This document shows, piece after piece, positions 1 to 64,000 of a DNA stretch of 64,000 nucleotides (positions within the stretch are counted from its first letter, which is position 1; each line of letters opens with the position of its first letter). The translations under genes and the position numbers were made by a program. The notes below the pieces were generated by a model. The model was not told the DNA's origin. It made no database searches and saw nothing but the letters and a program-made list of their open reading frames with translations. This DNA is from Geodermatophilus nigrescens (GTDB lineage Bacteria; Actinomycetota; Actinomycetes; Mycobacteriales; Geodermatophilaceae), in assembly GCF_900129495.1 (NCBI RefSeq), contig NZ_FQVX01000002.1, forward strand, positions 1,054,001-1,118,000. Reading direction: 5' to 3'.

Positions 1-2688
1 CATCCGGTAGGTCGTGTCGAGGAAGATCCCGCGGCCCTCGGGCACGGTCGGGTGCCCCTCGAGCAGGTGCTCCAGCGCCGAGAGCCCCGAGTCGCCGGGG
101 TGCACGCCCTGCGAGGGCTGGGCGAGCTGCTGCGGGTCGCCGAGCAGGACGAGCGACTTCCCGGCCCGGGCGACGGCGACCGCGTTGGCCAGCGAGAACT
201 GCCCCGCCTCGTCGACGACGAGCACGTCGACGGCCTCGGCGAGGTCGGGCTGCGTCCAGAACCACGCCGTCCCGCCGACGAGCCGCACGTCGCCGTCGAC
301 GAGCCGCCGGGCGACGTCCTTGCCGTCCTTCGACCACTCGACGCCGGGCGCGCCGCACGCCTGGTGCTCGTCGCACTTCTGCAGCGCGGGCCGGTCGACG
401 GCCGACAGCACGTTGCCGATGACGGCGTGCGAGGTGGCCGTGACGCCGACCTTCTTGCCGGCGTCGAGCAGCGCGCGGATGAGCATCGACGCCGCACGGG
501 TCTTGCCGCTGCCGGGCGGGCCCTGGACGGCGAGCACCTCGCCGTCCAGGCGCAGCCCGATCCGGACGACGGCGTCGCCGGCCTGCTCGTCGGGACGACG
601 GCGGCAGTCGGCCGGCACCCGCCGCTCGAGCAGCGCCTGCCCGAGGCAGGGCGTGCCGGCGAGCACGTCGTCGGCGGTCGCGGTGATGGCGGCGCGCATG
701 CCCTTGTCGTCGAGCGGACCGCTCGGCCCGAGTGCGCGCGGCGTGGCCGGGGCCTTCGCCGTCTTGACGACGACGCGGCCCTCGGCGGAGTCGAGCGCGA
801 CGACGGTGCCGATGCCCGCCCGCTGGTCGACGTCGACCGCCGTGGACCCGACCGACAGCTTCGTGTCCTGCGGCGGGAAGCGGTACTCGTAGAACTTCGA
901 CCGCTTCTCCTGGCCGACCTCCACCGGAGCCCCCAGCCGGCCGAGCGCGGTGCCGTCCTCGACGAGCGCGTCGTCGTCCATCTCCTTGCGGGCGAAGAAC
1001 TCCCACCAGCCGGGGCGGGCCTCGCGGCGGTGCCACTGCACGAGGTCGCCGAGCAGGTCGTGCCCGGCGTCCTTGAGCCGGTCGACCAGCGCCAGCTCGG
1101 CCAGCTCGGCGTCGGTGCGCTCGACCGGGCCGGTGGCCTCCGACAGCAGCGGGCGGTCCTGGCCGCCGAACTCCCGCTCGAGCTCCTCGCGCTGGGTCTC
1201 CAGCCAGTCGTGCAGCTCGCGGGTGGAGTCGACGTCGTCCTTGTTGTAGAGCTCGATGTCGACGAGGCGCTGCGGGTCGCGGTCGGCGAGCCACTTCTCG
1301 TAGGCGATGACGCTGCCCATGGCGTCGGCGACGTCGCCGGTGTGCTCGCGGCCGTAGAACGCCTCGACCTTCTTGATCGAGTACGAGCCCTTGCTGATCC
1401 GCATCGACTGCTTGACGACGGGATAGAGGTCGACGAAGCGCTCGTTGCGCAGCAGCTCGTCGAGCTCGGCCTCGCGGACGCCGTAGCGGCCGGTCAGCCG
1501 CTTGAGCGCGCTGACCTCGTAGGCGGCGTAGTGGTAGACGTGCATGCCGCGGTCGGCGCGCCAGGCGTCGAGGATCAGGTCGATCAGGTCGGCGACCATC
1601 TGCTTCTCGGCGGCGGGGTCGTGCGCCCACAGCGCGGTGAAGCTGCCGTCGCGGCGGCCGATGCCGGCGAGGTACTCGAGGCCCGCGCCGTCGGCGGAGT
1701 GCGGGTCGCCCTCGAAGTCGAGGTAGAGGTCGCCGTCGCTGGGCTCGGGCAGCCGGAGCAGGCCGAGGCCCTTCGTGGGCGGCAGCAGGGTGCGGGTGGG
1801 GACGCCGGTGCGCCGCTCGCGCAGCTGCTCGCGGGCCTGCTCCTGCACGCGGGCGCGGGTGGCGGCGCCGATGCGGGCAGCTTTGAGCGTCTCGGGGTCG
1901 GCGCCGGCGAGCTGCTCGAGGGTGGTGATGCCGGCGGCACGCAGGGCGGCGCGGGTGTCGGCGCGCATGCCGGCGACGAGGCTGAGGTCGTCGGCGTCGG
2001 CCAGCTCGGCGGTGCAGCGCGGCTTCCACGAGCACTGGCTGCAGTACGGCACGGGGACGGGCGCGGTGGGCGGCGGGTCGGCGAGGAAGCCGGCCAGCTT
2101 GGCGCGGGCGCGGCGGGCGTAGGCGGCGACGTCGACCAGCCGCCAGGGGTTGGTGGCGCCGTCGCCGGTGACCACCCAGACGTGCTCGGGCGCCTTGCCC
2201 TGGAGGACGGCGAGGCGCTCGGCGTAGGTGGCCATCTGCAGCAGCGCCGGGACCTTGACGCGGCGGGCGAGCTTGGCGTCGGCGACCTCGTAGGACCAGG
2301 CGCCGAGGTTCGACGGCGTCGCGACCTTGAGGAGGAAGTCGGCGGCGCCGCCCCAGACGCCGTCGAAGAACGCGGCCTGGGCGATGACGTCGACGCCCTG
2401 CCGCATCGCCTGCACGGTGAGCGCCTCGGCCTCGCGGCGGCCGGCGGCGTCGAACCGGGTGGGGATGCGGACGACGCCGCGCCCCTCGGCCTCCAGCGCC
2501 GCGAGGTACTTCTCCTCGTGCTCGGTGCCGAGGTCGGCGATGAGCAGCGCGTGGTCGTCGGGGCCGCCGGCGAGGGGCTTGAGCCGGCCGTCGGCGACGG
2601 CGAGGTCGAGGGTCGTCACGTGCGCGCAGGCCTGGTGGCGGGTCAGGTCGGTGGGGCTCAGGACCAGGGAGCCGTCGGTGCGGTACAT
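1..2688 (-). CDS. TM0106-family RecB-like nuclease fused to SF1 helicase, C-terminus cut off by window edge
   Basis: The minus-strand frame opens with ATG at 2688 and stays open to base 1, so 896 codons are visible and the C-terminus lies outside the window. The N-terminal part has a RecB/Cas4-like nuclease layout with a YEVADAKLARR active-site stretch and a cysteine cluster (PYCSQCSWKPRC). A middle segment beginning YLDFEGDPH resembles the predicted RNase H-like part of this family. A superfamily 1 helicase domain follows, with Walker A GPPGSGKT and Walker B VLVVDEAGQF. Known members (TM0106 family) are predicted DNA-processing nuclease-helicases of unknown pathway. It is divergent from the DUF2510 gene at 2881. 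Family assignment is good; the biological role is not established. Confidence 0.85.
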   Translation of the reverse strand, partial: MYRTDGSLVLSPTDLTRHQACAHVTTLDLAVADGRLKPLAGGPDDHALLIADLGTEHEEKYLAALEAEGRGVVRIPTRFDAAGRREAEALTVQAMRQGVDVIAQAAFFDGVWGGAADFLLKVATPSNLGAWSYEVADAKLARRVKVPALLQMATYAERLAVLQGKAPEHVWVVTGDGATNPWRLVDVAAYARRARAKLAGFLADPPPTAPVPVPYCSQCSWKPRCTAELADADDLSLVAGMRADTRAALRAAGITTLEQLAGADPETLKAARIGAATRARVQEQAREQLRERRTGVPTRTLLPPTKGLGLLRLPEPSDGDLYLDFEGDPHSADGAGLEYLAGIGRRDGSFTALWAHDPAAEKQMVADLIDLILDAWRADRGMHVYHYAAYEVSALKRLTGRYGVREAELDELLRNERFVDLYPVVKQSMRISKGSYSIKKVEAFYGREHTGDVADAMGSVIAYEKWLADRDPQRLVDIELYNKDDVDSTRELHDWLETQREELEREFGGQDRPLLSEATGPVERTDAELAELALVDRLKDAGHDLLGDLVQWHRREARPGWWEFFARKEMDDDALVEDGTALGRLGAPVEVGQEKRSKFYEYRFPPQDTKLSVGSTAVDVDQRAGIGTVVALDSAEGRVVVKTAKAPATPRALGPSGPLDDKGMRAAITATADDVLAGTPCLGQALLERRVPADCRRRPDEQAGDAVVRIGLRLDGEVLAVQGPPGSGKTRAASMLIRALLDAGKKVGVTATSHAVIGNVLSAVDRPALQKCDEHQACGAPGVEWSKDGKDVARRLVDGDVRLVGGTAWFWTQPDLAEAVDVLVVDEAGQFSLANAVAVARAGKSLVLLGDPQQLAQPSQGVHPGDSGLSALEHLLEGHPTVPEGRGIFLDTTYRM

Positions 2689-2789
2689 CGAGACGGGACG
2701 TTCTCACGTGGTCGCCGTGATCGGCTGGTCCCTCGCCGGTGGGCACCGTCGCCGAGTCACAGCGCCCACACGCGGAGAGCGCCGTCCTC

Positions 2790-2816
2790 CCTTGGTGCCA
2801 GACACGCTCACCAAGG
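2790..2816. promoter_or_regulatory. 8-bp inverted repeat in divergent intergenic region
   Basis: CCTTGGTG at 2790-2797 is matched exactly by CACCAAGG at 2809-2816 across an 11-nt spacer. It lies in the 192-bp gap between two divergent genes, about 65 nt before the GTG start at 2881. It could be a regulator site or an RNA hairpin in the leader; the sequence does not decide between them. Confidence 0.35.
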
Positions 2817-2880
2817 CGCCTCAATGCGCGGAGGAGCGGCAAGGATGCGGACGCCCATTGCCGAAAGAAAGGAACAACCC

Positions 2881-3423
2881 GTGGGACTGCTCCGCAAGAC
2901 CGTGTCGCTCTCGACGTTCGGCCTGGTGTCCTTCCGGGACAAGGAGCAGCGCGCGACCCGCTACGCCCGTCAAACGCGCAACGCAGCTCGCGTACAGGTC
3001 GCCCAGCAGGCGATGGCGCTCGAACACCAGCGGCAGATGATCGCCCAGCAGGAACACATGGCGGTACAGCAGCAGGTCCAGGCATGGCACCAGCAGCAGG
3101 CGTGGCAGCAACAGGCCTGGCACCAGCAGCAGATCCACGCTCAGCAGGTTGCCCAGCAGATGCAGCAGCAGGGGCAGGGCACGATGCCGGCTGCGGGTAC
3201 GCCACAGGTCTCGTCCCCGGCACCCATGCCGCCGCAGATTCCTCCGGCGGCGCCGCACTCATCGCAGACGACGCCGCAGGCGTTGCCTTCGGCGCCGGTG
3301 CAGCAGGCGCAGTCGGGCCTGCAGCAGCTTCCGCCTGGCTGGTACCCCGACCAGATGAACGCCCAGTTCGTCCGCTGGTTCGACGGAGTCAGGTGGACAG
3401 AACACACGCAGCGTCGAGGCTGA
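2881..3423 (+). CDS. DUF2510 domain protein with glutamine-rich coiled coil
   Basis: A 180-aa protein. The GTG at 2881 is chosen because AAGGA sits 7 nt upstream and no better start follows. The N-terminus is short and basic; residues about 40-95 are a Gln/Ala/His-rich helix (repeated HQQQ and WQQQ) likely to form a coiled coil. A Pro/Ala-rich linker follows. The C-terminal 35 residues are a DUF2510 motif (PPGWYPD..., VRWFDGVRWTEHT), a short Trp-rich module common in actinobacterial envelope-associated proteins. No transmembrane segment is obvious, so the protein is probably cytoplasmic or peripheral. Function is unknown. It is followed closely by the ADP-ribosylglycohydrolase gene on the same strand. 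Confidence 0.8.
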   Translation: MGLLRKTVSLSTFGLVSFRDKEQRATRYARQTRNAARVQVAQQAMALEHQRQMIAQQEHMAVQQQVQAWHQQQAWQQQAWHQQQIHAQQVAQQMQQQGQGTMPAAGTPQVSSPAPMPPQIPPAAPHSSQTTPQALPSAPVQQAQSGLQQLPPGWYPDQMNAQFVRWFDGVRWTEHTQRRG

Positions 3424-3459
3424 CGGCGTCCCGGCTGACCGATCACGGAGACTGAGCCG

Positions 3460-4860
3460 GTGACGGCAGGACTGCACCGCTCGCACCGGGTGACCGGGGC
3501 GCTGGTCGGGTCGGCGGTGGGCGACGCGCTGGGGGCGCCCTTCGAGTTCGGCCCGCCCGGCGCGTTCTCGGCCCGCTTCCCCACGGCGGCCCGGGGTGCG
3601 GCGACGGAGATGTGCGGCGGCGGGTCGCTCGGGTGGGAGCCGGGCGAGTTCACCGACGACACGCAGATGGCGCTGCTGGTCGCGCAGTCGCTGGTCGAGC
3701 GGGGCGGGCTGGACGAGGCCGACCTGTTCGGCCGGTTCGCCGCCTGGGCCGCGGCCGGGCCGCCGGACATCGGCGTGCAGACGCGCGCGGTGTTCGAGTC
3801 GGGCCTGCCGTGGGACCGCGCGGCCGCGGAGCACTTCGCCCGGACCGGCCGGGCGGCCGGCAACGGCTCGCTCATGCGGACGACGCCGGCGGCAATCCGG
3901 TTCTCGCGCGACGGGACCGAGGCGACCGTGGACGCCGCCCGGCGCATCTCGGCCCTGACGCATGGCGACCCGGCGGCCGGCGAGGGCTGTGCCGTCCTCC
4001 ACGAGCTGATGCGGGTGGCACTCGACGGCGGCGACCCGCTGGCCGCCGCCCCTTCCGCCCTGTCGCTCGTCGCCGAGGAGCACCGCGACCGGTGGGCGAC
4101 GGTGCTGGCTCCGGACTGGGAGCCGTCCATGGCGACGGAGTCGAACGGCGCCGTGTGGCCGACGCTCGGGCAGGCGCTGTGGGCGCTGCGCACCGGCCGC
4201 GACTTCGCCGAGGTGCTGCGGCTGGTCATCGACCTCGGCGGCGACACCGACACGGTGGCGTGCGTGGCCGGCGGGCTGGCCGGGGCGGTGTACGGGATGG
4301 GCGGCATCCCGATGCGGTGGTCCTCCCCGGTGCACGGGACGGTGCCCGGGCACGGCGACCGGGTGTGGCGGCTGGCCGACCTGCAGCAGCTGGCCGCGGC
4401 GCTGGACGGTAAGCCGGTGCCGTCGTACGACCCCGGCGTCATCCCGCGGATCGGCCCGGTGGAGGTCCTGCCGGGGATCTGGGCGGGCAACCTCGACGGC
4501 GCGCGGTACTCGGACGAGGACTTCGCCGTCATCTCGCTGTGCCGGCTCGGTGAGCCGTTCCCGCACACCAACCACCGGATGTCCTACATCGCCGACAACG
4601 ACCACAACGTCGACCTCGACGTGATGCTCGCGGACGTCCTCGACGACCTCACCGCGCTGCACGCAGAGGGACACCGGGTGCTCGTGCACTGCCACGGCGG
4701 GGCGTCCCGCACCGGGCTGGTGCTGCGCGGCTGGCTGGTGCGCGAGCAGGGGATGTCGGTGGAGGAGGCGACGGCACACGTGGCCGAGCGCTGGCCCCAC
4801 CTCGGCCTGTGGAACGCGTCCTTCACCGCGGCGCTGGAGCGGTTGGCCGCCACCCGCTGA
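3460..4860 (+). CDS. ADP-ribosylglycohydrolase fused to protein tyrosine / dual-specificity phosphatase domain
   Basis: A 466-aa two-domain protein. Residues about 8-310 form an ADP-ribosylglycohydrolase (DraG/ARH) domain with the metal-binding signatures GSAVGDALGAPFE, GEFTDDTQMAL and GGDTDTVACVAGG, predicted to remove ADP-ribose from protein or nucleic acid. Residues about 330-466 form a cysteine phosphatase domain with the CX5R loop HCHGGASRTG (C411, R417). The GTG at 3460 is preceded by a GGAG sequence. The 37-nt gap from the DUF2510 gene allows co-transcription. A fusion of a de-ADP-ribosylating and a dephosphorylating domain suggests one protein that clears two modifications, or a phosphatase acting on ADP-ribose-derived phosphate. 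The substrate is unknown. Confidence 0.85.
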   Translation: MTAGLHRSHRVTGALVGSAVGDALGAPFEFGPPGAFSARFPTAARGAATEMCGGGSLGWEPGEFTDDTQMALLVAQSLVERGGLDEADLFGRFAAWAAAGPPDIGVQTRAVFESGLPWDRAAAEHFARTGRAAGNGSLMRTTPAAIRFSRDGTEATVDAARRISALTHGDPAAGEGCAVLHELMRVALDGGDPLAAAPSALSLVAEEHRDRWATVLAPDWEPSMATESNGAVWPTLGQALWALRTGRDFAEVLRLVIDLGGDTDTVACVAGGLAGAVYGMGGIPMRWSSPVHGTVPGHGDRVWRLADLQQLAAALDGKPVPSYDPGVIPRIGPVEVLPGIWAGNLDGARYSDEDFAVISLCRLGEPFPHTNHRMSYIADNDHNVDLDVMLADVLDDLTALHAEGHRVLVHCHGGASRTGLVLRGWLVREQGMSVEEATAHVAERWPHLGLWNASFTAALERLAATR

Positions 4861-4885
4861 CGCCCGAGGGGACGTCGCGCCACTT

Positions 4886-4917
4886 CCGGGCGGACCAGTT
4901 CTCCGCAGGCTGCCCGG
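4886..4917 (+). terminator. possible hairpin terminator after the hydrolase-phosphatase gene
   Basis: CCGGGC at 4886-4891 pairs with GCCCGG at 4912-4917, and GGA/TCC can extend the stem inward. It sits 25 nt after the stop codon and lacks a T tract, which is usual for GC-rich actinobacterial terminators. Confidence 0.35.
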
Positions 4918-4965
4918 ACACCGGATACTCCCGCGGTCGCACTCATCGACGAAGGGACCACATCG

Positions 4966-5907
4966 ATGCACCAGCCGGGAGGCGAGGGCCACCCTGGCGA
5001 TGGCCGACCCACGCCCGGCGGCTTTCCGCCGCCATGGACGCGGTCGGGTCCTCCGCCACCTCCCCCACCCCCCGTCTGGGGCCCGTCGCCCGGGATGCCC
5101 GCAGGCGCTCCGCCGTGGGGGCCGCCAGGGCCGCCCTGGGGTCCGCCGGGGATGCCACCTTCGGGACCGCCGCCGGGACCTCCTCCGGGATGGGGTCCGC
5201 CACCGGGTTGGGGCCCACCACCTCCCGGCGGACCGCAGCACGGCGGTCGTCCGTACTCGATCCTGGGTGCGATCGCCGCATCCGTGGTGGTGCTCCTCTT
5301 CATCGGTCTGCTCGTGAGCGCCGTATCCGGACCCGGCGACGCGCAAGAAGAAGCCGACGGCGTCCCGGTGCCGACCACCACCGCCATCGAGCCGCCTCAG
5401 CCCTCGCCGGAGGTGGCCCCCGAGCCTCCCGGATTCGGTGACGGCACCTACCTCGTGGGTGCCGACATCACCCCCGGCCTCTATCGCAGCGCCGGCGGCG
5501 GACTGTGTTCCTGGCAGCGGTTGAGCGACGTGAGCGGTGACATCGACGCCATCCTGGCCTCTGACTACTTCCTGGATGGGCAGGCTTACGTCGAGGTCCT
5601 GCCCACGGATGTGGCCTTCTCCACCGACGACTGCGGTCGCTGGACGCCAGCGGACTTCGCGGGCCCCGACGTCAGCACCGCCTTCCAGGACGGCACTTTT
5701 ATGGTCGGGAGCGACGTTCAGGCGGGTACCTACCGATCGACAGGAGGTTCCACCTGCTCCTGGCAGCGGCTGAGCGACCTCACGGGTGAGCTCGACGCAA
5801 TCATCGCCTCCGACTACTTCGTCGACGGACAGGCTTACGTCGAGGTCCTCCCCACCGACGTGGCTTTCCGGACCGATGACTGCGGCACCTGGAGCCGCAT
5901 CGCCTGA
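4966..5907 (+). CDS. Pro/Gly-rich membrane protein with two tandem extracellular repeats
   Basis: A 313-aa protein; ATG at 4966 with GAAGGGA about 8 nt upstream. Residues 1-95 are extremely Pro/Gly-rich (PPGPPWGPPG-like). One transmembrane helix follows (about 100-123, ILGAIAASVVVLLFIGLLV), then a Pro/Thr linker and two tandem copies of a roughly 70-residue domain. Each copy has the plan DGT-VG-D-G-YRS-C-SWQRLSD-SDYF-DGQAYVEVLPTDVAF-DDCG-W. Each repeat carries two cysteines, consistent with a disulfide outside the membrane. The topology suggests a cytoplasmic proline-rich tail and an exported repeat region. The duplication is internal and diverged at DNA level. Function is unknown. Confidence 0.8.
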   Translation: MHQPGGEGHPGDGRPTPGGFPPPWTRSGPPPPPPPPVWGPSPGMPAGAPPWGPPGPPWGPPGMPPSGPPPGPPPGWGPPPGWGPPPPGGPQHGGRPYSILGAIAASVVVLLFIGLLVSAVSGPGDAQEEADGVPVPTTTAIEPPQPSPEVAPEPPGFGDGTYLVGADITPGLYRSAGGGLCSWQRLSDVSGDIDAILASDYFLDGQAYVEVLPTDVAFSTDDCGRWTPADFAGPDVSTAFQDGTFMVGSDVQAGTYRSTGGSTCSWQRLSDLTGELDAIIASDYFVDGQAYVEVLPTDVAFRTDDCGTWSRIA

Positions 5908-5953
5908 TCGACATATGACCGGCGAGCCGCCGCCTCGCCACAACGGCGGTGCT

Positions 5954-5985
5954 GCAGAATTGATGCGCTAGCGCACCAATTCTGC
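5954..5985. promoter_or_regulatory. 32-bp near-perfect palindrome, probable autoregulatory operator
   Basis: The left arm GCAGAATTGATGCGCT (5954-5969) is matched by AGCGCACCAATTCTGC (5970-5985); only one of the 16 base pairs fails (A against C). It ends 16 nt before the GTG of the HTH gene at 6002, with an AGGAG ribosome site between. It is markedly AT-richer than its surroundings. The position and symmetry fit a dimeric HTH protein controlling its own two-gene operon. Confidence 0.7.
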
Positions 5986-6001
5986 AACCGAGGAGTCGCC
6001 C

Positions 6002-6682
6002 GTGCTGACCGTCGACGAGGCAGCGGCCCGGTTGGGCGTCAGCGCCCAGGAGGTGCGCCGGCTGGTCCGGACCGGGACCCTGCCGGCGGAGCGGATCGGC
6101 CGGACTCTGGTCCTCCCGGACGACGCGGTGGACGAGCGCGCCCGGATGCCCGTCGGCCCGGGCCGCCTCCTCGCGGCACCGACCGCCTGGGCGACCCTCT
6201 GGGAGCTGTCCGGCGAGCGCGCGGACTGGCTGGACCGGTCGGCCCGGTCCCGGGTCGCGGCGCGGCTCCGGTCCTCGGACGCCGAGCAGGTGGTGGCGGC
6301 GGCACGTGAGCGCGCCGACCGCCGGGAGCTGCGGGCACTCCCGGCGTACCGCGACCGGGTGTCCGCGGTGGAGGGCTTCGTCGCCTCGGGGCTGTCCGCG
6401 GCCGACGCGGTGGGAGCGGACATCGTCGCCGCCGGCGCGGCGGTCGAGGGCTACTGCACCGAGGGCACGCTCGAGCGACTCCGCCGGGACCTCGGCCTGT
6501 CGGACCGAGGGGAGCCGAACGTCGTCGTCCGCGTCCCGAGGTTCGCCGACCTGCCGCTGGCCGGCCGGCAGCACATGCCGGTGGCGGTGGTCGCCGTCGA
6601 CCTGGCCGAGTCCTCCGACGTCCGCACCAGGCGGGCAGGGCTGGACCTGCTCACCGCGGCGCTGGTCGCCTTTCGGGGATGA
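6002..6682 (+). CDS. excisionase-type HTH protein, putative antitoxin/regulator of adjacent nucleotidyltransferase
   Basis: A 226-aa protein; GTG at 6002 with AGGAG 6-10 nt upstream. Residues 1-42 are a MerR/excisionase-like winged HTH (LTVDEAAARLGVSAQEVRRL, then a turn and the GTLPAERIGRTLVLP wing). The remaining 180 residues are an uncharacterised alpha-helical region. Its stop overlaps the start of the next gene (ATGA, 6679-6682), so the two are translationally coupled. Together with the palindrome upstream, the arrangement resembles an autoregulated toxin-antitoxin pair of the AbiE type, though this HTH is not a classical AbiEi. The role as antitoxin is inference. Confidence 0.75.
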   Translation: MLTVDEAAARLGVSAQEVRRLVRTGTLPAERIGRTLVLPDDAVDERARMPVGPGRLLAAPTAWATLWELSGERADWLDRSARSRVAARLRSSDAEQVVAAARERADRRELRALPAYRDRVSAVEGFVASGLSAADAVGADIVAAGAAVEGYCTEGTLERLRRDLGLSDRGEPNVVVRVPRFADLPLAGRQHMPVAVVAVDLAESSDVRTRRAGLDLLTAALVAFRG

Positions 6683-7419
6683 CCGCTCCCGCGACGGTCG
6701 TCCTCCCGCCGCTGACCGGTGCGCTCGACCGGCTGTGGGACCTCGTGCTCGACATCGCCGCGCAGCTCGATCCGGCGGGCTGGGTGCTCGTGGGCGGGCA
6801 GATGGTCATGCTGCACGGGATCGCCGCCGGCCGGGCGCCCACCCGGGCCAGTCAGGACGTCGACGTGCTGGCCGACCTCCTCAGCGACCGGGCCGGCCTG
6901 AGCCGCTGCGTGCAGGCGGTGCGCCAGCTCGACCTGCGCCCGGAGCCGGACAGCACCGGCAAGGTGTACCGCTTCCGCCGCCAGGCCGACGGCGCCGTCG
7001 TCGACGTCCTGGCGCCCGACCACTCCCCGCCGCGCTGGTCGCTGCGGACCGCGGCCGGCGGGGACACCATCCAGATCGACGGCGGCCACCAGGCGCTGCG
7101 ACGGGCGACACCTCTCGCCGTCGTCAAGGGGAGCCGGTCGGCGACCGTGCCGGTACGGGACCTCCTGGGCGCGCTGGTGCTCAAGGCGGCGGCCTGGCAG
7201 ACCACCACCCGGGACCGCGCCCGGCACAGCGGCGACGCCGCCTTCCTCGCGAGCCTGATGAGCGACCCACTTGCCGAGCGGGCCCGCTTCGCCGGCAGCG
7301 ACCGCAAACGGCTGCAGCGACTCGACCGCGTGCTGGGGGATCCGGACGCCGCCGAGTGGCGGGCACTGGGCGACGCGGCCGACGACGGCTACGCCGTGTG
7401 GCGACTGCTCCTGGGCTGA
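6679..7419 (+). CDS. AbiEii-like nucleotidyltransferase, putative toxin of two-gene cassette
   Basis: A 246-aa protein that begins inside the stop of the upstream HTH gene. The N-terminal third has a nucleotidyltransferase-fold signature: VLVGGQMVMLHG, then R-x-SQDVDVLAD, where the two aspartates would bind metal, and VVDVLAPD as the likely third acidic strand. This pattern matches the MNT/AbiEii group, whose toxins transfer nucleotides to tRNA or other targets in type IV-like toxin-antitoxin systems. The conserved K in LKAAAW fits the AbiEii C-terminal region. Toxic activity and target are not shown. The gene is followed closely by a separately promoted DUF1330 gene. Confidence 0.75.
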   Translation: MTAPATVVLPPLTGALDRLWDLVLDIAAQLDPAGWVLVGGQMVMLHGIAAGRAPTRASQDVDVLADLLSDRAGLSRCVQAVRQLDLRPEPDSTGKVYRFRRQADGAVVDVLAPDHSPPRWSLRTAAGGDTIQIDGGHQALRRATPLAVVKGSRSATVPVRDLLGALVLKAAAWQTTTRDRARHSGDAAFLASLMSDPLAERARFAGSDRKRLQRLDRVLGDPDAAEWRALGDAADDGYAVWRLLLG

Positions 7420-7437
7420 GCCCCGGAGGCGCGTTGC

Positions 7438-7443
7438 TAGCGT
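7438..7443 (+). promoter_or_regulatory. TAGCGT -10 element, leaderless start of DUF1330 gene
   Basis: TAGCGT ends 6 nt before the ATG at 7450, so transcription would begin at or next to the start codon. There is no Shine-Dalgarno sequence in the correct position. The same motif recurs before the genes at 10260 (minus) and 53078. Confidence 0.5.
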
Positions 7444-7449
7444 CCGGCC

Positions 7450-7821
7450 ATGGCGATCGATCCCCGCGGTGCCGATCTCAAGCGCTTCCTCCAGGAGGAC
7501 CCGGGCGGCCCGGTGGTGATGCTCAACCTGCTCCGGTTCGCCGAGGGCGGGCGCGCGTCCTACGACAAGTACGCGAAGGCCCTGTCGGAGACGTTCCTCG
7601 CCCGCCACGGCGGCGAGGTCCTCTACGCGGGCAACGGCGGCACCCCGCTGGTGGCCGAGCAGGGGCAGGACTGGGACGCCGTACTGCTGGTCCGCTATCC
7701 CTCGCGCGAGGCGTTCAGCCGCATGGTGGCCGATCCCGAGTACCAGCAGTTCACGCACTTCCGCACCGAGGCGCTGACCGAGGCCGTGCTGCAGCCGACC
7801 ACGGAGTGGCAGCGCGGCTGA
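7450..7821 (+). CDS. DUF1330-like protein
   Basis: A 123-aa protein with a dimeric alpha/beta ferredoxin-like pattern: GGPVVMLNLLRFAEGG..YDKYAKAL, GGEVLYAGNGGTPL, WDAVLLVRYPSREAFSRMVADPEYQQ and FRTEALTEAVLQPT. These strands and the R-Y-P-S-R-E-A-F segment match DUF1330, small cytoplasmic proteins of unknown activity. It is probably leaderless from the TAGCGT element just upstream. It converges on the DUF4407 gene, with a hairpin between them. Confidence 0.8.
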   Translation: MAIDPRGADLKRFLQEDPGGPVVMLNLLRFAEGGRASYDKYAKALSETFLARHGGEVLYAGNGGTPLVAEQGQDWDAVLLVRYPSREAFSRMVADPEYQQFTHFRTEALTEAVLQPTTEWQRG

Positions 7822-7874
7822 TCCTCACCGGGCGCGGCTGCGCCGACGGGACGCGATGTCCCCCTAGAGACAGT

Positions 7875-7907
7875 CGTGCTCTGCCCCGTCACCGTGGGCA
7901 GAGCACG
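7875..7907. terminator. 12-bp perfect stem between convergent genes
   Basis: CGTGCTCTGCCC at 7875-7886 pairs perfectly with GGGCAGAGCACG at 7896-7907 across a 9-nt loop. It lies in the 143-bp gap between two convergent genes and can serve as a terminator for both. Confidence 0.75.
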
Positions 7908-7964
7908 AGCGTCCGGCAGGACACCACCCGAGGGGAGCGTCCAGGTGCGTGACCGGCGAGCCGG

Positions 7965-9356
7965 TCAGACGCCGGAGGTCACCCGGGCGCCCGGGCGGCG
8001 GGTCGGGCGGATGGTGCGGGCGGCCGAGCGGGCCAGCCGGATCGGGCCGGTGTCCCAGATGCGGCCGGCTTCGTCCACGGGAGGCGCAGGCTGCGGCACC
8101 GGGCGCGCGGCCTCCTCGGCGTCGATCTGCTCCTGGGCCAGCGCGGCGAGCCGGCGGACGCGGATCGCGGCCTTCTGCCGGTCCAGCCGCTCCTGCTCGG
8201 CCATGACCAGCAGCTCCTCCTTGGCCTCGGCCACCGAGCGCCGCGACTGCTGCTGCAGCTCCTCGATGTCCACATCGCCGCTGTCGCGCAGCGCCGCGAG
8301 CCGGTCGTAGGCCGTCGGCGGGCCGAAGTTGAGCAGCACCTTCATGAGCACCGGCAGGATCTCCACGCACATGAACAGCAGCGACAGCATGAACTTGGCC
8401 GCGGCCAGGGTGGCGTTGCGCTCGCTGAGCCGGTCGAGCGCCTCCAGGCGCAGGAGGATGCCGCCCGAGCCCTCGTTGGTGCTGTCGAAGGCGGCCTGCA
8501 GCCGGTCGAGCTCGGCGGTCAGCCGGGCCAGCTCGGCGGAGTCGGTGGCGAGCGCGGCGGCGGCGAGGTCGGCGCTGCGCGCCTCCGCGCCGGCGGCGGC
8601 ATCAGTTGCGTCGTCCAGCTCAGCACGGGCCGAGGCGACGACGCCGGCCTGCGCGTCGGCGGCGGCCCGGGCCTGCAGGTAGGCCTCGCCGGTACCGGCG
8701 TCGCCGGTGCCGCAGGTGCCGTCGAGCTCGCACTGCGCGCGGGCCTCGAGGTCGCGCTGGGTGGCGAGGGCGGCGTCGTAGGCGGCCTGCGTGGCGGTCA
8801 GGTCGGCCTGGACGGCGACCAGCGCGGGGTCGGCCGAGCCGCCGGTGGCGACGACGTCCTGCTCCAGCGCCACCTTCTCGCGCAGCTCGTCCAGCCCGGC
8901 GAAGCGCGCGTCGGCCTCGAGCGACTCGCGGTAGGCGTCGGCGGCCTCGGCCTGCATGACGGTGATCTCGGCGTCGATCTCCTTGTGGAACACCTGCAGC
9001 GTCAGCGGGGTGGCGACGACGACACCGAGGACCAGCGCCAGCCCCACGCGCGGGACGGCGAGGGCGAGGTTCCGCTTGAGCGAGGCGTCGTGCGCCATGC
9101 CGACGAGCAGCATCCGGTCGAGGTTGACCACGACGGCGCCCCAGCCGAGGCCGAGCAGCAGCGCGAACGGCCACCAGACGCCGAGGGCCATGTGCAGGGC
9201 GAACGACGCCGACGCGACGGCGAGGCCACCGGTGCTCAGCAGGACGCCGCCGAGCGCGGCGAACCGCGGCCGCGCACCCGGCGCCGACTCGAGCAGGTCG
9301 GGCCGCGCGCCGCCGAGGACCGCGAGACGGTCCTGGAGCCGTCGTCGTCCAGCCAT
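7965..9356 (-). CDS. DUF4407 membrane protein
   Basis: A 463-aa protein; ATG at 9356 with GGGGAG 10 nt upstream. Layout: two adjacent hydrophobic segments (about 32-86) ending in VVNLDRMLLVG, a third at 96-125 (PRVGLALVLGVVVATPLTL), a long Ala/Glu/Asp/Arg-rich coiled coil (about 126-320) and a fourth hydrophobic segment (about 325-352). A charged helical tail follows. This is the DUF4407 architecture; the coiled coil is predicted to lie outside the membrane and the tail inside. A paralogue lies at 17360-18691. Function is unknown. Confidence 0.85.
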   Translation of the reverse strand: MAGRRRLQDRLAVLGGARPDLLESAPGARPRFAALGGVLLSTGGLAVASASFALHMALGVWWPFALLLGLGWGAVVVNLDRMLLVGMAHDASLKRNLALAVPRVGLALVLGVVVATPLTLQVFHKEIDAEITVMQAEAADAYRESLEADARFAGLDELREKVALEQDVVATGGSADPALVAVQADLTATQAAYDAALATQRDLEARAQCELDGTCGTGDAGTGEAYLQARAAADAQAGVVASARAELDDATDAAAGAEARSADLAAAALATDSAELARLTAELDRLQAAFDSTNEGSGGILLRLEALDRLSERNATLAAAKFMLSLLFMCVEILPVLMKVLLNFGPPTAYDRLAALRDSGDVDIEELQQQSRRSVAEAKEELLVMAEQERLDRQKAAIRVRRLAALAQEQIDAEEAARPVPQPAPPVDEAGRIWDTGPIRLARSAARTIRPTRRPGARVTSGV

Positions 9357-9447
9357 GTGGTCAGCACTCCCCGAGCGCCGGGGGTCGTGGTTCGTCCGCC
9401 GCTCCCCCGAGTGATCGGCAGTCCCGGTCGTGGTCGGGACCCGGTCG

Positions 9448-10260
9448 TCACACGCGTCCCACGCCGTCCCCGAGCGCGTGAAGCAGCCCGGTGGTGACGC
9501 CGGCGCCGCGGGCGACCACGACGCCGTCGCGCACGAGCTCGCCGACGGGCTCGCCGGGGGCGGGGTCGCCGGCGAAGCGGAGGCGCAGGTGGTGCTCGAC
9601 GACGTCGGCCGCCGTCGTCATGAGGGTCGGCGGGCCGGGGACGGAGTGGTCGTTGCCCTCCCACACGTGCCAGACGCCGCTGACCCGGGTGAGGCGGGCG
9701 CCCCTCCGGTGCTCGTCCAGGTGCACCTCGCAGCGGTCCTCGTCGACGGCGAGGTCCCTGACGTCGCGCAGCCGGTCGAGGACGGCGCGCGTCTCGTCGT
9801 CGACGGGAGGCGCCCACCCCGTCCGGCCGGCCCGCGGCGGTGTGGCCGTCAGCTCCGCCGGCGTCAGGGCGGCGAAGCCGGAGAAGACGCGGGCACCGTG
9901 CAGGTCGGCGAAGGTGGCCCGCAGGCGACCGTCCTGGCGCACCTCGACGCGGCCGTCGGCACGCTGCACGCAGTCGAAGCGCCAGGCGTCGGGATGCCGG
10001 TGCACCGAGGAGCCGAAGCGGTCGGCGATCAGGAGCTCGACCTCGGCGAGGTCCCGCGCCTCCATCTCGAACCACTGGTGCCCACGGTCGAAGCGGTCGA
10101 CCTGGTGGATCCCGTCGTCGCGGCGGAAGACGACGGTGCGGGCCTCGATGTCACCGAGGTGGATCTCGCGTCCCTGCTCGACCACGACCGTCGCCCCGTG
10201 CTCGACGAGGTGGCGGTACCGGTCGACGAGGGCGGTGAGCTGCGGGTCCGGCGTCTCCAC
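9448..10260 (-). CDS. hypothetical protein
   Basis: A 270-aa protein if translation starts at GTG 10260. That start is preferred over the in-frame ATG at 10311 because a TAGCGT -10 element ends 7 nt before it and GAGGGGC lies between. No family was recognised. The sequence is rich in short beta-strand-like stretches (ATVVVEQGREIHLGDIEARTVVF, GVWHVWEGNDHSV) with many His, Asp and Arg residues. It has no signal peptide or membrane helix. It lies upstream of the DUF4407 gene on the same strand, with a 91-nt gap that makes an operon possible but unproven. Confidence 0.65.
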   Translation of the reverse strand: METPDPQLTALVDRYRHLVEHGATVVVEQGREIHLGDIEARTVVFRRDDGIHQVDRFDRGHQWFEMEARDLAEVELLIADRFGSSVHRHPDAWRFDCVQRADGRVEVRQDGRLRATFADLHGARVFSGFAALTPAELTATPPRAGRTGWAPPVDDETRAVLDRLRDVRDLAVDEDRCEVHLDEHRRGARLTRVSGVWHVWEGNDHSVPGPPTLMTTAADVVEHHLRLRFAGDPAPGEPVGELVRDGVVVARGAGVTTGLLHALGDGVGRV

Positions 10261-10267
10261 GCCCCTC

Positions 10268-10273
10268 ACGCTA
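10268..10273 (-). promoter_or_regulatory. TAGCGT -10 element before GTG 10260
   Basis: On the minus strand TAGCGT is followed by GAGGGGC and then GTG. The 7-nt spacing implies a leaderless or almost leaderless transcript and supports the downstream start for this gene. Confidence 0.5.
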
Positions 10274-10369
10274 CGGAACGATCCGTCTCCGCTCTGGCGT
10301 GTCGTTAGCAAGTCTGCCTAACCTCCGGCGGCCGGCACGAGGCCGGCACGTGACCGAGGGGGAAACCGG

Positions 10370-11233
10370 ATGCGGAAGACCGTCACCACGGTGGCACTGG
10401 CATCGGCGCTGGTGCTGGCCGGAGGGACCGCCGCGCAGGCGATCACGGGCAACTTCACCGACGACAACGAGCACGACTACGTCGGTCTCGCCGTCTTCTT
10501 CGACGCCGACGGCAACGCCACCCACCGCTGCTCCGGCAGCCTGCTCACCGACACCGTCTTCCTGACGGCCGGGCACTGCGTGACCCTGGACGACCAGGGC
10601 ACCGTGGCCACGAGCGCGCGGGTGTACTTCGAGCAGGACGTCCAGGCGCTGGGCACTGCCTACCCGTACGACGACGAGTACGGCGTGACGTCGTCGGAGA
10701 TCTACTCGTACGGCTACACCGGGCTCGGCAACATCCCCGAGACCAAGGACGCCGGGCTGATGATCCTCGACGAGCCGGTGACGGAGGTGTACCCGGACAT
10801 CACCGAGTACGCCTCGCTGGCCACCGCCGGCTCGCTGGACAGCTACAAGCGCTCGCACCCGGGCAACTCGGCGACCACGACGATCTCCGGCTACGGCGTG
10901 CAGGAGAGCAACGGCAGCCAGACCAAGCAGGTCGCCTACCGCGAGAGGCTCACCGCCGAGAGCTTCGTCATCGGGCTCAACGGCACCAACGCCGGCGGCT
11001 ACAACGTGAAGCTGTCGACCAACCCCGGCGGCGGCCGCGGCGGCACGTGCTTCGGCGACTCCGGCGGCCCGGTCCTCGTCGGCGACACCGTGACCGCGGT
11101 GAACTCGTTCGTGATGAACGGCGCCTGCGCCGGCACCGGCTTCGCCTACCGGACCGACACCCAGGACGTCATCGACTTCATCCTGGACAAGGCCGGCGAC
11201 GAGGCCGACGAGATCGAGTTCGTCACCCTCTGA
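10370..11233 (+). CDS. secreted trypsin-like serine protease (S1 family)
   Basis: A 287-aa protein; ATG at 10370 with GAGGGGG upstream. Residues 1-24 form a Sec signal peptide ending AQA. The chymotrypsin-fold catalytic signatures are present: LTAGHC with the catalytic His, KDAGLMIL with the likely Asp, and CFGDSGGPV with the catalytic Ser. Cysteines flanking the His and Ser can form the usual disulfides. The mature enzyme is small, about 260 residues, and should act outside the cell as an endopeptidase. It is followed by a strong hairpin and appears monocistronic. Substrate is unknown. Confidence 0.9.
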   Translation: MRKTVTTVALASALVLAGGTAAQAITGNFTDDNEHDYVGLAVFFDADGNATHRCSGSLLTDTVFLTAGHCVTLDDQGTVATSARVYFEQDVQALGTAYPYDDEYGVTSSEIYSYGYTGLGNIPETKDAGLMILDEPVTEVYPDITEYASLATAGSLDSYKRSHPGNSATTTISGYGVQESNGSQTKQVAYRERLTAESFVIGLNGTNAGGYNVKLSTNPGGGRGGTCFGDSGGPVLVGDTVTAVNSFVMNGACAGTGFAYRTDTQDVIDFILDKAGDEADEIEFVTL

Positions 11234-11247
11234 CGCAGTCCTGACGG

Positions 11248-11281
11248 GGCCGTCCCGCCGCAGCGTCGCGGTGGGGCGGCC
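11248..11281 (+). terminator. 12-bp GC-rich hairpin after the protease gene
   Basis: GGCCGTCCCGCC (11248-11259) pairs with GGTGGGGCGGCC (11270-11281), including two G-T pairs, with a 10-nt loop. It begins 15 nt after the protease stop codon and is followed by a pyrimidine-rich stretch. Confidence 0.65.
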
Positions 11282-11397
11282 TCCGTCGTCTCCGGGCCGG
11301 TCCTCGTCGGACGCAAGTGGAGGTCAAGCACGGCGGCCCACCCTGCGAGCGAGGGCCGCCGGACCGGGCGGCTCCCCCGCACCCAGGAGCCCCCGCC

Positions 11398-12597
11398 ATG
11401 CGTCCGTCCCGACTCGGCGCCGTCGCCGTGCTCCTCCTCGCCGGTTGCTCGACCAGCGTCGCCGGCACCTCGAGCCCGGCGGCCTCGGTCGCCGCACCGC
11501 CCGCCGCCACCTCGCTCGACCCCAGCGCCGACGGGCTGCTGCGCGTGGCCGACGTCGTCGCCACCCCCGACGGCGGCGTCACCGCACTGCTCATCGCGGA
11601 GGCGGGGAGCAGCGGTCGCAGCGCGTTCGTCCAGCTGGTCCCCGGCGACGGCGGCCCGACCGTCGGCGCGGTGACCGAGGCGCCCGCCTTCGCGCACCCC
11701 AGTGAACTCGTGGCCGGGGCGGACGGGACGGTCGTCGCGCTGGCCTCGGTCCCGCCCGAGTCCGGCGACGTCGCCCTCGACGGCTCCGACGGACCGGACC
11801 TCGCGCTGGCCGTTCTCGCGCCGGGCAGCCCCCAGGTGGAGCTGCGGCCGGTGGGCGCGGTGGACGGGATGGGCGGCCCCGAATCGGGCAGCGGCGTCCT
11901 CTCCGCCGACGGCGCCACGCTGTACGCGAGCCTGCGCTGGACCGTGGACGGCCGGACGGCGACCCGGCTGGCCGCCGTCGACGTCGCCACCGGCGAGGTG
12001 ACGGCGACCGCGCCGCTGGGCGTGGAGTCGCCGGGGACGGTGGGCGCCCACGAGGTGGCGCTGCGCCCGGACGGCGGTGTCGCCGTGCTCGTGACGGCCG
12101 ACCGGGACGCCGCGGGATCCCTGAACCGCACCCTGGTCGCGGAGTTCGACGCCGGCCTGCGGCCCGTCGGTGCGCCGGTGGAGGTGGTCGACGAGGAGGA
12201 CAGCAGCGGCTTCGCGCTGGCCGTGCTGCCGGACGGGACGGTCGTGGTGTCGGTCGAGACGCCCGGGGAGCACCCCGGGACGTCGCGGCTGGTGAGCGTG
12301 CGGGACGGCGCGGTGCGGTCGGCCGCGGACCTGCCCGGGCCCGCGCTCGACCTCGCCGTCACTCCGTCCGGGGACCGCGTGTACGCCAGCTACAGCGGCG
12401 ACTTCGACCGCGGCGAGGGCGGGGCCCACCTCGCGGCGGTCGACGTCGCGATGGGCAAGGTCGTCGACGACGTCCCGCTCTGCCCGAACGGGTACGCGGC
12501 ACCGCTCGCGCTCGCGACCGACGGGCAGACGGTGGTCGTCACCGCGGGCTGCACCGAGGACGGCGTCTGGTCCGACCTGGCCTTCCTCATCGAATGA
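11398..12597 (+). CDS. lipoprotein, beta-propeller-like, family member 1 of 5
   Basis: A 399-aa protein. ATG 11398 is chosen over an in-frame upstream GTG because AGGAG lies just before it and a short lipoprotein signal follows (RPSRLGAVAVLLLAGC, lipobox LAGC). After a Ser/Pro/Ala linker the protein has repeated strands of the type G-V-L-S-A/P-D-G-x-T-L-Y and AAVDVATGEV. These match blades of a WD40/NHL- or YncE-like beta-propeller. It should be anchored on the outer face of the membrane. Close relatives lie at 13493, 14720, 58624 and 62532. It converges with the EEP gene and overlaps it by 11 nt. Ligand and function are unknown. Confidence 0.8.
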   Translation: MRPSRLGAVAVLLLAGCSTSVAGTSSPAASVAAPPAATSLDPSADGLLRVADVVATPDGGVTALLIAEAGSSGRSAFVQLVPGDGGPTVGAVTEAPAFAHPSELVAGADGTVVALASVPPESGDVALDGSDGPDLALAVLAPGSPQVELRPVGAVDGMGGPESGSGVLSADGATLYASLRWTVDGRTATRLAAVDVATGEVTATAPLGVESPGTVGAHEVALRPDGGVAVLVTADRDAAGSLNRTLVAEFDAGLRPVGAPVEVVDEEDSSGFALAVLPDGTVVVSVETPGEHPGTSRLVSVRDGAVRSAADLPGPALDLAVTPSGDRVYASYSGDFDRGEGGAHLAAVDVAMGKVVDDVPLCPNGYAAPLALATDGQTVVVTAGCTEDGVWSDLAFLIE

Positions 12598-13330
12598 CGG
12601 AGCGTCCGGGGCAGGCGATCTCGGCCGTATAGGCAGCGTGGTCACTGAGGTACTTCCCATCCGACCACGGCGGTCGATGCGTCTCTGCCGGTCCCGTGGC
12701 CAACTCGGGGCTGACGGCTAGGTGGTCAATCGCGGGATGGTCGCTCTTGAGGCGCTCGACCGACTCGGTGAGCGGCCGGAGGTCCAGCTCCTCGAATGCT
12801 GACCGCAGCGCCTCCGCACCATCGGGCGTGCCACCGGAGTACGGAGCCTTCAACTCCTGCGTGAAGTCGCCACCCCAGATGACCGCTTCGCCCGCCCGCC
12901 GTTCGGAGTTGATGCGGTCGATGTGATGCCGGAGCACGAAGCGGAATTGCTTGAGGCGTCCCTCCGGGAGCCCCACCCAGTTCTCCCCCGATCCCTCCAG
13001 CGGGAGGACCGAGCATGCAACAAGGACATTGGCGTCGTCGCATCGAACGCGAGCCATCGCAAGGCCCTCCTCACCCGGGTGCTGCGGTCCGAGCGAAGGC
13101 GCAAGCTTCGTAACGGTCAAGGACGTCTCGATCGCCGCCCAGCGCTGCCGCTCTGCCCCCCAACTCCGCTTCGGCGACACGGTGAGTCCGTCCCCCCGCG
13201 CATGCCAGTCGCCGTGGATCTCCGTGAGAAGCCAGAGGTCCACCTGCTGTCCGGTCAGCCAGGCCTTGATGCCGGGGGCCCTCTCCGAGTCGCGGTAGAC
13301 ACGGTTGACGTTCCAGGTGCCGATGCGCAC
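12587..13330 (-). CDS. endonuclease/exonuclease/phosphatase (EEP) family protein
   Basis: A 247-aa protein; GTG at 13330 with GAGGAG a few nt upstream. EEP-fold motifs occur in order: RIGTWNVN (N-terminal strand and Asn), LWLLTEI (metal-binding Glu), VIWGGDFTQ (Asp-containing motif, with Thr where most members have Asn), DHPAIDHLAVS and YLSDHAAY (the closing catalytic His). No signal peptide is present, so it is probably cytoplasmic, hydrolysing a phosphodiester or phosphomonoester. The family is broad (DNase I, exonuclease III, sphingomyelinase), so the substrate cannot be named. It sits as a minus-strand insert between two paralogous lipoprotein genes. Confidence 0.85.
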   Translation of the reverse strand: MRIGTWNVNRVYRDSERAPGIKAWLTGQQVDLWLLTEIHGDWHARGDGLTVSPKRSWGAERQRWAAIETSLTVTKLAPSLGPQHPGEEGLAMARVRCDDANVLVACSVLPLEGSGENWVGLPEGRLKQFRFVLRHHIDRINSERRAGEAVIWGGDFTQELKAPYSGGTPDGAEALRSAFEELDLRPLTESVERLKSDHPAIDHLAVSPELATGPAETHRPPWSDGKYLSDHAAYTAEIACPGRSVIR

Positions 13331-13492
13331 GGTGCTCCTCAAGTCGGCGGTGTCCCGACACCCTGACGTGCCCGGGTACCGGAACGGGTCCGGCGCGCGG
13401 TGCGCATCCCCCGTGTTGGCGAGACGCAAGGTCTCCGCAAGATCGCCGACCGAGAGTGCGGGCAGTCCTCCCCGATCCCCAGGAGTCCCCGC

Positions 13493-14704
13493 ATGCGCTC
13501 GTCCCGGCTCGGCGCCGTCGCCCTGCTGTTCGTGACCGGCTGCTCGTCCACCGTCGCCGGCACCGCCACTCCGGGCTCCGCGACGCCCGCCGCCGGCCCG
13601 CTCACCGAGGTCCTCGGGGCCACCGAGCTCGACGCCGCCGTCGACGGCGACCTGCGCGTCTCCGACGTCGCCGCCGCCCCGGACGGCGGCTTCGTCGTCC
13701 TGAGGACCGGCGACCTCGGTGGCGACCACCGCAGCGCCGTCGTCGAGCTGGTCCCCGGTGACGGCGGCCTCGCCGTCGGCACCGTGACCGAGGGCGCCCC
13801 GTTCGCCGACCTCGGCGAGGTGCACGTGGCACCCGACGGCACCGTCGTCGCGCTGGCACCCGTGCTGCCCGAACCCGGTGACCCCGGCAGCGGCGACGGC
13901 GGCCGCGAGCAGGACCTGGCGCTGGCCGTCCTCGCGCCGGACGAGGATGAGCCGGAGCTCGTGCGCATCGCCGCCGACGCCGAGCTCGGCACCCCCGACC
14001 TCGGCACCGGCGTCCTCTCCCCCGACGGCGCGACCCTCGTCGCCAGCCTGCGCTGGACCGTCGACGGCGGCACGGTCAACCGGCTCGCGGCGGTCGACGT
14101 CGCCACCGGGGAGGTCACCACGAGCGCGCCGCTGGCGGTGGAGACGCCGGGCCAGGCGGTCGCCACCGAGCTGGCGCTCCGTCCCGACGGCGGGCTGGCC
14201 GCGCTGGTGCGCACCGACCGTGACGCCGAGGGCGACGTCGACGGCGCCGTCCTCGCGCAGTACGACGCCGACCTGCAGCCGCTCGGCACGCCCGTCGAGC
14301 TGGTGGACGAGGAGGAGAGCACCGGCTACGCGCTCGCGGTGCTGGCCGACGGCAGCGTGCTGGCCTCCGTCCTCGCCGGCGACCTCGACACCGGGGAGGG
14401 CCGGCTGGTCACCGTCCGGGACGGCGCGGTGTCCGCAACCACCGTCCTGCCCGGCATCGGTACCGACCTCGCCGTCGCACCCGGCGGCACCCACGCCCAC
14501 CTGGTGCACGGACGGTCCGGGGAGGGCGTCGGCCTGGCCGCCGTGCAGCTCGACACGGGTGAGGTCGTCGCGGACGTCGAGCTCTGCCCGGCCGGGATCC
14601 CGGCCCCGCTCGCCCTCGCCGCGGACGGGCGCACGGTCGCCGCCACCGTCGCCTGCGAGCAGGACGAGAGCCTCTACCGCGCCCTCGCCGTCCTCCTCGG
14701 CTGA
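13493..14704 (+). CDS. lipoprotein, beta-propeller-like, family member 2 of 5
   Basis: A 403-aa protein; ATG 13493 with AGGAG upstream. Signal MRSSRLGAVALLFVTGCSS, lipobox VTGC. The body closely parallels the gene at 11398: both share VVELVPGDGG-like, GVLSPDGATL-ASLRWTVDG and AAVDVATGEVT blocks and a C-terminal LCP.G..APLALA.DG.TV segment. The upstream sequence also shares the CCCAGGAGcCCC context, which points to gene duplication. It is followed 15 nt later by the third copy, so the two probably share an mRNA. It is exported and membrane-anchored, with unknown function. Confidence 0.8.
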   Translation: MRSSRLGAVALLFVTGCSSTVAGTATPGSATPAAGPLTEVLGATELDAAVDGDLRVSDVAAAPDGGFVVLRTGDLGGDHRSAVVELVPGDGGLAVGTVTEGAPFADLGEVHVAPDGTVVALAPVLPEPGDPGSGDGGREQDLALAVLAPDEDEPELVRIAADAELGTPDLGTGVLSPDGATLVASLRWTVDGGTVNRLAAVDVATGEVTTSAPLAVETPGQAVATELALRPDGGLAALVRTDRDAEGDVDGAVLAQYDADLQPLGTPVELVDEEESTGYALAVLADGSVLASVLAGDLDTGEGRLVTVRDGAVSATTVLPGIGTDLAVAPGGTHAHLVHGRSGEGVGLAAVQLDTGEVVADVELCPAGIPAPLALAADGRTVAATVACEQDESLYRALAVLLG

Positions 14705-14719
14705 CCGGGAGGATCTCCC

Positions 14720-15901
14720 GTGCGTACCCGCCTCCTCCTCGCGCTGCTCTGCTCCGCGGTCCTGCTGGCCGGCTGCTCGTCCGCCGTGGCCGGCACCGCG
14801 ACGGCGCCCGCCGTCCCCTCGCCCGGGCTGCTCGACACCGTCGACCTCGCCGACGTCGACGACGACCTGACGCCCCGCGACGCGGTCGCCCTCGACGACG
14901 GCTCGTTCCTCGTGCTGCTGGCCGGTGACACCCGCATCGGCCGCGGCCCGGGCAGCGCGCTGGTCGAGCTGGTGCCCGGCGCGGACGGGCTCGCCGTCGG
15001 CACCGTCACCGCGGGCGCCCCGTACGCCGGCGGCGGCTTCGGCGCCGAGGTGCACGTGGCCGACGACGGCACCGTCGTGACCGTCGGTCCGGTGCTGTCC
15101 GGCGACGGTGGCGACGACGAGGAAGCGCTCGACGTCGCGTTCACCGTGCAGGCGCCGGGTGCGGAGGAGCCGGAGCTCCGCGTCCTGCCGGCCGATCCGC
15201 AGCTCGGCACCGCCGACCGCGCGACCGCCGTCCTGTCCCCCGACGGCCGCACCCTGTACGCGGCGCTGCGCTGGTACGTCGTCGGCGGGGACGAGGTCAC
15301 CCGGCTGGCGGCGGTCGACGTCGCGACGGGGACGGTCACCGCGAGCGCCGACCTGCAGGTCGCGGCACCCGGCGGCGCGACCGTCGCCGGCCTGGCGCTG
15401 CGCCCCGACGGCGGGCTGGTCGCACTGGTGACGACCTACCGGGCGCCCGGCGAGGGCGACTCCGACGCCGTGCTCGCCGAGTACGACGCCGGCCTGCGGC
15501 TGGTCGGCGCGCCGGTCGACGTCATCGGCGACGGCAGCGAGGGCCACGGCCACGCGCTGCAGGTGCTCGCCGACGGCACCGCCGTGGTCTCGCTCAGCAC
15601 CAGCGGCGCCGACCACCGGCTCGTGACGGTCCGCGACGGCGCCGTGCTGGCGGCGCACGCGCTGCCGCACCTGGCCGCCGAGGTCGCCGTCAGCCCGGAC
15701 GGACGGGTGTGGCTGAACCTCGGCGACGGCGACGTCCACACCGTCGCACCCGTGGACCTCGCCACCGGTGAGGTCGGCGAGCAGGTGATCCTGTGCGAGG
15801 ACCGCGGCGCCCCCACCGACCTCGCGCTCTCCGCCGACGGCGGCATCCTGCTCGCGTCCGGGGTGTGCGCCGGGGCTGACGTCGCGCACCTGGTCGGCTG
15901 A
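14720..15901 (+). CDS. lipoprotein, beta-propeller-like, family member 3 of 5
   Basis: A 393-aa protein; GTG 14720 with GGGAGGA upstream. Signal RTRLLLALLCSAVLLAGC, lipobox LAGC. Repeated strands such as TAVLSPDGRTLYAALRW, AAVDVATGTVT and LALRPDGGLVAL align with the two preceding paralogues. It begins 15 nt after the previous stop, giving a tandem operon of two copies. It is predicted to be an extracellular lipid-anchored beta-propeller. No catalytic or ligand-binding motif stands out. Confidence 0.8.
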   Translation: MRTRLLLALLCSAVLLAGCSSAVAGTATAPAVPSPGLLDTVDLADVDDDLTPRDAVALDDGSFLVLLAGDTRIGRGPGSALVELVPGADGLAVGTVTAGAPYAGGGFGAEVHVADDGTVVTVGPVLSGDGGDDEEALDVAFTVQAPGAEEPELRVLPADPQLGTADRATAVLSPDGRTLYAALRWYVVGGDEVTRLAAVDVATGTVTASADLQVAAPGGATVAGLALRPDGGLVALVTTYRAPGEGDSDAVLAEYDAGLRLVGAPVDVIGDGSEGHGHALQVLADGTAVVSLSTSGADHRLVTVRDGAVLAAHALPHLAAEVAVSPDGRVWLNLGDGDVHTVAPVDLATGEVGEQVILCEDRGAPTDLALSADGGILLASGVCAGADVAHLVG

Positions 15902-15922
15902 GCGCCGCCCCGGCGTGTAGGC

Positions 15923-16444
15923 ATGGGCATGGCCGATGACCGTCCGATCCTGCTGCTGGACGTCGACGGCGTGCTCAACGCGCCCCGCCGCGAGCTGCCT
16001 GCGGGGTGGCAGCAGGGGTCGTTCAACGTTTACCGGCTGGCGTGGGACCCGACCATCACCGCCCGGCTGCGGGAGCTGCACGAGTCGGGCCGGGTGGAGA
16101 TCCAGTGGCTGACCACCTGGGCCGGCGACGCCGACCGGCTGCTCGCCGAGCCGATGGGCCTGCCGCGCGGGCTGCGCGTGCACGCCCGCGCCGGCGCAGC
16201 GCCCACCGGATTCCTCGGCGTCTTCGGCGGCGGCTCGGGCTGGTGGAAGCTCACCGCCGCGCAGGAGGTGGCCGCGGCCGAGCCCGACCGGCGGATCGTG
16301 TGGATCGACGACGACCTCGCCGAGCAGGCCGACGACACCGGCGACTGGCTGGCCGCGAACCCGCACGTGCTCGTCGTCGCGCCGGACCTCTACGTCGGGC
16401 TCACCCACGAGCAGCTCGACCGGGTCGAGGAGTGGCTCGGGTAG
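15923..16444 (+). CDS. HAD-like hydrolase domain protein
   Basis: A 173-aa protein (ATG 15923, or ATG 15929). The HAD motif I is clear as [11 protein letters not shown] (D13, D15). Downstream, [10 protein letters not shown] fits motif II (Thr), KLTAAQEV carries a candidate Lys, and [11 protein letters not shown] fits motif IV acidic residues. The short cap-less form resembles the HAD domains found in Swiss-Army-Knife RNA-repair proteins, but that subfamily call is from memory of motif layout. A TAGGCAT sequence directly before the start suggests a near-leaderless transcript. It sits 10 nt ahead of the beta-lactamase gene on the same strand. Confidence 0.75.
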
Positions 16445-16454
16445 AACGGCGGGC

Positions 16455-17363
16455 GTGCGCCGTGCCCCGCTGACCGGTCTCGTCTGCGTGACCGTCGCCT
16501 TGGCGGGCTGCGGTTCGCCGTCGGCTGCTCCTCCCCCGGCGACCACCACCTCCACCGCCACGAGCGCACCGGCCCCGGACGTCGCCGGGGACCTCGCCGC
16601 CCTGGAGGCGCGGTTCGACGCGCGGCTGGGTGTCTTCGCCGTCGACACGGGCTCGGGCGCGACGCTCGAGCACCGGGCCGACGAGCGGTTCGCCTACGCC
16701 AGCACGATCAAGGCGCTGGCGGCCGGGGCGCTGCTGGCGCGGACGTCGCCGGCGGACCTGCAGCGGCCGGTGCCCGTCACCCCCGCGGACCTGACGACGG
16801 CGTACTCGCCGGTGACCGAGACCCGGGTCGGCGGGAGCATGACGCTCGCGGAGCTGTGCGACGCAGCGGTGCGCTCCAGCGACAACACCGCGCTCAACCT
16901 GCTGCTGCGCGAGCTCGGCGGGCCGGCCGGACTCGACGCGGCGCTCGAGGCCATCGGCGACGACGTCACCGAGGTCGCCCGCACCGAGCCGGAGCTCAAC
17001 AGCGCCGTCCCCGGCGATCCCCGCGACACGACGACGCCCCGCGCGCTGGCCGGGTCGCTGCGCGCCTACGCGGTGGACGGACCGCGCATCGCCGAGGAGG
17101 ACCGCGCGCACCTCCTCGACTGGCTGCGGCGCAACACCACCGGCGACGCGCTGGTCCGCGCCGGCGTGCCCGCCGACTGGGACGTCGGCGACAAGACCGG
17201 CACCGGCGCCTACGGCACCCGCAACGACGTCGCCGTGCTCACCCCGCCCGGGCGGGCGCCGATCGTGCTGGCGGTGATGTCGAGCCGGGACGAGCCGGAC
17301 GCCGGCCACGACGACGCACTCATCGCGGAGGCGGCCCGGGTCGTCGTCGCGGGACTCGGCTAG
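16455..17363 (+). CDS. bla: class A beta-lactamase (serine hydrolase), lipoprotein
   Basis: A 302-aa protein; GTG 16455, ten nt after the previous stop. Signal with lipobox LAGC, then a Pro/Thr linker. All class A active-site motifs are present: S83-T-I-K86, the S142-D143-N144 loop, the omega-loop E178-P-E-L-N182 and K247-T-G-T-G. The length of the mature domain matches class A enzymes. It should sit on the outer membrane face and hydrolyse beta-lactams by an acyl-enzyme route; resistance spectrum cannot be read from sequence. No LysR or BlaR regulator is adjacent. Its stop overlaps the convergent DUF4407 stop by 4 nt. Confidence 0.88.
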
Positions 17364-18691
17364 CGCTTGGTGAGGACGGTGCCGTTTACGTGCGGTGAGC
17401 GCGCCAGCTGCTCGTCGCGCCAGCGGTCGACGCCGTCGCGGGTGACGTCGAGCTGGGCCTCGAGCACCATCCCGGTCGCCCGCGACTCGGCCTCCAGCGT
17501 CCGCGCCGCCCGCGCCTCGGCGGCCGCGAGCGCCGACCGCGCCAGAACCTCCGCCTCCTCGTACTCGGTCTGCATCCGCAGCCGCACGCGCTCCTCGACC
17601 TTCTCGTCGCCGAGGGCGAGCAGGCGCTCGTAGAGGGACGGCGGGGCGAGCGCGAGCATCGTCTTGAACAGGATCGGCAGGCACTCGATCGCCGTCATGA
17701 ACCAGAACAGCAGCCGGTGCGCCGTCGCCAGGGTCGGGTTGCCCTCCTCCAGGCGGGACATGGCGGTGAGCCGGGCGAGGATGCCGTCGCTGTCGTCGAC
17801 CGCCGCCTCGTGCGCGGCGGCCTCGGCGGCGAGCCGCCGCTGCAGCGAGGTGACGTCGGCGCGCAGGCCGGCCAACTCGTTCTGCTGGTCGACGGTCTTC
17901 TGCGCCTCCTCGCCCTGCAGCGACTCGAAGGTCTGCGCCTTGAGCGTGTCGAGCTCCGCGGCGAGGGCGTCGCGTTCGGCGCGCAGCCGGTCGCGGTCGG
18001 CGCGGCGGGCGTCGGTGGCCGGGCCGAATCCCTGGTCGCCGGTGCCGCCGGTGCCGTCGATCTCGGCGTTGTAGGCCGCCTCCGCGGCCTCGTAGCGCGC
18101 GGTCACCTCGTCCAGCCGGCGCTGCATGTCGACGACGGCGGGGTCCTCGTCGACGTCGGCCTGGGTGACGCCGTCGGCGAGGTCGGCCTCCAGCTCGGCG
18201 ATCCGCGTCTGCTTGTCCCGCAGGTCCACGGTCCGGCTGTCGGCCTGCATGCGCTGGTTGAACTCGTCCTCGGCCTCGGCGGCCATGACCTCCACCTCGG
18301 TGGCGATCTCGGCGCTGAAGACGGCGAGCGTCAGCGGGGTGGAGACGACGGCGCCGATGAGGACGGCGAGCACCACGCGCGGCAGCGCCATGGCCAACGT
18401 GCTCCACCAGTGCTTCAGGCGTGGCGAGGAGACCACCAGCCAGCGGTCGAGGTTGAGGATGACCAGCCCCCACACGAGGCCGCCGACGACCGCGACCGGG
18501 ACCCACAGGTGGAGCGCGATGTGCAGGGCGTAACTCGCCGAGACGACGGCGAGGCCGGCGGTGGAGAGCAGGACCGCACCCATCGCGACCTGCTTGCCGC
18601 GCTCCTTCGGCGCCTCGCGCAGGACCTCGCGGTTGGCGCCGGCGACGGTGAGCAGGTGCTCGCTGAGGGCGGCTCGGCTGAGGGACGTCAC
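17360..18691 (-). CDS. DUF4407 membrane protein (second copy)
   Basis: A 443-aa protein. GTG 18691 is chosen because GGAAGGA lies upstream and GTGA overlaps the preceding stop. The architecture matches the copy at 7965: two N-terminal helices ending [10 protein letters not shown], a third helix ([22 protein letters not shown]), a coiled coil of about 190 residues and a fourth helix ([21 protein letters not shown]). An Ala/Glu-rich helical tail closes the protein. Unlike that copy it is translationally coupled to a membrane-protein partner upstream (18688-19563). Function is unknown. Confidence 0.85.
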
Positions 18692-19563
18692 CGGGGGTCC
18701 TTCCGGGTGGCGCGGCGCAGGCTGTCGACCAGCGAGCCGGGGACGCCGACGAGCCGCGGCGTCACCTCGATCCGCGGGTGCAGTGCGTCCTGGGTGGCCC
18801 AGAAGGCGTCGAGCCGCTGGGTGACGGGCGAGGGGGCGCCGACGGTGGCGGCGACGTCGGCGTACAGGGACACCGGCGGCGGGGCGGCGACGGTGGGCAG
18901 GTCGAGCTGGGGAACGGCCACCGCGACGACGACGGGCGTGGCCGCGGGCGTCGTCGAGAAGCGGTTGCGGCCGGTGACCTCGATGCGGCGGCTGGCGTGC
19001 ACGTGGACGAGCGCCTCGCCGCAGGGCGGGTGGCCGCCGCGGCCGTCGACGACGACGTCGCGGGCGTGCTCGAAGCACCAGGTGACGAGGACGGCCGAGC
19101 CCGGCCGGACGATCGTGTGGCTCACCGAGAGGGCGCGCAGGACGGGCACCTGGGTGTCGGAGGCGCCGGCGTCGGCGGCGATGCCGTGCCGGCAGGCGAG
19201 CAGCTGCGGCTCCACCCCGGTCGCCGTCCTGCCGGAGGCGGCCTCCTCGCGCCAGTCGCGGATCCAGCGGTCGGTCCACGGCAGCGACGAGTCCCGCCGC
19301 TGCGGCGGGCGCGGCCCGCGGGCGGGTCCGCGGCCGCCGCCGGTGTCCCGCCACGCCTTGGCGCGCAGCCAGGCGAGGAGCAGGAGGAGGAAGAAGGACC
19401 AGAGGAAGGCCTCGGCGAGGTCCTTGAGGAAGCCGGCGACGCGGTCGGCCTCGAGCGAGCCGCTCCACTCGGTGTTGTTGCTCAGCGCGACGAAGCCGGC
19501 CAGGAGCAGAACCGCCGCCCACCCGACGACGAGCGGATCGCGGCGCAGCGGCTCCCGGAACAC
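18688..19563 (-). CDS. membrane protein coupled to DUF4407 gene
   Basis: A 291-aa protein; GTG 19563 with GGGGGAG upstream. Two hydrophobic segments lie near the N-terminus (about 12-28, VVGWAAVLLLAGFVAL, and about 52-66, FLWSFFLLLLLAWL). A soluble region of about 225 residues follows, with beta-type stretches (VLRALSVSHTIVRPGSAVLVTWCFE, RIEVTGRNRFSTTPAATPVVVAVAV). No known family was recognised. The last codon overlaps the DUF4407 start (4 nt), so the two are made together and may form one membrane complex. Confidence 0.72.
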   Translation of the reverse strand: MFREPLRRDPLVVGWAAVLLLAGFVALSNNTEWSGSLEADRVAGFLKDLAEAFLWSFFLLLLLAWLRAKAWRDTGGGRGPARGPRPPQRRDSSLPWTDRWIRDWREEAASGRTATGVEPQLLACRHGIAADAGASDTQVPVLRALSVSHTIVRPGSAVLVTWCFEHARDVVVDGRGGHPPCGEALVHVHASRRIEVTGRNRFSTTPAATPVVVAVAVPQLDLPTVAAPPPVSLYADVAATVGAPSPVTQRLDAFWATQDALHPRIEVTPRLVGVPGSLVDSLRRATRKDPR

Positions 19564-19714
19564 GTCTCCCCCACCTGCGGGACGTCCCCGCCGTCAGCAC
19601 AACCTCGGACCACCGGAACTCGATCGGATCGAAGTCCAGGGGAAGTCGTACCGGGCGGGACCGACGGAAGGCACGGTGCGCTCACCCGTTCGGGTCAGAC
19701 GGCACCCGCAGCGC

Positions 19715-20254
19715 TCAAGCAGGCGTGGGCGAGGTCACCTCGGACGGGCGGTGCGGCCGGCGCACGACCGCCGTCGGGACTCCGGGCGGGGAGTAGGCCA
19801 CCCGCCGGCGGGCCAGCCGGCGGAGCTGCCAGTCCCACGGCACGCGCGCCGACTTCTGCTTGTTGTGCCGCCGGCAGAGCGCCTGCCCGTTCTCGACGGC
19901 GGTGGCGCCGCCCCGGCTGTGCGGGTGCACGTGGTCGGCCTGCAGGTCCTCGGTCGCGCGGCAGCGGCCCTCGACGAGGGAGTGGTGCTCGCACCGGTGG
20001 CTGGCCCGGTCGAGGACCACGCGCCGGTCGGTCCGGGAGAGCCGCCGGACGGGGTCGCGCGGGTGCCGGCCGTGGACGACGGCGCGCCCAACCCCGACCA
20101 CCTTCACCAGCGCGAGGACGGCGAGGAGCGCGACGAGCCACGGCCGGCCGAGGACCTCGTGCAGCACGCCGCTCACCACATCGCCGTAGACGTCTGACGG
20201 TTCGAGGACGGAGGCGGTCGCGGTCACGCGAGGAGGGTCGGCTGTCTCGTGCAT
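19715..20254 (-). CDS. HNH endonuclease with N-terminal membrane-like helix
   Basis: A 179-aa protein; ATG 20254 is preferred, although the frame is open further upstream. The C-terminal half is an HNH domain: CEHHS...CRATEDLQADHVHPHSRGGATAVENGQALCRRHNKQKS. It has the ADHVHP His, the central Asn, the closing His and two Cys pairs for zinc. Residues about 35-55 (PWLVALLAVLALVKVVGVG) are hydrophobic, which is unusual for an HNH nuclease and suggests membrane tethering. It is divergent from the interrupted restriction gene at 20323. Substrate is unknown; it may be a restriction or homing-type nuclease. Confidence 0.75.
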   Translation of the reverse strand: MHETADPPRVTATASVLEPSDVYGDVVSGVLHEVLGRPWLVALLAVLALVKVVGVGRAVVHGRHPRDPVRRLSRTDRRVVLDRASHRCEHHSLVEGRCRATEDLQADHVHPHSRGGATAVENGQALCRRHNKQKSARVPWDWQLRRLARRRVAYSPPGVPTAVVRRPHRPSEVTSPTPA

Positions 20255-20322
20255 CCCGTTGCAGCCGGGCCCCCGGCGTCTCGCTCCGGAGGGGGGCGCC
20301 GCCGTCGGAGAGACTGGGGGTC

Positions 20323-21225
20323 GTGACGGTTCCGGATCCTCAGGCGGCCGCGGTCCTCGAGCAGTTGGCGTAGCTGCGCCAGCACCAGCAGGACGGACGC
20401 CGCTCACCGCACAAGCCGCTGCTGGTGCTGCTCGCGCTGAGCCGGCTGGCGGCCAGCGGATCGAGCGAGCTGCCCTGGGACGTCGCCGAACAGGAGCTCG
20501 CGGACCTGCTCGAGGAGTTCGGGCGACCGTCGCGGACGGGGCGCGCGCAGAGCGCCGCCTACCCCTTCACTCGGCTGCGGTCCGACGGCGTCTGGACGCT
20601 GGACCGGGATGTGCCCATGGACAAGGTGAGCACCCTGCGGGCTGGGGTGACCGGGCGGTTCGAGGAGTCACTCGAAGCTGCGCTGCGGTCCCGTCCGGCG
20701 CTGGTGGGCGACGTCGCCCGCGGCTTGGTGGAGGCACACTTCCCGGCCACCGTGGCGCCCGACGTGCTCATCGCCGTCGGACTCAACCCGGAGCTCCTGC
20801 ACGGCGGCGCGGGCGATCCCGTCGCCGAGCGGAAGCGCAGCAGCACCTGGCCGACGCAGGTGCTCGAGGCGTGGGACCGGCAGTGCGCCTTCTGTGGCTT
20901 CGACGGTCAGGTCGGCGGCATGCCCGTGGCGCTCAAGGCGGCGCACATCCGCTGGTTCACCGTCGACGGGCCCGACGAGCTCGACAACGTTCTGGCGCTC
21001 TGCTCGCTGCACCACAAGCTGTTCGACCGCGGCGTCCTCGGCCTCGACGACGAGCTGACCGTCGTGGTGTCGCAGCGCTTCTCCGCTCGCACGCCGCACG
21101 GCCAGGCGGTCTACGACCTGCACGGACGCCGACTGCGCCCGCGGCCGGGCACGCCGACGCCGGCCGAAAGACACGTCGTCTGGCACCGCGAGCAGGTCTT
21201 CCACGGATCTCCCCTGGCCGCCTGA
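20323..21225 (+). pseudogene. phosphorothioate-DNA-binding HNH restriction endonuclease, interrupted by an amber codon
   Basis: The frame from GTG 20323 encodes MTVPDPQAAAVLEQLA, then TAG at 20371-20373, and continues in the same frame with LRQHQQDGRRSPHKPLL to 21225 (300 codons in all). The residues after the stop are the usual conserved N-terminus of sulfur-binding-domain restriction enzymes, so the stop lies inside the gene. The next usable start is GTG 20425 (266 aa), which loses the first 34 residues. The middle keeps the SBD-like region (AQSAAYPFTRLRSDGVW, VEAHFPATVAPDVL). The C-terminus keeps an intact HNH motif (CAFCGFDG...KAAHIRW...LCSLHHKLFD). A single C-to-T change (CAG to TAG) would explain the interruption. 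Family members cut DNA carrying phosphorothioate links. Confidence 0.75.
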
Positions 21226-21228
21226 GCA

Positions 21229-21260
21229 CGCCCTCGCCGGCGCCCGCCCCGCCGAGGGCG
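21229..21260. terminator. hairpin between convergent genes
   Basis: CGCCCTCG at 21229-21236 pairs with CGAGGGCG at 21253-21260 around a 16-nt GC-rich loop. It sits in the 46-nt gap between the convergent restriction gene and the zinc-finger protein gene. Confidence 0.5.
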
Positions 21261-21271
21261 CGGCCCGGCGG

Positions 21272-21859
21272 TCAGCCGAGGGACCGGCGTGCGTTGACCT
21301 GCCGCTGCAGGAGCGACAGCTCCTCCTGCGCCTTCCTGTACCGGCCGCGGAGGATGTCCTTCTCCCAGTCGGACCGCGCCATGAGCAGGTCCTTGCGGGC
21401 GTCCTCGACGGCCCGCTCCGCCTTCTTGAGATCCGCAGTACCGACGACACGACCTCCCGGTCGCGGACCCGCCTGGGGCCTCGGCGCGTGGGAGACCCGC
21501 CTCTTCCGTGCGGCGATGCGCGCACGGGCCTCATCGATCTGACGCTGCAGGGCGCGACGATCAATCTTCCCCTGCGGCTCGTCGACGTACGCCAGCCGGC
21601 CCTGACTGTTGCCTTTCCCGTTCTTCCTCGGGTGCAGCTTACGGTTCGCCGACTTGATGACCCGCTCGTCGGCGAGGCAGGCACGGCAGGCGCCGTCCAT
21701 GACGTGACCGCGGTTCCCGCAACTGCGGCAGCGCCTGGGTTCCGAGTCGGACCGGGCGCGCTGAGAGGCGGCGAGCTCCTCCGCGATCGTGCGGATGCGC
21801 TCCCCTCCGCCCGCGTCGGTGGTCCTCAGCGCCGGCCGTCCGTGATTGAGCTTCGTCAC
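21272..21859 (-). CDS. hypothetical CxxC zinc-finger protein with coiled-coil tail
   Basis: A 195-aa protein; GTG 21859 with GGAGG upstream. Residues about 43-62 hold two C-x2-C pairs (CRSCGNRGHVMDGACRAC), a likely zinc ribbon. The rest is basic and charged, ending in a helical segment (ALQRQIDEARARIAARKRR, AERAVEDARKDLLMARSDWEKD) typical of a coiled coil. No family was recognised. It follows the NERD-helicase gene on the same strand after 34 nt, so the two probably form an operon and may act together on nucleic acid. Confidence 0.65.
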   Translation of the reverse strand: MTKLNHGRPALRTTDAGGGERIRTIAEELAASQRARSDSEPRRCRSCGNRGHVMDGACRACLADERVIKSANRKLHPRKNGKGNSQGRLAYVDEPQGKIDRRALQRQIDEARARIAARKRRVSHAPRPQAGPRPGGRVVGTADLKKAERAVEDARKDLLMARSDWEKDILRGRYRKAQEELSLLQRQVNARRSLG

Positions 21860-21893
21860 GGGTTCCGCCTCCGCTTCAGGGGAGCCGGTCGCC

Positions 21894-23540
21894 TCACTGT
21901 TCCCGCTCGGCCGTCAGCCGACGGACGACGGCCTCGCCGCCGACGCGGCGGATCAGCTCCAGGTCACCGCAGACGGCCAGCAGGTCACGCGCACGCGAGA
22001 GGCCGACGTAGAGCATCTCCCGCGCCCGCGCCTCGTCCCGGAAGCCGTTGACCGCGAGTACGACGGCCGGCCGTTCGAGGCCCTTGAACCCGAGCACGTG
22101 CCCGTAGAACAGGTCGTCGCCCTCCCAGAAGGTCTTCCAGTAGGCGTCCTGGCCGTCCTGTTGCCGCTCCACCTGCACGGGGTGCCGGTGGTAGGTCGTG
22201 AGCAGCGCGACCGCCTCGTGCGGCCAGCCCTCCTCCAGCAGTGCGTCGGCGGCGTCGTCGGCCGCGGCGACGGCGTCCTCGCTCGCGCACGGGACGAACC
22301 GCACGGGCACCCCGTTGCCCCCGCGGTTGCGCATCTGCGTCGGCGTCAGGCTGCCGAACGTCCCGGCTATCTGCTTGGTGTTCCGCAGGTTCTCGTTGAG
22401 GTTGAACGGGATCAGCTCGACGGTCGGCCGGCCCTGGCGGGCGAACACCCGCTGTCCCTCGTCGGCGAAGACGTAGAGCTGGCCGTCGTCCGGCGAGCGC
22501 AGCGCCGCCACGACCGCGGGCCACCAGCTCTCGGCGAAGTCCTGCGCCTCGTCGATGACGACGGCGTCGAAGCGCTCCTCCTCCGGCAGGGCGCCCGCAA
22601 GCGCGACCATCCGGTCGGGAAGGCGGTGCTCCCAGTAGCCGCTGTCGTCGTCGCTGCCCGGCGGCACGCCCCAGTCGATGCCGAGGCCGTGGAAGGTGCC
22701 GACGTAGGCAGGGCGCTCCTTCGGCCGCCAGGTCGCCACCCGCCGGCGGAGGAACTCCGCGAGCCCCCGCGAGTAGCACATGACGGCGACCCGTTCACCG
22801 CTCCGCGCCAGCCGGCGGGCCTTCTCCAGCGCCAGCCACGTCTTGCCCGAGCCCGCCCCGCCACGGACCTCGACCCGCCGGATGTCCTCGAGCATGTCGA
22901 GCACGCGTGCCTGCTCGCGGGTGAGCAGGTCGCACTCGGACTCGCGCTCGTGCAACTGCGCGAGGAGGTCCTGCTGCGGGATGCCGACACCGGCGAGGCA
23001 GTCCACGAGGACCTCGACGTCGTCGGCGGTCGGCGGCTTGGCCTCGGTTTCGCACTGCCGCAGGGCGGACGCGACGAGGGCCGCCGCCCGCCCCAGGTCG
23101 GTGCGGTCGATGACCGTCCAGCGCGGTGCGTCGGGCGCGGTGAAGTCCTCCGGGAGGACGGTGGCCGGCAAGGCGACGAGGTGCACCATCCGGGGGTCGC
23201 CGGCCCGCCACCGCCGGTCCCGACGCAGGTACTCGCGCAGGAGGTACTTGCAGCGGACGGCCTGGTCGACCGGGCGGATGCGCCGGCTCTCCCCGTTGCT
23301 CGTCTGGCGCCACTCGGCGCCCTGCAGGGACACGCTGCCGCCCTTGACCTCGACGACGGCGATGCCGAAGCCGGGCCAGGCGACGATGACGTCGACCTCG
23401 CGGTCCTCGCGCCGGTCGCTGAAGCGCTGGCCGCAGACCAGGACGGCGTCGTCGGGCAGCTGGTCGCGCAACGCCTCGGCGAACTGCCGCTCGGCGTGCG
23501 ACTCGAAGACCGGCTCGGCCGGGAAGACCCGTGCCGTCAT
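21894..23540 (-). CDS. NERD-domain nuclease fused to UvrD/Rep-type helicase
   Basis: A 548-aa protein; ATG 23540 is chosen because it begins the conserved region (GTG 23546 is close by). The N-terminus is a nuclease-related domain (NERD): REDREVDVIVAWPGFGIAVVEVKGGSV contains the D...ExK catalytic pattern. The helicase part starts near residue 265 with Walker A RGGAGSGKTWLAL, followed by Walker B VVIDEAQDF and a C-terminal block FKGLERPAVVLAVNGF...YVGLSRARDLL typical of superfamily 1. NERD-helicases are predicted to process or degrade DNA and are often found in defence islands. This one lies next to the interrupted restriction gene and upstream of McrBC, which fits that role but does not prove it. 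Confidence 0.85.
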   Translation of the reverse strand: MTARVFPAEPVFESHAERQFAEALRDQLPDDAVLVCGQRFSDRREDREVDVIVAWPGFGIAVVEVKGGSVSLQGAEWRQTSNGESRRIRPVDQAVRCKYLLREYLRRDRRWRAGDPRMVHLVALPATVLPEDFTAPDAPRWTVIDRTDLGRAAALVASALRQCETEAKPPTADDVEVLVDCLAGVGIPQQDLLAQLHERESECDLLTREQARVLDMLEDIRRVEVRGGAGSGKTWLALEKARRLARSGERVAVMCYSRGLAEFLRRRVATWRPKERPAYVGTFHGLGIDWGVPPGSDDDSGYWEHRLPDRMVALAGALPEEERFDAVVIDEAQDFAESWWPAVVAALRSPDDGQLYVFADEGQRVFARQGRPTVELIPFNLNENLRNTKQIAGTFGSLTPTQMRNRGGNGVPVRFVPCASEDAVAAADDAADALLEEGWPHEAVALLTTYHRHPVQVERQQDGQDAYWKTFWEGDDLFYGHVLGFKGLERPAVVLAVNGFRDEARAREMLYVGLSRARDLLAVCGDLELIRRVGGEAVVRRLTAEREQ

Positions 23541-23647
23541 GTACACCCCCGTGGACTCGGTTCCCGACGGAGGGTGACAGGGAGGTCCGACACGGTGACG
23601 CACCCGGGCCCCGTGTCGCCGTCCGGACACCGCGTGCCCGAGGCGGC

Positions 23648-24007
23648 TTACGCGCGCCGGTCGCCGGACGGAGCGCCCGTGGCGGTACGGCCGGACGCAC
23701 GGATCAAGGCGCGGCCGAGGTGGTCCCTCGTCCGCCGACGGGTCGCTTTGTCGGCCAGTGCCGCCTCCGGCACGTGCACGTGCCAGGACCTCGCCGACAC
23801 CTCCTGCACCCGGACGGAGGCGTCCTCCTCCCCGAAGGCCCGCGCGTCGACCGGGTCGAGGACGATCGAAATGCGGTGCGCGTGGACGTACGCCGCTACC
23901 GGCCGGTCCTCGGCGGGGTGCAGCGCGACGTAACTGGGGCGGTCGGCGGCCACCAGCGGGGTGCCCGCCGCGACCTTCACCACGAGGCTGCGCAACGCCG
24001 GCCGCAC
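23648..24007 (-). CDS. small hypothetical protein
   Basis: A 119-aa frame with GTG 24007. No family was recognised. The core reads as alternating beta strands (PSYVALHPAEDRPVAAYVHAHRISIVLDP, RSWHVHVPEAAL) with a basic C-terminal tail (DKATRRRTRDHL). The codon use is coding-like and no better frame competes, but no clear ribosome site precedes the start. It is divergent from the HD-domain gene, with only 26 nt between starts, so any promoters must overlap. Confidence 0.5.
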   Translation of the reverse strand: MRPALRSLVVKVAAGTPLVAADRPSYVALHPAEDRPVAAYVHAHRISIVLDPVDARAFGEEDASVRVQEVSARSWHVHVPEAALADKATRRRTRDHLGRALIRASGRTATGAPSGDRRA

Positions 24008-24033
24008 GACGTGCCGCTTGAGGAGTGCGGGAG

Positions 24034-24675
24034 ATGGGCAGCGGCCCGCTGTCGGGGCGCTACGGCGAGGCGCTGGCGTACGCGTCGGAGCACCACCGGA
24101 CGCAGCTGCGCGATAGCTCGCGAGTGCCCTACCTGACGCACCTGATGAGCGTGAGCGCGCTGGTGCTCGAGCACGGCGGCACCGAGGTCCAGGCGATCGC
24201 CGGGCTGCTGCACGACGCCGTCGAGGACGCGCCGAAGGGCACCGGCGGCGCCGTCCTGGCCGACACCCGGTCGCGCTTCGGCGACGACGTCGCGGACATC
24301 GTGCGGGCCTGCTCGGACGGACTGGACGCCGACGGCAACCGCAGCGGGACGTGGGCCGAGCGCAAGCGGCCGTACATCGCCGGGCTGAGCGACAAGTCCC
24401 TCGACGCCCTGCTGGTGACCGCGGCGGACAAGACGCACAACGGGCTCTGCATCGCCGCCGACGTCCGCCGCTACGGGCAGGACTTCTGGAAGACGTTCAA
24501 CGCCTCGCGCGACGAGCTGCTCTGGTACTACACGAGCGTCGAGCGAGCGGTCGCCGAGCGGCTGCCTGGCACCTCGATCGCAGGGGCCCTCCGCCGTGCC
24601 GTCGACGAGTTGCTCGTCGCGGCGGGCACGGACGGCTCCGATGTCCCGGCCGAGATTCCGAGCAGCGCCCACTGA
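24034..24675 (+). CDS. HD-domain phosphohydrolase, (p)ppGpp-hydrolase-like
   Basis: A 213-aa protein from ATG 24034 (GAGGAG 8 nt upstream; GTG 24025 is a weaker alternative). The HD fold is visible as YLTHLMSVSALVLEHGGTEVQAIAGLLHDAVEDAP (first His, then the HD pair in LLHDAVED) with a later Asp in TAADKTHN. This HxxHD...D arrangement matches the small RelA/SpoT-related hydrolases (Mesh1-like) and other nucleotide phosphohydrolases. It has no synthetase domain. It is followed, after 150 nt, by the McrB gene with its own -10 element. Whether it belongs functionally to the defence island is unknown. Confidence 0.78.
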   Translation: MGSGPLSGRYGEALAYASEHHRTQLRDSSRVPYLTHLMSVSALVLEHGGTEVQAIAGLLHDAVEDAPKGTGGAVLADTRSRFGDDVADIVRACSDGLDADGNRSGTWAERKRPYIAGLSDKSLDALLVTAADKTHNGLCIAADVRRYGQDFWKTFNASRDELLWYYTSVERAVAERLPGTSIAGALRRAVDELLVAAGTDGSDVPAEIPSSAH

Positions 24676-24812
24676 CCGGGCTCTCGGACGCCACGCCACA
24701 TTTGGAACCGCACGGGCGCATCGCGGCGAAGATCGTGCACCGACTCCGGACAGCGTCCGGAGTGCCCGAGACACGTCCACGGGTCTGCACCGTGAACCTC
24801 CCGGCTCGCATC

Positions 24813-24818
24813 TAGGGT
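24813..24818 (+). promoter_or_regulatory. TAGGGT -10-like element before mcrB
   Basis: TAGGGT ends 7 nt before the GTG at 24826 and no Shine-Dalgarno sequence is present. The spacing suggests a leaderless mcrBC transcript. Confidence 0.42.
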
Positions 24819-24825
24819 CGCCCGG

Positions 24826-27732
24826 GTGAGCGAAACGACCCCGTCCGCTTCGACGGTTCTCGACACGCAGGCGGAGTTCGAGCTGGAGGCCCGGCGCGTC
24901 AAGGTCGCACAGATCCTCGCCGCCCAGGCCAAGGACGCCGAGCGCACGGCCGAGATCGCGCACGTCGAGAGCGAGCGGGTGGAGCGGAGAACCGAGGCAC
25001 TCCAGCTGCTGCACGCGTTCTGGTCGACCGGCGATGCCGCCACCTTCGCGAGCGCCATGGAGCAGTGGTGTCGTCGGCCCGGCGCTTCGTTCGTCGGCCC
25101 GAACGGTCAGATGTTCCTCAAGCAGTTGGTGAGCGCCGGCGCCCCGGGTGAGAGCGCCGAGTTGCTCGCCGACGTCCTCAAAGCTCCCGAGGACGACGCA
25201 GGCGCCGTGGAGAAGTTCACCCGGCTGCTCACCTTCATCGAGAAGGTGCGGCAGGGCGGCCATCCTGCGCCGGCGCGCGCGCCCTTCTTGCTCTCGTACG
25301 TCTGGGCCCTGCAGGACCCGGACCGATGGCCAGTCGCCTGGACCAGCGCGCTCACTTCCTTGAGGTATCTCGGCTGGCTAAGCAAGAGCGATGACCCGAC
25401 CCGTGACTACCTGGATTTCGCGGAGCTGGTCCGCCAGCTGGGCAACCCGCAGGAGCTGGGACATGCGTTTTTCTGGTTCGAGAAGCACCGCTTCGTCGGT
25501 ATCAGCCCGCACCTGACCGAGCGCTGCCGGCGCGGTCGGGCCCTGAGCCAGCTCGTCGGCACCGACGGCCACTACCGCGACCCGGCGGTGCGCGAGGCCA
25601 GCCGGCTCAACGCCACGGCGATGGCCTATGAGCTCTGGCACGCGGTGACGGGCCTGAGCGCTGAGGTCGCCGCGGCACTGAAGCACGACGTCTCGGCCGC
25701 CGCCAACCCCGTCGACACCAAGACCCACCTCTACCGATGGTGGGCGTGGGCCTCGTGGCGGGTCACCTCCAGCCCCGCATCACTACGGCTCCACGCCACC
25801 GACCAGGGGCTCTGGATCGCGGTCAGCCCAGGGCACGGGCGGCAGGGCTGGTTCGAGGAGACCGGTCGGCTCGCCGAGAAGAAACTGCCGCTCGGCTACG
25901 AGTTCTTCCAGCTCCTCCCGTTCGACGACGACCCCGGCCGCATCATCCCAACGGGCCGGTCCTTCGCGGGCGGCGAGTTCCTGGTCGGCCGCGACGTACC
26001 GGACGACGTAGCGGCGGACCCAACAGCTTTCTGCCAGCTGGTAGTCCAGGTGGCATCTGATGTCGCATCACTGCTGAACAACTTTGCCGCCTTGCTCACC
26101 ACGGTGGCCGACGACGACACGGGGGTTGCCGCCCTCGAAGGGCCGATTCCGGAGGACGAACTCGGCTCCCTGGTCGCGGAGTTCCGCTCCACCCGGGGAT
26201 ACCCGACCGCCAAGGACGAGCAGGCCCGTATCAAGCAGTTGGAGTGGGCAGCCCAGCTCACCGATGAAGAGCTCGACGTCGCCGACCTCTCCGTCATCCG
26301 GCAGATCGTGAACTCCGGCTCCTACGGGGCTCCTGGACCGCAGTCGCGGCTCAACACCACGCTCAACGGCCTGGACGCGGCCGGACTGGAGGAGTTCTTC
26401 GCCTTAATCAGGGACCTGCTGTGGGGACCCGAGGCGTTGGAAGATCGGCTGGACCGGACCTTCGCCGACGCCAGCCGGTTCCCGGGGCTGGGCGAGTCGG
26501 TCCTGCTGAAGTTGCTGGCGGTGGCCCATCCCCAGCGGGTGGTGCCGGCGTTCCCGCTCAAGGGTGAGATGGGCAAGGCCAGGCTGATGCGCCTGGTCGG
26601 GCTCGCGCCGCCATCAACCACCCTGTCGCGCGGTGCGCAGCACGTGCAGGCCAACGACCGGTTGCGAGAGCTCCTGGAGCCGCACTTCCCCGGCGACACC
26701 TGGGCCCAGGGGCAGTTCCTCTACTGGCTGCGCACCCGACCCGAGGGGGCCGCGGAGCAGGTCGACGACGGCGACTCGATCGCGGCGCTTGCCGAGGAGC
26801 TACACCTGCCCACGGACTACCTCACCGAGGTCCGCGAGATGCTGCTGGAGAAGCGACAGCTGGTCTTCTTCGGCCCGCCCGGAACCGGAAAGACCTATGT
26901 GGCGCGCAAACTCGCCGCGCTCGTGGCGGGGGATCTCTCGCGAGTGCGCCTCGTCCAGTTCCATCCGAGCACGTCCTACGAGGACTTCTTCGAGGGCTAC
27001 CGGCCGGAGGTTTCGCCGGAGGGTCAGCTTGTCTACCGGCTCGTGCCGGGGCCGCTAGCCCGGCTCGCCGAGCAAGCCGCGCAGTCTCCGCACTTGCAGC
27101 ACGTGCTGGTGATCGACGAGATCAACCGCGCCAACCTGCCCAAGGTGCTGGGTGAGCTGCTGTTCCTGCTCGAGTACCGCGAGCAGCAGGCCTTCACCCT
27201 CTACCGGCCCGAAGAGCCGTTCGAGTTGCCAGCCAACCTCTTGGTGATCGGCACGATGAACACCGCCGACAGGTCGATCGCGCTGATCGACGCAGCGCTA
27301 CGACGACGATTCCAGTTCGTGCCCTTCTTCCCGAGCGAGCCGCCGCACGACGGCGTCCTCCGCTCGTGGTTGGAGCAGCGTCGGCCCGAGGCGGTCTGGG
27401 TGGCTGACCTGGTCGACCACGTGAACGCGCAGCTGGTCGACCTGCTCGGGGGTCCGCACCTGCAGATCGGCCCGAGCCACTTCTTCGACCCGGAGCTGTC
27501 GAGCAAGCGCGTGAAGCGCTCCTGGCAGTACAGCGTCCAGCCCTTCATCGAGGACCAGCTGTGGGGCCGCAACGACGAGCTGCTGCGCTTCGGATTTGAG
27601 CGAGCCGTGGCCAGCTCCGTCGCCGCTGGCGGAGCGGCCCCGCCTGACTGGACCTCCCCTCTCGCCGCGGCCGCCGCTGCGTCCGAGGATGACGACGCCG
27701 CGTCGACCGGCGGCACCGAGCCCGGCCGGTGA
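24826..27732 (+). CDS. mcrB: McrB-like AAA+ GTPase of a type IV restriction system
   Basis: A 968-aa protein. The C-terminal AAA+ motor is typical of McrB: Walker A G683-P-P-G-T-G-K-T690, then QFHPSTSYEDFFEGYRP and Walker B LVIDEINRANLPKVLGE (D764, E765). The NTADRSIALIDAALRRRF block with its Arg finger follows. McrB hydrolyses GTP and moves McrC along DNA that carries modified cytosine. The N-terminal 580 residues begin with a charged coiled coil (about 10-55) and contain no recognised DNA-binding domain, so the recognised modification cannot be predicted. The protein is much longer than E. coli McrB. It overlaps mcrC by 4 nt and probably starts leaderless. Confidence 0.88.
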   Translation: MSETTPSASTVLDTQAEFELEARRVKVAQILAAQAKDAERTAEIAHVESERVERRTEALQLLHAFWSTGDAATFASAMEQWCRRPGASFVGPNGQMFLKQLVSAGAPGESAELLADVLKAPEDDAGAVEKFTRLLTFIEKVRQGGHPAPARAPFLLSYVWALQDPDRWPVAWTSALTSLRYLGWLSKSDDPTRDYLDFAELVRQLGNPQELGHAFFWFEKHRFVGISPHLTERCRRGRALSQLVGTDGHYRDPAVREASRLNATAMAYELWHAVTGLSAEVAAALKHDVSAAANPVDTKTHLYRWWAWASWRVTSSPASLRLHATDQGLWIAVSPGHGRQGWFEETGRLAEKKLPLGYEFFQLLPFDDDPGRIIPTGRSFAGGEFLVGRDVPDDVAADPTAFCQLVVQVASDVASLLNNFAALLTTVADDDTGVAALEGPIPEDELGSLVAEFRSTRGYPTAKDEQARIKQLEWAAQLTDEELDVADLSVIRQIVNSGSYGAPGPQSRLNTTLNGLDAAGLEEFFALIRDLLWGPEALEDRLDRTFADASRFPGLGESVLLKLLAVAHPQRVVPAFPLKGEMGKARLMRLVGLAPPSTTLSRGAQHVQANDRLRELLEPHFPGDTWAQGQFLYWLRTRPEGAAEQVDDGDSIAALAEELHLPTDYLTEVREMLLEKRQLVFFGPPGTGKTYVARKLAALVAGDLSRVRLVQFHPSTSYEDFFEGYRPEVSPEGQLVYRLVPGPLARLAEQAAQSPHLQHVLVIDEINRANLPKVLGELLFLLEYREQQAFTLYRPEEPFELPANLLVIGTMNTADRSIALIDAALRRRFQFVPFFPSEPPHDGVLRSWLEQRRPEAVWVADLVDHVNAQLVDLLGGPHLQIGPSHFFDPELSSKRVKRSWQYSVQPFIEDQLWGRNDELLRFGFERAVASSVAAGGAAPPDWTSPLAAAAAASEDDDAASTGGTEPGR

Positions 27733-28934
27733 CCGCGCCGGTCCTGGAGCTCGCCGAGTACGAGTCCCGCGAACTGCCGCTGACCCAGGAGACGGTCAGG
27801 CATCTACTCACGACAAGCTCTCGCGCGGTCGCCGTCGCTCCGACGTCCACAGCCGGAAGGTGGCGACTGACCGCCTCGTCACAGGTCGGCACCCTCGCCG
27901 TCCCCGGATTGCACGTGCTCATCCGCCCGAAGGTGGGCATCGCAAACGTGCTCGCTCTGCTGGACGACGGCCTACCCACCGATGCGCTGCTGTCCCAGGA
28001 CGTCGGCCTGGCGACCGCCCCCGAGCTGCTTCCGGTATTCGCCGAGTTCTTCACCCGGTCGACACTCCGGGCAATCAGCCGCGGCCTGGTGCGGCGGTAC
28101 CGCGAGCACGAGGACGTGCTGGTCGCTCCGCGTGGGCGTATCGACTTCACGGCGCAGATGCGCCGGGCCACCACCCCAAGCCCGCTGGCGTGCCGGTTCG
28201 ACGAGTTCACCACCGACGTGCCGGAAAACCAGCTCCTGCTGGGCATGGTCGAGCGGCTCCTCGGGGTGGCTGACATTCCTCCGCGCGTGCGGAGGATGCT
28301 GCGCTCACTGCGCAGTCGGTTCGAAGAGGTTGCCCCTGCCAGGCCACTCCCGGCGGACTTCGATCGAATCACGCTGACTCGGCTCACCGAGCACTACCGC
28401 GGTCCGCTACGGCTGGCCCGGCTCATAGCCGAGAACCTCTCGCTGCGTGACACGCTCGGTTCCACCGCCGTGAGCTCATTCCTGCTCGACATGCCGCGCG
28501 TCTACGAAGATTTCGTCACCCGACGGCTCGCCCGTGCGCTGCGGGGACGGCTGGACGTCGCGGCGCAGGTCGGGACCTGGCTTGGCGAAGGCCGGCAGGT
28601 GCCCATTCGACCGGACCTCGTCTTCTCCAACGGTCGGACACCGGTCTTCGTGGGCGACGTGAAATACAAGGTCGCGCCGTTGGGCGTGGCTCGAAGCAGC
28701 GACTACTACCAGCTGCTCGCGTACTGCCAGACGCTCGGTCTGGCCCAGGGTGTCCTGATCTACGCGCAGTCCGACAACGAACCTCCTGCCTCTGCAGTGA
28801 CGGTGAGGCATTCCGGCCCCCGCTTGCACACCTACCGCCTAGACATTGGCGGACGCCCGGAGGAGCTCGACCAGGCGATCGATCGCCTAGCCCGCTGGAT
28901 CAGCGGTCACGCAACCGTGCCCACGCCCCGATGA
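27729..28934 (+). CDS. mcrC: McrC-like nuclease subunit
   Basis: A 401-aa protein whose GTG start lies within the mcrB stop (GTGA), so translation is coupled. The N-terminal part matches the McrC beta-rich region (VGTLAVPGLHVLIRPKVG). The nuclease core is visible as R-P-D296-L-V-F followed by V-G-D310-V-K312-Y-K, a PD-(D/E)xK variant. Downstream, DYYQLLAYCQTLGLAQGVLIY carries the conserved Gln. In McrBC systems this subunit makes the double-strand break once McrB has found modified sites. It converges on the DISARM locus. Confidence 0.88.
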   Translation: MTAPVLELAEYESRELPLTQETVRHLLTTSSRAVAVAPTSTAGRWRLTASSQVGTLAVPGLHVLIRPKVGIANVLALLDDGLPTDALLSQDVGLATAPELLPVFAEFFTRSTLRAISRGLVRRYREHEDVLVAPRGRIDFTAQMRRATTPSPLACRFDEFTTDVPENQLLLGMVERLLGVADIPPRVRRMLRSLRSRFEEVAPARPLPADFDRITLTRLTEHYRGPLRLARLIAENLSLRDTLGSTAVSSFLLDMPRVYEDFVTRRLARALRGRLDVAAQVGTWLGEGRQVPIRPDLVFSNGRTPVFVGDVKYKVAPLGVARSSDYYQLLAYCQTLGLAQGVLIYAQSDNEPPASAVTVRHSGPRLHTYRLDIGGRPEELDQAIDRLARWISGHATVPTPR

Positions 28935-29007
28935 TGCACCTGAGCTCTGCCCGTTACAGGTACCCAGTTCACTGGAGCCGACCTTTCGACGCCTGCAACT
29001 CCGCCTC

Positions 29008-29607
29008 TTAGGGCTCGGGAACGTAGCCCTCACTTGTCCAGATCCTGAGGCGCACGGCCAACTCCGCGGCAGAATTGGTACATTCGGTGGCTGCCGCGAA
29101 GACCTGACCTGGGCTGGCATTCAACTCCATCCCATCGCTAGCGCGGATCCCGAGAGCAGCAAGTTCCGGCAGTTCAGGTCCGAACGAGATCGTGATGCTC
29201 CCGTCGTACTCGAAGCCGTGAGTGACGCGGAACTTTGGCGCCTCGCGCAGCGCACGCCAGAGGTCAACCCCTTCGCCTACGACATCAATTTCACGCGAGA
29301 AGTTCCTAATTGCCTGACCTCCGCCTCTGACGGGCAAGATCTCGGCACGCAGACGCCGGCTAATCTCGCGGCCTGAGAACAGGCGAGCGTCGATGTCGAA
29401 CTCAGACTGCAGAATTGACGCTGTCTGGTCAAGTTGGAGCTGTGCCAGGATCAGGAGGCCCGCGGCCGCCCAGTCGGTTTCAGGCCGCTCGCCATACGGC
29501 TCGTCGGGGCGCAAGTCAAGCGCCAACTCCCAGGTCTCGAGCGCCTGCTCTGCGAAGCGCTCACGCCCAACTTTGATGACGGCCGGAACATCGTCAAACC
29601 AGCCCAC
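29008..29607 (-). CDS. hypothetical protein downstream of DISARM
   Basis: A 199-aa protein; GTG 29607. No family was recognised. It has a helical N-terminal half (RFAEQALETWELALDL, LLILAQLQLDQTASIL) and a beta-rich second half (GFEYDGSITISFGPELPELAAL). Its base composition is AT-richer than the core genome, like the next gene upstream, which suggests later arrival. It is the last gene on the minus strand behind DISARM and is preceded by a 14-bp palindrome. It may be a defence accessory or an unrelated passenger. Confidence 0.6.
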   Translation of the reverse strand: MGWFDDVPAVIKVGRERFAEQALETWELALDLRPDEPYGERPETDWAAAGLLILAQLQLDQTASILQSEFDIDARLFSGREISRRLRAEILPVRGGGQAIRNFSREIDVVGEGVDLWRALREAPKFRVTHGFEYDGSITISFGPELPELAALGIRASDGMELNASPGQVFAAATECTNSAAELAVRLRIWTSEGYVPEP

Positions 29608-29617
29608 GTCAACGCCC

Positions 29618-29631
29618 CATATCGCGATATG
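29618..29631. promoter_or_regulatory. 14-bp perfect palindrome upstream of the gene starting at 29607
   Basis: CATATCGCGATATG is fully self-complementary and AT-rich against a GC-rich background. It ends 11 nt before the minus-strand GTG at 29607, where a dimeric regulator could block translation or transcription of that gene. Confidence 0.4.
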
Positions 29632-29685
29632 AACAGTACGTAAGACTGCTGGACGAGTTAGTTGTCGCGCTAGTGAACGACTTCA

Positions 29686-29922
29686 CTAATCACCTTCACC
29701 GAAGGTCTGCCTGATGTACGCAGCAAGTCGAAGGGCAGCGCTTCGGTCGAACTGCAGTGTCTGGCTCACCTTCTTTTCTCGTTGCCGATAGTCAGACCCA
29801 AAGGTGCTGACCTGCAGATAGGTAGCGCCCTCCTCCCTGATCGCCCGCACTTCACAGTCAACCTCGGTGGGGTGCACCCGCCCACCTTCGTTGACCCAGT
29901 CCATGGACCTGATAATTGCCAA
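29686..29922 (-). CDS. small conserved hypothetical protein after drmC
   Basis: A 78-aa protein starting ATG 29922. The core HPTEVDCEVRAIREEG, LQVSTFGSDYRQ and KKVSQTLQFD is a pattern I recall from a widespread family of small uncharacterised bacterial proteins, some labelled formyltransferase in databases without good reason. It lies 57 nt after drmC on the same strand and could be the last gene of the DISARM transcript. A role in DISARM has not been described. Base composition is lower in GC than the core genome. Confidence 0.65.
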   Translation of the reverse strand: MAIIRSMDWVNEGGRVHPTEVDCEVRAIREEGATYLQVSTFGSDYRQREKKVSQTLQFDRSAALRLAAYIRQTFGEGD

Positions 29923-29979
29923 TTATTCCTCCCGTTCGACTGATGCGCGGAGCTGCTCATGTGTCGCTCATTCTGGCGG

Positions 29980-30747
29980 TCACTCGCGGATGAGCACTCC
30001 ACCGATAAGCAGACTTTCGAGGTGCTTGCCCAGACGGACGGCATAGTCGCTATCTCGGATCAACAGTCCCGCCTCGAGGTTGTCACCGGCCGCCTTCTCA
30101 CTGAGGTTTGCACTCGTGATGAGCACGGTCTCTTCGTCTGCGATCGCGATTTTCGCGTGCAATGAGGTCCAGCCAGCAGGGCGCTGGCTTTTCGGCCACC
30201 GAAGACGTCGAACGAGGAGGCCGGCAAGGGCAACGGCTGGGTCCTGCTTGAAGTGAGGGGAACCGTCGCGGGGATCCTCGGCGAGCACCGTGACGTCCAC
30301 ACCGCGCGCAAGCGCCGCTTGCAAGGCTGCCTTTAGCTCGGCGTACATCGACAGTGAGTAGGTCACGAGCACGAGGGAGCGCTGGGTACCGTTGATGAGG
30401 TCGATGAGCACCTGGTCGGTACGCCGGGCGTGAACGTGTGCGCTGCCCGGGCCGCTGAGCACCAGCTCCATGCCTTGCTCGCGACGCGCTAGGTCGTGTG
30501 CGTAGGCCGCGCCCGCGAGCACCGCACCAAGCTCGGAACCGGGGACATGCGGGTTCTGCACCCACACGGCAAGCAGCCGCTTGACTACCGCGAGGGCATG
30601 CGGGGTCTTAACGACGGCCAGCACGACCTCGGCGCCCGCTGGGCTGTCGTGCTCGGAGAGCGCATCTGCGACGGCGCGGGCATGTGCCGGGGCGAGCTCC
30701 CGGCCGAGCTCAGCACATGCCCGAATGAGTGCCAATCCGAGTGACAT
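29980..30747 (-). CDS. drmC: DISARM phospholipase D-like protein DrmC
   Basis: A 255-aa protein; ATG 30747, one nt after the drmB stop. The C-terminal part has a single HKD motif, SLHAKIAIADEETVLITSANLS (His near 196, Lys near 198, Asn near 213), preceded by the LVLVTYSLSMYAELKAALQ segment of a PLD fold. One HKD motif means it would act as a dimer, possibly as a nuclease. In the characterised Bacillus class 2 system drmC was not strictly needed for protection; its role in class 1 is unclear. It is the fifth DISARM gene in the canonical order. Confidence 0.88.
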   Translation of the reverse strand: MSLGLALIRACAELGRELAPAHARAVADALSEHDSPAGAEVVLAVVKTPHALAVVKRLLAVWVQNPHVPGSELGAVLAGAAYAHDLARREQGMELVLSGPGSAHVHARRTDQVLIDLINGTQRSLVLVTYSLSMYAELKAALQAALARGVDVTVLAEDPRDGSPHFKQDPAVALAGLLVRRLRWPKSQRPAGWTSLHAKIAIADEETVLITSANLSEKAAGDNLEAGLLIRDSDYAVRLGKHLESLLIGGVLIRE

Positions 30748-30748
30748 G

Positions 30749-32671
30749 TCAGACCGAGGCCGGCAGGCCGCCGAGGTGCGTCAGCAGGTCGAGCTTCGGC
30801 TCCTCGGGATCCAGGGGGACGATCAGCCGGCGGTCCAGGAAGCGGTTGCCTCGCTGGCAGCTCGTCTCGGAGGCGAAGGTGCAGGCGTGGCAGGCCGCGC
30901 CGTGCAGGGAGTCCTCGGTCTCGCTGGGGCGGTAGTCGCCGCAGAGTGGGTCGCTGGAGCAACGCCGAGCATTGCTGAAGGCGGCGCGCAACAGCCGGCC
31001 GAGCTCGGCCGGCTGGGCGAGACGCACCAGACCACCGAGCGTTCCCTCGCTGTCGCTGGCGGCCGTGTACAGCAGGATCCCCGCCTCGTCGCGCCCCTCA
31101 CGCGTCGTGCCGTAGATGCGCTCGGTGATGCTGGCGCTGCTGTAGCCGCACTCCAGGGCGATCTCGCGGATGAGCAGGTGGCTGAGGGTGTGCAGAAGCA
31201 GGTACCGGTCGCCGGGCCAGTAGTCGTCGTGCGGACCGTCCAGAGCGCGGTTGACGCGCCACTGGCGGTGCGCCCTGCGGAGGTTGGCCATGTGCTGGCT
31301 CGCCTCAGCGACGGCCTCCCATGCCTGCAGCGTGCCCGTGTCGAGCTGCAGGAAGATCCCTTCGCCGCGGGTGACGGCCGCGGGGACCCAGGTCGGCTTG
31401 CCACTGCGCGTCATGGGGGCGCGCTTGACGTTGTCGCCGTCGACCTCCCCGTACTCGGGGGCGTCGATGCGGGTGAAACCGAGCAGCGCCTTCGTCTCCC
31501 GTAGCCGCGTCACCGCGACGACGCGAGTCAGCAGCGCCTCCCAGCCTGGGGGAACGTGACCGACGATCCGGGCCTCGTAGTCGGCGTCGCCCTTCTTGGC
31601 ACTGCCCGGGTCGACGAGGGCGTGGTACTCGCGGGCGGTGAGGTCCTCGGGCTCCGCGGGGACGTCGTCCTGACGCTTGGCGATCTCGCTCCACACGTCG
31701 TCCAGGTCCAGGTCCCTGAACGGCCTCAGGTCGTCCGCGTACTTGACCGCGGAGCCGAGCTCAGCACGGTCGGCGACGCCCGCGAGCTTCGGCCAGTGCT
31801 TGGTCACGAGCTCGCTCAGGACGTTGCCCTGATCCGGGATGTAGAGCGCACGGGCCAGCACGCTGAACCACTGGTTGCTGGCACCCAGCACCATGGCCCG
31901 GACCGTCTTGCCGCAGCCCTCATCCGCGAATTTGCCGAGGTGTGGGTGCCGGCCACGGCACAGCGGCAGGACCTCGTTCCACCACTCAGAGTGGTGCTTG
32001 AGGGCGTCGCGCATGGTGCGCTTGGCGCCGCAGGAGCAGTAGATGCTGATCGCCGAGCCGGCGTTGAGGCCGGGGTCGTGGAACTCGAGTTTGCCGTCGA
32101 CGCCCTTGCTGCAGTCCTTACCGCGGTGGACGTACTCGTTGTAGGGGAACTCGTCGAGGTGGCCGTCCTTGCACGCGAGCACGAAGCGAGCCGGGATCGC
32201 GCTGGGCTTGACCTTCGACTGCCTGGCCTGCGGGCAGTTTTCGTGGACAAACCGCGCCTCGTCCGGCTTGTACGGGTTGTTGTTGCGATAGAGGAATGCG
32301 CCGCTGCTGCCGTCGCCGGCCAGCGGGTGCAGCAGGCTGCACCGGCTGCAGCGCATCCACCGCGGGAAGGGGGTGACAGGCACACCGACGCGCGCGTGGT
32401 CACCGGTGGGCTTCTCCCCCGGTTTCCGCTCGAGGAACGGCGCCGGCTTCAATGCCTCGACCTGCCGCCCGAGGACCGCTCGCACGTTCCGGAGCAACCG
32501 CGGCTCGGTCAGGTCGGTGAGCTGGCTCTTGTTGTGGTCCCAGTAGTCGAGCCCGCGGACGATCACGCTCATGTTGGGCAGGTCGACGAGCGCCCCGACG
32601 CCACCGGTGAACAGGAGGGCGTTGGGTCGCTCGGTGCCGACCCGGATCATCTGCTTGTCGTCGGTGCTCAC
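30749..32671 (-). CDS. drmB: DISARM protein DrmB (DUF1998 family)
   Basis: A 640-aa protein starting GTG 32671 inside the drmA stop (GTGA). It has several paired cysteines likely to bind zinc: MRCSRCSLLHPL, CKDGHLDEFP, IYCSCGAKRTM and, near the C-terminus, ACHACTFASETSC. The C-terminal block (YLLLHTLSHLLIREIALECGYSSASITERIYG) is the DUF1998 signature. DrmB forms a complex with the helicase DrmA; published work describes DrmAB as a DNA-sensing core activated by 5' overhang DNA. Length and position match class 1 operons. Confidence 0.92.
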   Translation of the reverse strand: MSTDDKQMIRVGTERPNALLFTGGVGALVDLPNMSVIVRGLDYWDHNKSQLTDLTEPRLLRNVRAVLGRQVEALKPAPFLERKPGEKPTGDHARVGVPVTPFPRWMRCSRCSLLHPLAGDGSSGAFLYRNNNPYKPDEARFVHENCPQARQSKVKPSAIPARFVLACKDGHLDEFPYNEYVHRGKDCSKGVDGKLEFHDPGLNAGSAISIYCSCGAKRTMRDALKHHSEWWNEVLPLCRGRHPHLGKFADEGCGKTVRAMVLGASNQWFSVLARALYIPDQGNVLSELVTKHWPKLAGVADRAELGSAVKYADDLRPFRDLDLDDVWSEIAKRQDDVPAEPEDLTAREYHALVDPGSAKKGDADYEARIVGHVPPGWEALLTRVVAVTRLRETKALLGFTRIDAPEYGEVDGDNVKRAPMTRSGKPTWVPAAVTRGEGIFLQLDTGTLQAWEAVAEASQHMANLRRAHRQWRVNRALDGPHDDYWPGDRYLLLHTLSHLLIREIALECGYSSASITERIYGTTREGRDEAGILLYTAASDSEGTLGGLVRLAQPAELGRLLRAAFSNARRCSSDPLCGDYRPSETEDSLHGAACHACTFASETSCQRGNRFLDRRLIVPLDPEEPKLDLLTHLGGLPASV

Positions 32672-35600
32672 AGAGCCGGCTCCCCGACAGGAGCAGCGGC
32701 GACGAGGGGCCGAGCGGCCACCTGCCCCACCTCGTCGAGCCCACCCTTGGCACTCAGCAGCACGTCGTCGTCCTCGTCCTCATCGTCGTCCCTTGGCTCA
32801 TCGGTGGCGGGCTTCTCGGCCTTGTCCTGCGGTGGGCCGTACGACCAACCGGGGCTGCCGGCGATCTCCGGTGCCGGGACGTCGACGATGAGGTTGATCT
32901 CCGGCTCCACCTCGCGCAGTGACCAACCGACGCTGAACTCGTCCCACCTCGTCGGGCTGGACACCAGCAGCGGGTGCTGGGTGTCGCCCTGCTTGCGGTA
33001 TGTCAGGCCACCCGCCTCCAGCGTCTTGCGGCGGTACACCCACTCGTCGAGCAGCGTGTTCGCCTGCCGGCGCACACGGACGCCGACCGCCGGGTCACCG
33101 GTGACGTACTCGGCGCGGCGCGCCACCACCTCGACGGCGTGGGCGACGTCTGCCGCGGTCCGGTGATCGGGCACCTTGTGCGCTCCGCCCTCGGACTCGA
33201 ACTCGGGACGCAGGTGACGGACCAGCGCGACGAGGACGGCCGCCAGACCCCGGTCGAGCGCCCGGTCGGCGAAGGGGGTCACCGACAGCGCCTCGACCTT
33301 CGCGTACGCGGTCTCGTGGAAGTGCGCGAACGTCTCGAAGTGCGCCAGATCCCGTGGCCGGGCCCAGTTGTAAATAACCGTCACCAGCCCCGGCCGCTTG
33401 GGGTCTCGGCCGACGCGGGACGAGGCCTGGATGTACTCGGCGCTGTTCTTCGGCTGCCCGGTGACGACCATCAGGCCGAGCCGGGCGACGTCCACACCGA
33501 CCTGGAGCATGCTGGTCGCGAGCAGCACGTCGATCGGCCGCTCCGAGAACGCCCGGGCACCGACGGCGGCGGCGTAGGCCTCCTCCGCGGCCTTCTTGGC
33601 CTTCCCGGTCGCCTCCCTGCGGGCCTTGGCCAGCGCCACGACGTTCTGGTGAGCAGCGGTGCTGTCGAGAGCGGTGACGAACTCGTTGGCCGCGGACGAC
33701 AACGCCAAGGCGATGTCCGCGGAGTTGATCCGGCTGGTCAGCTCGGTGAGGACCAGCGGGGTCGAGCGGTTGGACAGCCCCCGGCGGCTCAATCGCCGGA
33801 CACGGCGCGTGATGTCGTCCTCGACCATCCGGCGCATCCCGGCGAGCTCCACCGTGCTGCTGAAGTAGTCGACGAGGGTCATGTACGGATCGGCCGGGTT
33901 CTTGCCGTTCCCGTCGTGCTTGTCGAACTCGGTCTGCGCAGCCCCCAGCAGGATCTGAGCGACCCGGATCTGGACCTGCTTGACCCGCACCCCGTGCGCG
34001 CACACACCGACGTACCGCCGGCCGGGCCGCTCGTCACTGACCGGGATCTGCTCAGAGAAGAATGTGTCCCCGGCGTCGAACAGCGGCGGCGGGAACACCG
34101 CGGTGTCGCGGGCAAAAAGAGCGTGTACCTGGCTGTCCGCGCGACGCACCGTTGCGGTCGAGGCCACGACCTTGGGGCGGGTCCGGACGCCGTTGACGGT
34201 CCAGGTAGCAAGCTCGTCGACGACGGTCTCGTACAGCCCCACCATCGTCCCCAGCGCACCGGAGATCAGGTGCAGCTCGTCCTGGATGATGAGGTCCGGC
34301 GGCCGAAGCGCCGTGCACTCCCGGGGATGCGCGGTCGGCCACTCCTTCTTGGCCGGGTGAACGCTCTTGCAGCCCACCTTGTCGGCCATGTCCGGGTGCC
34401 GGTATCCGTGCCGTTCACAGCGGCTACGGACCCGACCGAACAGCAGGGCGGTCTGCCCGTTGAGGGGGAGCTGGGCGAACTTGTCGACCGTGCCGATGAC
34501 CAGCGTGGGCGCCAGCCGGTAGACCTCCTCGTCGACGGTGACGACCGGCAGGCCCTCGCGGTACTGGGCGCTCTGCTTCCTGCCGAAGGCGCACAGCCCG
34601 TCCGGGTCGGCGCAGTAGAGCAGGACCCGGCGCTGGTCGTCGTCGCACTCGGCGTTCTTCGCCAAGATCGGCAGCGCGCACCACGGGCAGGTCACCAGCT
34701 GCACCGGGTTGCCCTGCGCGCTCGACCCGAGCTTGTCCTTGGCCGCCTCGACGGCTTCCTTGGCCTGGTCGTACCAGTTCGGCGAGACGCCGGAGCCGAC
34801 CCAGAGGCCGATCCGGAAGGGCTCGTCGCCCCAGGGATTGACGAAGTCCGGCTCAGTCTTGGCGCGGGCAGCGGCGTCGCGACGGCGCTTCTCCGCCGCG
34901 CAGACGAGCGCCGCGGCGCGCTGGAACTGCTGGGCCGTCAGCAGCCGCAACGTGTAGCGCATAAGAACGGCGACGCCGGCGCCGCCGTCCCGCGCATCAG
35001 CGCCATCCCCGACGACTCCCTGCAGCCGCCGGATGGCGAAGGTGAAGGCGGTCAGACCGAGGTAGGCCTCGGTCTTGCCACCGCCGGTCGGGAAGAACAG
35101 CAGGTCGAGCAAGCCGTTGCCCTCATCGGCGCCAGGAAGGCTCCGCTCCACATGGGCAGGATCGACCAGCGACGGCAGGTTCAGCAGAACGAACGCCAGC
35201 TGGAACGGCCGCCACGAGCGCTGCTCAGGGCGGTCGGTCTCCTTGAGGAGCTCACCGATCGGCTGCTCAGGGCTCGTCCGGAGGGCGGCAACCTCGGTCC
35301 GCTGCCGCTGATCGGCCATGACGAGGTTGGCGAACTGCCACGCCTGCCATGCCTGCGCACCCCGCGGGGAGTCCTCGCCCAGGAGGTCGAGTCCTGCCTG
35401 CATGCGCGCCGCGATCTTCCGCGCGGCCGTGAGGTTCGTCTTCGCCGGCTGCTGATGCCGCGCCAGCGTCGGGTCCTTCTCGATTCGCTCAGCCTGCTGC
35501 TCGAGCCACGTCGCGTAGCCGCTCGCCAGAGGGGCGAGCGAGCGGAGCACCTCGGCCTTGTCGGCGGTCCCGAGCCAGCGCATGTCGAGCTGGAGTCCGG

Positions 35601-36543
35601 CGAGGAGCGGCTGCTTGGACGGGTCCGGCGCGACGGTCTGCGGGATGTCGTACGTGGGGAGCGCCGTCGAGGACAGCCGCCAGGCCCGGTCCTCGCCGTC
35701 TCGACGCTGTACGACCGGGGCGCAGTTGCGGCCGACGGCGAACTGCAGCGCGCCGCGGTACAGCATGGTGAGTGCCGCGACTTCAGGGTCAGTCGCGGTG
35801 ACCGGCTCGCCGTCTGCACCGACGTCGCTCGTGTCGCCGGCGACGTCGTGCGTGTCGTCGCTGTGCGGCAGGAACACGGCCGCGTGACCGTCCAGGGCAG
35901 TGACGGCCAGGCGGACCTGGAAGAGCTTCGCGGCGTCGCGCCTGTCCTTCGGCTCCGGCTGCCCGTTCACCAACGAGACGTCGACGAACCTGCACTCACC
36001 GACGAGGCGAGTACGCCAGCGCACCACAACGCCCATCGGGGCGCCCGGCAGTGGAGCAGTGTCGTCCGGCACCGTCAGGTCGATCTCGGTCTTCGAGGCC
36101 TCGGGGCGGCGTACCCAGGCAAGGCGCTGCTCCGGCCCGTCCTGCGTGTCGATGTCGACCCTTTCCTGCTCATAACGACCCCACGCTGCCTCGACGGGCA
36201 GCCGCGTGGTGGTCTTCGCGACGCGGAAGGACAGGCCCAGGGACGCGGGTGCCATGGAGCCGGCCGCCGCGGCGGCGGCCGCCTCCCCTGCCCCTTCTCC
36301 GGTGCCGTCGTCGCTCGCGGTGACGTCAGTCAGTCCGGCGTCGAGGACGCTGCCCCGCGGCGCGAGGACCCCGAGGATGTACCGCTCCCCCGGCGTCGAG
36401 CCCTGCGGCAGCACCTCGTGCGCTTCGTCGTCCCACGGACCCACTAGGTCCTTGCCGAGTAAGCGCTCGATCTCCGAACGTACCGACGCAGACGTCGCCA
36501 CAACCTCCTGCTCCTCAGATGCAATCTGACGCACCGCACTCAT
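32668..36543 (-). CDS. drmA: DISARM helicase DrmA
   Basis: A 1291-aa protein; ATG 36543 overlaps the drmMI stop (ATGA) and its own stop overlaps drmB. Walker A LLFFPTGGGKTEAYLGL lies near residue 485, and the DExH-type motif LIIQDELHLISGAL near 755. VVASTATVRRA fits motif III, and LATSMLQVGVDVARLGLMVV...QASSRVGRD fits motifs V-VI. A cysteine cluster between them (TCPWCALPILAKNAECD...CADPDGLC) probably binds zinc. DrmA is the DNA-translocating helicase of the DISARM core. The C-terminal 40 residues are acidic and low-complexity (DEPRDDDEDEDDDV). Confidence 0.93.
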   Translation of the reverse strand: MSAVRQIASEEQEVVATSASVRSEIERLLGKDLVGPWDDEAHEVLPQGSTPGERYILGVLAPRGSVLDAGLTDVTASDDGTGEGAGEAAAAAAAGSMAPASLGLSFRVAKTTTRLPVEAAWGRYEQERVDIDTQDGPEQRLAWVRRPEASKTEIDLTVPDDTAPLPGAPMGVVVRWRTRLVGECRFVDVSLVNGQPEPKDRRDAAKLFQVRLAVTALDGHAAVFLPHSDDTHDVAGDTSDVGADGEPVTATDPEVAALTMLYRGALQFAVGRNCAPVVQRRDGEDRAWRLSSTALPTYDIPQTVAPDPSKQPLLAGLQLDMRWLGTADKAEVLRSLAPLASGYATWLEQQAERIEKDPTLARHQQPAKTNLTAARKIAARMQAGLDLLGEDSPRGAQAWQAWQFANLVMADQRQRTEVAALRTSPEQPIGELLKETDRPEQRSWRPFQLAFVLLNLPSLVDPAHVERSLPGADEGNGLLDLLFFPTGGGKTEAYLGLTAFTFAIRRLQGVVGDGADARDGGAGVAVLMRYTLRLLTAQQFQRAAALVCAAEKRRRDAAARAKTEPDFVNPWGDEPFRIGLWVGSGVSPNWYDQAKEAVEAAKDKLGSSAQGNPVQLVTCPWCALPILAKNAECDDDQRRVLLYCADPDGLCAFGRKQSAQYREGLPVVTVDEEVYRLAPTLVIGTVDKFAQLPLNGQTALLFGRVRSRCERHGYRHPDMADKVGCKSVHPAKKEWPTAHPRECTALRPPDLIIQDELHLISGALGTMVGLYETVVDELATWTVNGVRTRPKVVASTATVRRADSQVHALFARDTAVFPPPLFDAGDTFFSEQIPVSDERPGRRYVGVCAHGVRVKQVQIRVAQILLGAAQTEFDKHDGNGKNPADPYMTLVDYFSSTVELAGMRRMVEDDITRRVRRLSRRGLSNRSTPLVLTELTSRINSADIALALSSAANEFVTALDSTAAHQNVVALAKARREATGKAKKAAEEAYAAAVGARAFSERPIDVLLATSMLQVGVDVARLGLMVVTGQPKNSAEYIQASSRVGRDPKRPGLVTVIYNWARPRDLAHFETFAHFHETAYAKVEALSVTPFADRALDRGLAAVLVALVRHLRPEFESEGGAHKVPDHRTAADVAHAVEVVARRAEYVTGDPAVGVRVRRQANTLLDEWVYRRKTLEAGGLTYRKQGDTQHPLLVSSPTRWDEFSVGWSLREVEPEINLIVDVPAPEIAGSPGWSYGPPQDKAEKPATDEPRDDDEDEDDDVLLSAKGGLDEVGQVAARPLVAAAPVGEPAL

Positions 36544-39500
36544 GCGCCATCACCGAACTGCATCTGGCCGAGCCCGGCGACCGCCGTCGGTCGCTGACGT
36601 CTGGGAGTCTCCGTTAATAAGGCTCGCTGTTCGAGGTGAAGCCGGTACATATGCTGAACGGCTACCTCCCTGCTAGCGGTATCCCATCCGAAGCGCGGCC
36701 CAACATCGATGACAGTGGAAGCGCTCGAAAGGTCCGGCAAATCGTTCTCCTCGGCAATACGACGATCAAGCACACCGCGAAGCCGCCGACAGCGGTTGAG
36801 CGGTGGAGCATCGATGTTGGAATGGAAATTGTTCCAGAAGTCGGTGAGCCCCTTCCCACTCCTCGCCGCCGCACGCACGGCCTCTTCCCAGTCTTGAAGC
36901 CAGGTGCCAGCCCAGTCATCAGACAAGCGCAATTTGGGCAATGTGTGAATAGCCCCGGTGACCGCGAGGTTGATTCTCGTCTCGCGCCGACCCGAGAAAC
37001 GCCACACCCAGGACTCGAACCACTGCGAATGCATGAACGCGAAAAGCCAATCACCATGATCCGCGATCAGCCTCACGCCATTGTTCGCCAGCCATGTCGC
37101 CGGCACGCGTGCTGCGATCGCGTATTTCGAGACAGCTGGCATGGCGATATAGGTTGGAGCGATTGCGCCGAGTTGCTGCCGCAGTGCGTAGCGAGTTCGC
37201 ACCATCTGCCACCATCGATCAATGAGCCCGGGGTAGGACTTCAGCGCGTCCGGCGATCGCTGCGGCCGAACGACCTCGTGCAAGAATCGCTCGGTTAGCG
37301 GACGGCCCGCACAGACTGCGTGAAGAGATTGATCCCCGGCATAAAAGCAGTAGCGCCTTGGATGGAGAACCAGCGAACCAGCGATATCATCAGCAGTGAG
37401 ATATGGAACCCATAAGTCAGGGGCTTCATCACGCAAGGCTGGAAGCTGCGAATCGGACGCGTCAACCAAGAAGCTTTCGCCCTTGCCGTTGTGTGACCCT
37501 TCGAATGCGAAGAGCCAACTGAGCGGTTCTGGCGTCAGCGATTCGACCTCTTCGGACAGTGAGGCAGGGATCCTATCAACATTACGGCCACCAAGTCGCC
37601 GGGAAACGAATACTGCAGCACGGGTTAGCCACACAAGGCTCACATGAATACCAACACTGGAGGTCGGCCAGGGAATCTCGGGTTCGGCCGCAAATATCTC
37701 CAAGCCGTCAGACGTGAGGGCTTCATATGTATGCGGACGGGCTTGAGGCTCGCGGAGCGAGGTTGTCAAAATAAGGCCAACGGAGCCCTGTTCCCCGAGG
37801 ATTGTGCAGGCGCGACGCAGAAAGAGCGCAGCCAAATCAATCTTGCCAATCGACCGCGCTGCCAGCAGTCGCGCAGCAAGTGCTTGAAAGTCAGGGCCAA
37901 AAGCAGCCCTCCAGTGCCGATTCCCAAGGAAGGGAGGATTGCCGACGATGGCATCAAATCCGCTACGACCGTCCGTGAATACCTCGGGGAACAACAGAGG
38001 GAAATGGGCTGGCCGATTCTGAGCTCCAGTTGTGCCGCCAAGTACGGCCACGACCGATTCTCGCAGCTTTTCATCACCATAGTTCGAGCCGTCATTGGCA
38101 TCATTTGCCAACATCGCAACTTTCAGAAAGTCGCTTTCCGACGCACCGGCCACGACCGCGCCAGATAGCGCGTCGGCTATCAGCGCCAGACGCCTCGTGA
38201 GCTGTTCACTGCGATGCAGGAGGCGCTTCTTGTACTCAGCGTCTCGAGCGTCATGCAGATCGATTTCCGCGATCTGCCATCGCAGTTCACTTGCGGCCTT
38301 CATAAGCTCGTCGGTCTTAGACGTGTAGAGGTCGAGGGCGTTCTCGTGGAGAGCGCGCCCCTTCTTAGGATCAAAGTGAAGGTCGCGGAGCTGGTCAGGG
38401 CTAGTGATACCGAGCAGGCTGTCCCCAATTGCGAGTCGATCGTCGAGGAAGCTGAAGGGCCGGCGAGGGTCGAGCGTCACCAGCCAGAGGCTGAGCTTGG
38501 CCATCTCGACGGCCATGGGGTTGATATCGACGCCGTAGATACAGTGATCGATGACTTCTCGACGTGCGTCGAGAAGCTCCTGCTCCTCAAGCGCCCGCGC
38601 ACCGAACGACACTGTCGCGGGCTCGTCCGCGTCCGGCACCTTGGACTGAGAGCCGTGCTGGCGACGAGCCTCGACGAGCCGGTTGGCGAGGTAGCGAGTG
38701 GCGGCGACGAGGAACGCACCGCTGCCAGCGGCGATGTCACAAATTCTTAGGTCGAGGATCTCCTTCGGGGTGCGCAGCACCCAGGCGCTCTTGTCTTCTG
38801 TGTCCAGCGGCCCCGGCTTGTAGACGAGGCCTTCGAGAGTCGTCTCGACGACCCGCTCGGCGAGGAACCGCGGCGTGTAAATGGCGCCTGTGTTGGCGCG
38901 GGCGCTGCTGTCGGTGAGGTAGAGGCTGCCCGGCGGGTAGACCACTGGGAGATCGCGCGGGTCCATCCGGAGGAGCCGACAGTAGGGCATGACGCGTGCG
39001 GTGGCAGTGTCGTCGTTGCCGCAGGCCTCGCGGACCAGCCGGGCGAAGCGCTGCGCGTCGTCCCCGGTCGGCGAGGTGAGGGCCTTCAGGATGCTCGCCT
39101 TACTGCGGTTGCCGCCCGCGTTCTTGATCTGGTCGACGAGCCAGGCGGCGAGGGCATCGTCGCCCTTGGCCTGCTGGACCTCCAAGTCGGTCAGGTATAT
39201 CTCCGGGCCGTTCTTACGGAGGTCCTTGTCGCTGACGGCAATGCTGACGACCCAGTCCTCGGCGGTGCGGGCGTCCTGGTCGAGCAGACCCTCGTAGACG
39301 TAGCCGATTTGCTCGACGTCGAGACTGCGATAGGAGACTCGGCGACGTTCCTTGGCAAACTGCAGCGTCTGCAGTGCGTCGAGGGCACGCAGCAGGGTGC
39401 GGTCGTCGATCGCTGGGACGCGGTTTCTGCCCAGCGGCTCCGTGGCACTGGCTCGGCCTTCCAGCCACGGAAACCGGTCGGGGTCGAACAGGCTGCCGCC

Positions 39501-40613
39501 GTACGCCGGCAGGATGAGCTGCTCGTGGCGGGCACCGCGGTGAACGCCACGAAACAATGACAGCAGCCGATACCAGCCGGTCGCCGTGCGCTCGAGGGCA
39601 TCCTCACCGTGATCGGTGGCGCGCTCGCGAAGGCTCTCGGCCAGGGTGGTGACGGCGTAGCCGCCCGCGTAGGTGTCGTCGTCGAGCGGGAGCAGGCCGC
39701 GCTCCTCGGCGTAGAGGAGGAACACCAGGCGCATCAGGACGGTGACTGACGCCTGGTACACCTCGGCGGGTCCAACGTTGCCAGGCAGCAAGCGCGCGCC
39801 GTGCTCGGCGAGGTGTGTCGCGTCGAGCCGGCCGAGGGTGGCCACGAGCATCTCGACGACAGCCTGGGACTGCTCGGCGAGGCGCTCAGTGACCTCCTCC
39901 TGCCGAGCCAGGCTCGCCGTGAGCAGGGCGGGCAGAGTCTGATCCGCGGCAACCCCGAGGAACCGGGCTCGGGTGAGCAGCGCGACGAAGGCGCGCAGGG
40001 TCTGCGGCTCCTCCAGCCACGCATGCCGGGTCCACGTGGCGGTGCTGACGGCACCGCCGTCGGAGACGCTGACAAGCGTCCACGTGTCCCCATTGGTGAC
40101 GAGACCGAGAGGCACGCCACGCACGCGCAGCGCGTGCGCGAGCCGGTCAGCCGGGCCAGCTGTCCACGTGCCGCCACCCACTGGGGCCCGGCCGGTCGTC
40201 GCGGTCTTCGGCGGGAGCACGATGCCGAGGAGCAGGGCGGCTCCCGGCGTCACGACGCCGGTGTCGTCCTGGGCCTGCATCGCGAACGTGATGTCGACCC
40301 TGGTTTGGTGCTCGGGGACGGCAACGGCGAAAGCGGCGGCATCCGGGCCCCAGGCCAGGTTGTGCCGCCAGTCGAGGGTGTCCACGAGGATGTGGCGGAT
40401 GAACCCGTCACGGGCGCCGGGGTTCGCGTCGTAGAGCGAGTTGCTCGTACGCAGCGCGTCCATGCGCGCCTGGTCGAGGGCAGGCAGCCCGTCGGGCCAC
40501 GTGTCGGTGACGACGGGGGCGGCGAGAAACGGACCGTCGATGTCGAGGATCTGCAGCCAGTCAGTGCTGCTGGGCCTGCGGCCGCGACGAGTCCGGTGGG
40601 TGGAGTTGCTCAT
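36540..40613 (-). CDS. drmMI: DISARM class 1 adenine methyltransferase DrmMI
   Basis: A 1357-aa protein; ATG 40613 overlaps the drmD stop (ATGA) and its stop overlaps drmA. The amino-methyltransferase motifs are clear: SAM-binding ICDIAAGSGAFLVAATRYLAN (near residue 625), VDINPMAVEMAKLSLWL, and catalytic FDAIVGNPPFLG (NPPF near 890). The NPPF type implies N6-adenine methylation, which in DISARM marks host DNA as self. The order and size resemble BREX PglX and Eco57I-type enzymes, but the neighbouring drm genes fix the assignment. The region 36600-38300, encoding the C-terminal target-recognition part, is visibly AT-richer than the rest. Confidence 0.9.
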   Translation of the reverse strand: MSNSTHRTRRGRRPSSTDWLQILDIDGPFLAAPVVTDTWPDGLPALDQARMDALRTSNSLYDANPGARDGFIRHILVDTLDWRHNLAWGPDAAAFAVAVPEHQTRVDITFAMQAQDDTGVVTPGAALLLGIVLPPKTATTGRAPVGGGTWTAGPADRLAHALRVRGVPLGLVTNGDTWTLVSVSDGGAVSTATWTRHAWLEEPQTLRAFVALLTRARFLGVAADQTLPALLTASLARQEEVTERLAEQSQAVVEMLVATLGRLDATHLAEHGARLLPGNVGPAEVYQASVTVLMRLVFLLYAEERGLLPLDDDTYAGGYAVTTLAESLRERATDHGEDALERTATGWYRLLSLFRGVHRGARHEQLILPAYGGSLFDPDRFPWLEGRASATEPLGRNRVPAIDDRTLLRALDALQTLQFAKERRRVSYRSLDVEQIGYVYEGLLDQDARTAEDWVVSIAVSDKDLRKNGPEIYLTDLEVQQAKGDDALAAWLVDQIKNAGGNRSKASILKALTSPTGDDAQRFARLVREACGNDDTATARVMPYCRLLRMDPRDLPVVYPPGSLYLTDSSARANTGAIYTPRFLAERVVETTLEGLVYKPGPLDTEDKSAWVLRTPKEILDLRICDIAAGSGAFLVAATRYLANRLVEARRQHGSQSKVPDADEPATVSFGARALEEQELLDARREVIDHCIYGVDINPMAVEMAKLSLWLVTLDPRRPFSFLDDRLAIGDSLLGITSPDQLRDLHFDPKKGRALHENALDLYTSKTDELMKAASELRWQIAEIDLHDARDAEYKKRLLHRSEQLTRRLALIADALSGAVVAGASESDFLKVAMLANDANDGSNYGDEKLRESVVAVLGGTTGAQNRPAHFPLLFPEVFTDGRSGFDAIVGNPPFLGNRHWRAAFGPDFQALAARLLAARSIGKIDLAALFLRRACTILGEQGSVGLILTTSLREPQARPHTYEALTSDGLEIFAAEPEIPWPTSSVGIHVSLVWLTRAAVFVSRRLGGRNVDRIPASLSEEVESLTPEPLSWLFAFEGSHNGKGESFLVDASDSQLPALRDEAPDLWVPYLTADDIAGSLVLHPRRYCFYAGDQSLHAVCAGRPLTERFLHEVVRPQRSPDALKSYPGLIDRWWQMVRTRYALRQQLGAIAPTYIAMPAVSKYAIAARVPATWLANNGVRLIADHGDWLFAFMHSQWFESWVWRFSGRRETRINLAVTGAIHTLPKLRLSDDWAGTWLQDWEEAVRAAARSGKGLTDFWNNFHSNIDAPPLNRCRRLRGVLDRRIAEENDLPDLSSASTVIDVGPRFGWDTASREVAVQHMYRLHLEQRALLTETPRRQRPTAVAGLGQMQFGDGA

Positions 40614-43600
40614 CGGTCGAGTCCTGCCGGGACGAGGTGGACAACGGCGGCCGGGAAGGTCAGGAACTCGACGCTCGCGTACCGGCCTCGGATACGGGCG
40701 AGCTCCTCGGCGCGCTCCACAGGCAGCCGGTCGAGGCGTTCCTGCCACGCAGCGCGGTCGGCGGTGAGCTGCTGACGCTCGTCGGGCTCGAGGTCGGCGA
40801 ACGAGAGCTGCTGGGGAGCGCTGTCGACGTTGATGGCCCCCCTGAGGGCTTCAGCGAAGGCGTCGAGCAGCTGGGTGGTTCGCTTGACCTCGTCGTCGCG
40901 GCGCCGGCCGAGGGCTCGTGTGAGGCTCTCCTGGCGTTCCTTGGCGCGGGCCTCGATGGCGAGGCCGAGATTGCCGCTCACCCTGTCCCAGGCCTCGACG
41001 AGCGCCTGCCGAGCACCGGGGCCGGCGGCGATGGGATGCGCGTCGGGTCCGAGGGTGGCGTCCAGGATCCGCGCGAGTTCGGTGACGCCCAGGCGGGCGA
41101 AGGACGTGCCGCGCAGCGTTCCGCCGACCGGGACGAGCTCCTCGTGCAGGCGCTTGCCGTCAGCGCCGATGACGACGAGGCGGCTGTACGCGGCCAGCAC
41201 CTCCTCGCTCAGCGCCGGGTCCTCAACGCGGATGCTGGCCGCACGGGCGAGGCTGCTCTGCCCGCCGTCTTGGCTGGCGCCCCAGACCTCAGCGCGCAGA
41301 AGCCGGGTGGCCATCGCGACGAGCGGGTGGTTGAGGTGCGCGAGGACGACGTCGTCGCGCTTGGCGGCGTAGCCCGGATCGAACGAGAGCGGCCGCTGGC
41401 CGTAGTCACGGTCCGCGAGGTCGGCGACGGTGCGCGCCCAGGAGCCGGTCAGGGTGCCGACGTGGAAGACGGTGTGGCCGTCCCGGACCTCGGGAGTCAG
41501 GTCGGGCTGGCGCCCGAGGGCGAGCCCGGTGCGGACGACGCGCTCGACGTCCGCGGAAGTGCAGTGCAGCTCGCGGCGGCTGTTGTCGAGGGTCGCCGCC
41601 AGCCGAGCCGTCTCCTCGCGCAACTGACGCTCGACCTTGAGAGCGGGGTCGGCCTTCGCCTTGGCGAGGGTCCGGTCGATGTCGAAGTTGCGTGCGGGCC
41701 GGCCCAGCATGCGCCGCTCGACAGCGTCGCTGATGACCGGGTTGACGCTGCCGAGGTCCTCACGGGCAGCGGCAATCTTGCGGGCGATGATGGTGAGGAA
41801 CTGCAGGTCGCCCTGCAGGCTTTCCTTCGAGGCGGTCTCCCAGTCGCTCCCGGCGAAGTGGTAGACGAGCGGCGTCCTAATCTGCCCGTACCGGTCGATC
41901 CGGCCGGCGCGCTGCTCCAACCGGTTGGGGTTGAAAGGCAGGTCGTAGTTGACCAGTCGGTGGCAGTGGTTCTGAAGGTCAACACCTTCGCTGGCAGTGT
42001 CTGTGGCCAGGATGATCCGGATCGGGTGTAGGTCTGGCGGGCGCTGGAACGCCGTCATGACGGTGGCGCGCTTGTCGTCGTCCATCCCGCCGTAGAGCAG
42101 CTCAACGCGACCGGGGCCAGCGAGGCCGTGCTTCTCCAGCAGCTCCAACAGCCAGCGCTGAGTGTCCCGGTACTCGGTGAAGACGACGACGCGCTCGTCG
42201 TTCCACTGCCCTGAGTCGTCCAGGCACGTCTCGCGCAGGAACGCGAGTAGCGCCTGGGCCTTGGCGTCGGTCTCGTGGCCGTGCTGCTCCGCCCAGGTGC
42301 AAAGCTCGTCGAGCAGCCCGGCCTCGTCGGCGTCCACCTTGCCGGCGACCTGCTGTGCCTTGGTCAGGACCACGAGCTCGGCCTCGTCGACTGCGTCGTC
42401 GTCGGCATAGTCGGCGTCCAGCAGCTGCTGCCGGTCCTCGTCGAGTCCATGGGCGAAGCGCTCGTCGACCTCGATGTCATAGCCCTCGGGCGCCCAGGCG
42501 AGGTCGATCTTGACGCTGTTGTCGCGGACGGCGAGCACCGTGCTGGCGAAGGCCGCGGGACTGCTGAAGAAGCGCTTCTTGAGCAGCAGTCCCAGCAGGT
42601 CGACACCAGCCTTGCGGGACTTGTTCTTGGCCTTTGCGGAGCGAGCGCGGGTGTAGCGGGCCAGCAGGTCCTGGACCTCCAGCTCGCCCTTCGGGTAGGT
42701 GACGGTGATGTCCATCGCCTGCCGCGCGGGGTAGCGCGGCGTGCCGTCGGCGTTGGTGATCTCGGTCTTCAGCCGTCGGATGAGGATCTGCTTGAGCGCG
42801 GCCGGGTCCGGGACCACCCCACGAGCGAATCGCTGCGGGTCGAGCATCGCGAGGAGGGCCGTCCACGACTCGAGGTAGCCGTTGTGCGGCGTCGCTGACA
42901 TGAACAACCGGTGTTCGGCGTGGTCCGCGAGCCGCTTGACGATCCGGGTTTGCTGACTGTCGACGGCGTACTGTCCCTTGCCCGGCGGCGCGACGTGGTG
43001 TGCCTCGTCGACGATGAGCAGGTCGAGCGGGCGGGTGCGGCTCAGGCCGGACTGAGTGAGGACCTCGTCCAGCAGCCGGCCGGCCTTCGGGCCACGCAGC
43101 CAGGCCAGGCTGACGATCGTGTAGGGGTAGACCTTGAACGGGTTGGCGTGCAGTCCGCGGTCACGGCGTACCTGGCTCAAGGTCTCGCTGTTGACCACCG
43201 CGAAGTCGAGGCCGAAGCGGTTCAGCATCTCGTCGTGCCACTTGTCGGTCAGGTGGGCGGGGCAGACGACCATGACCCGACGGACACGGCTGCGGAGCAG
43301 GAGCTCCTGAACGACCAGGCCAGCTTCGATCGTCTTGCCCAGCCCGACGTCGTCCGCGACGAGCAGGTTGACGCGAGGCAGGCTGAGCGCACGGATGGCC
43401 GGTTCGAGCTGGTAGTCCTCGACCGAGATGCCAGCACGGAACGGTGCCTGCAGGACCGTCGTCTCGGCGCTCGTGACGGCGCCCCAGCGCAGGGCGTCCA
43501 GGAAGGCGCCGAGCCTGGCAGGGTCGTCAAACCGGCCCTCCGAGACGTCCGGCAGGGTGGCGCGCTCCAGGACACGGCGTCCGGCCTCGAGCTCCCACAG

Positions 43601-43810
43601 GACCCGGAGTTCCTCGCCCAGACCGTCGTCCTCGACGCTGCTCAGAGTGACGAACGTGGCGCCTTCCCCCACGCTCGCTGCCGTGACGTCCAGGGGGATC
43701 CGGGACTCCTGGACATCAACGACGACCCAGTTGCGTCCGCGGACGGTCACGAGCTGGCCGACGGCAGGCAGGTCGGACGCCACAGACGTCCGGCGCAGCA
43801 GCGAGGTCAC
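40610..43810 (-). CDS. drmD: DISARM class 1 SNF2-like helicase DrmD
   Basis: A 1066-aa protein; GTG 43810 with GGAG 8 nt upstream. SNF2/SF2 motifs occur in order: NLLVADDVGLGKTIEAGLVVQELL (Walker A, near 155), LLIVDEAHHVAPPG (DEAH, near 268), RLFMSATPHNG (motif III), IILATDTASEGVDLQNHCHRLVNYDLPFNPNRLEQRAGRIDRYGQ (motifs V-VI). DrmD defines class 1 DISARM together with drmMI. It is the first gene of a five-gene, translationally coupled operon. Its position suggests that the promoter for the whole system lies in the 43811-44177 gap. Confidence 0.9.
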   Translation of the reverse strand: MTSLLRRTSVASDLPAVGQLVTVRGRNWVVVDVQESRIPLDVTAASVGEGATFVTLSSVEDDGLGEELRVLWELEAGRRVLERATLPDVSEGRFDDPARLGAFLDALRWGAVTSAETTVLQAPFRAGISVEDYQLEPAIRALSLPRVNLLVADDVGLGKTIEAGLVVQELLLRSRVRRVMVVCPAHLTDKWHDEMLNRFGLDFAVVNSETLSQVRRDRGLHANPFKVYPYTIVSLAWLRGPKAGRLLDEVLTQSGLSRTRPLDLLIVDEAHHVAPPGKGQYAVDSQQTRIVKRLADHAEHRLFMSATPHNGYLESWTALLAMLDPQRFARGVVPDPAALKQILIRRLKTEITNADGTPRYPARQAMDITVTYPKGELEVQDLLARYTRARSAKAKNKSRKAGVDLLGLLLKKRFFSSPAAFASTVLAVRDNSVKIDLAWAPEGYDIEVDERFAHGLDEDRQQLLDADYADDDAVDEAELVVLTKAQQVAGKVDADEAGLLDELCTWAEQHGHETDAKAQALLAFLRETCLDDSGQWNDERVVVFTEYRDTQRWLLELLEKHGLAGPGRVELLYGGMDDDKRATVMTAFQRPPDLHPIRIILATDTASEGVDLQNHCHRLVNYDLPFNPNRLEQRAGRIDRYGQIRTPLVYHFAGSDWETASKESLQGDLQFLTIIARKIAAAREDLGSVNPVISDAVERRMLGRPARNFDIDRTLAKAKADPALKVERQLREETARLAATLDNSRRELHCTSADVERVVRTGLALGRQPDLTPEVRDGHTVFHVGTLTGSWARTVADLADRDYGQRPLSFDPGYAAKRDDVVLAHLNHPLVAMATRLLRAEVWGASQDGGQSSLARAASIRVEDPALSEEVLAAYSRLVVIGADGKRLHEELVPVGGTLRGTSFARLGVTELARILDATLGPDAHPIAAGPGARQALVEAWDRVSGNLGLAIEARAKERQESLTRALGRRRDDEVKRTTQLLDAFAEALRGAINVDSAPQQLSFADLEPDERQQLTADRAAWQERLDRLPVERAEELARIRGRYASVEFLTFPAAVVHLVPAGLDR

Positions 43811-43831
43811 GAGCGAATCTCCACGCCCGTG

Positions 43832-43837
43832 ACGCTA
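43832..43837 (-). promoter_or_regulatory. TAGCGT -10-like element before drmD
   Basis: On the minus strand TAGCGT lies 21 nt before the drmD GTG, leaving a short leader that contains GGAG. No good -35 was found at the usual spacing. It is the same hexamer that precedes the starts at 7450, 10260 and 53078. Confidence 0.35.
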
Positions 43838-44177
43838 ACGAGCCGTTCCGATACTCCCTGTTGCAAACATGCACTTCTGTGACGCTTGGGGCGCTACATC
43901 ACTCGTTGGAGTTAGGCGAGTCAACCTCTCAAGGAGTTGATCATGCGGTAGGCGTCTCGACGGCCGACCGCAGCCCTGACGCGCAAGAGAGCACGCCGGC
44001 TGAGGTGTTCCTGCGTCTTCATAAGGAGCCGTCCACGGAGCGAGCACCCGCCGTGGTCTCACATCGCAGTCAACGGCGCGACCGCGCTTAAATATGGCCA
44101 AGCCTCAGACGACGCACTCCGAGCGACGAGTCGCGATCGATGACGTCCGAAGCCGGCCGAGCCATCGAGGGGCGACG
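43838..44177. other. intergenic region upstream of DISARM, no convincing gene
   Basis: This stretch separates the start of drmD from the end of the Gp88-like gene, both on the minus strand, and should hold the DISARM promoter. It is AT-richer than the core genome. A good ribosome site at about 43931-43936 on the plus strand is followed by ATG-CGG-TAG (43943-43951), which may be chance or a decayed gene start. Short frames on either strand have no coding character. No terminator, RNA gene or repeat was recognised. Confidence 0.4.
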
Positions 44178-44927
44178 TCACTTCTTCGCGATCGAGAAGA
44201 CGACGTCGCCACGACCGCTAGGACAGATGCCACACCGGATACAGGCCGAGCCTTTCTCGGAGATCAATGGGATCCGGTGCCCATTCTCCGGACACGGGTA
44301 ACGCTTGCCGGGCAGGTCGGCCAAGTCCGCCCGGCCGCTGGCGAAGGTCTCAGCCAGATAGGCCCAGTGAACCCAGGAGTGTCGTTGCCGCGCGGCCTTG
44401 GCGGCCTCCAGGTTGTCGGGGTCGACTGAGAGGTAAACCGACAGGTTGGACAACCCGACGAGCGCCGGGAGGACGTCCAGGGCCGCGGGATCGAAGCTGC
44501 GGGTGTAAACCCAGAAATGGACATCCGGGTTGCTCCGGACCACATCCGCCCACGCCTGCGCGTAGTCCCAGGAGAAGAAGTCGCCGTCCCAGTGGATGCG
44601 GAAGTCCCTCGGGACGCTCGCTCCTCTGGCTTCGGCGCGCTCACAGTCGGCTCGGAAGTCGGCGATCATGTCGTTCAAGAGCTGGGCCATTCCTGCTCGA
44701 TCGAGCCACATCAGCTCGGCCAGGTTCGCGGTGAGCACTTCACGCAGGCCCTTGTACAGGTTCTCGAGCTTGCCGGCGTAGCAGACGCGCTGGCAGGTCT
44801 CCGTGGCTCCAGGACAGGAGTAGTCGCGTCCGGCCGGGAGGCCGAAACTGTTGGCGATCTTGGCTGTCTTGCCGTTCGGCGACGGCAGGTTGGTCACCTT
44901 GCGGTCCGCGGACCGCCTGAGGCTCAC
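44178..44927 (-). CDS. Gp88-like cysteine-rich protein
   Basis: A 249-aa protein; GTG 44927. The N-terminus has TNLPSPNGKTAKIANSFGLPAG followed by C38-x6-C45-x3-C49, and the C-terminus has YPCPENGHRIPL and C229-x2-C232-x2-C235-PSG. Between them lie RIHWDGDFFSWDYAQAW and a VHFWVYTRSFD strand. This pattern matches the phage-derived gene product 88 family, proteins of unknown function from mycobacteriophages and actinobacteria. The cysteine triplets could hold an iron-sulfur cluster. Its place beside DISARM suggests mobile-element or phage ancestry. Confidence 0.72.
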   Translation of the reverse strand: MSLRRSADRKVTNLPSPNGKTAKIANSFGLPAGRDYSCPGATETCQRVCYAGKLENLYKGLREVLTANLAELMWLDRAGMAQLLNDMIADFRADCERAEARGASVPRDFRIHWDGDFFSWDYAQAWADVVRSNPDVHFWVYTRSFDPAALDVLPALVGLSNLSVYLSVDPDNLEAAKAARQRHSWVHWAYLAETFASGRADLADLPGKRYPCPENGHRIPLISEKGSACIRCGICPSGRGDVVFSIAKK

Positions 44928-45314
44928 TCGGCACCCGGCCGAGACAGTCGAGCATGACTTTCAGCTCGAGGACCAGTGGCGTGTGTATCGGTATGGGCGG
45001 ATCGGGCCCGTGAGTGCTGTTGCTGCTGGAGACGGGTCTCGGCCGCTGCCGCCGTTCGGCTTTCACCGAGCCCTAGCTCGCTCCACCAGGTCGCGCTCCC
45101 ATACGACCCGCCCTGGTCAACATCTCATGGCGACCTCCTCGGCGGTGCACGTGGAGGTTCGGAGTCTCGAGCGGCAAGGGGAAGGCCCCCTTGAACGAGG
45201 ACGCGCCGATGCACGAGCGACCGAACTGCGGGCACATGGCTGCTCACCGGCCGCAGCCCTGGTGCGGAGCACGCGCACCGGTTCGGGCCAGGACGTCGCG
45301 TCAGCCGGAGGCGG
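44928..45314. other. 387-bp region without a recognised gene
   Basis: Both flanking genes are on the minus strand, so this gap holds the 3' end of the two-gene cassette unit and the upstream region of the Gp88-like gene. Short open frames exist on both strands, but none has a ribosome site together with plausible protein composition. No repeat, transposase fragment, RNA gene or clear hairpin was found. It may be the scar of a lost gene. Confidence 0.35.
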
Positions 45315-46802
45315 TCATACGCCACCCAGGTCGAGAACGAGCGTGAAGCCCCGGTCCTGCATCAACGCGTCGAATTCCGCCATCGAGGCGAACACCGGCG
45401 TCCCCAAGTACGTGTGCGTGAGGTCCGCCAGGTCGGCGAGGACGTCGTCCGGCCTGCCTATGCCCAGGGCTGTCTGGATCGCGTCCAGCCGAGGCAGCAC
45501 CAGGCGGCGGAAGCCCACGTCGTAGACCGCCAGAGCTGTCTCCACCTCGCGGAGCTCCTCTGCGGCAGCTGCCTGGATCTCCGCAGTGTGACGCAGCAGC
45601 GCCTCGTACTCGGCGTCCCACGCGGCCGATCTGTCGCGGGCCGTGACCGCCAGCCGCAGGCCCTGGACCAACATGACGGCTCCGTACTGGCCGACCACCC
45701 GGCCGATCAGCGCCCCCACAACCGGGACGGGGATAACCGACTGGCCCACCGCGGCACAAGCCAATCCGGCGAGGTCCTTGGTCAGGGTCTCCGCCGCCGC
45801 CCAAGCCGCAGCGTCGGCGGTCAGCCGACCCGTGGCGACGCCATGCGCGATGCCGGCCAGGTCGAACACGGCTCTACCCAGGACGTGGTCGAATCCGCCG
45901 TCGACCACGGCACCGACCCAGGAGCCGGCTCCTGCCTCCGCCGCGTGCTGCGCAGCGCTGGCAATGCCTTCGCTGAGACAGGCGACGGTTCCGGCCTTGA
46001 GCGCGCTCTGCGCCGCTCGGCGGGCCACCTCGGGCCAGGGGATGCCCTCGCGTGTTCCCGCCTGAACGTAGGAGGTCGCGACCTCAACCAGGCCGGTCGT
46101 GAGCCCGGCCGTCAGTGCTGCCGCACCGCCGGCGTGCGCGATGTCGCGCAGCTGTTGGGACCTAATCAACGACTGCAGGTATGCCTGCGGGTCACGCGCC
46201 GCACTTGCGACGTCGCCGGTGCCCACCGGGGTCGAGGAGACGTTCCCGCTGACGACCCGGTCGGTGAGCCGCTCGCGGACGTCCGCATACCGCGCATGGA
46301 GCTGTCCCTCGGGCATCGCGAGTCGCCGGTCGAGCAGGTCCTGAGTCTCGGTCAGGTGGTCCCTCGGTACCAGGAGCTGCATCTCCCCGTACTTGTCCGC
46401 GGTGAGTCCGTCCGTCGACGCCAGACGTCGCGCCGCTCCACTGACGACCTTCGCCTGCACCTCACTCAGCACTTCCCCCGAAGGGCCATGGACCCGGAGG
46501 TCAGCAGCAGCGTGCGGCTCGCCGAGCCACGTCGTGACGCGGAGCCGCGCTGCCTCGTTCTGAGCTACCGCCTTGAGGTTGTACGAGAGTTCGTGCATCC
46601 ACTCGAAGACGTGTCCCTGCCGTTGAGCCTGCCCCAGCGCTCCGAATCGCTCGGCCATGCGCGCTGCGACCTCGCGCTGTTGCAGCAGCAAGGCGAGCTG
46701 CCGCCGACCCACCTGAGTAGCCGCGTGAGCAGCGGCTCGAGCGGCTTCCTCCTGAACTGCTTCCGCGAGCGCTGGCCGACCCTCGAAAGGTGATCCGCTC
46801 AT
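45315..46802 (-). CDS. putative nuclease-like membrane protein, second gene of an unrecognised two-gene cassette
   Basis: A 495-aa protein; ATG 46802 overlaps the upstream stop (ATGA). The N-terminal 150 residues contain HVFEWMHE (E67, E71), ADLRV (D101) and LSEVQAKVV (E114, Q116, K118), a spacing that resembles a PD-(D/E)xK core. EMQLLVPRDHLTE follows. Residues about 225-395 carry several Gly/Ala-rich hydrophobic stretches (GGAAALTAGLTTGLVEVA, VIPVPVVGALIGRVVGQYG) suggesting membrane insertion. The remaining 100 residues are soluble and helical. No characterised family was recognised. Coupling to a glycine-zipper membrane protein, inside a defence island, suggests an anti-phage or toxin-like role; this is inference. 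Confidence 0.7.
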   Translation of the reverse strand: MSGSPFEGRPALAEAVQEEAARAAAHAATQVGRRQLALLLQQREVAARMAERFGALGQAQRQGHVFEWMHELSYNLKAVAQNEAARLRVTTWLGEPHAAADLRVHGPSGEVLSEVQAKVVSGAARRLASTDGLTADKYGEMQLLVPRDHLTETQDLLDRRLAMPEGQLHARYADVRERLTDRVVSGNVSSTPVGTGDVASAARDPQAYLQSLIRSQQLRDIAHAGGAAALTAGLTTGLVEVATSYVQAGTREGIPWPEVARRAAQSALKAGTVACLSEGIASAAQHAAEAGAGSWVGAVVDGGFDHVLGRAVFDLAGIAHGVATGRLTADAAAWAAAETLTKDLAGLACAAVGQSVIPVPVVGALIGRVVGQYGAVMLVQGLRLAVTARDRSAAWDAEYEALLRHTAEIQAAAAEELREVETALAVYDVGFRRLVLPRLDAIQTALGIGRPDDVLADLADLTHTYLGTPVFASMAEFDALMQDRGFTLVLDLGGV

Positions 46803-47725
46803 GCAGCCAGGCGGTCGGCGAGCTTGGTGGCGGCGGTGATGGTCCTGTCGGACATCGCCGTCACACGCCCGTCCTCGTCGACGATCGGGCAGGCAATGAC
46901 GGCGGCCATGGCCTGGGCCACACCCGCGAGTTCAGCCACGAGCGCCCGCTGCGCTGGCGTGTAGGCGGCGTAGTCATCGTTCGTGTCGATGAGCGCGGTG
47001 AGCTTCTTGAGCTGCGGACGCCCACAGGCGCCGAGCGCGCGGACCACCCGGCACGTGTCTTTGATGCGCTTGACGGCTGCGTCGACTTTCGCGACCTGGA
47101 CGGCCATCTCACTCTTGGCGACCTCCAGCTCCTGCTGGACCTTGACCTGCTGCTGGTAGGCCTCCTCGCCCTTCCACCACATGACGCCGTAGGCGATCAG
47201 GACCGCCGGCGCAGCCACCACGCCGGCGAGTACTGCGGTACCGCCCGCGACGCCGAGCCCGCCGGCCGCGAGGGATCCACCGCCGAGCCATGCGAGCGTC
47301 GCGCTCGTCGCCGCAGCTCCGCTCAACGCAGAGATGGCAGTTCCCGTCGAGGCAGCTGCCAGCGCGCCGACGGCAGCAAAGGTCAATCCCCCGGCCGCTG
47401 CCCCGGCGGCACTGCCGCCTGCCAGAGCAGCCAGTCCGTCCACGGCCTTGAAGCCGACGTCGCGCAGTTTGACGTCCATGGCCTTCAGCTCGGGCACCGC
47501 CGTGATGGTAGGGAGATCGCTGAGCTCGACGTTGCGCAGGCGGGCGAACTGGGCGGCGAACGGGCTGAGGTAGGTGTCGAACCCCTTCCTGTAGGCCGCG
47601 TCCAGCCTCATCTGGGCTCCGGCTGCCTGCTGCTCCGCCTCCTCCTTGGTGGCCAGAAGCTCCTCGTATGCCTTCTGGTTCTCCTCCGCGAGGCCCTTCG
47701 CGTCGAACATCGGAAACAGCCGCAC
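46799..47725 (-). CDS. glycine-zipper membrane protein, first gene of an unrecognised two-gene cassette
   Basis: A 308-aa protein. GTG 47725 is chosen because AGGAG lies upstream; an in-frame ATG at 47773 would add 16 unlikely residues. Residues 8-50 are a charged coiled coil (LAEENQKAYEELLATKEEAEQ). Residues about 98-182 are an unbroken Gly/Ala/Ser-rich hydrophobic block (LAGGSAAGAAAGGLTFAAVG, AGGLGVAGGTAVLAGVVAAP) able to form several glycine-zipper helices. A second coiled coil follows (YQQQVKVQQELEVAKSEMAVQVAKVDAA). The layout resembles pore-forming or membrane-deforming proteins. It overlaps the next gene by 4 nt, so the two are made together. Family unknown. Confidence 0.7.
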   Translation of the reverse strand: MRLFPMFDAKGLAEENQKAYEELLATKEEAEQQAAGAQMRLDAAYRKGFDTYLSPFAAQFARLRNVELSDLPTITAVPELKAMDVKLRDVGFKAVDGLAALAGGSAAGAAAGGLTFAAVGALAAASTGTAISALSGAAATSATLAWLGGGSLAAGGLGVAGGTAVLAGVVAAPAVLIAYGVMWWKGEEAYQQQVKVQQELEVAKSEMAVQVAKVDAAVKRIKDTCRVVRALGACGRPQLKKLTALIDTNDDYAAYTPAQRALVAELAGVAQAMAAVIACPIVDEDGRVTAMSDRTITAATKLADRLAA

Positions 47726-47789
47726 GGAGCACTCTCCTGTCGTCGGGGACCAGCAGACGCCAGAGGCTCGCATGGACGACCGACAACAG

Positions 47790-47817
47790 AGCGTAGGCGG
47801 ACCGTGTCGTAACGCAA
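47790..47817 (-). promoter_or_regulatory. candidate promoter of the two-gene cassette
   Basis: On the minus strand TTGCGT (47817-47812) and TACGCT (47795-47790) are separated by 16 nt, close to a housekeeping sigma factor promoter. It would give a leader of about 58 nt to the GTG at 47725. Confidence 0.42.
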
Positions 47818-47878
47818 TCGAGTGAGGGGCCCCGGGCGAGTCACAGCGCGGGGCCAGCTGGTCGTGCAGCCAACCGGG

Positions 47879-48805
47879 CTAGAGCCGTGTGAACACGCCG
47901 CCCCGGAGAACGATCACAGTGATATCGCACTCCGCAAGCAGCTCACGGAGGTCCGAGCTGGGGTCCTCAGGAAAGAGGACCGCCATGCTCGGGTTGCTCC
48001 CGATGTGGCGGCGATAGTCCAGGAGCTGGCCGATCGCAGTGCGGACGTCGTCGCGCCCTGCGCTGCCCTTCGCCTCGATGACGAGGTCGTCCACAGCGTC
48101 ATAGGCGTCGCACTCGATCGAGTCCCCGTCCGGCAAGCGAACACGCTGACGAGTGAGCGGGTGCGGATGCTGTCGCTCAAATGCCTGGAGCAGGCGCGCC
48201 TCGCGGAATGCCAGCTTCCGTTCCGTCGTCCCGACCTCGTAGTCGGTGTCTGAAGGGGGGAGGCCGACGCGCCTGCTGGTCACGACGACCTCGTCGGTTC
48301 TCGGGCGACTCGTGGATCCTGCTCCCGGGAAATGCCGTACGAGTGCGTCCCACTGCACATCGGTGAGCGATAAAGGATTGGCCGCCGCAGGCACACGCAG
48401 GATCAAGGCGTCGGCGAAGTCCGGGTCTGCAGCCAACTCGCTCTTGTAGATGGGCGACTCGAAAAAGTAGCCCTCGGTCGCGAGTTCGACGTCCCAGACG
48501 GGTCCCTCGGGTGGTGTCTCCCAGTAGCCGCCTCCGGCGTACCCCGGCCCCTGCGGTTGACCGACGACCTTGCCGAAGGCGTACACGCCGGCCTCTGGTC
48601 CGGTGACCCACAAGGCGAAGTCGTCACCGGGACCGATCTGGTCGATGCGCCGGCTGATCGTCCAGGAGTTGAGCTCGGTGTCCTCCTTCTCCCACCACTC
48701 CCATACGTTCCACACCTGCGGGTTGGACTTGAGGATCCAGTGCGATGGCAAGGAGCTCTCCCACTCTTCGGTGCCCGCTGTCGGGCCGGACGGAGGGATG
48801 TCCAA
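47879..48805 (-). CDS. EVE-domain protein fused to PD-(D/E)xK nuclease, putative modification-dependent restriction enzyme
   Basis: A 308-aa protein, TTG 48805 (start uncertain; the conserved part begins about 20 residues later). Residues about 20-150 form an EVE/PUA-like domain: HWILKSNPQVWNVWEWW, then SRRIDQIGPGDDFALWVTG and GVYAFGKVVG. EVE domains bind modified bases in DNA or RNA. After a linker, residues about 215-300 form a nuclease-like core: SIECDAYDAVDDLVIEAKGS (acidic residue, then E-A-K) followed by VRTAIGQLLDYRRHI, the usual helix with a conserved Gln. The fusion is a single-protein version of type IV restriction, likely cutting DNA with modified cytosines. The modification recognised cannot be read from sequence. 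Confidence 0.8.
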   Translation of the reverse strand: MDIPPSGPTAGTEEWESSLPSHWILKSNPQVWNVWEWWEKEDTELNSWTISRRIDQIGPGDDFALWVTGPEAGVYAFGKVVGQPQGPGYAGGGYWETPPEGPVWDVELATEGYFFESPIYKSELAADPDFADALILRVPAAANPLSLTDVQWDALVRHFPGAGSTSRPRTDEVVVTSRRVGLPPSDTDYEVGTTERKLAFREARLLQAFERQHPHPLTRQRVRLPDGDSIECDAYDAVDDLVIEAKGSAGRDDVRTAIGQLLDYRRHIGSNPSMAVLFPEDPSSDLRELLAECDITVIVLRGGVFTRL

Positions 48806-48872
48806 CCGTTCCGCCAGCAGTAGACGCTGATGCTGTGCGTCTGGCAGTACGCGTAGCGCGAGGCGCCCGCGT

Positions 48873-49382
48873 TCAGTCCGTCGTCGTAGCCCTCGTCGTA
48901 GCCGGCAGCTTCTCCGTCTCGGTAGCCGTCGCTGTAGCCAGCCGCCTCGCCGGCGGCTTGGCCGTCGAGCTGACCTTCCGCATAGCCCTGGCTACGCCAG
49001 CCGCGTAGCCCTCCTCGTAGCCTGCGCTGCGACCGTCGGCGACCCCGGACGGGTATGCAAACTCGGCACCTGCGTTGTATGCGCTCAGCGTGGCCTCAGC
49101 CAGCTCGCGGTCGTGTTGCTGCCCCAATGATGTTTTTGCCTGGCTCCTGCCGGCAGTGACGCCCGCGGCCCTGCCCTCTGCAACTCCCTCGGACCTGGCC
49201 TGTTCGACGAGGTCGGCAGTCGCGTCCGCGTCTGTCTGCCCAGAGATGAAGGCGAGGACCGCGAGCGCGGTCATGGCGACACTGATGCAGCTCAGGACGA
49301 CAAGCGCGAGCCGGCGTCGCCGAGGAGGTGCCGGGCTCCTGACCACGGTTGCGGACTCTGCATCGACAGGGCTGGTCGTCAC
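48873..49382 (-). CDS. membrane protein with G-Y repeats, C-terminus apparently frameshifted
   Basis: GTG 49382 with GGAGAGG upstream is the best start; the frame ends at 48873 (169 aa). A basic Pro/Arg stretch and one transmembrane helix (RLALVVLSCISVAMTALAVLAF) come first, then a helical region and repeats such as GVADGRSAGYEEGYAAG. At about 48988-48992 the repeats leave this frame. The neighbouring frame continues with QGYAEGQLDGQAAGEAAGYS, DGYRDGEAAGYDEGYDDG and AYCQ as far as about 48825, clearly the same protein. Adding one C at this site (GTAGCC-CAGGGC) would rejoin the two parts. The joined frame has no stop before it runs into the EVE gene. Function is unknown. Confidence 0.6.
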   Translation of the reverse strand: MTTSPVDAESATVVRSPAPPRRRRLALVVLSCISVAMTALAVLAFISGQTDADATADLVEQARSEGVAEGRAAGVTAGRSQAKTSLGQQHDRELAEATLSAYNAGAEFAYPSGVADGRSAGYEEGYAAGVARAMRKVSSTAKPPARRLATATATETEKLPATTRATTTD

Positions 49383-49515
49383 GCCGATCCTCTCCAGGGG
49401 ACGGTGAGTCACCTCCCGATCAAGAGATGAGTAGCAAGCCCGCGATCCCATGAACCCTCGACGCACCGCACGCCACCCTGGATGAGACATGCGAAGCGCG
49501 ACCGGAGCACCGTCC

Positions 49516-50760
49516 CTACGCCGGTAGGTCCTCGGTCCCCACGATGTGCAGGACGCCGCGGCCGCGCTCCTTGGCGCCGTACATCGCCCGGTCCGCCAGC
49601 AAGAGCACCTCGTCCAGCGTCGTCCCGGGCGCGGCCATCGCCAGCCCGATCGAGGCCGACACCCGCACCGTCCGCCGTCCCACCTCGACCTCGTCCACCA
49701 GCACGGCGGCCAGCCCGTGCCCGATCGCTTCGGCCGCGGCGGCGGATACCCCGGGCAGGACCGCCACGAACTCGTCCCCGCCCAGCCGGCCGACCACCGC
49801 CCCCGGCAGTTCCCGCTCCACGTGCCGGCGGAGCCGGTCGGCGAGGCGGACGAGCAGCTGGTCCCCCACCGCGTGCCCGCCGCGGTCGTTGACCTCCTTG
49901 AACCGGTCGACGTCCACGAACAGCACCGCTCCCCCGACCGCCAGCGCCGCGCGGCCGGTGTCGAGGAGGTGGCTGCGGTTGGCCAGCCCGGTCAGCGGGT
50001 CCTGCCGCGCCGACCGCAGCAGCGCCTGCTTCCACCCGTCGGCCTTGGTCGCCACCGCGGTCAGCCGGTCCACCGTCTCGTGCAGCCGCCGCGACTGCTC
50101 GTCATCCGCCTCGGGAGCCAGCGAAGCCGTCGACGACGCCAGCGTGTCCAGCACCGCCTCCAGCGGCAGCCCGGCCGCCACCGCCTCCAGCGTCCGCCCC
50201 TGCGCCGCCAGCAGCCCCTTGTCCCAGCAGTGCGCGGCCACCTGCCGCCGCAGCGACAGCACGCCGCGCACCAGCCGGACCTGGTTCTCCAGCAGCGCCT
50301 GCTCCGCCTGCGAGAACGCGCGCGGCTCGTCGTCGAAGACGCCGAGCGAGCCGAGGACGAAGCCGTCCTCGTCGACCAGCGGCACCCCGAGGTAGGACCG
50401 GATCGCGCCGGCCGCCACCGCCGGGTTGTCGCGGAACACCGGGTGGTCGAGCGCGTCGGCAACCTGCAGCGGCTCCCGCAGCGCCACCACGTACGCGCAG
50501 AACGACAGCTCGTCGGGCACGTGCGAGTACGGCGCCCCGGCCCCCTTCTCGGCCGGGTAGCACTGCTCGTCCGGGCCGACCAGGTTGATCATCGCGATCG
50601 GCGCCTCCACCGTCTGCGCCATGTAGGCGACGACGGCGTCGAGGTCGGCGACGCCCGCGTGCCCGCCCAGCCGGTAGCTGCCGACCGCGGCCAGCCGCGC
50701 GGGCTCCGCGACGGCGGCGCGCGGGGAGGGCAGGACGGGCGTCTCGACGGCGGCGCTCAC
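49516..50760 (-). CDS. GAF-GGDEF diguanylate cyclase
   Basis: A 414-aa protein from GTG 50760. Residues about 20-180 form a GAF sensor domain ([76 protein letters not shown]). A helical linker follows, then a GGDEF domain with [34 protein letters not shown] and the intact [13 protein letters not shown] near residue 326. It should make cyclic di-GMP in the cytoplasm in response to a small ligand or redox cue at the GAF domain. The RxxD inhibitory site five residues before GGDEF is missing, so product feedback may be weak. It is divergent from the acyl-CoA ligase gene. Confidence 0.9.
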
Positions 50761-50888
50761 GCGCGCGCACCCTAGTGGCGCCGCGTCACCCCGGGAACAC
50801 GCCGCGCGCCGCCGCAGGGCCGTCCGCCTCTGGCCCCGCCTCGCCGTCGCCGCCACGATGCGGAGCCTCCACCGGACAGGGAGGTCCC

Positions 50889-52433
50889 GTGTACGTCACC
50901 CAGGGTCTGCACCGCCACGTCCAGCAGCGGCCGCACGAGGTCGCCACCGTCTGCGCCGGCCGCATCCGCACCCACGCCGAGTCCGTCGACCGGATCGCCC
51001 GCCTCGCGGCCGCCCTGCAGGAGCTCGGGATCGGGGACGGCGACCGCGCGGCGATCCTCTCCCTGAACTCCGACCGCTACTCCGAGTTCCTCGCCGCGAC
51101 GCTGTGGGCCGGCGGCGTCGTCGTCCCGGTGAACTTCCGCTGGAGCGTCCCGGAGATCGCCGAGTCGCTCGCCGAGGTGGGTGCCCGGGTGCTCGTCGTC
51201 GACGACGCCCTCGCCGGGTGCGTCGACGGCATCCGCGCGGCCTGCCCCGGTCTGGAGCACGTCGTCCACGCCGGCGACGGCCCGACCCCCGACAGGATGC
51301 TCGCCTTCGAGGACTTGGTCGCGGCGCACGAGCCGGTCGAGGACGCCCGCCGCGGCGGCGACGCACTCGCCGGCGTCTTCTACACCGGCGGCACCACCGG
51401 CCGGTCCAAGGGCGTGATGCTCAGCCACGACAACCTGCTGACGTCGTCCATGGGCTACCTCGCCGGCGTCCCCACCCCGGGCGACCGCGTGTACCTGCAC
51501 GCGGCGCCGATGTTCCACCTCGCCGACTTCTCCGCCTGGGTCGCCGGCTGCGTGGTCGGCGGCACGCAGGTGATGATCCCGGCGTTCGACCCGGTCGCCG
51601 TCCTGGCCGCCGTGCAGGAGCACCGCGTCAGCGACGTCCTGCTGGTGCCCACGATGATCCAGCTGACCGTCGATTCCCCGCGGGTCGACGAGTTCGACCT
51701 GACCAGCCTGCGGCGTGTCCTCTACGGCGCCTCCCCCATGTCCGACGCGCTGCTCGGCCGCGCCATGAAGGGCTTCCCCAACGCCAGCTTCGTGCAGGCC
51801 TACGGCATGACCGAGCTCGCGCCCGTCGCCACCCTGCTCACCCCCGAGGACCACGAGGACGCCGTCCACCGGCGCACCGTCGGGCGTGCCGCGCCGTGCT
51901 GCGAGGTGCGCGTCGTCGGGCCGGACGACGTCGAGCTGCCGCGGGGCGAGGTAGGCGAGATCGTCGTCCGCGGCGGCAACGTCATGCTCGGCTACTGGGA
52001 CCGGCCCGAGGCCACCGCGGAGGCGCTGCACGGCGGCTGGATGCACACCGGCGACGCCGGGTGGATGGACGAGCAGGGCTACGTCTCCCTCACCGACCGC
52101 CTCAAGGACATGATCATCTCCGGCGGGGAGAACGTGTACTCGGTCGAGGTGGAGAGCGTCCTCGCCCAGCACCCGGCGGTGGCCACCTGCGCGGTCATCG
52201 GCGTCCCCGACGAGACGTGGGGCGAGCGCGTGCACGCCGTCGTCGTCCCGGCGTCCGGCGCCACGGTCACGCTCGACGAGCTGCGGGACTTCTGCGCCGA
52301 CCGGCTCGCGGGCTACAAGACGCCGCGGTCGATGGAGGTCGTCGAGGCGCTGCCCCTGTCCGCCGCCGGGAAGGTGCTCAAGCGGGAGCTGCGCGCGCCG
52401 TACTGGGCGGGGCAGGAGCGCGCCGTCCACTGA
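50889..52433 (+). CDS. AMP-dependent acyl-CoA synthetase/ligase
   Basis: A 514-aa protein; GTG 50889 directly after AGGGAGGTCCC. The adenylate-forming enzyme motifs are intact: [16 protein letters not shown] (P-loop, near residue 165), [44 protein letters not shown] and the catalytic Lys in [13 protein letters not shown]. It activates a carboxylic acid as acyl-AMP and transfers it to CoA. The closest groups are long-chain fatty acid and 4-coumarate-like ligases; the substrate is not determined. An enoyl-CoA hydratase lies 5 kb away, but no operon joins them. Confidence 0.9.
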
Positions 52434-52526
52434 GGTCCGCGCTCCGGGGGCGGAAGTCCCTGGTCCGGGACGTCGGCCCGAGGAGCATCGGGGACGTCGG
52501 GATCGCAAGCGGAAGGAGCTGCTGCC

Positions 52527-52988
52527 ATGACCCAGACCACGGGTTCGACGGTCTCGAAGGAGCGGGCGCGGGAGGCGATGATCCGCTTCATGGCGGCCTG
52601 GGAGCAGGGGGACATGTCCGCCGTCGACGAGGTGTTCGCCGAGGACCTCGTCTACCACGGTCCCCCGTTCCCGGACATGGGCCGCGACGGGCTGCGGGAC
52701 TTCGTCGCCGCCTTCCGCTCGGGCTTCTCCGGCATCCACGTCCAGGTGCACGAGCACGTCGTCGACGGGACCACCTCCGTGCACCGCTGGACGGCCGAGG
52801 CCGACCTCTCCGGGACGACGCCGCTGCTCCCGGGGGTGGAGCCGACCGGGAACCACGCGTCCGCGGACGGCGCGCACGTCCTGCACTGGACCGGGGACAG
52901 GGTGTCCGAGGCCTGGCACATCGGTGACTGGCTCGGCTGGCTGACGAAGGCCGGCGTGCTCCCGCCCGCGCCGGGTATGGGCGGCTGA
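52527..52988 (+). CDS. SnoaL-like / NTF2-fold protein
   Basis: A 153-aa protein; ATG 52527 with GGAAGGAG upstream. The NTF2-like pattern is clear: AMIRFMAAWEQGDMSAVDEVFAEDLVYHGPPFPDMGRDGLRDFVAAFRSGF, then VDGTTSVHRWTAEADLSG and a final SEAWHIGDWLGWLTKAGVL. This matches SnoaL-like polyketide/ester cyclases and ketosteroid-isomerase relatives, many of which have no known reaction. It lies 93 nt after the acyl-CoA ligase gene on the same strand and may share its transcript. Confidence 0.8.
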   Translation: MTQTTGSTVSKERAREAMIRFMAAWEQGDMSAVDEVFAEDLVYHGPPFPDMGRDGLRDFVAAFRSGFSGIHVQVHEHVVDGTTSVHRWTAEADLSGTTPLLPGVEPTGNHASADGAHVLHWTGDRVSEAWHIGDWLGWLTKAGVLPPAPGMGG

Positions 52989-53003
52989 GCCCTCGACGGC
53001 CAC

Positions 53004-53025
53004 TTCGGGTGGGTTGTCCACAGGC
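53004..53025 (+). promoter_or_regulatory. conserved element with DnaA box TTGTCCACA
   Basis: TTCGGGTGGGTTGTCC followed by ACAGG contains TTGTCCACA (53014-53022), the actinobacterial DnaA-box consensus. The same element, with one substitution, stands before the gene at 60997. It lies 52 nt before the ATG at 53078. Confidence 0.5.
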
Positions 53026-53063
53026 ACTCTCCGGATCGGACGGATCGTGTCGGCAGACGTTCC

Positions 53064-53069
53064 TAGCGT
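53064..53069 (+). promoter_or_regulatory. TAGCGT -10 element before ATG 53078
   Basis: TAGCGT ends 8 nt before the ATG and there is no Shine-Dalgarno site, so the mRNA is probably leaderless. The conserved DnaA-box element lies about 38 nt further upstream. Confidence 0.5.
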
Positions 53070-53077
53070 CCGCCGGC

Positions 53078-54172
53078 ATGACCACGACCGGACGACGTCC
53101 CTCCCTCCCGATCGACCCGCAGGTCGCCGTCGCATGGCAGGCCATGATGGCGAGCGCCCTGCGCGCCGGCACGGACTCCCCCACGCCCGGCCCGCTGCTC
53201 GCCACGGCGGCAATGCTGGTGGACATCGCCGCGGGGGCGACGGATCCCACCGCGACCGCCACCCTGATCCGGCGGATCGCCGCCTGGGACCGGCCCGAGT
53301 CCTCCGCCGGGGCTGTGGCGATGGCCGCACTCGCCGGCGACGAGAGCCTGCGACGGAAGATGCGCCGCGCTGCCGCCGACCGCGGGCACGCGCTCCCCCG
53401 GTGGCTGGCGGAGCTGCACCGCGCCGAGCCCATGAGCCGCGCCGTCGAGCTGAGCGGGCCGTTCCGCGACGTCGACGAGCTGGTCGTCGGCGGCATCGTC
53501 CCCGGTGGTCACGCGCTGACCGCCGTCGTCCGGGTGGATAACGAGCTCGGCTCCCGAGCCGTCGGAGGCATCGCCTACGAGGAGCGTCTCGACGACGTCG
53601 TGGCGCGGATCGCCGCAGGCACCCCGGACCTGTCCGTGCGGGACATCGCGCCCGCCGACGCGCGCGCCCGGCTCACGGAGGCACTGCGCGGACCGGACCT
53701 CGACGTCCTGCTCGGCCGGGACACTCCGTGGCCCCGGCTGCGGCCGCTGGTCCGCTGGCTGGTCGCGCTCCTGCCCTCCGGTGGCGACGCGACCGTGCCG
53801 CGAACAGTCGAGGACGTCGACCTCGACGAGATCGCCGCGGCCTTCCTCGCCAGTCCCTGGGGACGCCCGTGGACCAACTGGCTCCTGGCGCCGCTCCTCG
53901 AGGCAGTCCTGGGCGACGGCCTGGCCAACGGCCTCGGCGATCCGCTGCTGTGGGCGCCGCACCACGTCGCCCGGCTGCTGGATCCCGAGGGCTCCGCGCT
54001 CCTCGACGTCGATGCCGCTCGTGCGCCGGATCTGCTCCGCGATCTGGTCCGCTACGGCCACGCTGAGCGCGGTCTGCGACCCGGGCTCACCGACGAGACC
54101 CTGGCCGCGATCGACCGGTTCTCCAGCCCGCTCCTCTCGGCCGTCCGCTCGTGGGAGGACGAGGGCTGGTGA
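53078..54172 (+). CDS. hypothetical protein
   Basis: A 364-aa protein from ATG 53078, supported by the -10 element immediately before it. The sequence is alpha-helical and Ala/Leu/Asp-rich with no signal peptide or membrane helix. Notable parts are a helical repeat-like region (ATATLIRRIAAWDRPESSAGAVAMAALAGDESLRRKMRRAA), ELVVGGIVPGGHALTAVVRVD and IAAAFLASPWGRPWTNWLLAPLLEAVLGDG. No family was recognised. It shares its promoter element with the DUF6318 gene at 60997. Confidence 0.7.
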   Translation: MTTTGRRPSLPIDPQVAVAWQAMMASALRAGTDSPTPGPLLATAAMLVDIAAGATDPTATATLIRRIAAWDRPESSAGAVAMAALAGDESLRRKMRRAAADRGHALPRWLAELHRAEPMSRAVELSGPFRDVDELVVGGIVPGGHALTAVVRVDNELGSRAVGGIAYEERLDDVVARIAAGTPDLSVRDIAPADARARLTEALRGPDLDVLLGRDTPWPRLRPLVRWLVALLPSGGDATVPRTVEDVDLDEIAAAFLASPWGRPWTNWLLAPLLEAVLGDGLANGLGDPLLWAPHHVARLLDPEGSALLDVDAARAPDLLRDLVRYGHAERGLRPGLTDETLAAIDRFSSPLLSAVRSWEDEGW

Positions 54173-54214
54173 GCTCACCGGGGCCCTTCCGAGCCGCGCC
54201 GGCGGCCGAGCGCC

Positions 54215-54257
54215 ACACGATCCTTGAACGAACACACCGACGATCAAAGGATCGTGT
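54215..54257. promoter_or_regulatory. inverted repeat upstream of fic gene
   Basis: ACACGATCCTTGA (54215-54227) is matched by TCAAAGGATCGTGT (54244-54257), perfect apart from one extra A in the right arm. It lies 43 nt before the Fic start, just upstream of a TTGACG (-35-like) sequence at 54266. It may be an operator controlling the Fic gene. Confidence 0.45.
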
Positions 54258-54299
54258 CGGAAACTTTGACGAGCGCCTCACGCATGCAAGGTTGAGGAC

Positions 54300-55592
54300 G
54301 TGGCTGAGTGGCTCGACGCGGTCTGGGATCACTCGGACCTCGAGATGGTCCCCCGCTCCGACCGACGTGCCGGTCCGTACCGGCAGTACCGCCCCGACCC
54401 CGTCACCTCGCGACCGCTCAGCATGTCCGCCGAGGTCAACCGCCGGGCCACCGTCGCCGAACGGGCCGTCCGCGACCTGGCGAGCGGACCGGGGGCGCGC
54501 GCACTCGAGGGGCTGTCGCGGTTTCTCCTGCGCTCGGAAGCCATCGCCAGCTCGCTGATCGAGGGCATCGCGCCGTCACCGCAGCAGGTCGCGCTCGCCG
54601 AGCTCGCTCAGGACGAGGACGTCCGGGGCTTCGGCGACCAGGCGCGCCTGGTCGCCAACAACATCACGATCCTCCGCAAGGCGGGCGAGGACCTCGCGGC
54701 CGGCGATGCCGTCACGGTCGCCGACGTCGAACAGCTGCACGCCGCGCTGCTACCGGACGAGAAGCACCACGGGCTCCGGCGGGTCCAGAACTGGATCGGC
54801 GGCTCGAGCTGGCATCCGCTGTCCGCCGACTTCGTCCCGCCTCCGCCCGAACTGGTCCCGGAACTGATGGGCGACCTCGTCGAGTACCTGAACGGCTCCG
54901 TGCATGCGCCTCTGGTCCAGGCGGGCATCGTCCACGCGCAGTTCGAGACGATCCATCCCTTCACCGACGGCAACGGCCGGGTGGGACGAGCGCTCATCCA
55001 CACCGTGCTCACCCGGCGCGGCCTGACGCCGTCCGCCATCCTCCCGGTCAGTCTCGTCCTCGCCACGCTGCGCGGGCGCTACGTTGACGGCCTGACCGCC
55101 TATCGCTACTCCTCGGCGCCCGACAGCGCGGAGGCCGCGTCCGCCGTCGCCGCCTGGCTCGACCTCTTCCTCGAGGCGACGACCGTCGCCGCCGAGCAGG
55201 CGGCCGCCTTCGCCGATCAGGTCACGCAGATGCAGGACGAGTGGGAGGCGAGGCTCGCCGAGCACCGAGCGGCACGAGGACGCCGCGAGACACCGCGGGC
55301 GGACTCGGCGACGTCGCGCATCCTCCGCACGCTGCCCGAGATCCCGATCCTCACCACCCGCACCGCTCAGCGACGCCTGGGGGTCTCCTTCCCCGCTGCG
55401 CGCGCTGCTCTCGAGGAGCTGGCCGACGCAGGCATCCTCGGGCGCCGCTCGGTCGAACGCGGGACGACCGGCTACACCGCCACGGACGTCTTCTCGCTCG
55501 TCACGGTGACCGAGCGGCGCCTGGCCAGCACGCGCTGGGACACGCGGGTGTCCGAGCCGAACCGTCCCGTGGCAGCGCCGCCACACAGCTGA
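54300..55592 (+). CDS. Fic-family AMP-transferase
   Basis: A 430-aa protein; GTG 54300. The Fic active site is complete: H219-P-F-T-D-G-N-G-R-V-G-R230. The N-terminal inhibitory helix motif SSLIEG (Ser84/85...Glu88) is present, placing it in the class in which an internal glutamate blocks ATP until released. The N-terminal domain (YRPDPVTSRPLSMSAEVNRRATVAERAV) matches the Fic_N type. The C-terminal 80 residues look like a winged helix (TSRILRTLPEIPILTTRTAQRRLGVSFPAARAALEELADAGIL), suggesting DNA binding or autoregulation. Such proteins AMPylate cellular targets. The upstream inverted repeat could be its own operator. Confidence 0.87.
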   Translation: MAEWLDAVWDHSDLEMVPRSDRRAGPYRQYRPDPVTSRPLSMSAEVNRRATVAERAVRDLASGPGARALEGLSRFLLRSEAIASSLIEGIAPSPQQVALAELAQDEDVRGFGDQARLVANNITILRKAGEDLAAGDAVTVADVEQLHAALLPDEKHHGLRRVQNWIGGSSWHPLSADFVPPPPELVPELMGDLVEYLNGSVHAPLVQAGIVHAQFETIHPFTDGNGRVGRALIHTVLTRRGLTPSAILPVSLVLATLRGRYVDGLTAYRYSSAPDSAEAASAVAAWLDLFLEATTVAAEQAAAFADQVTQMQDEWEARLAEHRAARGRRETPRADSATSRILRTLPEIPILTTRTAQRRLGVSFPAARAALEELADAGILGRRSVERGTTGYTATDVFSLVTVTERRLASTRWDTRVSEPNRPVAAPPHS

Positions 55593-55624
55593 GGGCCTCG
55601 CTCCCTGTGCTGCGGTTGCGGGCA

Positions 55625-56572
55625 TCAGTCCCACCACAACTTCCAGACAGGACGGCCCACGAGGAGCCGGGCGAGGCCGGCGAGCGTGCCGTCCCCGGCG
55701 AGACCGAAGCCGTCCACCGGGCCGTCCTCTGCCAGGACGTCCGGGCACAGTGCGGCCAACTCCGCGGCGAGCGCATGAGCCTCCGCCTCGTCCGCCGGTG
55801 GGTGAGGAACCAGCAGGGTGACCGTGGCGAACCCGAGTCCTGCGAGGACGATCCCGTGACGGTCCTCCCAGCTCCGTAGGACGGCCGAGAGCTCGACTGC
55901 ACTCCTCCGGTTGATCGCCCCCTGCCAGCCGATCGTGGCGACCGCGTCAGCGGGGCGAGCGCACGGGACGAGGCCAATCCGCGCCCGTCCACCGCGGGCG
56001 AGCGCATCCGTCTGCACTGAGGCGGGCCGCCCGCCGTGCAGCCCTGCCGCCGATAGTCCGGGGAACTCCCTCCCGAAGGGACGCAGATGCCCGACATACG
56101 GCTGGGCGCCGATGGGCACGAGGCCGTCTGCCCAACCCTCGGCGAGCACCGCTCCGGGGTCGATCCCGTCGATCGCGGCCACGGGAGCCGGCTCGAGCTC
56201 TCCGGAGTCCCAGGGGCGCTCGCATCCCTCCGTCCCAAGCGGCGTCAGCACCAGAGGCCACAGACCAGTCTCGGGAGACAGGTCGAACAACCGCCGCCAG
56301 GTTGCCATCGGAGCATCGATCTCCCGGTCGGTCAGCCACAGGGGCGCTGAGGGTGCCGGCCCGTCCTCCGAACCCAGCCCGCGAGCCGACGCCGGACGAC
56401 CGTTGCCGAGGTCGAGGTCGAGGTCTCCGATCCTCAGCCGACCTGGAAGGGGCAGGCCGCGGCGCACCGAACACGGGACGCCGACCTGGCTGAGCGCCGA
56501 CAGCGGAACCGCTGTGCCTGGCATCTCCGGGTCGGACGGCTGAGGACGGATCTGGTGCCGGAACGAGGCCAT
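55625..56572 (-). CDS. DUF4253 domain protein
   Basis: A 315-aa protein; ATG 56572 is chosen because the conserved sequence begins there. The C-terminal 120 residues carry the DUF4253 signature: RIGLVPCARPADAVATIGWQGAINRR, LSAVLRSWEDRHGIVLAGLGFATVTLLV, EAHALAAELAALCPDV and a terminal PVWKLWWD. Family members are cytoplasmic proteins of unknown function common in actinobacteria. The N-terminal half is a less conserved beta-rich region. It converges with the Fic gene, with only 32 nt between the stops. Confidence 0.82.
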   Translation of the reverse strand: MASFRHQIRPQPSDPEMPGTAVPLSALSQVGVPCSVRRGLPLPGRLRIGDLDLDLGNGRPASARGLGSEDGPAPSAPLWLTDREIDAPMATWRRLFDLSPETGLWPLVLTPLGTEGCERPWDSGELEPAPVAAIDGIDPGAVLAEGWADGLVPIGAQPYVGHLRPFGREFPGLSAAGLHGGRPASVQTDALARGGRARIGLVPCARPADAVATIGWQGAINRRSAVELSAVLRSWEDRHGIVLAGLGFATVTLLVPHPPADEAEAHALAAELAALCPDVLAEDGPVDGFGLAGDGTLAGLARLLVGRPVWKLWWD

Positions 56573-56622
56573 GCCTGGACCTTGCCGCGCTGACCAGCTG
56601 ACGGTGCGACCTCGGAGGGCTC

Positions 56623-56682
56623 TGTGGACAGAGCTGCAGCGGCTCGGTCGACCGCATCGGCTCCGCGTCTGCCTGTGGACAA
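56623..56682. promoter_or_regulatory. two DnaA-box-like sites in divergent intergenic region
   Basis: TGTGGACAG (56623-56631) and TGTGGACAA (56674-56682) are the reverse complements of CTGTCCACA and TTGTCCACA. The second matches the actinobacterial DnaA consensus exactly. They lie between the divergent starts at 56572 and 56722. Confidence 0.45.
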
Positions 56683-56721
56683 CCGGCTCCCCGGTCCTCC
56701 GTCGCTGCCACGGTGACCGGC

Positions 56722-57174
56722 ATGACGACACCGATGCCCACCGACCCCGTGCGGTCCGCCCTCGAGCTGACCACCCGCTGGGCCGACCTCCTCGCGCCGC
56801 CCCTGTTCGCCTCCCGCAGCATTTGGCTGAGCTGGCTGACCCCGGACGGCCGGCAGACGCCGTTCCTCGTTCCGGTCGAGGAAGTGCCCGCTCGTCCCCG
56901 TCACCGGCTGGTCGCCGAGCTGCTCGCTCTCCACGAGGACGTGGCCGCACCGGCCGGCGGCGACGTCCTGCTGGCGATGGCGCTGTGTCGGCCCGGGCCT
57001 CCGGGTGCGACCGCCGACGACCGCGCGTGGGCCGACGTCTTCCGCGACGTCCTCGACGACGCCCTCGGCACCTGCTGGAGCCTCCACCTGGCCGCCGGCG
57101 GGCGGGTCGAGCCGCTCACCGACGTCCGGTACTTCCTCGACCGGTTCGCGGCCGCCGAGGACGGTGCCCGGTGA
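56722..57174 (+). CDS. hypothetical protein
   Basis: A 150-aa protein from ATG 56722 (GTG 56713 is possible). It is helical and acidic, with SALELTTRWADLLAPPLFASRSIWLSWLTPDG and TPFLVPVEEVPARPRHRLVAELLALHEDV as its most ordered parts. No family was recognised and there is no export signal. Its stop overlaps the GTG of the following membrane-protein gene (GTGA at 57171-57174), so the two are coupled. DnaA-box-like sites lie upstream. Confidence 0.65.
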   Translation: MTTPMPTDPVRSALELTTRWADLLAPPLFASRSIWLSWLTPDGRQTPFLVPVEEVPARPRHRLVAELLALHEDVAAPAGGDVLLAMALCRPGPPGATADDRAWADVFRDVLDDALGTCWSLHLAAGGRVEPLTDVRYFLDRFAAAEDGAR

Positions 57175-57704
57175 CGGCGCAGCCCGGGAAGGCGCCCGCC
57201 CGGGACGACCTCCCGCGCTGGACGCCCGGTCCCCGCGACTGGGTGGTCGACGCCATTCCTGCCTCGCCACCGCCAGCGCGCCGCCGTCGCCGCGGACTCC
57301 TCGTCACCGCGGCGGTGCTCGCCTTCGTGGCTGTCGCCGGGGGCGCTGTCACCTGGCGTGTCCTCACTGCAGGCCCGGACACTCCACAGGAACTCGTCGA
57401 GGAGTACCTGTCGGCCCGCCAGAGCTACGACTGGGTAGCGTCCTGGGAGCTGATCTGCCACAGCGAGCAGGCGGCCAACGGCCCGATCGACCGTTACATC
57501 CGCCTGCAGGACGCGGCCGTAGCGACCACCGGACCGCTCAACGACGGGCTGACCTTCCGCGTCGCCGGCGTCCGCGCCAATGGTTCCACCGCACCTCAGT
57601 CCCACGTCGTCGACGTCGAGTTCCGCCGGGATGACGAGACGCACCGGATGGCGCTGCTGGTCGTGGAGGAGGGCGGCGGTCTGCGCGTCTGCGGCAGCAG
57701 GTGA
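57171..57704 (+). CDS. single-pass membrane protein with NTF2-like extracellular domain
   Basis: A 177-aa protein, GTG 57171, coupled to the preceding gene. Residues 1-45 are cytoplasmic and end in a basic cluster (PARRRRR). One transmembrane helix follows (GLLVTAAVLAFVAVAGGAVTW). The external part (TPQELVEEYLSARQSYDWVASWELICHSEQA, SHVVDVEFRRDDETHRMALLVVEEGGGLRVCGS) resembles the small NTF2/DUF4878-like domains of actinobacterial membrane proteins, with two cysteines that may bond. Function is unknown. Confidence 0.72.
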   Translation: MTAQPGKAPARDDLPRWTPGPRDWVVDAIPASPPPARRRRRGLLVTAAVLAFVAVAGGAVTWRVLTAGPDTPQELVEEYLSARQSYDWVASWELICHSEQAANGPIDRYIRLQDAAVATTGPLNDGLTFRVAGVRANGSTAPQSHVVDVEFRRDDETHRMALLVVEEGGGLRVCGSR

Positions 57705-57755
57705 CCCGCGTCCCGGCGCCCCGGGCGCAAGAGGGCCGGAGCGCCGAACGGGTCA
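57702..57755. terminator. inverted repeat between convergent stops
   Basis: TGACCCG (57702-57708) and CGGGTCA (57749-57755) are complementary and include the stop codons of both convergent genes. GC-rich sequence between them can fold further. It could act as a shared terminator. Confidence 0.45.
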
Positions 57756-58499
57756 GCCCTGGGACGACCGGCGCATCGACCACATCTGGGCGGGCCGCTC
57801 GAACTGGGTGGCGACCTCCCAGCTGACCGCGCCGTTGACGACCTCCCTGCGGAAGTTGCCCACGGCCACGCGGGCGAGCTCGGGGTCGGCGGCCACGCGG
57901 CGGGCCAGCTCGAGGGCGCGGTCCTCGACGGCGGCGTCGTCCACCGACTCCCACGCCAGGCCGAGCTCCACGGCCTTGGTGCCGTTGATCTCCTCGCCGA
58001 ACAGCGCCATCGCCGCGGCGGCCTCCCGGCCGATCAGCCGCGACAGGATGACGAAGTGCCCGCCGCCGGGGTGCAGGCCGCGCTTGAGGAAGCCGGCCAG
58101 CAGGCGGGCGTCGTTCGCGACGATCCGCAGGTCGGCGGCCAGCAGCATGTTCATCCCGGCGCCGACGGCGGACCCGCGCACCGCCGCGATCGTGGGGACC
58201 TTCACCTGGCCGAGCCGGTAGAAGGAGTCGTAGATGCGGCCCATGCCGTCGTAGGCGTCGGGGGCGGCGGGGTCCTTGCCGGCGTTGGTCAGCGTGGCGA
58301 CGTCGCCGCCCGCGCAGAACGACTTGCCCACCGCGCGGACGACGAGCGCGCCGACCTCAGGCCGGGCGTCGACCTGGTCGAAGACGTCGATGAGCTCGGA
58401 CGCCATCGCCGGCGTCAGCGCGTTGCGGCGGTCGGGCGCGTTGAGCGTCACCACCGCCACGCCGCCGTCGACCTCGAGCAGGACCTCGGCGTCAGCCAC
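57753..58499 (-). CDS. enoyl-CoA hydratase/isomerase family protein
   Basis: A 248-aa protein; GTG 58499 with GGAGG upstream. Crotonase-fold landmarks are present: VAVVTLNAPDRRNALTPAM, KSFCAGGDVATL (first oxyanion-hole strand) and VRGSAVGAGMNMLLAADLRIV (second). A GLHPGGGHFVILSRLIG helix follows. The usual catalytic glutamates are not clearly in place, so it may be an isomerase or other crotonase rather than a true hydratase. The likely substrate is an acyl-CoA in fatty acid or aromatic degradation. It stands alone between two plus-strand genes. Confidence 0.87.
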   Translation of the reverse strand: MADAEVLLEVDGGVAVVTLNAPDRRNALTPAMASELIDVFDQVDARPEVGALVVRAVGKSFCAGGDVATLTNAGKDPAAPDAYDGMGRIYDSFYRLGQVKVPTIAAVRGSAVGAGMNMLLAADLRIVANDARLLAGFLKRGLHPGGGHFVILSRLIGREAAAAMALFGEEINGTKAVELGLAWESVDDAAVEDRALELARRVAADPELARVAVGNFRREVVNGAVSWEVATQFERPAQMWSMRRSSQG

Positions 58500-58623
58500 C
58501 AGTGCACCTCCGGATACGGGGCCTCGGCACCGGTGCCGGGCCTGCTAGGGCATCAGACCACGGCGTCCGGTTGCCGCCCCGAGCGGCCCGGTTCCACACT
58601 CGGGCCCCGACCCCGGAGCCCGC

Positions 58624-59664
58624 ATGCCGTCCAGATCCGCCGCCCTCGTCGCGCTGTTGGTCCTCACCGGGTGCACGGGCGTCGACGGCAATCCCACCCC
58701 GCCGCCGCGCAGCTTCTCCGACGTGGTGACCATCGACCTGGACGCCGTCTCCCCCGCGGGCGTCGACGTCCTCGACCTGACGGCCGGACCGGACGGCGCG
58801 CTCGCCCTGCTCGCCGACACCGCTGACCCGGCGGTCACCTACCTGGCGCCGGTGGACGCCGCCGGCGTCGGCGAGGTGCGGCGGGTCGACGGCGGGCGGC
58901 ACCTGCTCGTCATGCCCGACGGCACCGCGCTCGTCGTCGGCCCCGGCACGCTCACGCGCGTCCCGCCCGGCGGCGGGCCCGACGTCGTCCCGCTCGACGC
59001 CGACGCCACTGCCGCCGCCCTCTCCCCCGACGGCCGCCGCCTGTACCTCGCCGACGAGCGCCGCGTCGCCGCCGTCGACCCGTCCACCGGCGAGACCGCC
59101 GGAACGGTCGACCTCGACGACGGCCTCACCGTCCAGCGCCTCGCCGCCTCCGACGACGGCGTCACTGCCCTGCTCAGCGACGCCCGCGCGCCCGACCTGG
59201 CCGACGTCGCCGCGCTGGCCACCTGGGACGACCGGCTCCGGGAGACCGCCCGCGTCGAGCTTGCCCCTGACCAGCCGGCGAGCGTCCCGTTCGGCCTGCG
59301 GCTCGCCGGGGACGGCACCGCCGTCGCCACGCTCAGCGCCGGCGGCGACGAGCCGTTCCGCGTGGTGGTGGTCGAGGACGGCGAGGTGACCGCGTCGCAC
59401 GCCATCCCCGGCACCGACCGCACCCCGCCCGACCTCGCCGTCTCCCCTGAAGGCCGGGTCGCCTACCTGCCGGTGGCCGGGTTCGAGGTCACCTCCGGCG
59501 TCATCACCCTGGACCTCGACAGCGGCGAGCAGCTCGACGACGTCCGGCTGTGCGACGGCCAGGGCACCTTCGGCCGCGTCGCGCTGGGTAAGGAGGCGCT
59601 GGTCGTCGTCGGCTCGTGCATCAGCAGCGACGCGCCGTCGTCCACCGCGTTCGCGCTCCGCTGA
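58624..59664 (+). CDS. lipoprotein, beta-propeller-like, family member 4 of 5
   Basis: A 346-aa protein; ATG 58624 with GGAG upstream. Signal PSRSAALVALLVLTGC, lipobox LTGC, followed by a short Pro-rich linker. Repeated strands such as AALSPDGRRLYLADERRVAAVDPSTGETAG and the final LCDGQGTFGRVALG segment relate it to the lipoproteins at 11398, 13493 and 14720, although it is about 50 residues shorter. It would be anchored outside the membrane. A perfect inverted repeat follows its stop codon. Function is unknown. Confidence 0.78.
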   Translation: MPSRSAALVALLVLTGCTGVDGNPTPPPRSFSDVVTIDLDAVSPAGVDVLDLTAGPDGALALLADTADPAVTYLAPVDAAGVGEVRRVDGGRHLLVMPDGTALVVGPGTLTRVPPGGGPDVVPLDADATAAALSPDGRRLYLADERRVAAVDPSTGETAGTVDLDDGLTVQRLAASDDGVTALLSDARAPDLADVAALATWDDRLRETARVELAPDQPASVPFGLRLAGDGTAVATLSAGGDEPFRVVVVEDGEVTASHAIPGTDRTPPDLAVSPEGRVAYLPVAGFEVTSGVITLDLDSGEQLDDVRLCDGQGTFGRVALGKEALVVVGSCISSDAPSSTAFALR

Positions 59665-59668
59665 CCCT

Positions 59669-59686
59669 GGTCACACGACTGTGACC
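59669..59686. promoter_or_regulatory. perfect 18-bp inverted repeat GGTCACACGACTGTGACC
   Basis: Two 7-bp arms with a 4-nt centre lie 4 nt after the lipoprotein stop and 41 nt before the monooxygenase start. It may be a terminator stem for the first gene or an operator for the second; there is no T tract. Confidence 0.5.
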
Positions 59687-59727
59687 TGCACCACGATGGG
59701 CGGCACCCCGAACCGAGGAGGACCCCC

Positions 59728-60906
59728 ATGGACCGGCTGCGCTTCGGCACCTTCCTGGCCCCGTTCCACCCCGCCGGCGAGAACCCCACGCTCGCCCTGC
59801 AGCGCGACCTCGAGCTCGTCGAGCACCTCGACAAGCTCGGCTACGACGAGGCCTGGATTGGCGAGCACCACTCGGCCGGCACGGAGATCATCGCCTCGCC
59901 GGAGATCTTCATCGCTGCCGCGGCCGAGCGCACGCGGCACATCAAGCTCGGCACCGGCGTCACCTCGATCGCGTACCACAACCCGCTCTGGGTGGCCGAG
60001 CGCATGGTGCTGCTCGACCACCTCACCCGCGGCCGCGCGATGCTCGGCTGCGGCCCGGGCTCGCTGCCCACCGACTCGATGATGCTGGGCCTCACCCCCA
60101 CCGACACCCGCGAGCTGCTCGAGGTCGACCTCGACATCATCATGCGGCTGCTGCGCGGCGAGACGGTCACCGAGCAGACCAAGACGCACAACCTCGTCAA
60201 CGCCCGCCTGCACCTGCGCCCGTACACGCAGCCGTGCTTCGAGATCGCGGTCGCGGCGGTCGCCTCCCCCACCGGCCCGCGGATGGCCGGCCGGCACGGC
60301 ATCGGGCTGCTGTCGATCGGCGCGACGCTGACCAAGGACGGCTTCGACGCGCTGGCCCACCACTGGAACGTCGTCGAGGAGCGGGCCGCGCACTTCGGGC
60401 AGACGGTGTCGCGGCGCGACTGGCGGCTGGTCGGGCTCATGCACATCGCCGAGACGCGCGAGCAGGCCTACGCCGACGTGCAATTCGGCATCGAGACGTG
60501 GTTCCGGTACTTCCAGAAGACGGCGGCGTTCCCGCAGATGGCGGTCGAGGGCGGCGACGCCAAGGAGATGATCGACTTCATCAACGAGGCCGGCATCGGC
60601 GCGATCGGCACCGTCGAGGACGCCCGCGCGCAGGTGCAGCGGCTGTGGGACCAGTCCGGCGGCTTCGGCGCGATGCTGCTGCTCGGCCACGAGTGGGCCA
60701 ACCCGCAGGCGACGAAGCGCTCCTGGGAGCTCATCGCCCAGCACGTCATGCCGCACTTCCAGGGCGGGGAGATCACGCACGCTCAGGCCACGCTCACCGC
60801 CAAGGAGTACGCCGGCGGCAAGCGCGAGGACTACGCCGCCGCGCAGATGGCGGCCGTCGCGACGATGACCGAGCGGTACGAGAAGGAGAAGGCCGGGCAG
60901 GCCTGA
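59728..60906 (+). CDS. LLM-class flavin-dependent monooxygenase
   Basis: A 392-aa protein; ATG 59728 with GAGGAGG upstream. The luciferase-like fold is clear: RFGTFLAPFHPAGENPTLALQRDLELVEHLDKLGYDEAWIGEHHS, IKLGTGVTSIAYHNPLWVAERMVLLDHLTRGRAMLGCGPGSLPTDSMMLG and a C-terminal GTVEDARAQVQRL block. The sequence most resembles limonene-type monooxygenases of actinobacteria, which use reduced flavin and oxygen. No flavin reductase is adjacent, so FMNH2 would come from elsewhere. It is preceded by a perfect 18-bp inverted repeat that may bind a regulator. Confidence 0.88.
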   Translation: MDRLRFGTFLAPFHPAGENPTLALQRDLELVEHLDKLGYDEAWIGEHHSAGTEIIASPEIFIAAAAERTRHIKLGTGVTSIAYHNPLWVAERMVLLDHLTRGRAMLGCGPGSLPTDSMMLGLTPTDTRELLEVDLDIIMRLLRGETVTEQTKTHNLVNARLHLRPYTQPCFEIAVAAVASPTGPRMAGRHGIGLLSIGATLTKDGFDALAHHWNVVEERAAHFGQTVSRRDWRLVGLMHIAETREQAYADVQFGIETWFRYFQKTAAFPQMAVEGGDAKEMIDFINEAGIGAIGTVEDARAQVQRLWDQSGGFGAMLLLGHEWANPQATKRSWELIAQHVMPHFQGGEITHAQATLTAKEYAGGKREDYAAAQMAAVATMTERYEKEKAGQA

Positions 60907-60933
60907 CGACGGCGCGAGGCCCTGGGGTAACCG

Positions 60934-60955
60934 TTCGGGTGGGTTGTCCCCAGGG
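60934..60955 (+). promoter_or_regulatory. second copy of the conserved upstream element
   Basis: TTCGGGTGGGTTGTCC followed by CCAGG matches the element at 53004-53025 except for one base, which changes the DnaA box to TTGTCCCCA (60944-60952). It lies 41 nt before the GTG at 60997. Confidence 0.45.
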
Positions 60956-60982
60956 CTACCGCGCGGAGGGCGTCCGGCTGGT

Positions 60983-60988
60983 TATCGT
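60983..60988 (+). promoter_or_regulatory. TATCGT -10-like element before GTG 60997
   Basis: TATCGT ends 8 nt before the GTG and no Shine-Dalgarno sequence is present. A leaderless transcript is likely, as for the gene at 53078. Confidence 0.45.
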
Positions 60989-60996
60989 CCGCGATC

Positions 60997-61584
60997 GTGC
61001 GGAATCCCGGACGACGGACGCGCCTCGCTGCCGCGGCGCTGACCCTCGCGACGGCGCTGCTGTCGGCCTGCGCTGCTGAGGCCGAGGCACCGAGCGAGAG
61101 CCTGCCGACGACGTCGGCGCCCGCGACCACCACCGCGGCGCTGCCGGTGGTCGGCCCGCCCGACTTCCCCGTCCCGCCCGAGGCGCGCACCCAGGACGCC
61201 GCGGGCGCCGAGGCGTTCCTCCGCTACTGGATCGACCTGCTCAACCGTCAGCGCGCCATCCCGGCCGGGCAGCCCCTGCGCGACCTGGGCCCAGACTGCG
61301 ACGAGTGCCGCCGCATCGCGAACAACTACGACGAGGCAGCCGCGGCTGGGAACCGATACGTCGGCGGTGAAGTCACGATCACGGCCGTCGCACAGCCAGC
61401 GTTGAACGGTGCAGTGACGCAGTACTCCTTCAGCGCGCGTCGTGAGCCGGTCACTTTGGTCGATAGCTCGGGCAACGTGCTTGAGGCCCAGCCCGACGCC
61501 GCGCCGCAACTGTCATCGGGGCTCTACCTGGAGTGGGATGAGGGCACTCGCTCCTGGCGGGTCACGTCATTTCAACTTGGATGA
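60997..61584 (+). CDS. DUF6318-like lipoprotein
   Basis: A 195-aa protein; GTG 60997. Signal ending in lipobox LLSAC, then a Thr/Ala/Pro linker. The mature part, PPEARTQDAAGAEAFLRYWIDLLNRQRAIPAG...LGPDCDECRRIANNY, with its central C-D-E-C, matches the DUF6318 type of actinobacterial lipoproteins as I recall it. It should sit on the outer membrane face. Its stop overlaps the following gene by 4 nt, so the two exported proteins are coupled and may act together. Confidence 0.75.
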   Translation: MRNPGRRTRLAAAALTLATALLSACAAEAEAPSESLPTTSAPATTTAALPVVGPPDFPVPPEARTQDAAGAEAFLRYWIDLLNRQRAIPAGQPLRDLGPDCDECRRIANNYDEAAAAGNRYVGGEVTITAVAQPALNGAVTQYSFSARREPVTLVDSSGNVLEAQPDAAPQLSSGLYLEWDEGTRSWRVTSFQLG

Positions 61585-62480
61585 AGCGTCTGCTGGCGAC
61601 AGCTGTCGCCCTTCTCGCCTGGACGACATGGATGACGGTCTCGACTGAACCGTCGGCATTCGCCTGCTCATTCGACGACTGTGGCTCAACTGGGGTGGCT
61701 GACGGGGCAGCCACGGTCGAGTACTCAGGCGGCACGGTCAGCCAGCTCGTCAGTGGCGGTGGGGCCGCGGCCGTGGACTACGTCTGGCGGCTCGTCTCGC
61801 CCTGCGTCATTTCGGACGAGCAGGACGGTTCGTGCAATGCCCAGGACTTCCAAGCCTGCCCCGCCGCACCAGGACAGGTTGTCCGCTTTCTGGCCGTCCA
61901 GCAGCGACCCGTCGTGCGTCCGGACGGAACAGCCGTTGTACCCGTGACTCCCGGACTCAGCCCGGGAGACCAGCTCGGTTCTTGGGACACCCTCCGGACC
62001 GAGTGCATCGACATCACCGCGCTGAACCCCCCGCCGTCGCCGGAGGAGGTGTTCCAGTACTTCCAGCGCCTGCCTCTCCCCCAGCTCGCCACCTCGCAGG
62101 CGCCGCCCGGCCGAGGACTGTCCGGCCTCCCCGTCGTCTTCTGGACCGACACCCCGTCCATGCAGACCTTCACCGTGGACATCCGCGGGTTCGCCGTCGT
62201 CATCGTCGCCGAGGCGCAGCGCTACGACTGGCACACCGGCGACCCCGCCCGGCCAACGCTCACCACCACCGTCCCCGGCCGCGCCTACCCCGGCCAGGCC
62301 ACCGAGCACCTCTACCGCTCCGGCACGTACACCGCGTCGCTCACCGTCACCTGGGGCGCCACGTTCACCGTCGACGGCAGCGCGCCGGCCGACGTGCCCG
62401 GCACCACCACGACCGACGGCCCGCCGGTCACCTTCTCCGTCGTCGAGGCCGCCGCCATCCTCACGAACCCCTACGACTGA
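61581..62480 (+). CDS. secreted protein coupled to DUF6318 lipoprotein
   Basis: A 299-aa protein; ATG 61581 lies inside the previous stop (ATGA). A signal peptide (KRLLATAVALLAWTTWMTVSTEPSAFA) is followed by a cysteine-rich N-terminal region (CSFDDCGSTG, SPCVISDEQDGSCNAQDFQAC). A beta-rich C-terminal half follows (FTVDIRGFAVVIVAEAQRYDWHTGD, YRSGTYTASLTVTWGATFTVDG), resembling a PKD/Ig-like fold. No anchor follows, so it is likely released or wall-bound. Operon structure ties it to the lipoprotein upstream. Function is unknown. Confidence 0.75.
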   Translation: MKRLLATAVALLAWTTWMTVSTEPSAFACSFDDCGSTGVADGAATVEYSGGTVSQLVSGGGAAAVDYVWRLVSPCVISDEQDGSCNAQDFQACPAAPGQVVRFLAVQQRPVVRPDGTAVVPVTPGLSPGDQLGSWDTLRTECIDITALNPPPSPEEVFQYFQRLPLPQLATSQAPPGRGLSGLPVVFWTDTPSMQTFTVDIRGFAVVIVAEAQRYDWHTGDPARPTLTTTVPGRAYPGQATEHLYRSGTYTASLTVTWGATFTVDGSAPADVPGTTTTDGPPVTFSVVEAAAILTNPYD

Positions 62481-62531
62481 CCGCGCCGCGACTCCTTGTC
62501 GCACCGGAACGGCCCGGCCAGACTCCGGCGG

Positions 62532-63548
62532 GTGCGCCGCTCACCCGCGCTGCTGGTGGCCGCCGTCCTGCTCACCGGCTGCGGCGGCCCGGTCGCCGCG
62601 GACGCTGCCGGCAGCCAGGGCCCGGACCCGATCCCGCTGGGAGACGTCGCCGGGGCCGACGACGGCGTCCTCGGGGTCGCCTCCCTCCCCGACGGGCGGT
62701 CGGTCGTCCTGCTCGCCCCGCCCGGCGGCCCGCTCACCCTCGCCGACGTCGCCGCCGACGGCACCGCCACCGCCGTCCCCGTGCCCGGCCTCGACGCCGA
62801 GCGGCCCGGCCTCACCCGCATCGCGGCCACCGGCGACGGCGTGGTCGTCGTCGGCACGGCCGCGGGGCGCGTAGCCCTGGTCGCCGTCGGCCCGCAGGGC
62901 GCCGGCGAGGTCCAGCCGGTCGGCACGATCGGCGCCGCCGACGTCGCGGCCGTCCACGTCGCCGGCGGCACCGACTCGCTGCACCTCGCGCTCGGCGGCA
63001 TCACCGGCACCGCGCGGGTGGTCGCCGTCGACCCGGCGACCGGCGCCGTCCGCGGTACCGCCACGCTGCCCGGCACCCCGCGCGACCTGCAGCCGACCGG
63101 CGACGGCGGCGCGGTCGTCGCCACCGAGGACGGGCCGGCGGCCGCCGTCACCACGGTCGACGCCGCGGCGGCCGTCGTGGGCGCGACGCCGCTCGGCAAC
63201 GGGTCCGCGGGACCGCTGACCGTGGCAGGCGGCGAGGTGTACGCGACCGCCGGCAGCCGCGGCGAGCTGCGCATCACCCGCGGCGCCGAGGTGGTCACCA
63301 CCGTCGACGGCGACCTGCCCGCTGCGATCGCCGTCGACGGGAGCACCGCCACGCTCGTCGACACCGTGTCCGACGCCGAGGTGCCGCGGGTGCTCGAGCG
63401 CACCGTCGACCTGGCCTCCGGGGAGGTGACCGGAGAGGTGGAGCTGTGCGACAGCGGGTCGGTCGCCGGGGCGGACCTCGACGACGAGGGCGGCGGCGCG
63501 GTGGTCGCCGACTGCCGCGGCGAGCCCACCCTCTGGCGCCTCGGCTAG
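62532..63548 (+). CDS. lipoprotein, beta-propeller-like, family member 5 of 5
   Basis: A 338-aa protein. GTG 62532 is chosen because the signal RRSPALLVAAVLLTGC (lipobox LTGC) begins there. Strands such as VLGVASLPDGRSVVLLAPPGG, AVDPATGAVRGTATLPGTPR and the final ASGEVTGEVELCDSGS block place it with the other four propeller-like lipoproteins, although it is the shortest. Its TAG stop overlaps the convergent TIGR03086 stop by 3 of 4 nt. The ribosome site is weak. Confidence 0.75.
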   Translation: MRRSPALLVAAVLLTGCGGPVAADAAGSQGPDPIPLGDVAGADDGVLGVASLPDGRSVVLLAPPGGPLTLADVAADGTATAVPVPGLDAERPGLTRIAATGDGVVVVGTAAGRVALVAVGPQGAGEVQPVGTIGAADVAAVHVAGGTDSLHLALGGITGTARVVAVDPATGAVRGTATLPGTPRDLQPTGDGGAVVATEDGPAAAVTTVDAAAAVVGATPLGNGSAGPLTVAGGEVYATAGSRGELRITRGAEVVTTVDGDLPAAIAVDGSTATLVDTVSDAEVPRVLERTVDLASGEVTGEVELCDSGSVAGADLDDEGGGAVVADCRGEPTLWRLG

Positions 63549-64000
63549 GCCGGCGGCTTCCAACCCGGGTCGCGGCCGGTGGCGCCCAGCAGGCGGTCGA
63601 GCGCGGGCGCGCCGGCGGGCACCGGCACGACCGGCCCGTACAGGCTCGGCGGGCGGTCGTCGCCGAAGGACTCGGCGAACTCCCGGCACGCGTCGGCCGC
63701 CGCTAGGTCGACGTCGTAGGGCTGTCCGGTGGCGACGGCGAGGTCCCAGCCGTGCACGACCACCTCGTCCAGCGCGACGACGGCGGTGACGTCGCCCGGC
63801 ATCTCCACGCCGCCGGCCGCCGTCATCCCCTCCCACGCGGCCGGGTCGCGCCAGGCGGCGGCCAGCGCGTCGAGCTCGGCGGGGATGCGGGTGCGCCAGT
63901 CGGCGGGCAGATGCGCCGGGTCGACCGACGCGGCGCCCTCGACCGGCGTCTTCGCCGCGGCCATCCGGAACGCGTACGCCAGCCCGGCGAGGTGACCGAG
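63545..64000 (-). CDS. TIGR03086-family metal-binding protein, N-terminus cut off by window edge
   Basis: The minus-strand frame is open to the right edge, so only the last 151 residues are visible; an internal ATG at 63964 is not the likely start. The sequence at the edge, LGHLAGLAYAF, holds the His of the DinB/maleylpyruvate-isomerase N-terminal fold. Further on, VTAVVALDEVVVHGWDLAVATGQ holds the second metal-site His. The C-terminal FGPVV-like segment (LYGPVVPVPAGAPALDRLLGATGRDPGW) is typical of TIGR03086. The reaction is unknown; relatives use a divalent metal and small thiols. Confidence 0.83.
   Translation of the reverse strand, partial: LGHLAGLAYAFRMAAAKTPVEGAASVDPAHLPADWRTRIPAELDALAAAWRDPAAWEGMTAAGGVEMPGDVTAVVALDEVVVHGWDLAVATGQPYDVDLAAADACREFAESFGDDRPPSLYGPVVPVPAGAPALDRLLGATGRDPGWKPPA

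Follow-up and report, generated by a model that had tools for sequence, protein, structure and literature searches.

Introduction

SNIPE is a membrane-bound nuclease that cleaves phage lambda DNA as the phage injects it. It is associated with the tape measure protein and is toxic without its transmembrane domain (PMC13190303). The Discussion of the same paper names Zorya and Kiwa, which defend at the membrane near phage entry. The type VI secretion DNase Tde1 has a glycine zipper that is similar to tape-measure proteins and that it requires for passage through target membranes (PMC10240207). PADLOC-DB v2.0.0 contains a two-gene entry, PDC-M09, with 'PDC' denoting a phage defence candidate (PMC12429752). 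No activity was found for two further candidates, PDC-M63AB and PDC-S04 (PMC12409345). Our literature search found no paper naming PDC-M09, and the titles and abstract openings of the papers listed yielded no description of a system of this kind; a term search of the DefensePredictor paper (PMC13092281) found no TerB, glycine or PDC.

Here, we analyzed a 64,000-nucleotide stretch of Geodermatophilus nigrescens DNA (the window; contig NZ_FQVX01000002.1, positions 1,054,001 to 1,118,000), which contains two overlapping genes, A and B. The first-pass annotation had called the pair an unrecognised system, but PADLOC-DB v2.0.0 already lists PDC-M09A and PDC-M09B, and both window proteins match this two-gene entry. 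A PDC-M09 match was found in all 26 rows of our first B alignment, the window included. PDC-M09 is, however, a database candidate only, whereas a nuclease-like core, variants with TerB-like and CxxCxxCC genes, and a phage-type hairpin are described here. The new observation is the likeness of the invariant hairpin of B to phage tape-measure and large viral-contig proteins.

By analogy, SNIPE is the best working model for the pair. SNIPE is a membrane-tethered nuclease, as we infer B to be, and the shared hairpin alone links B to the tape measure protein. SNIPE is nevertheless a single protein carrying a GIY-YIG and a DUF4041 domain (PMC13190303), whereas B is PD-(D/E)xK-like and paired with A. 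Neither GIY-YIG nor DUF4041 was detected in B with Pfam at E ≤ 1, and there was no PADLOC match to PD-Lambda-1 (SNIPE). Defence at the membrane near phage entry would also be shared with Zorya and Kiwa, but PADLOC gave no hit of A or B to a model of either at E ≤ 1.

We put forward, as a proposition evenly poised between right and wrong, that A and B are the two proteins of a defence module embedded in the membrane, whose nuclease destroys phage DNA at injection. Gly/Pro-rich hairpins would anchor the PD-(D/E)xK-type nuclease domain of B to the inner membrane, and the coiled-coil protein A, with its long Gly/Ala zipper, would be the membrane partner of B, probably a scaffold or a regulator. 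Held in this way, the nuclease would be kept off the chromosome and would meet foreign DNA on entry, phage DNA being destroyed at the injection point in a SNIPE-like manner. The hairpin may help B to locate, or to co-assemble with, the injection channel. If this is correct, (i) tethered entry-point nucleases arose with at least two unrelated folds, GIY-YIG in SNIPE and PD-(D/E)xK in B; and (ii) a widespread database candidate that has no mechanism, PDC-M09, would gain one, together with a link to TerB-like and CxxCxxCC genes.

The A and B Genes

Both open reading frames at 45315..47725, noted earlier as an overlapping pair, were confirmed on the minus strand in the order A, then B. Gene A (PDC-M09A-like, 308 aa from a GTG start) occupies 46799..47725 and gene B (PDC-M09B-like, 495 aa) 45315..46802, with a 4-bp overlap (ATGA, 46799-46802). 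A is classed as PDC-M09A by PADLOC profiles PDLC04406 (2.3e-22) and PDLC04407 (9.8e-20), and B, which adjoins A, as PDC-M09B by a match to PDLC04409 (5.9e-9) that covers residues 312-419 only. The ORF list also gives A from an upstream ATG (324 aa, 46799-47773, minus strand). The GTG at 47725, which marks the end of the pair, is favoured as the start because the A homologues have 308 aa and begin with MRLFP or similar (43 aligned A rows), and a probable ribosome-binding site, AGGAGA (47733..47738, minus strand), lies 7 nt upstream and is identical at the Geodermatophilus aquaeductus locus (L002). Between the window and L002, dN/dS was 0.10 (A) and 0.15 (B), so that both have the look of protein genes under selection.

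A promoter, TTGCGT-16-TACGCT, had been suggested upstream of the pair. The string is present at 47817-47790, but a sigma-70 scan upstream of A found no promoter, and the second hexamer (TACGCT) is not kept in L002 or at locus L003; the suggestion was rejected. A 28-bp DNA block upstream of A (47798..47825, minus strand), mostly conserved in L002 and less closely in L003, is a possible control element or regulatory site of A, judged from sequence conservation.

The Membrane Hairpin of B Resembles Phage Proteins

B has a hydrophobic stretch at residues 343-387 and uncharged stretches of 24 and 19 residues. Within it lies the hairpin GQSVIPVPVVGALIG, which with its flanks spans residues 344-373 (45684..45773, minus strand) and follows the pattern GQxxIPxPxVGxxxG. 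Residues Q354, P358, P360 and G367 were invariant in 65 B rows, from loci chosen by a GHxFE.. or IPxPx..G pattern, a choice that inflates the conservation of P358, P360 and G363 and leaves Q354 and G367 outside the patterns.

When the B alignment was used to scan viral contigs, seven loci emerged, one of which (L111) encodes both A and B. Four of the other six viral proteins (L109, L110, L112 and L114) matched tail length tape measure protein in PHROGs; L113 matched tail-associated lysin and endolysin models over the hairpin region, and L108 was without a match. For L108, L110, L112 and L113, the likeness among the alignments listed consisted of the B hairpin and part of the membrane region.

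The search was extended with a DNA pattern for GQxxIPxPxVG, which was found in 81 viral stretches. Eighty of these were processed and gave 79 ORFs, none of them in L173; the 81st stretch (L195) carries the motif in a 165-aa ORF that stands outside the 79-ORF counts. Three of the 79 were members of the B family (L137, L139 and L167): L167 lies on the same contig as L111, and L139, adjoined by A and CxxCxxCC genes, matches the B profile from position 182 on. The continuation [AG]-x-[VILM]-G, which was not selected for, occurred in 75 of the 76 other viral ORFs and in 58 of 65 B rows. Profile comparison (hhalign) of B with the phage segments (53 distinct) gave a probability of 99.1%. The viral ORFs had been chosen by GQ..IPxPxVG, hence the comparison was also run with the 11 selected residues masked, and the probability was then 86.5% (E 4.6e-6). 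A Gly/Ala-rich control segment from A reached 0.6%.

The largest viral ORF clusters comprised 32 and 26 ORFs, and the 32-ORF cluster includes phrog_973 tape measure proteins. The representative of the 26-ORF cluster (L162) had no match in the phages collection. L162 and the 25 other ORFs of its cluster are mostly 914-1055 aa long, four being shorter, and carry the hairpin around residues 119-159.

In 1.47 Mb of bacterial loci the motif was present in 61 ORFs at 61 loci. Of the 73 B loci, 55 carried it, each time in the ORF of B itself, and the other six were the short B loci L075-L080. It was not found in 20 control stretches. The phages collection held no match for full B, the B hairpin or the L111 hairpin. 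The L110 hairpin matched five records at E ≤ 0.1 (two tape measure proteins, two tail lysozymes and one unannotated) and 49 at E ≤ 10, weakly and mostly named 'hypothetical protein'. For two further cluster representatives, among the matches listed, those of L164 fell outside its hairpin, and those of L168 were C-terminal and carried mixed names.

At the sequence level, the B hairpin is of a kind found also in phage tape-measure proteins and other large viral-contig proteins. The GQxxIPxPxVGxxxG hairpin is shared with tape measure proteins (phrog_973, phrog_4211), but these are virion proteins, and the likeness in the alignments listed is limited to the membrane region of B, mostly the hairpin. 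It is conceivable, if rather doubtful, that B uses a captured or convergent copy of a phage membrane-penetrating hairpin to join or recognise the injection channel, with its active site at the exit. Were this so, phages could not easily escape a hairpin-guided B without altering their own channel. If the proposed tethered-nuclease model is right, the membrane segment of B would in any case give a direct lead, open to test, on the way in which a nuclease of this sort reaches the place of injection.

Protein A Has a Long Glycine Zipper

A consists of a coiled coil, a Gly/Ala zipper and a second coiled coil, in agreement with its earlier description as a coiled-coil, glycine-zipper protein of membrane type. 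The zipper (residues 97-184 in 308-aa numbering; 47174..47437, minus strand) has 88 residues without D, E, K or R and is strongly conserved; with the two shorter uncharged stretches of B, it accounts for the Gly/Ala hydrophobic blocks seen before. The AlphaFold2 model of the 324-aa form (mean pLDDT 79.3) has long helices flanking a zipper that is itself of low confidence. A Pfam scan of 43 A rows matched no family in more than five rows. Kinship with Leo/dynamin proteins was considered and dropped (LeoBC 0.067, LeoA 0.33, neither significant).

The zipper is central to the main rival explanation, abortive infection, in which B senses or cuts phage DNA and the A zipper forms a membrane pore or causes depolarisation, so that the cell stops. 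ClyA-type pores were among the structural matches of A, but these matches are weak, non-significant and prove nothing; long helices match many things. Abortive infection also leaves unused the hairpin that B has in common with phage proteins, and we consider it somewhat unlikely.

The N-Terminal Domain of B Is Nuclease-Like

The N-terminal part of B holds a PD-(D/E)xK-like domain (residues 25-205; 46188..46730, minus strand). In an alignment of 65 B proteins from many phyla, E67 (46602..46604), D101 (46500..46502), and Q116 and K118 (Q116-A-K118 codons, 46449..46457; all on the minus strand) were invariant; the locus choice partly inflates this conservation for G63 and E67, and D101, Q116 and K118 lie outside its patterns. 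The pattern E67/D101/E114-x-Q-x-K118 proposed earlier thus stands for four of its residues but not for E114: position 114 is variable in 72 rows (G 22, E 15, Q 10, others). The first B alignment (26 rows), which was the query for the PADLOC comparison and for the later locus choice, contains the broken copy L017, and the 65-row alignment leaves it out.

In the AlphaFold2 model of B, the N-domain is of high confidence and has elements in the order alpha-beta-beta-beta-alpha-beta. Three of the 50 VIA-align rows listed were confined to this domain, and they were BsaWI, BstEII and the Lamassu nuclease LmuA, which we take to be members of the PD-(D/E)xK class. B shares with these nucleases the secondary-structure order and the invariant E, D and QxK, but profile-level sequence comparison gave no match of B to PD-(D/E)xK nucleases. 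Foldseek searches returned nothing significant, and no Pfam family was matched in more than three of 65 B rows. The conserved E, D and (D/E/Q)xK residues of the class are present in B, with Q in place of the usual acid. From the invariant residues, the order of elements and the three structural matches, the first-pass idea of a PD-(D/E)xK-like core is upheld, and we infer that the domain cleaves DNA.

In every one of the 67 ungapped rows (of 72), Q stands where (D/E)xK would have an acid, as would suit a B that is only a sensor, with an N-domain that binds DNA and no longer cuts it. QxK variants are, however, found in active nucleases of the PD-(D/E)xK superfamily, and the invariance of four active-site-like residues in 65 rows also speaks against a lost activity, so that this alternative is improbable.

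A and B Are Paired in a Patchy, Accessory Module

An A-profile match lay beside B at 67 of 73 loci; it was missing at L021, L063, L064, L069, L070 and L072. B is cut by the contig start in L063 and ends near the contig end in L021. A stands before B in 31 loci and after B in 35, the remaining locus being the broken copy L017. The 4-bp overlap occurred in at least 12 loci, a lower bound since the longest ORF was taken. In the 671-aa A-B fusion of Streptomyces diastatochromogenes (P0027/L017), the matches change frame inside each of the two genes. The copy is either broken or mis-sequenced, and it was not counted as evidence for an A-B complex.

A TerB-like profile match was close by at 25 of the 73 loci and a CxxCxxCC profile match at 31. 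Pfam TerB was above its cut-off in three of 10 tested TerB-like proteins (E below 0.1 in nine of 10), and Pfam CxxCxxCC in five of five proteins. Neither gene was present at the actinobacterial loci surveyed, and no window ORF matches either profile. A four-gene form (B, TerB-like, A, CxxCxxCC) was seen in Firmicutes, Spirochaetes and Synergistota loci among L022-L062 (e.g., L029:8852-12308 and L056:8849-12283). At L029:6382-8723, a second, weaker pair of A and B matches lies upstream of the main B, which suggests a duplicated module.

Homologues found separately had been named as a sign against the pairing. A does occur without B: in the window's family, A was found in 11 of 112 genomes and B in three. 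A/B is patchy, accessory gene content. Eight A genes came from genomes with no B match. Seven of them have a locus (L081-L087), and in five of these (L081, L082, L083, L084 and L087) a similar 143-aa gene stands directly downstream of A; therefore, A appears in a module with more than one partner. Two 143-aa genes were searched in Pfam, with no match for L081 and a weak, sub-threshold match only for L087. A and the 143-aa gene are perhaps another two-gene module. A tblastn search of plasmids gave no match for A or B, in which the BLAST low-complexity filter may hide A.

The Pair Lies in Defence Islands

A full DISARM set (drmD, drmMI, drmA, drmB and drmC) was identified with PADLOC beside the pair (window 29980-43810). 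The pair had been placed between DISARM and an EVE-nuclease; DISARM is indeed beside it, but a GP88-family gene (44178-44927) intervenes, and the EVE match of the gene at 47834-48811 scores 18.4 bits against a Pfam cut-off of 23. The GP88 gene is conserved in L002 and unmatched in L003, and was not taken as part of the system. The EVE-like gene has no counterpart at this position in L002, whose matched flanks are ∼75 bp apart, and was rejected as a component; the difference between the window and L002 is a gain or loss of the gene. The pair, the GP88 gene and the outer flanks are 86-90% identical to L002 in DNA, whereas identity drops to 36-43% in the DISARM proteins alongside. With DISARM divergent and the EVE-like gene missing, the pair therefore appears to outlast turnover of its neighbours.

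The neighbourhood survey bore out co-occurrence with defence genes. In 20 genomes, the genes flanking the module, three per side (120 genes, called by a simple script), matched 187 PADLOC models at E ≤ 1e-8, when compared with two models for 119 genes that flank an ABC transporter gene in those genomes, again three per side; these are counts of models rather than genes, many PADLOC models overlap, the control is centred on that transporter gene and not on a random place, and one control stretch (L090) shares a contig with module L007. Among the matches listed were PD-Lambda-1, RT_I-B (a retron type), PD-T4-6, Old, PtuA and WYL, and the PD-Lambda-1 match lies near the module in L004. The defence-island context of A/B is well supported.

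This neighbour test used defence models only and cannot separate phage defence from a barrier to plasmid or conjugative DNA, in which a membrane nuclease would cut any entering DNA. The anatomy of A and B fits such a barrier equally well, but the hairpin likeness points to phage proteins, and we think a plasmid barrier quite unlikely. An exported toxin like the type VI secretion DNase Tde1 (PMC10240207), for which the DNase-like domain, the Gly zipper and the tape-measure likeness would speak, is highly improbable given that the loci are defence islands, that family scans of the nearest genes (not aimed at secretion genes) gave no secretion-system match, and that A is itself of membrane type, with no sign of an immunity protein.

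Further along the window, at 21894-23630, a protein matches NERD and UvrD-type helicase defence models.
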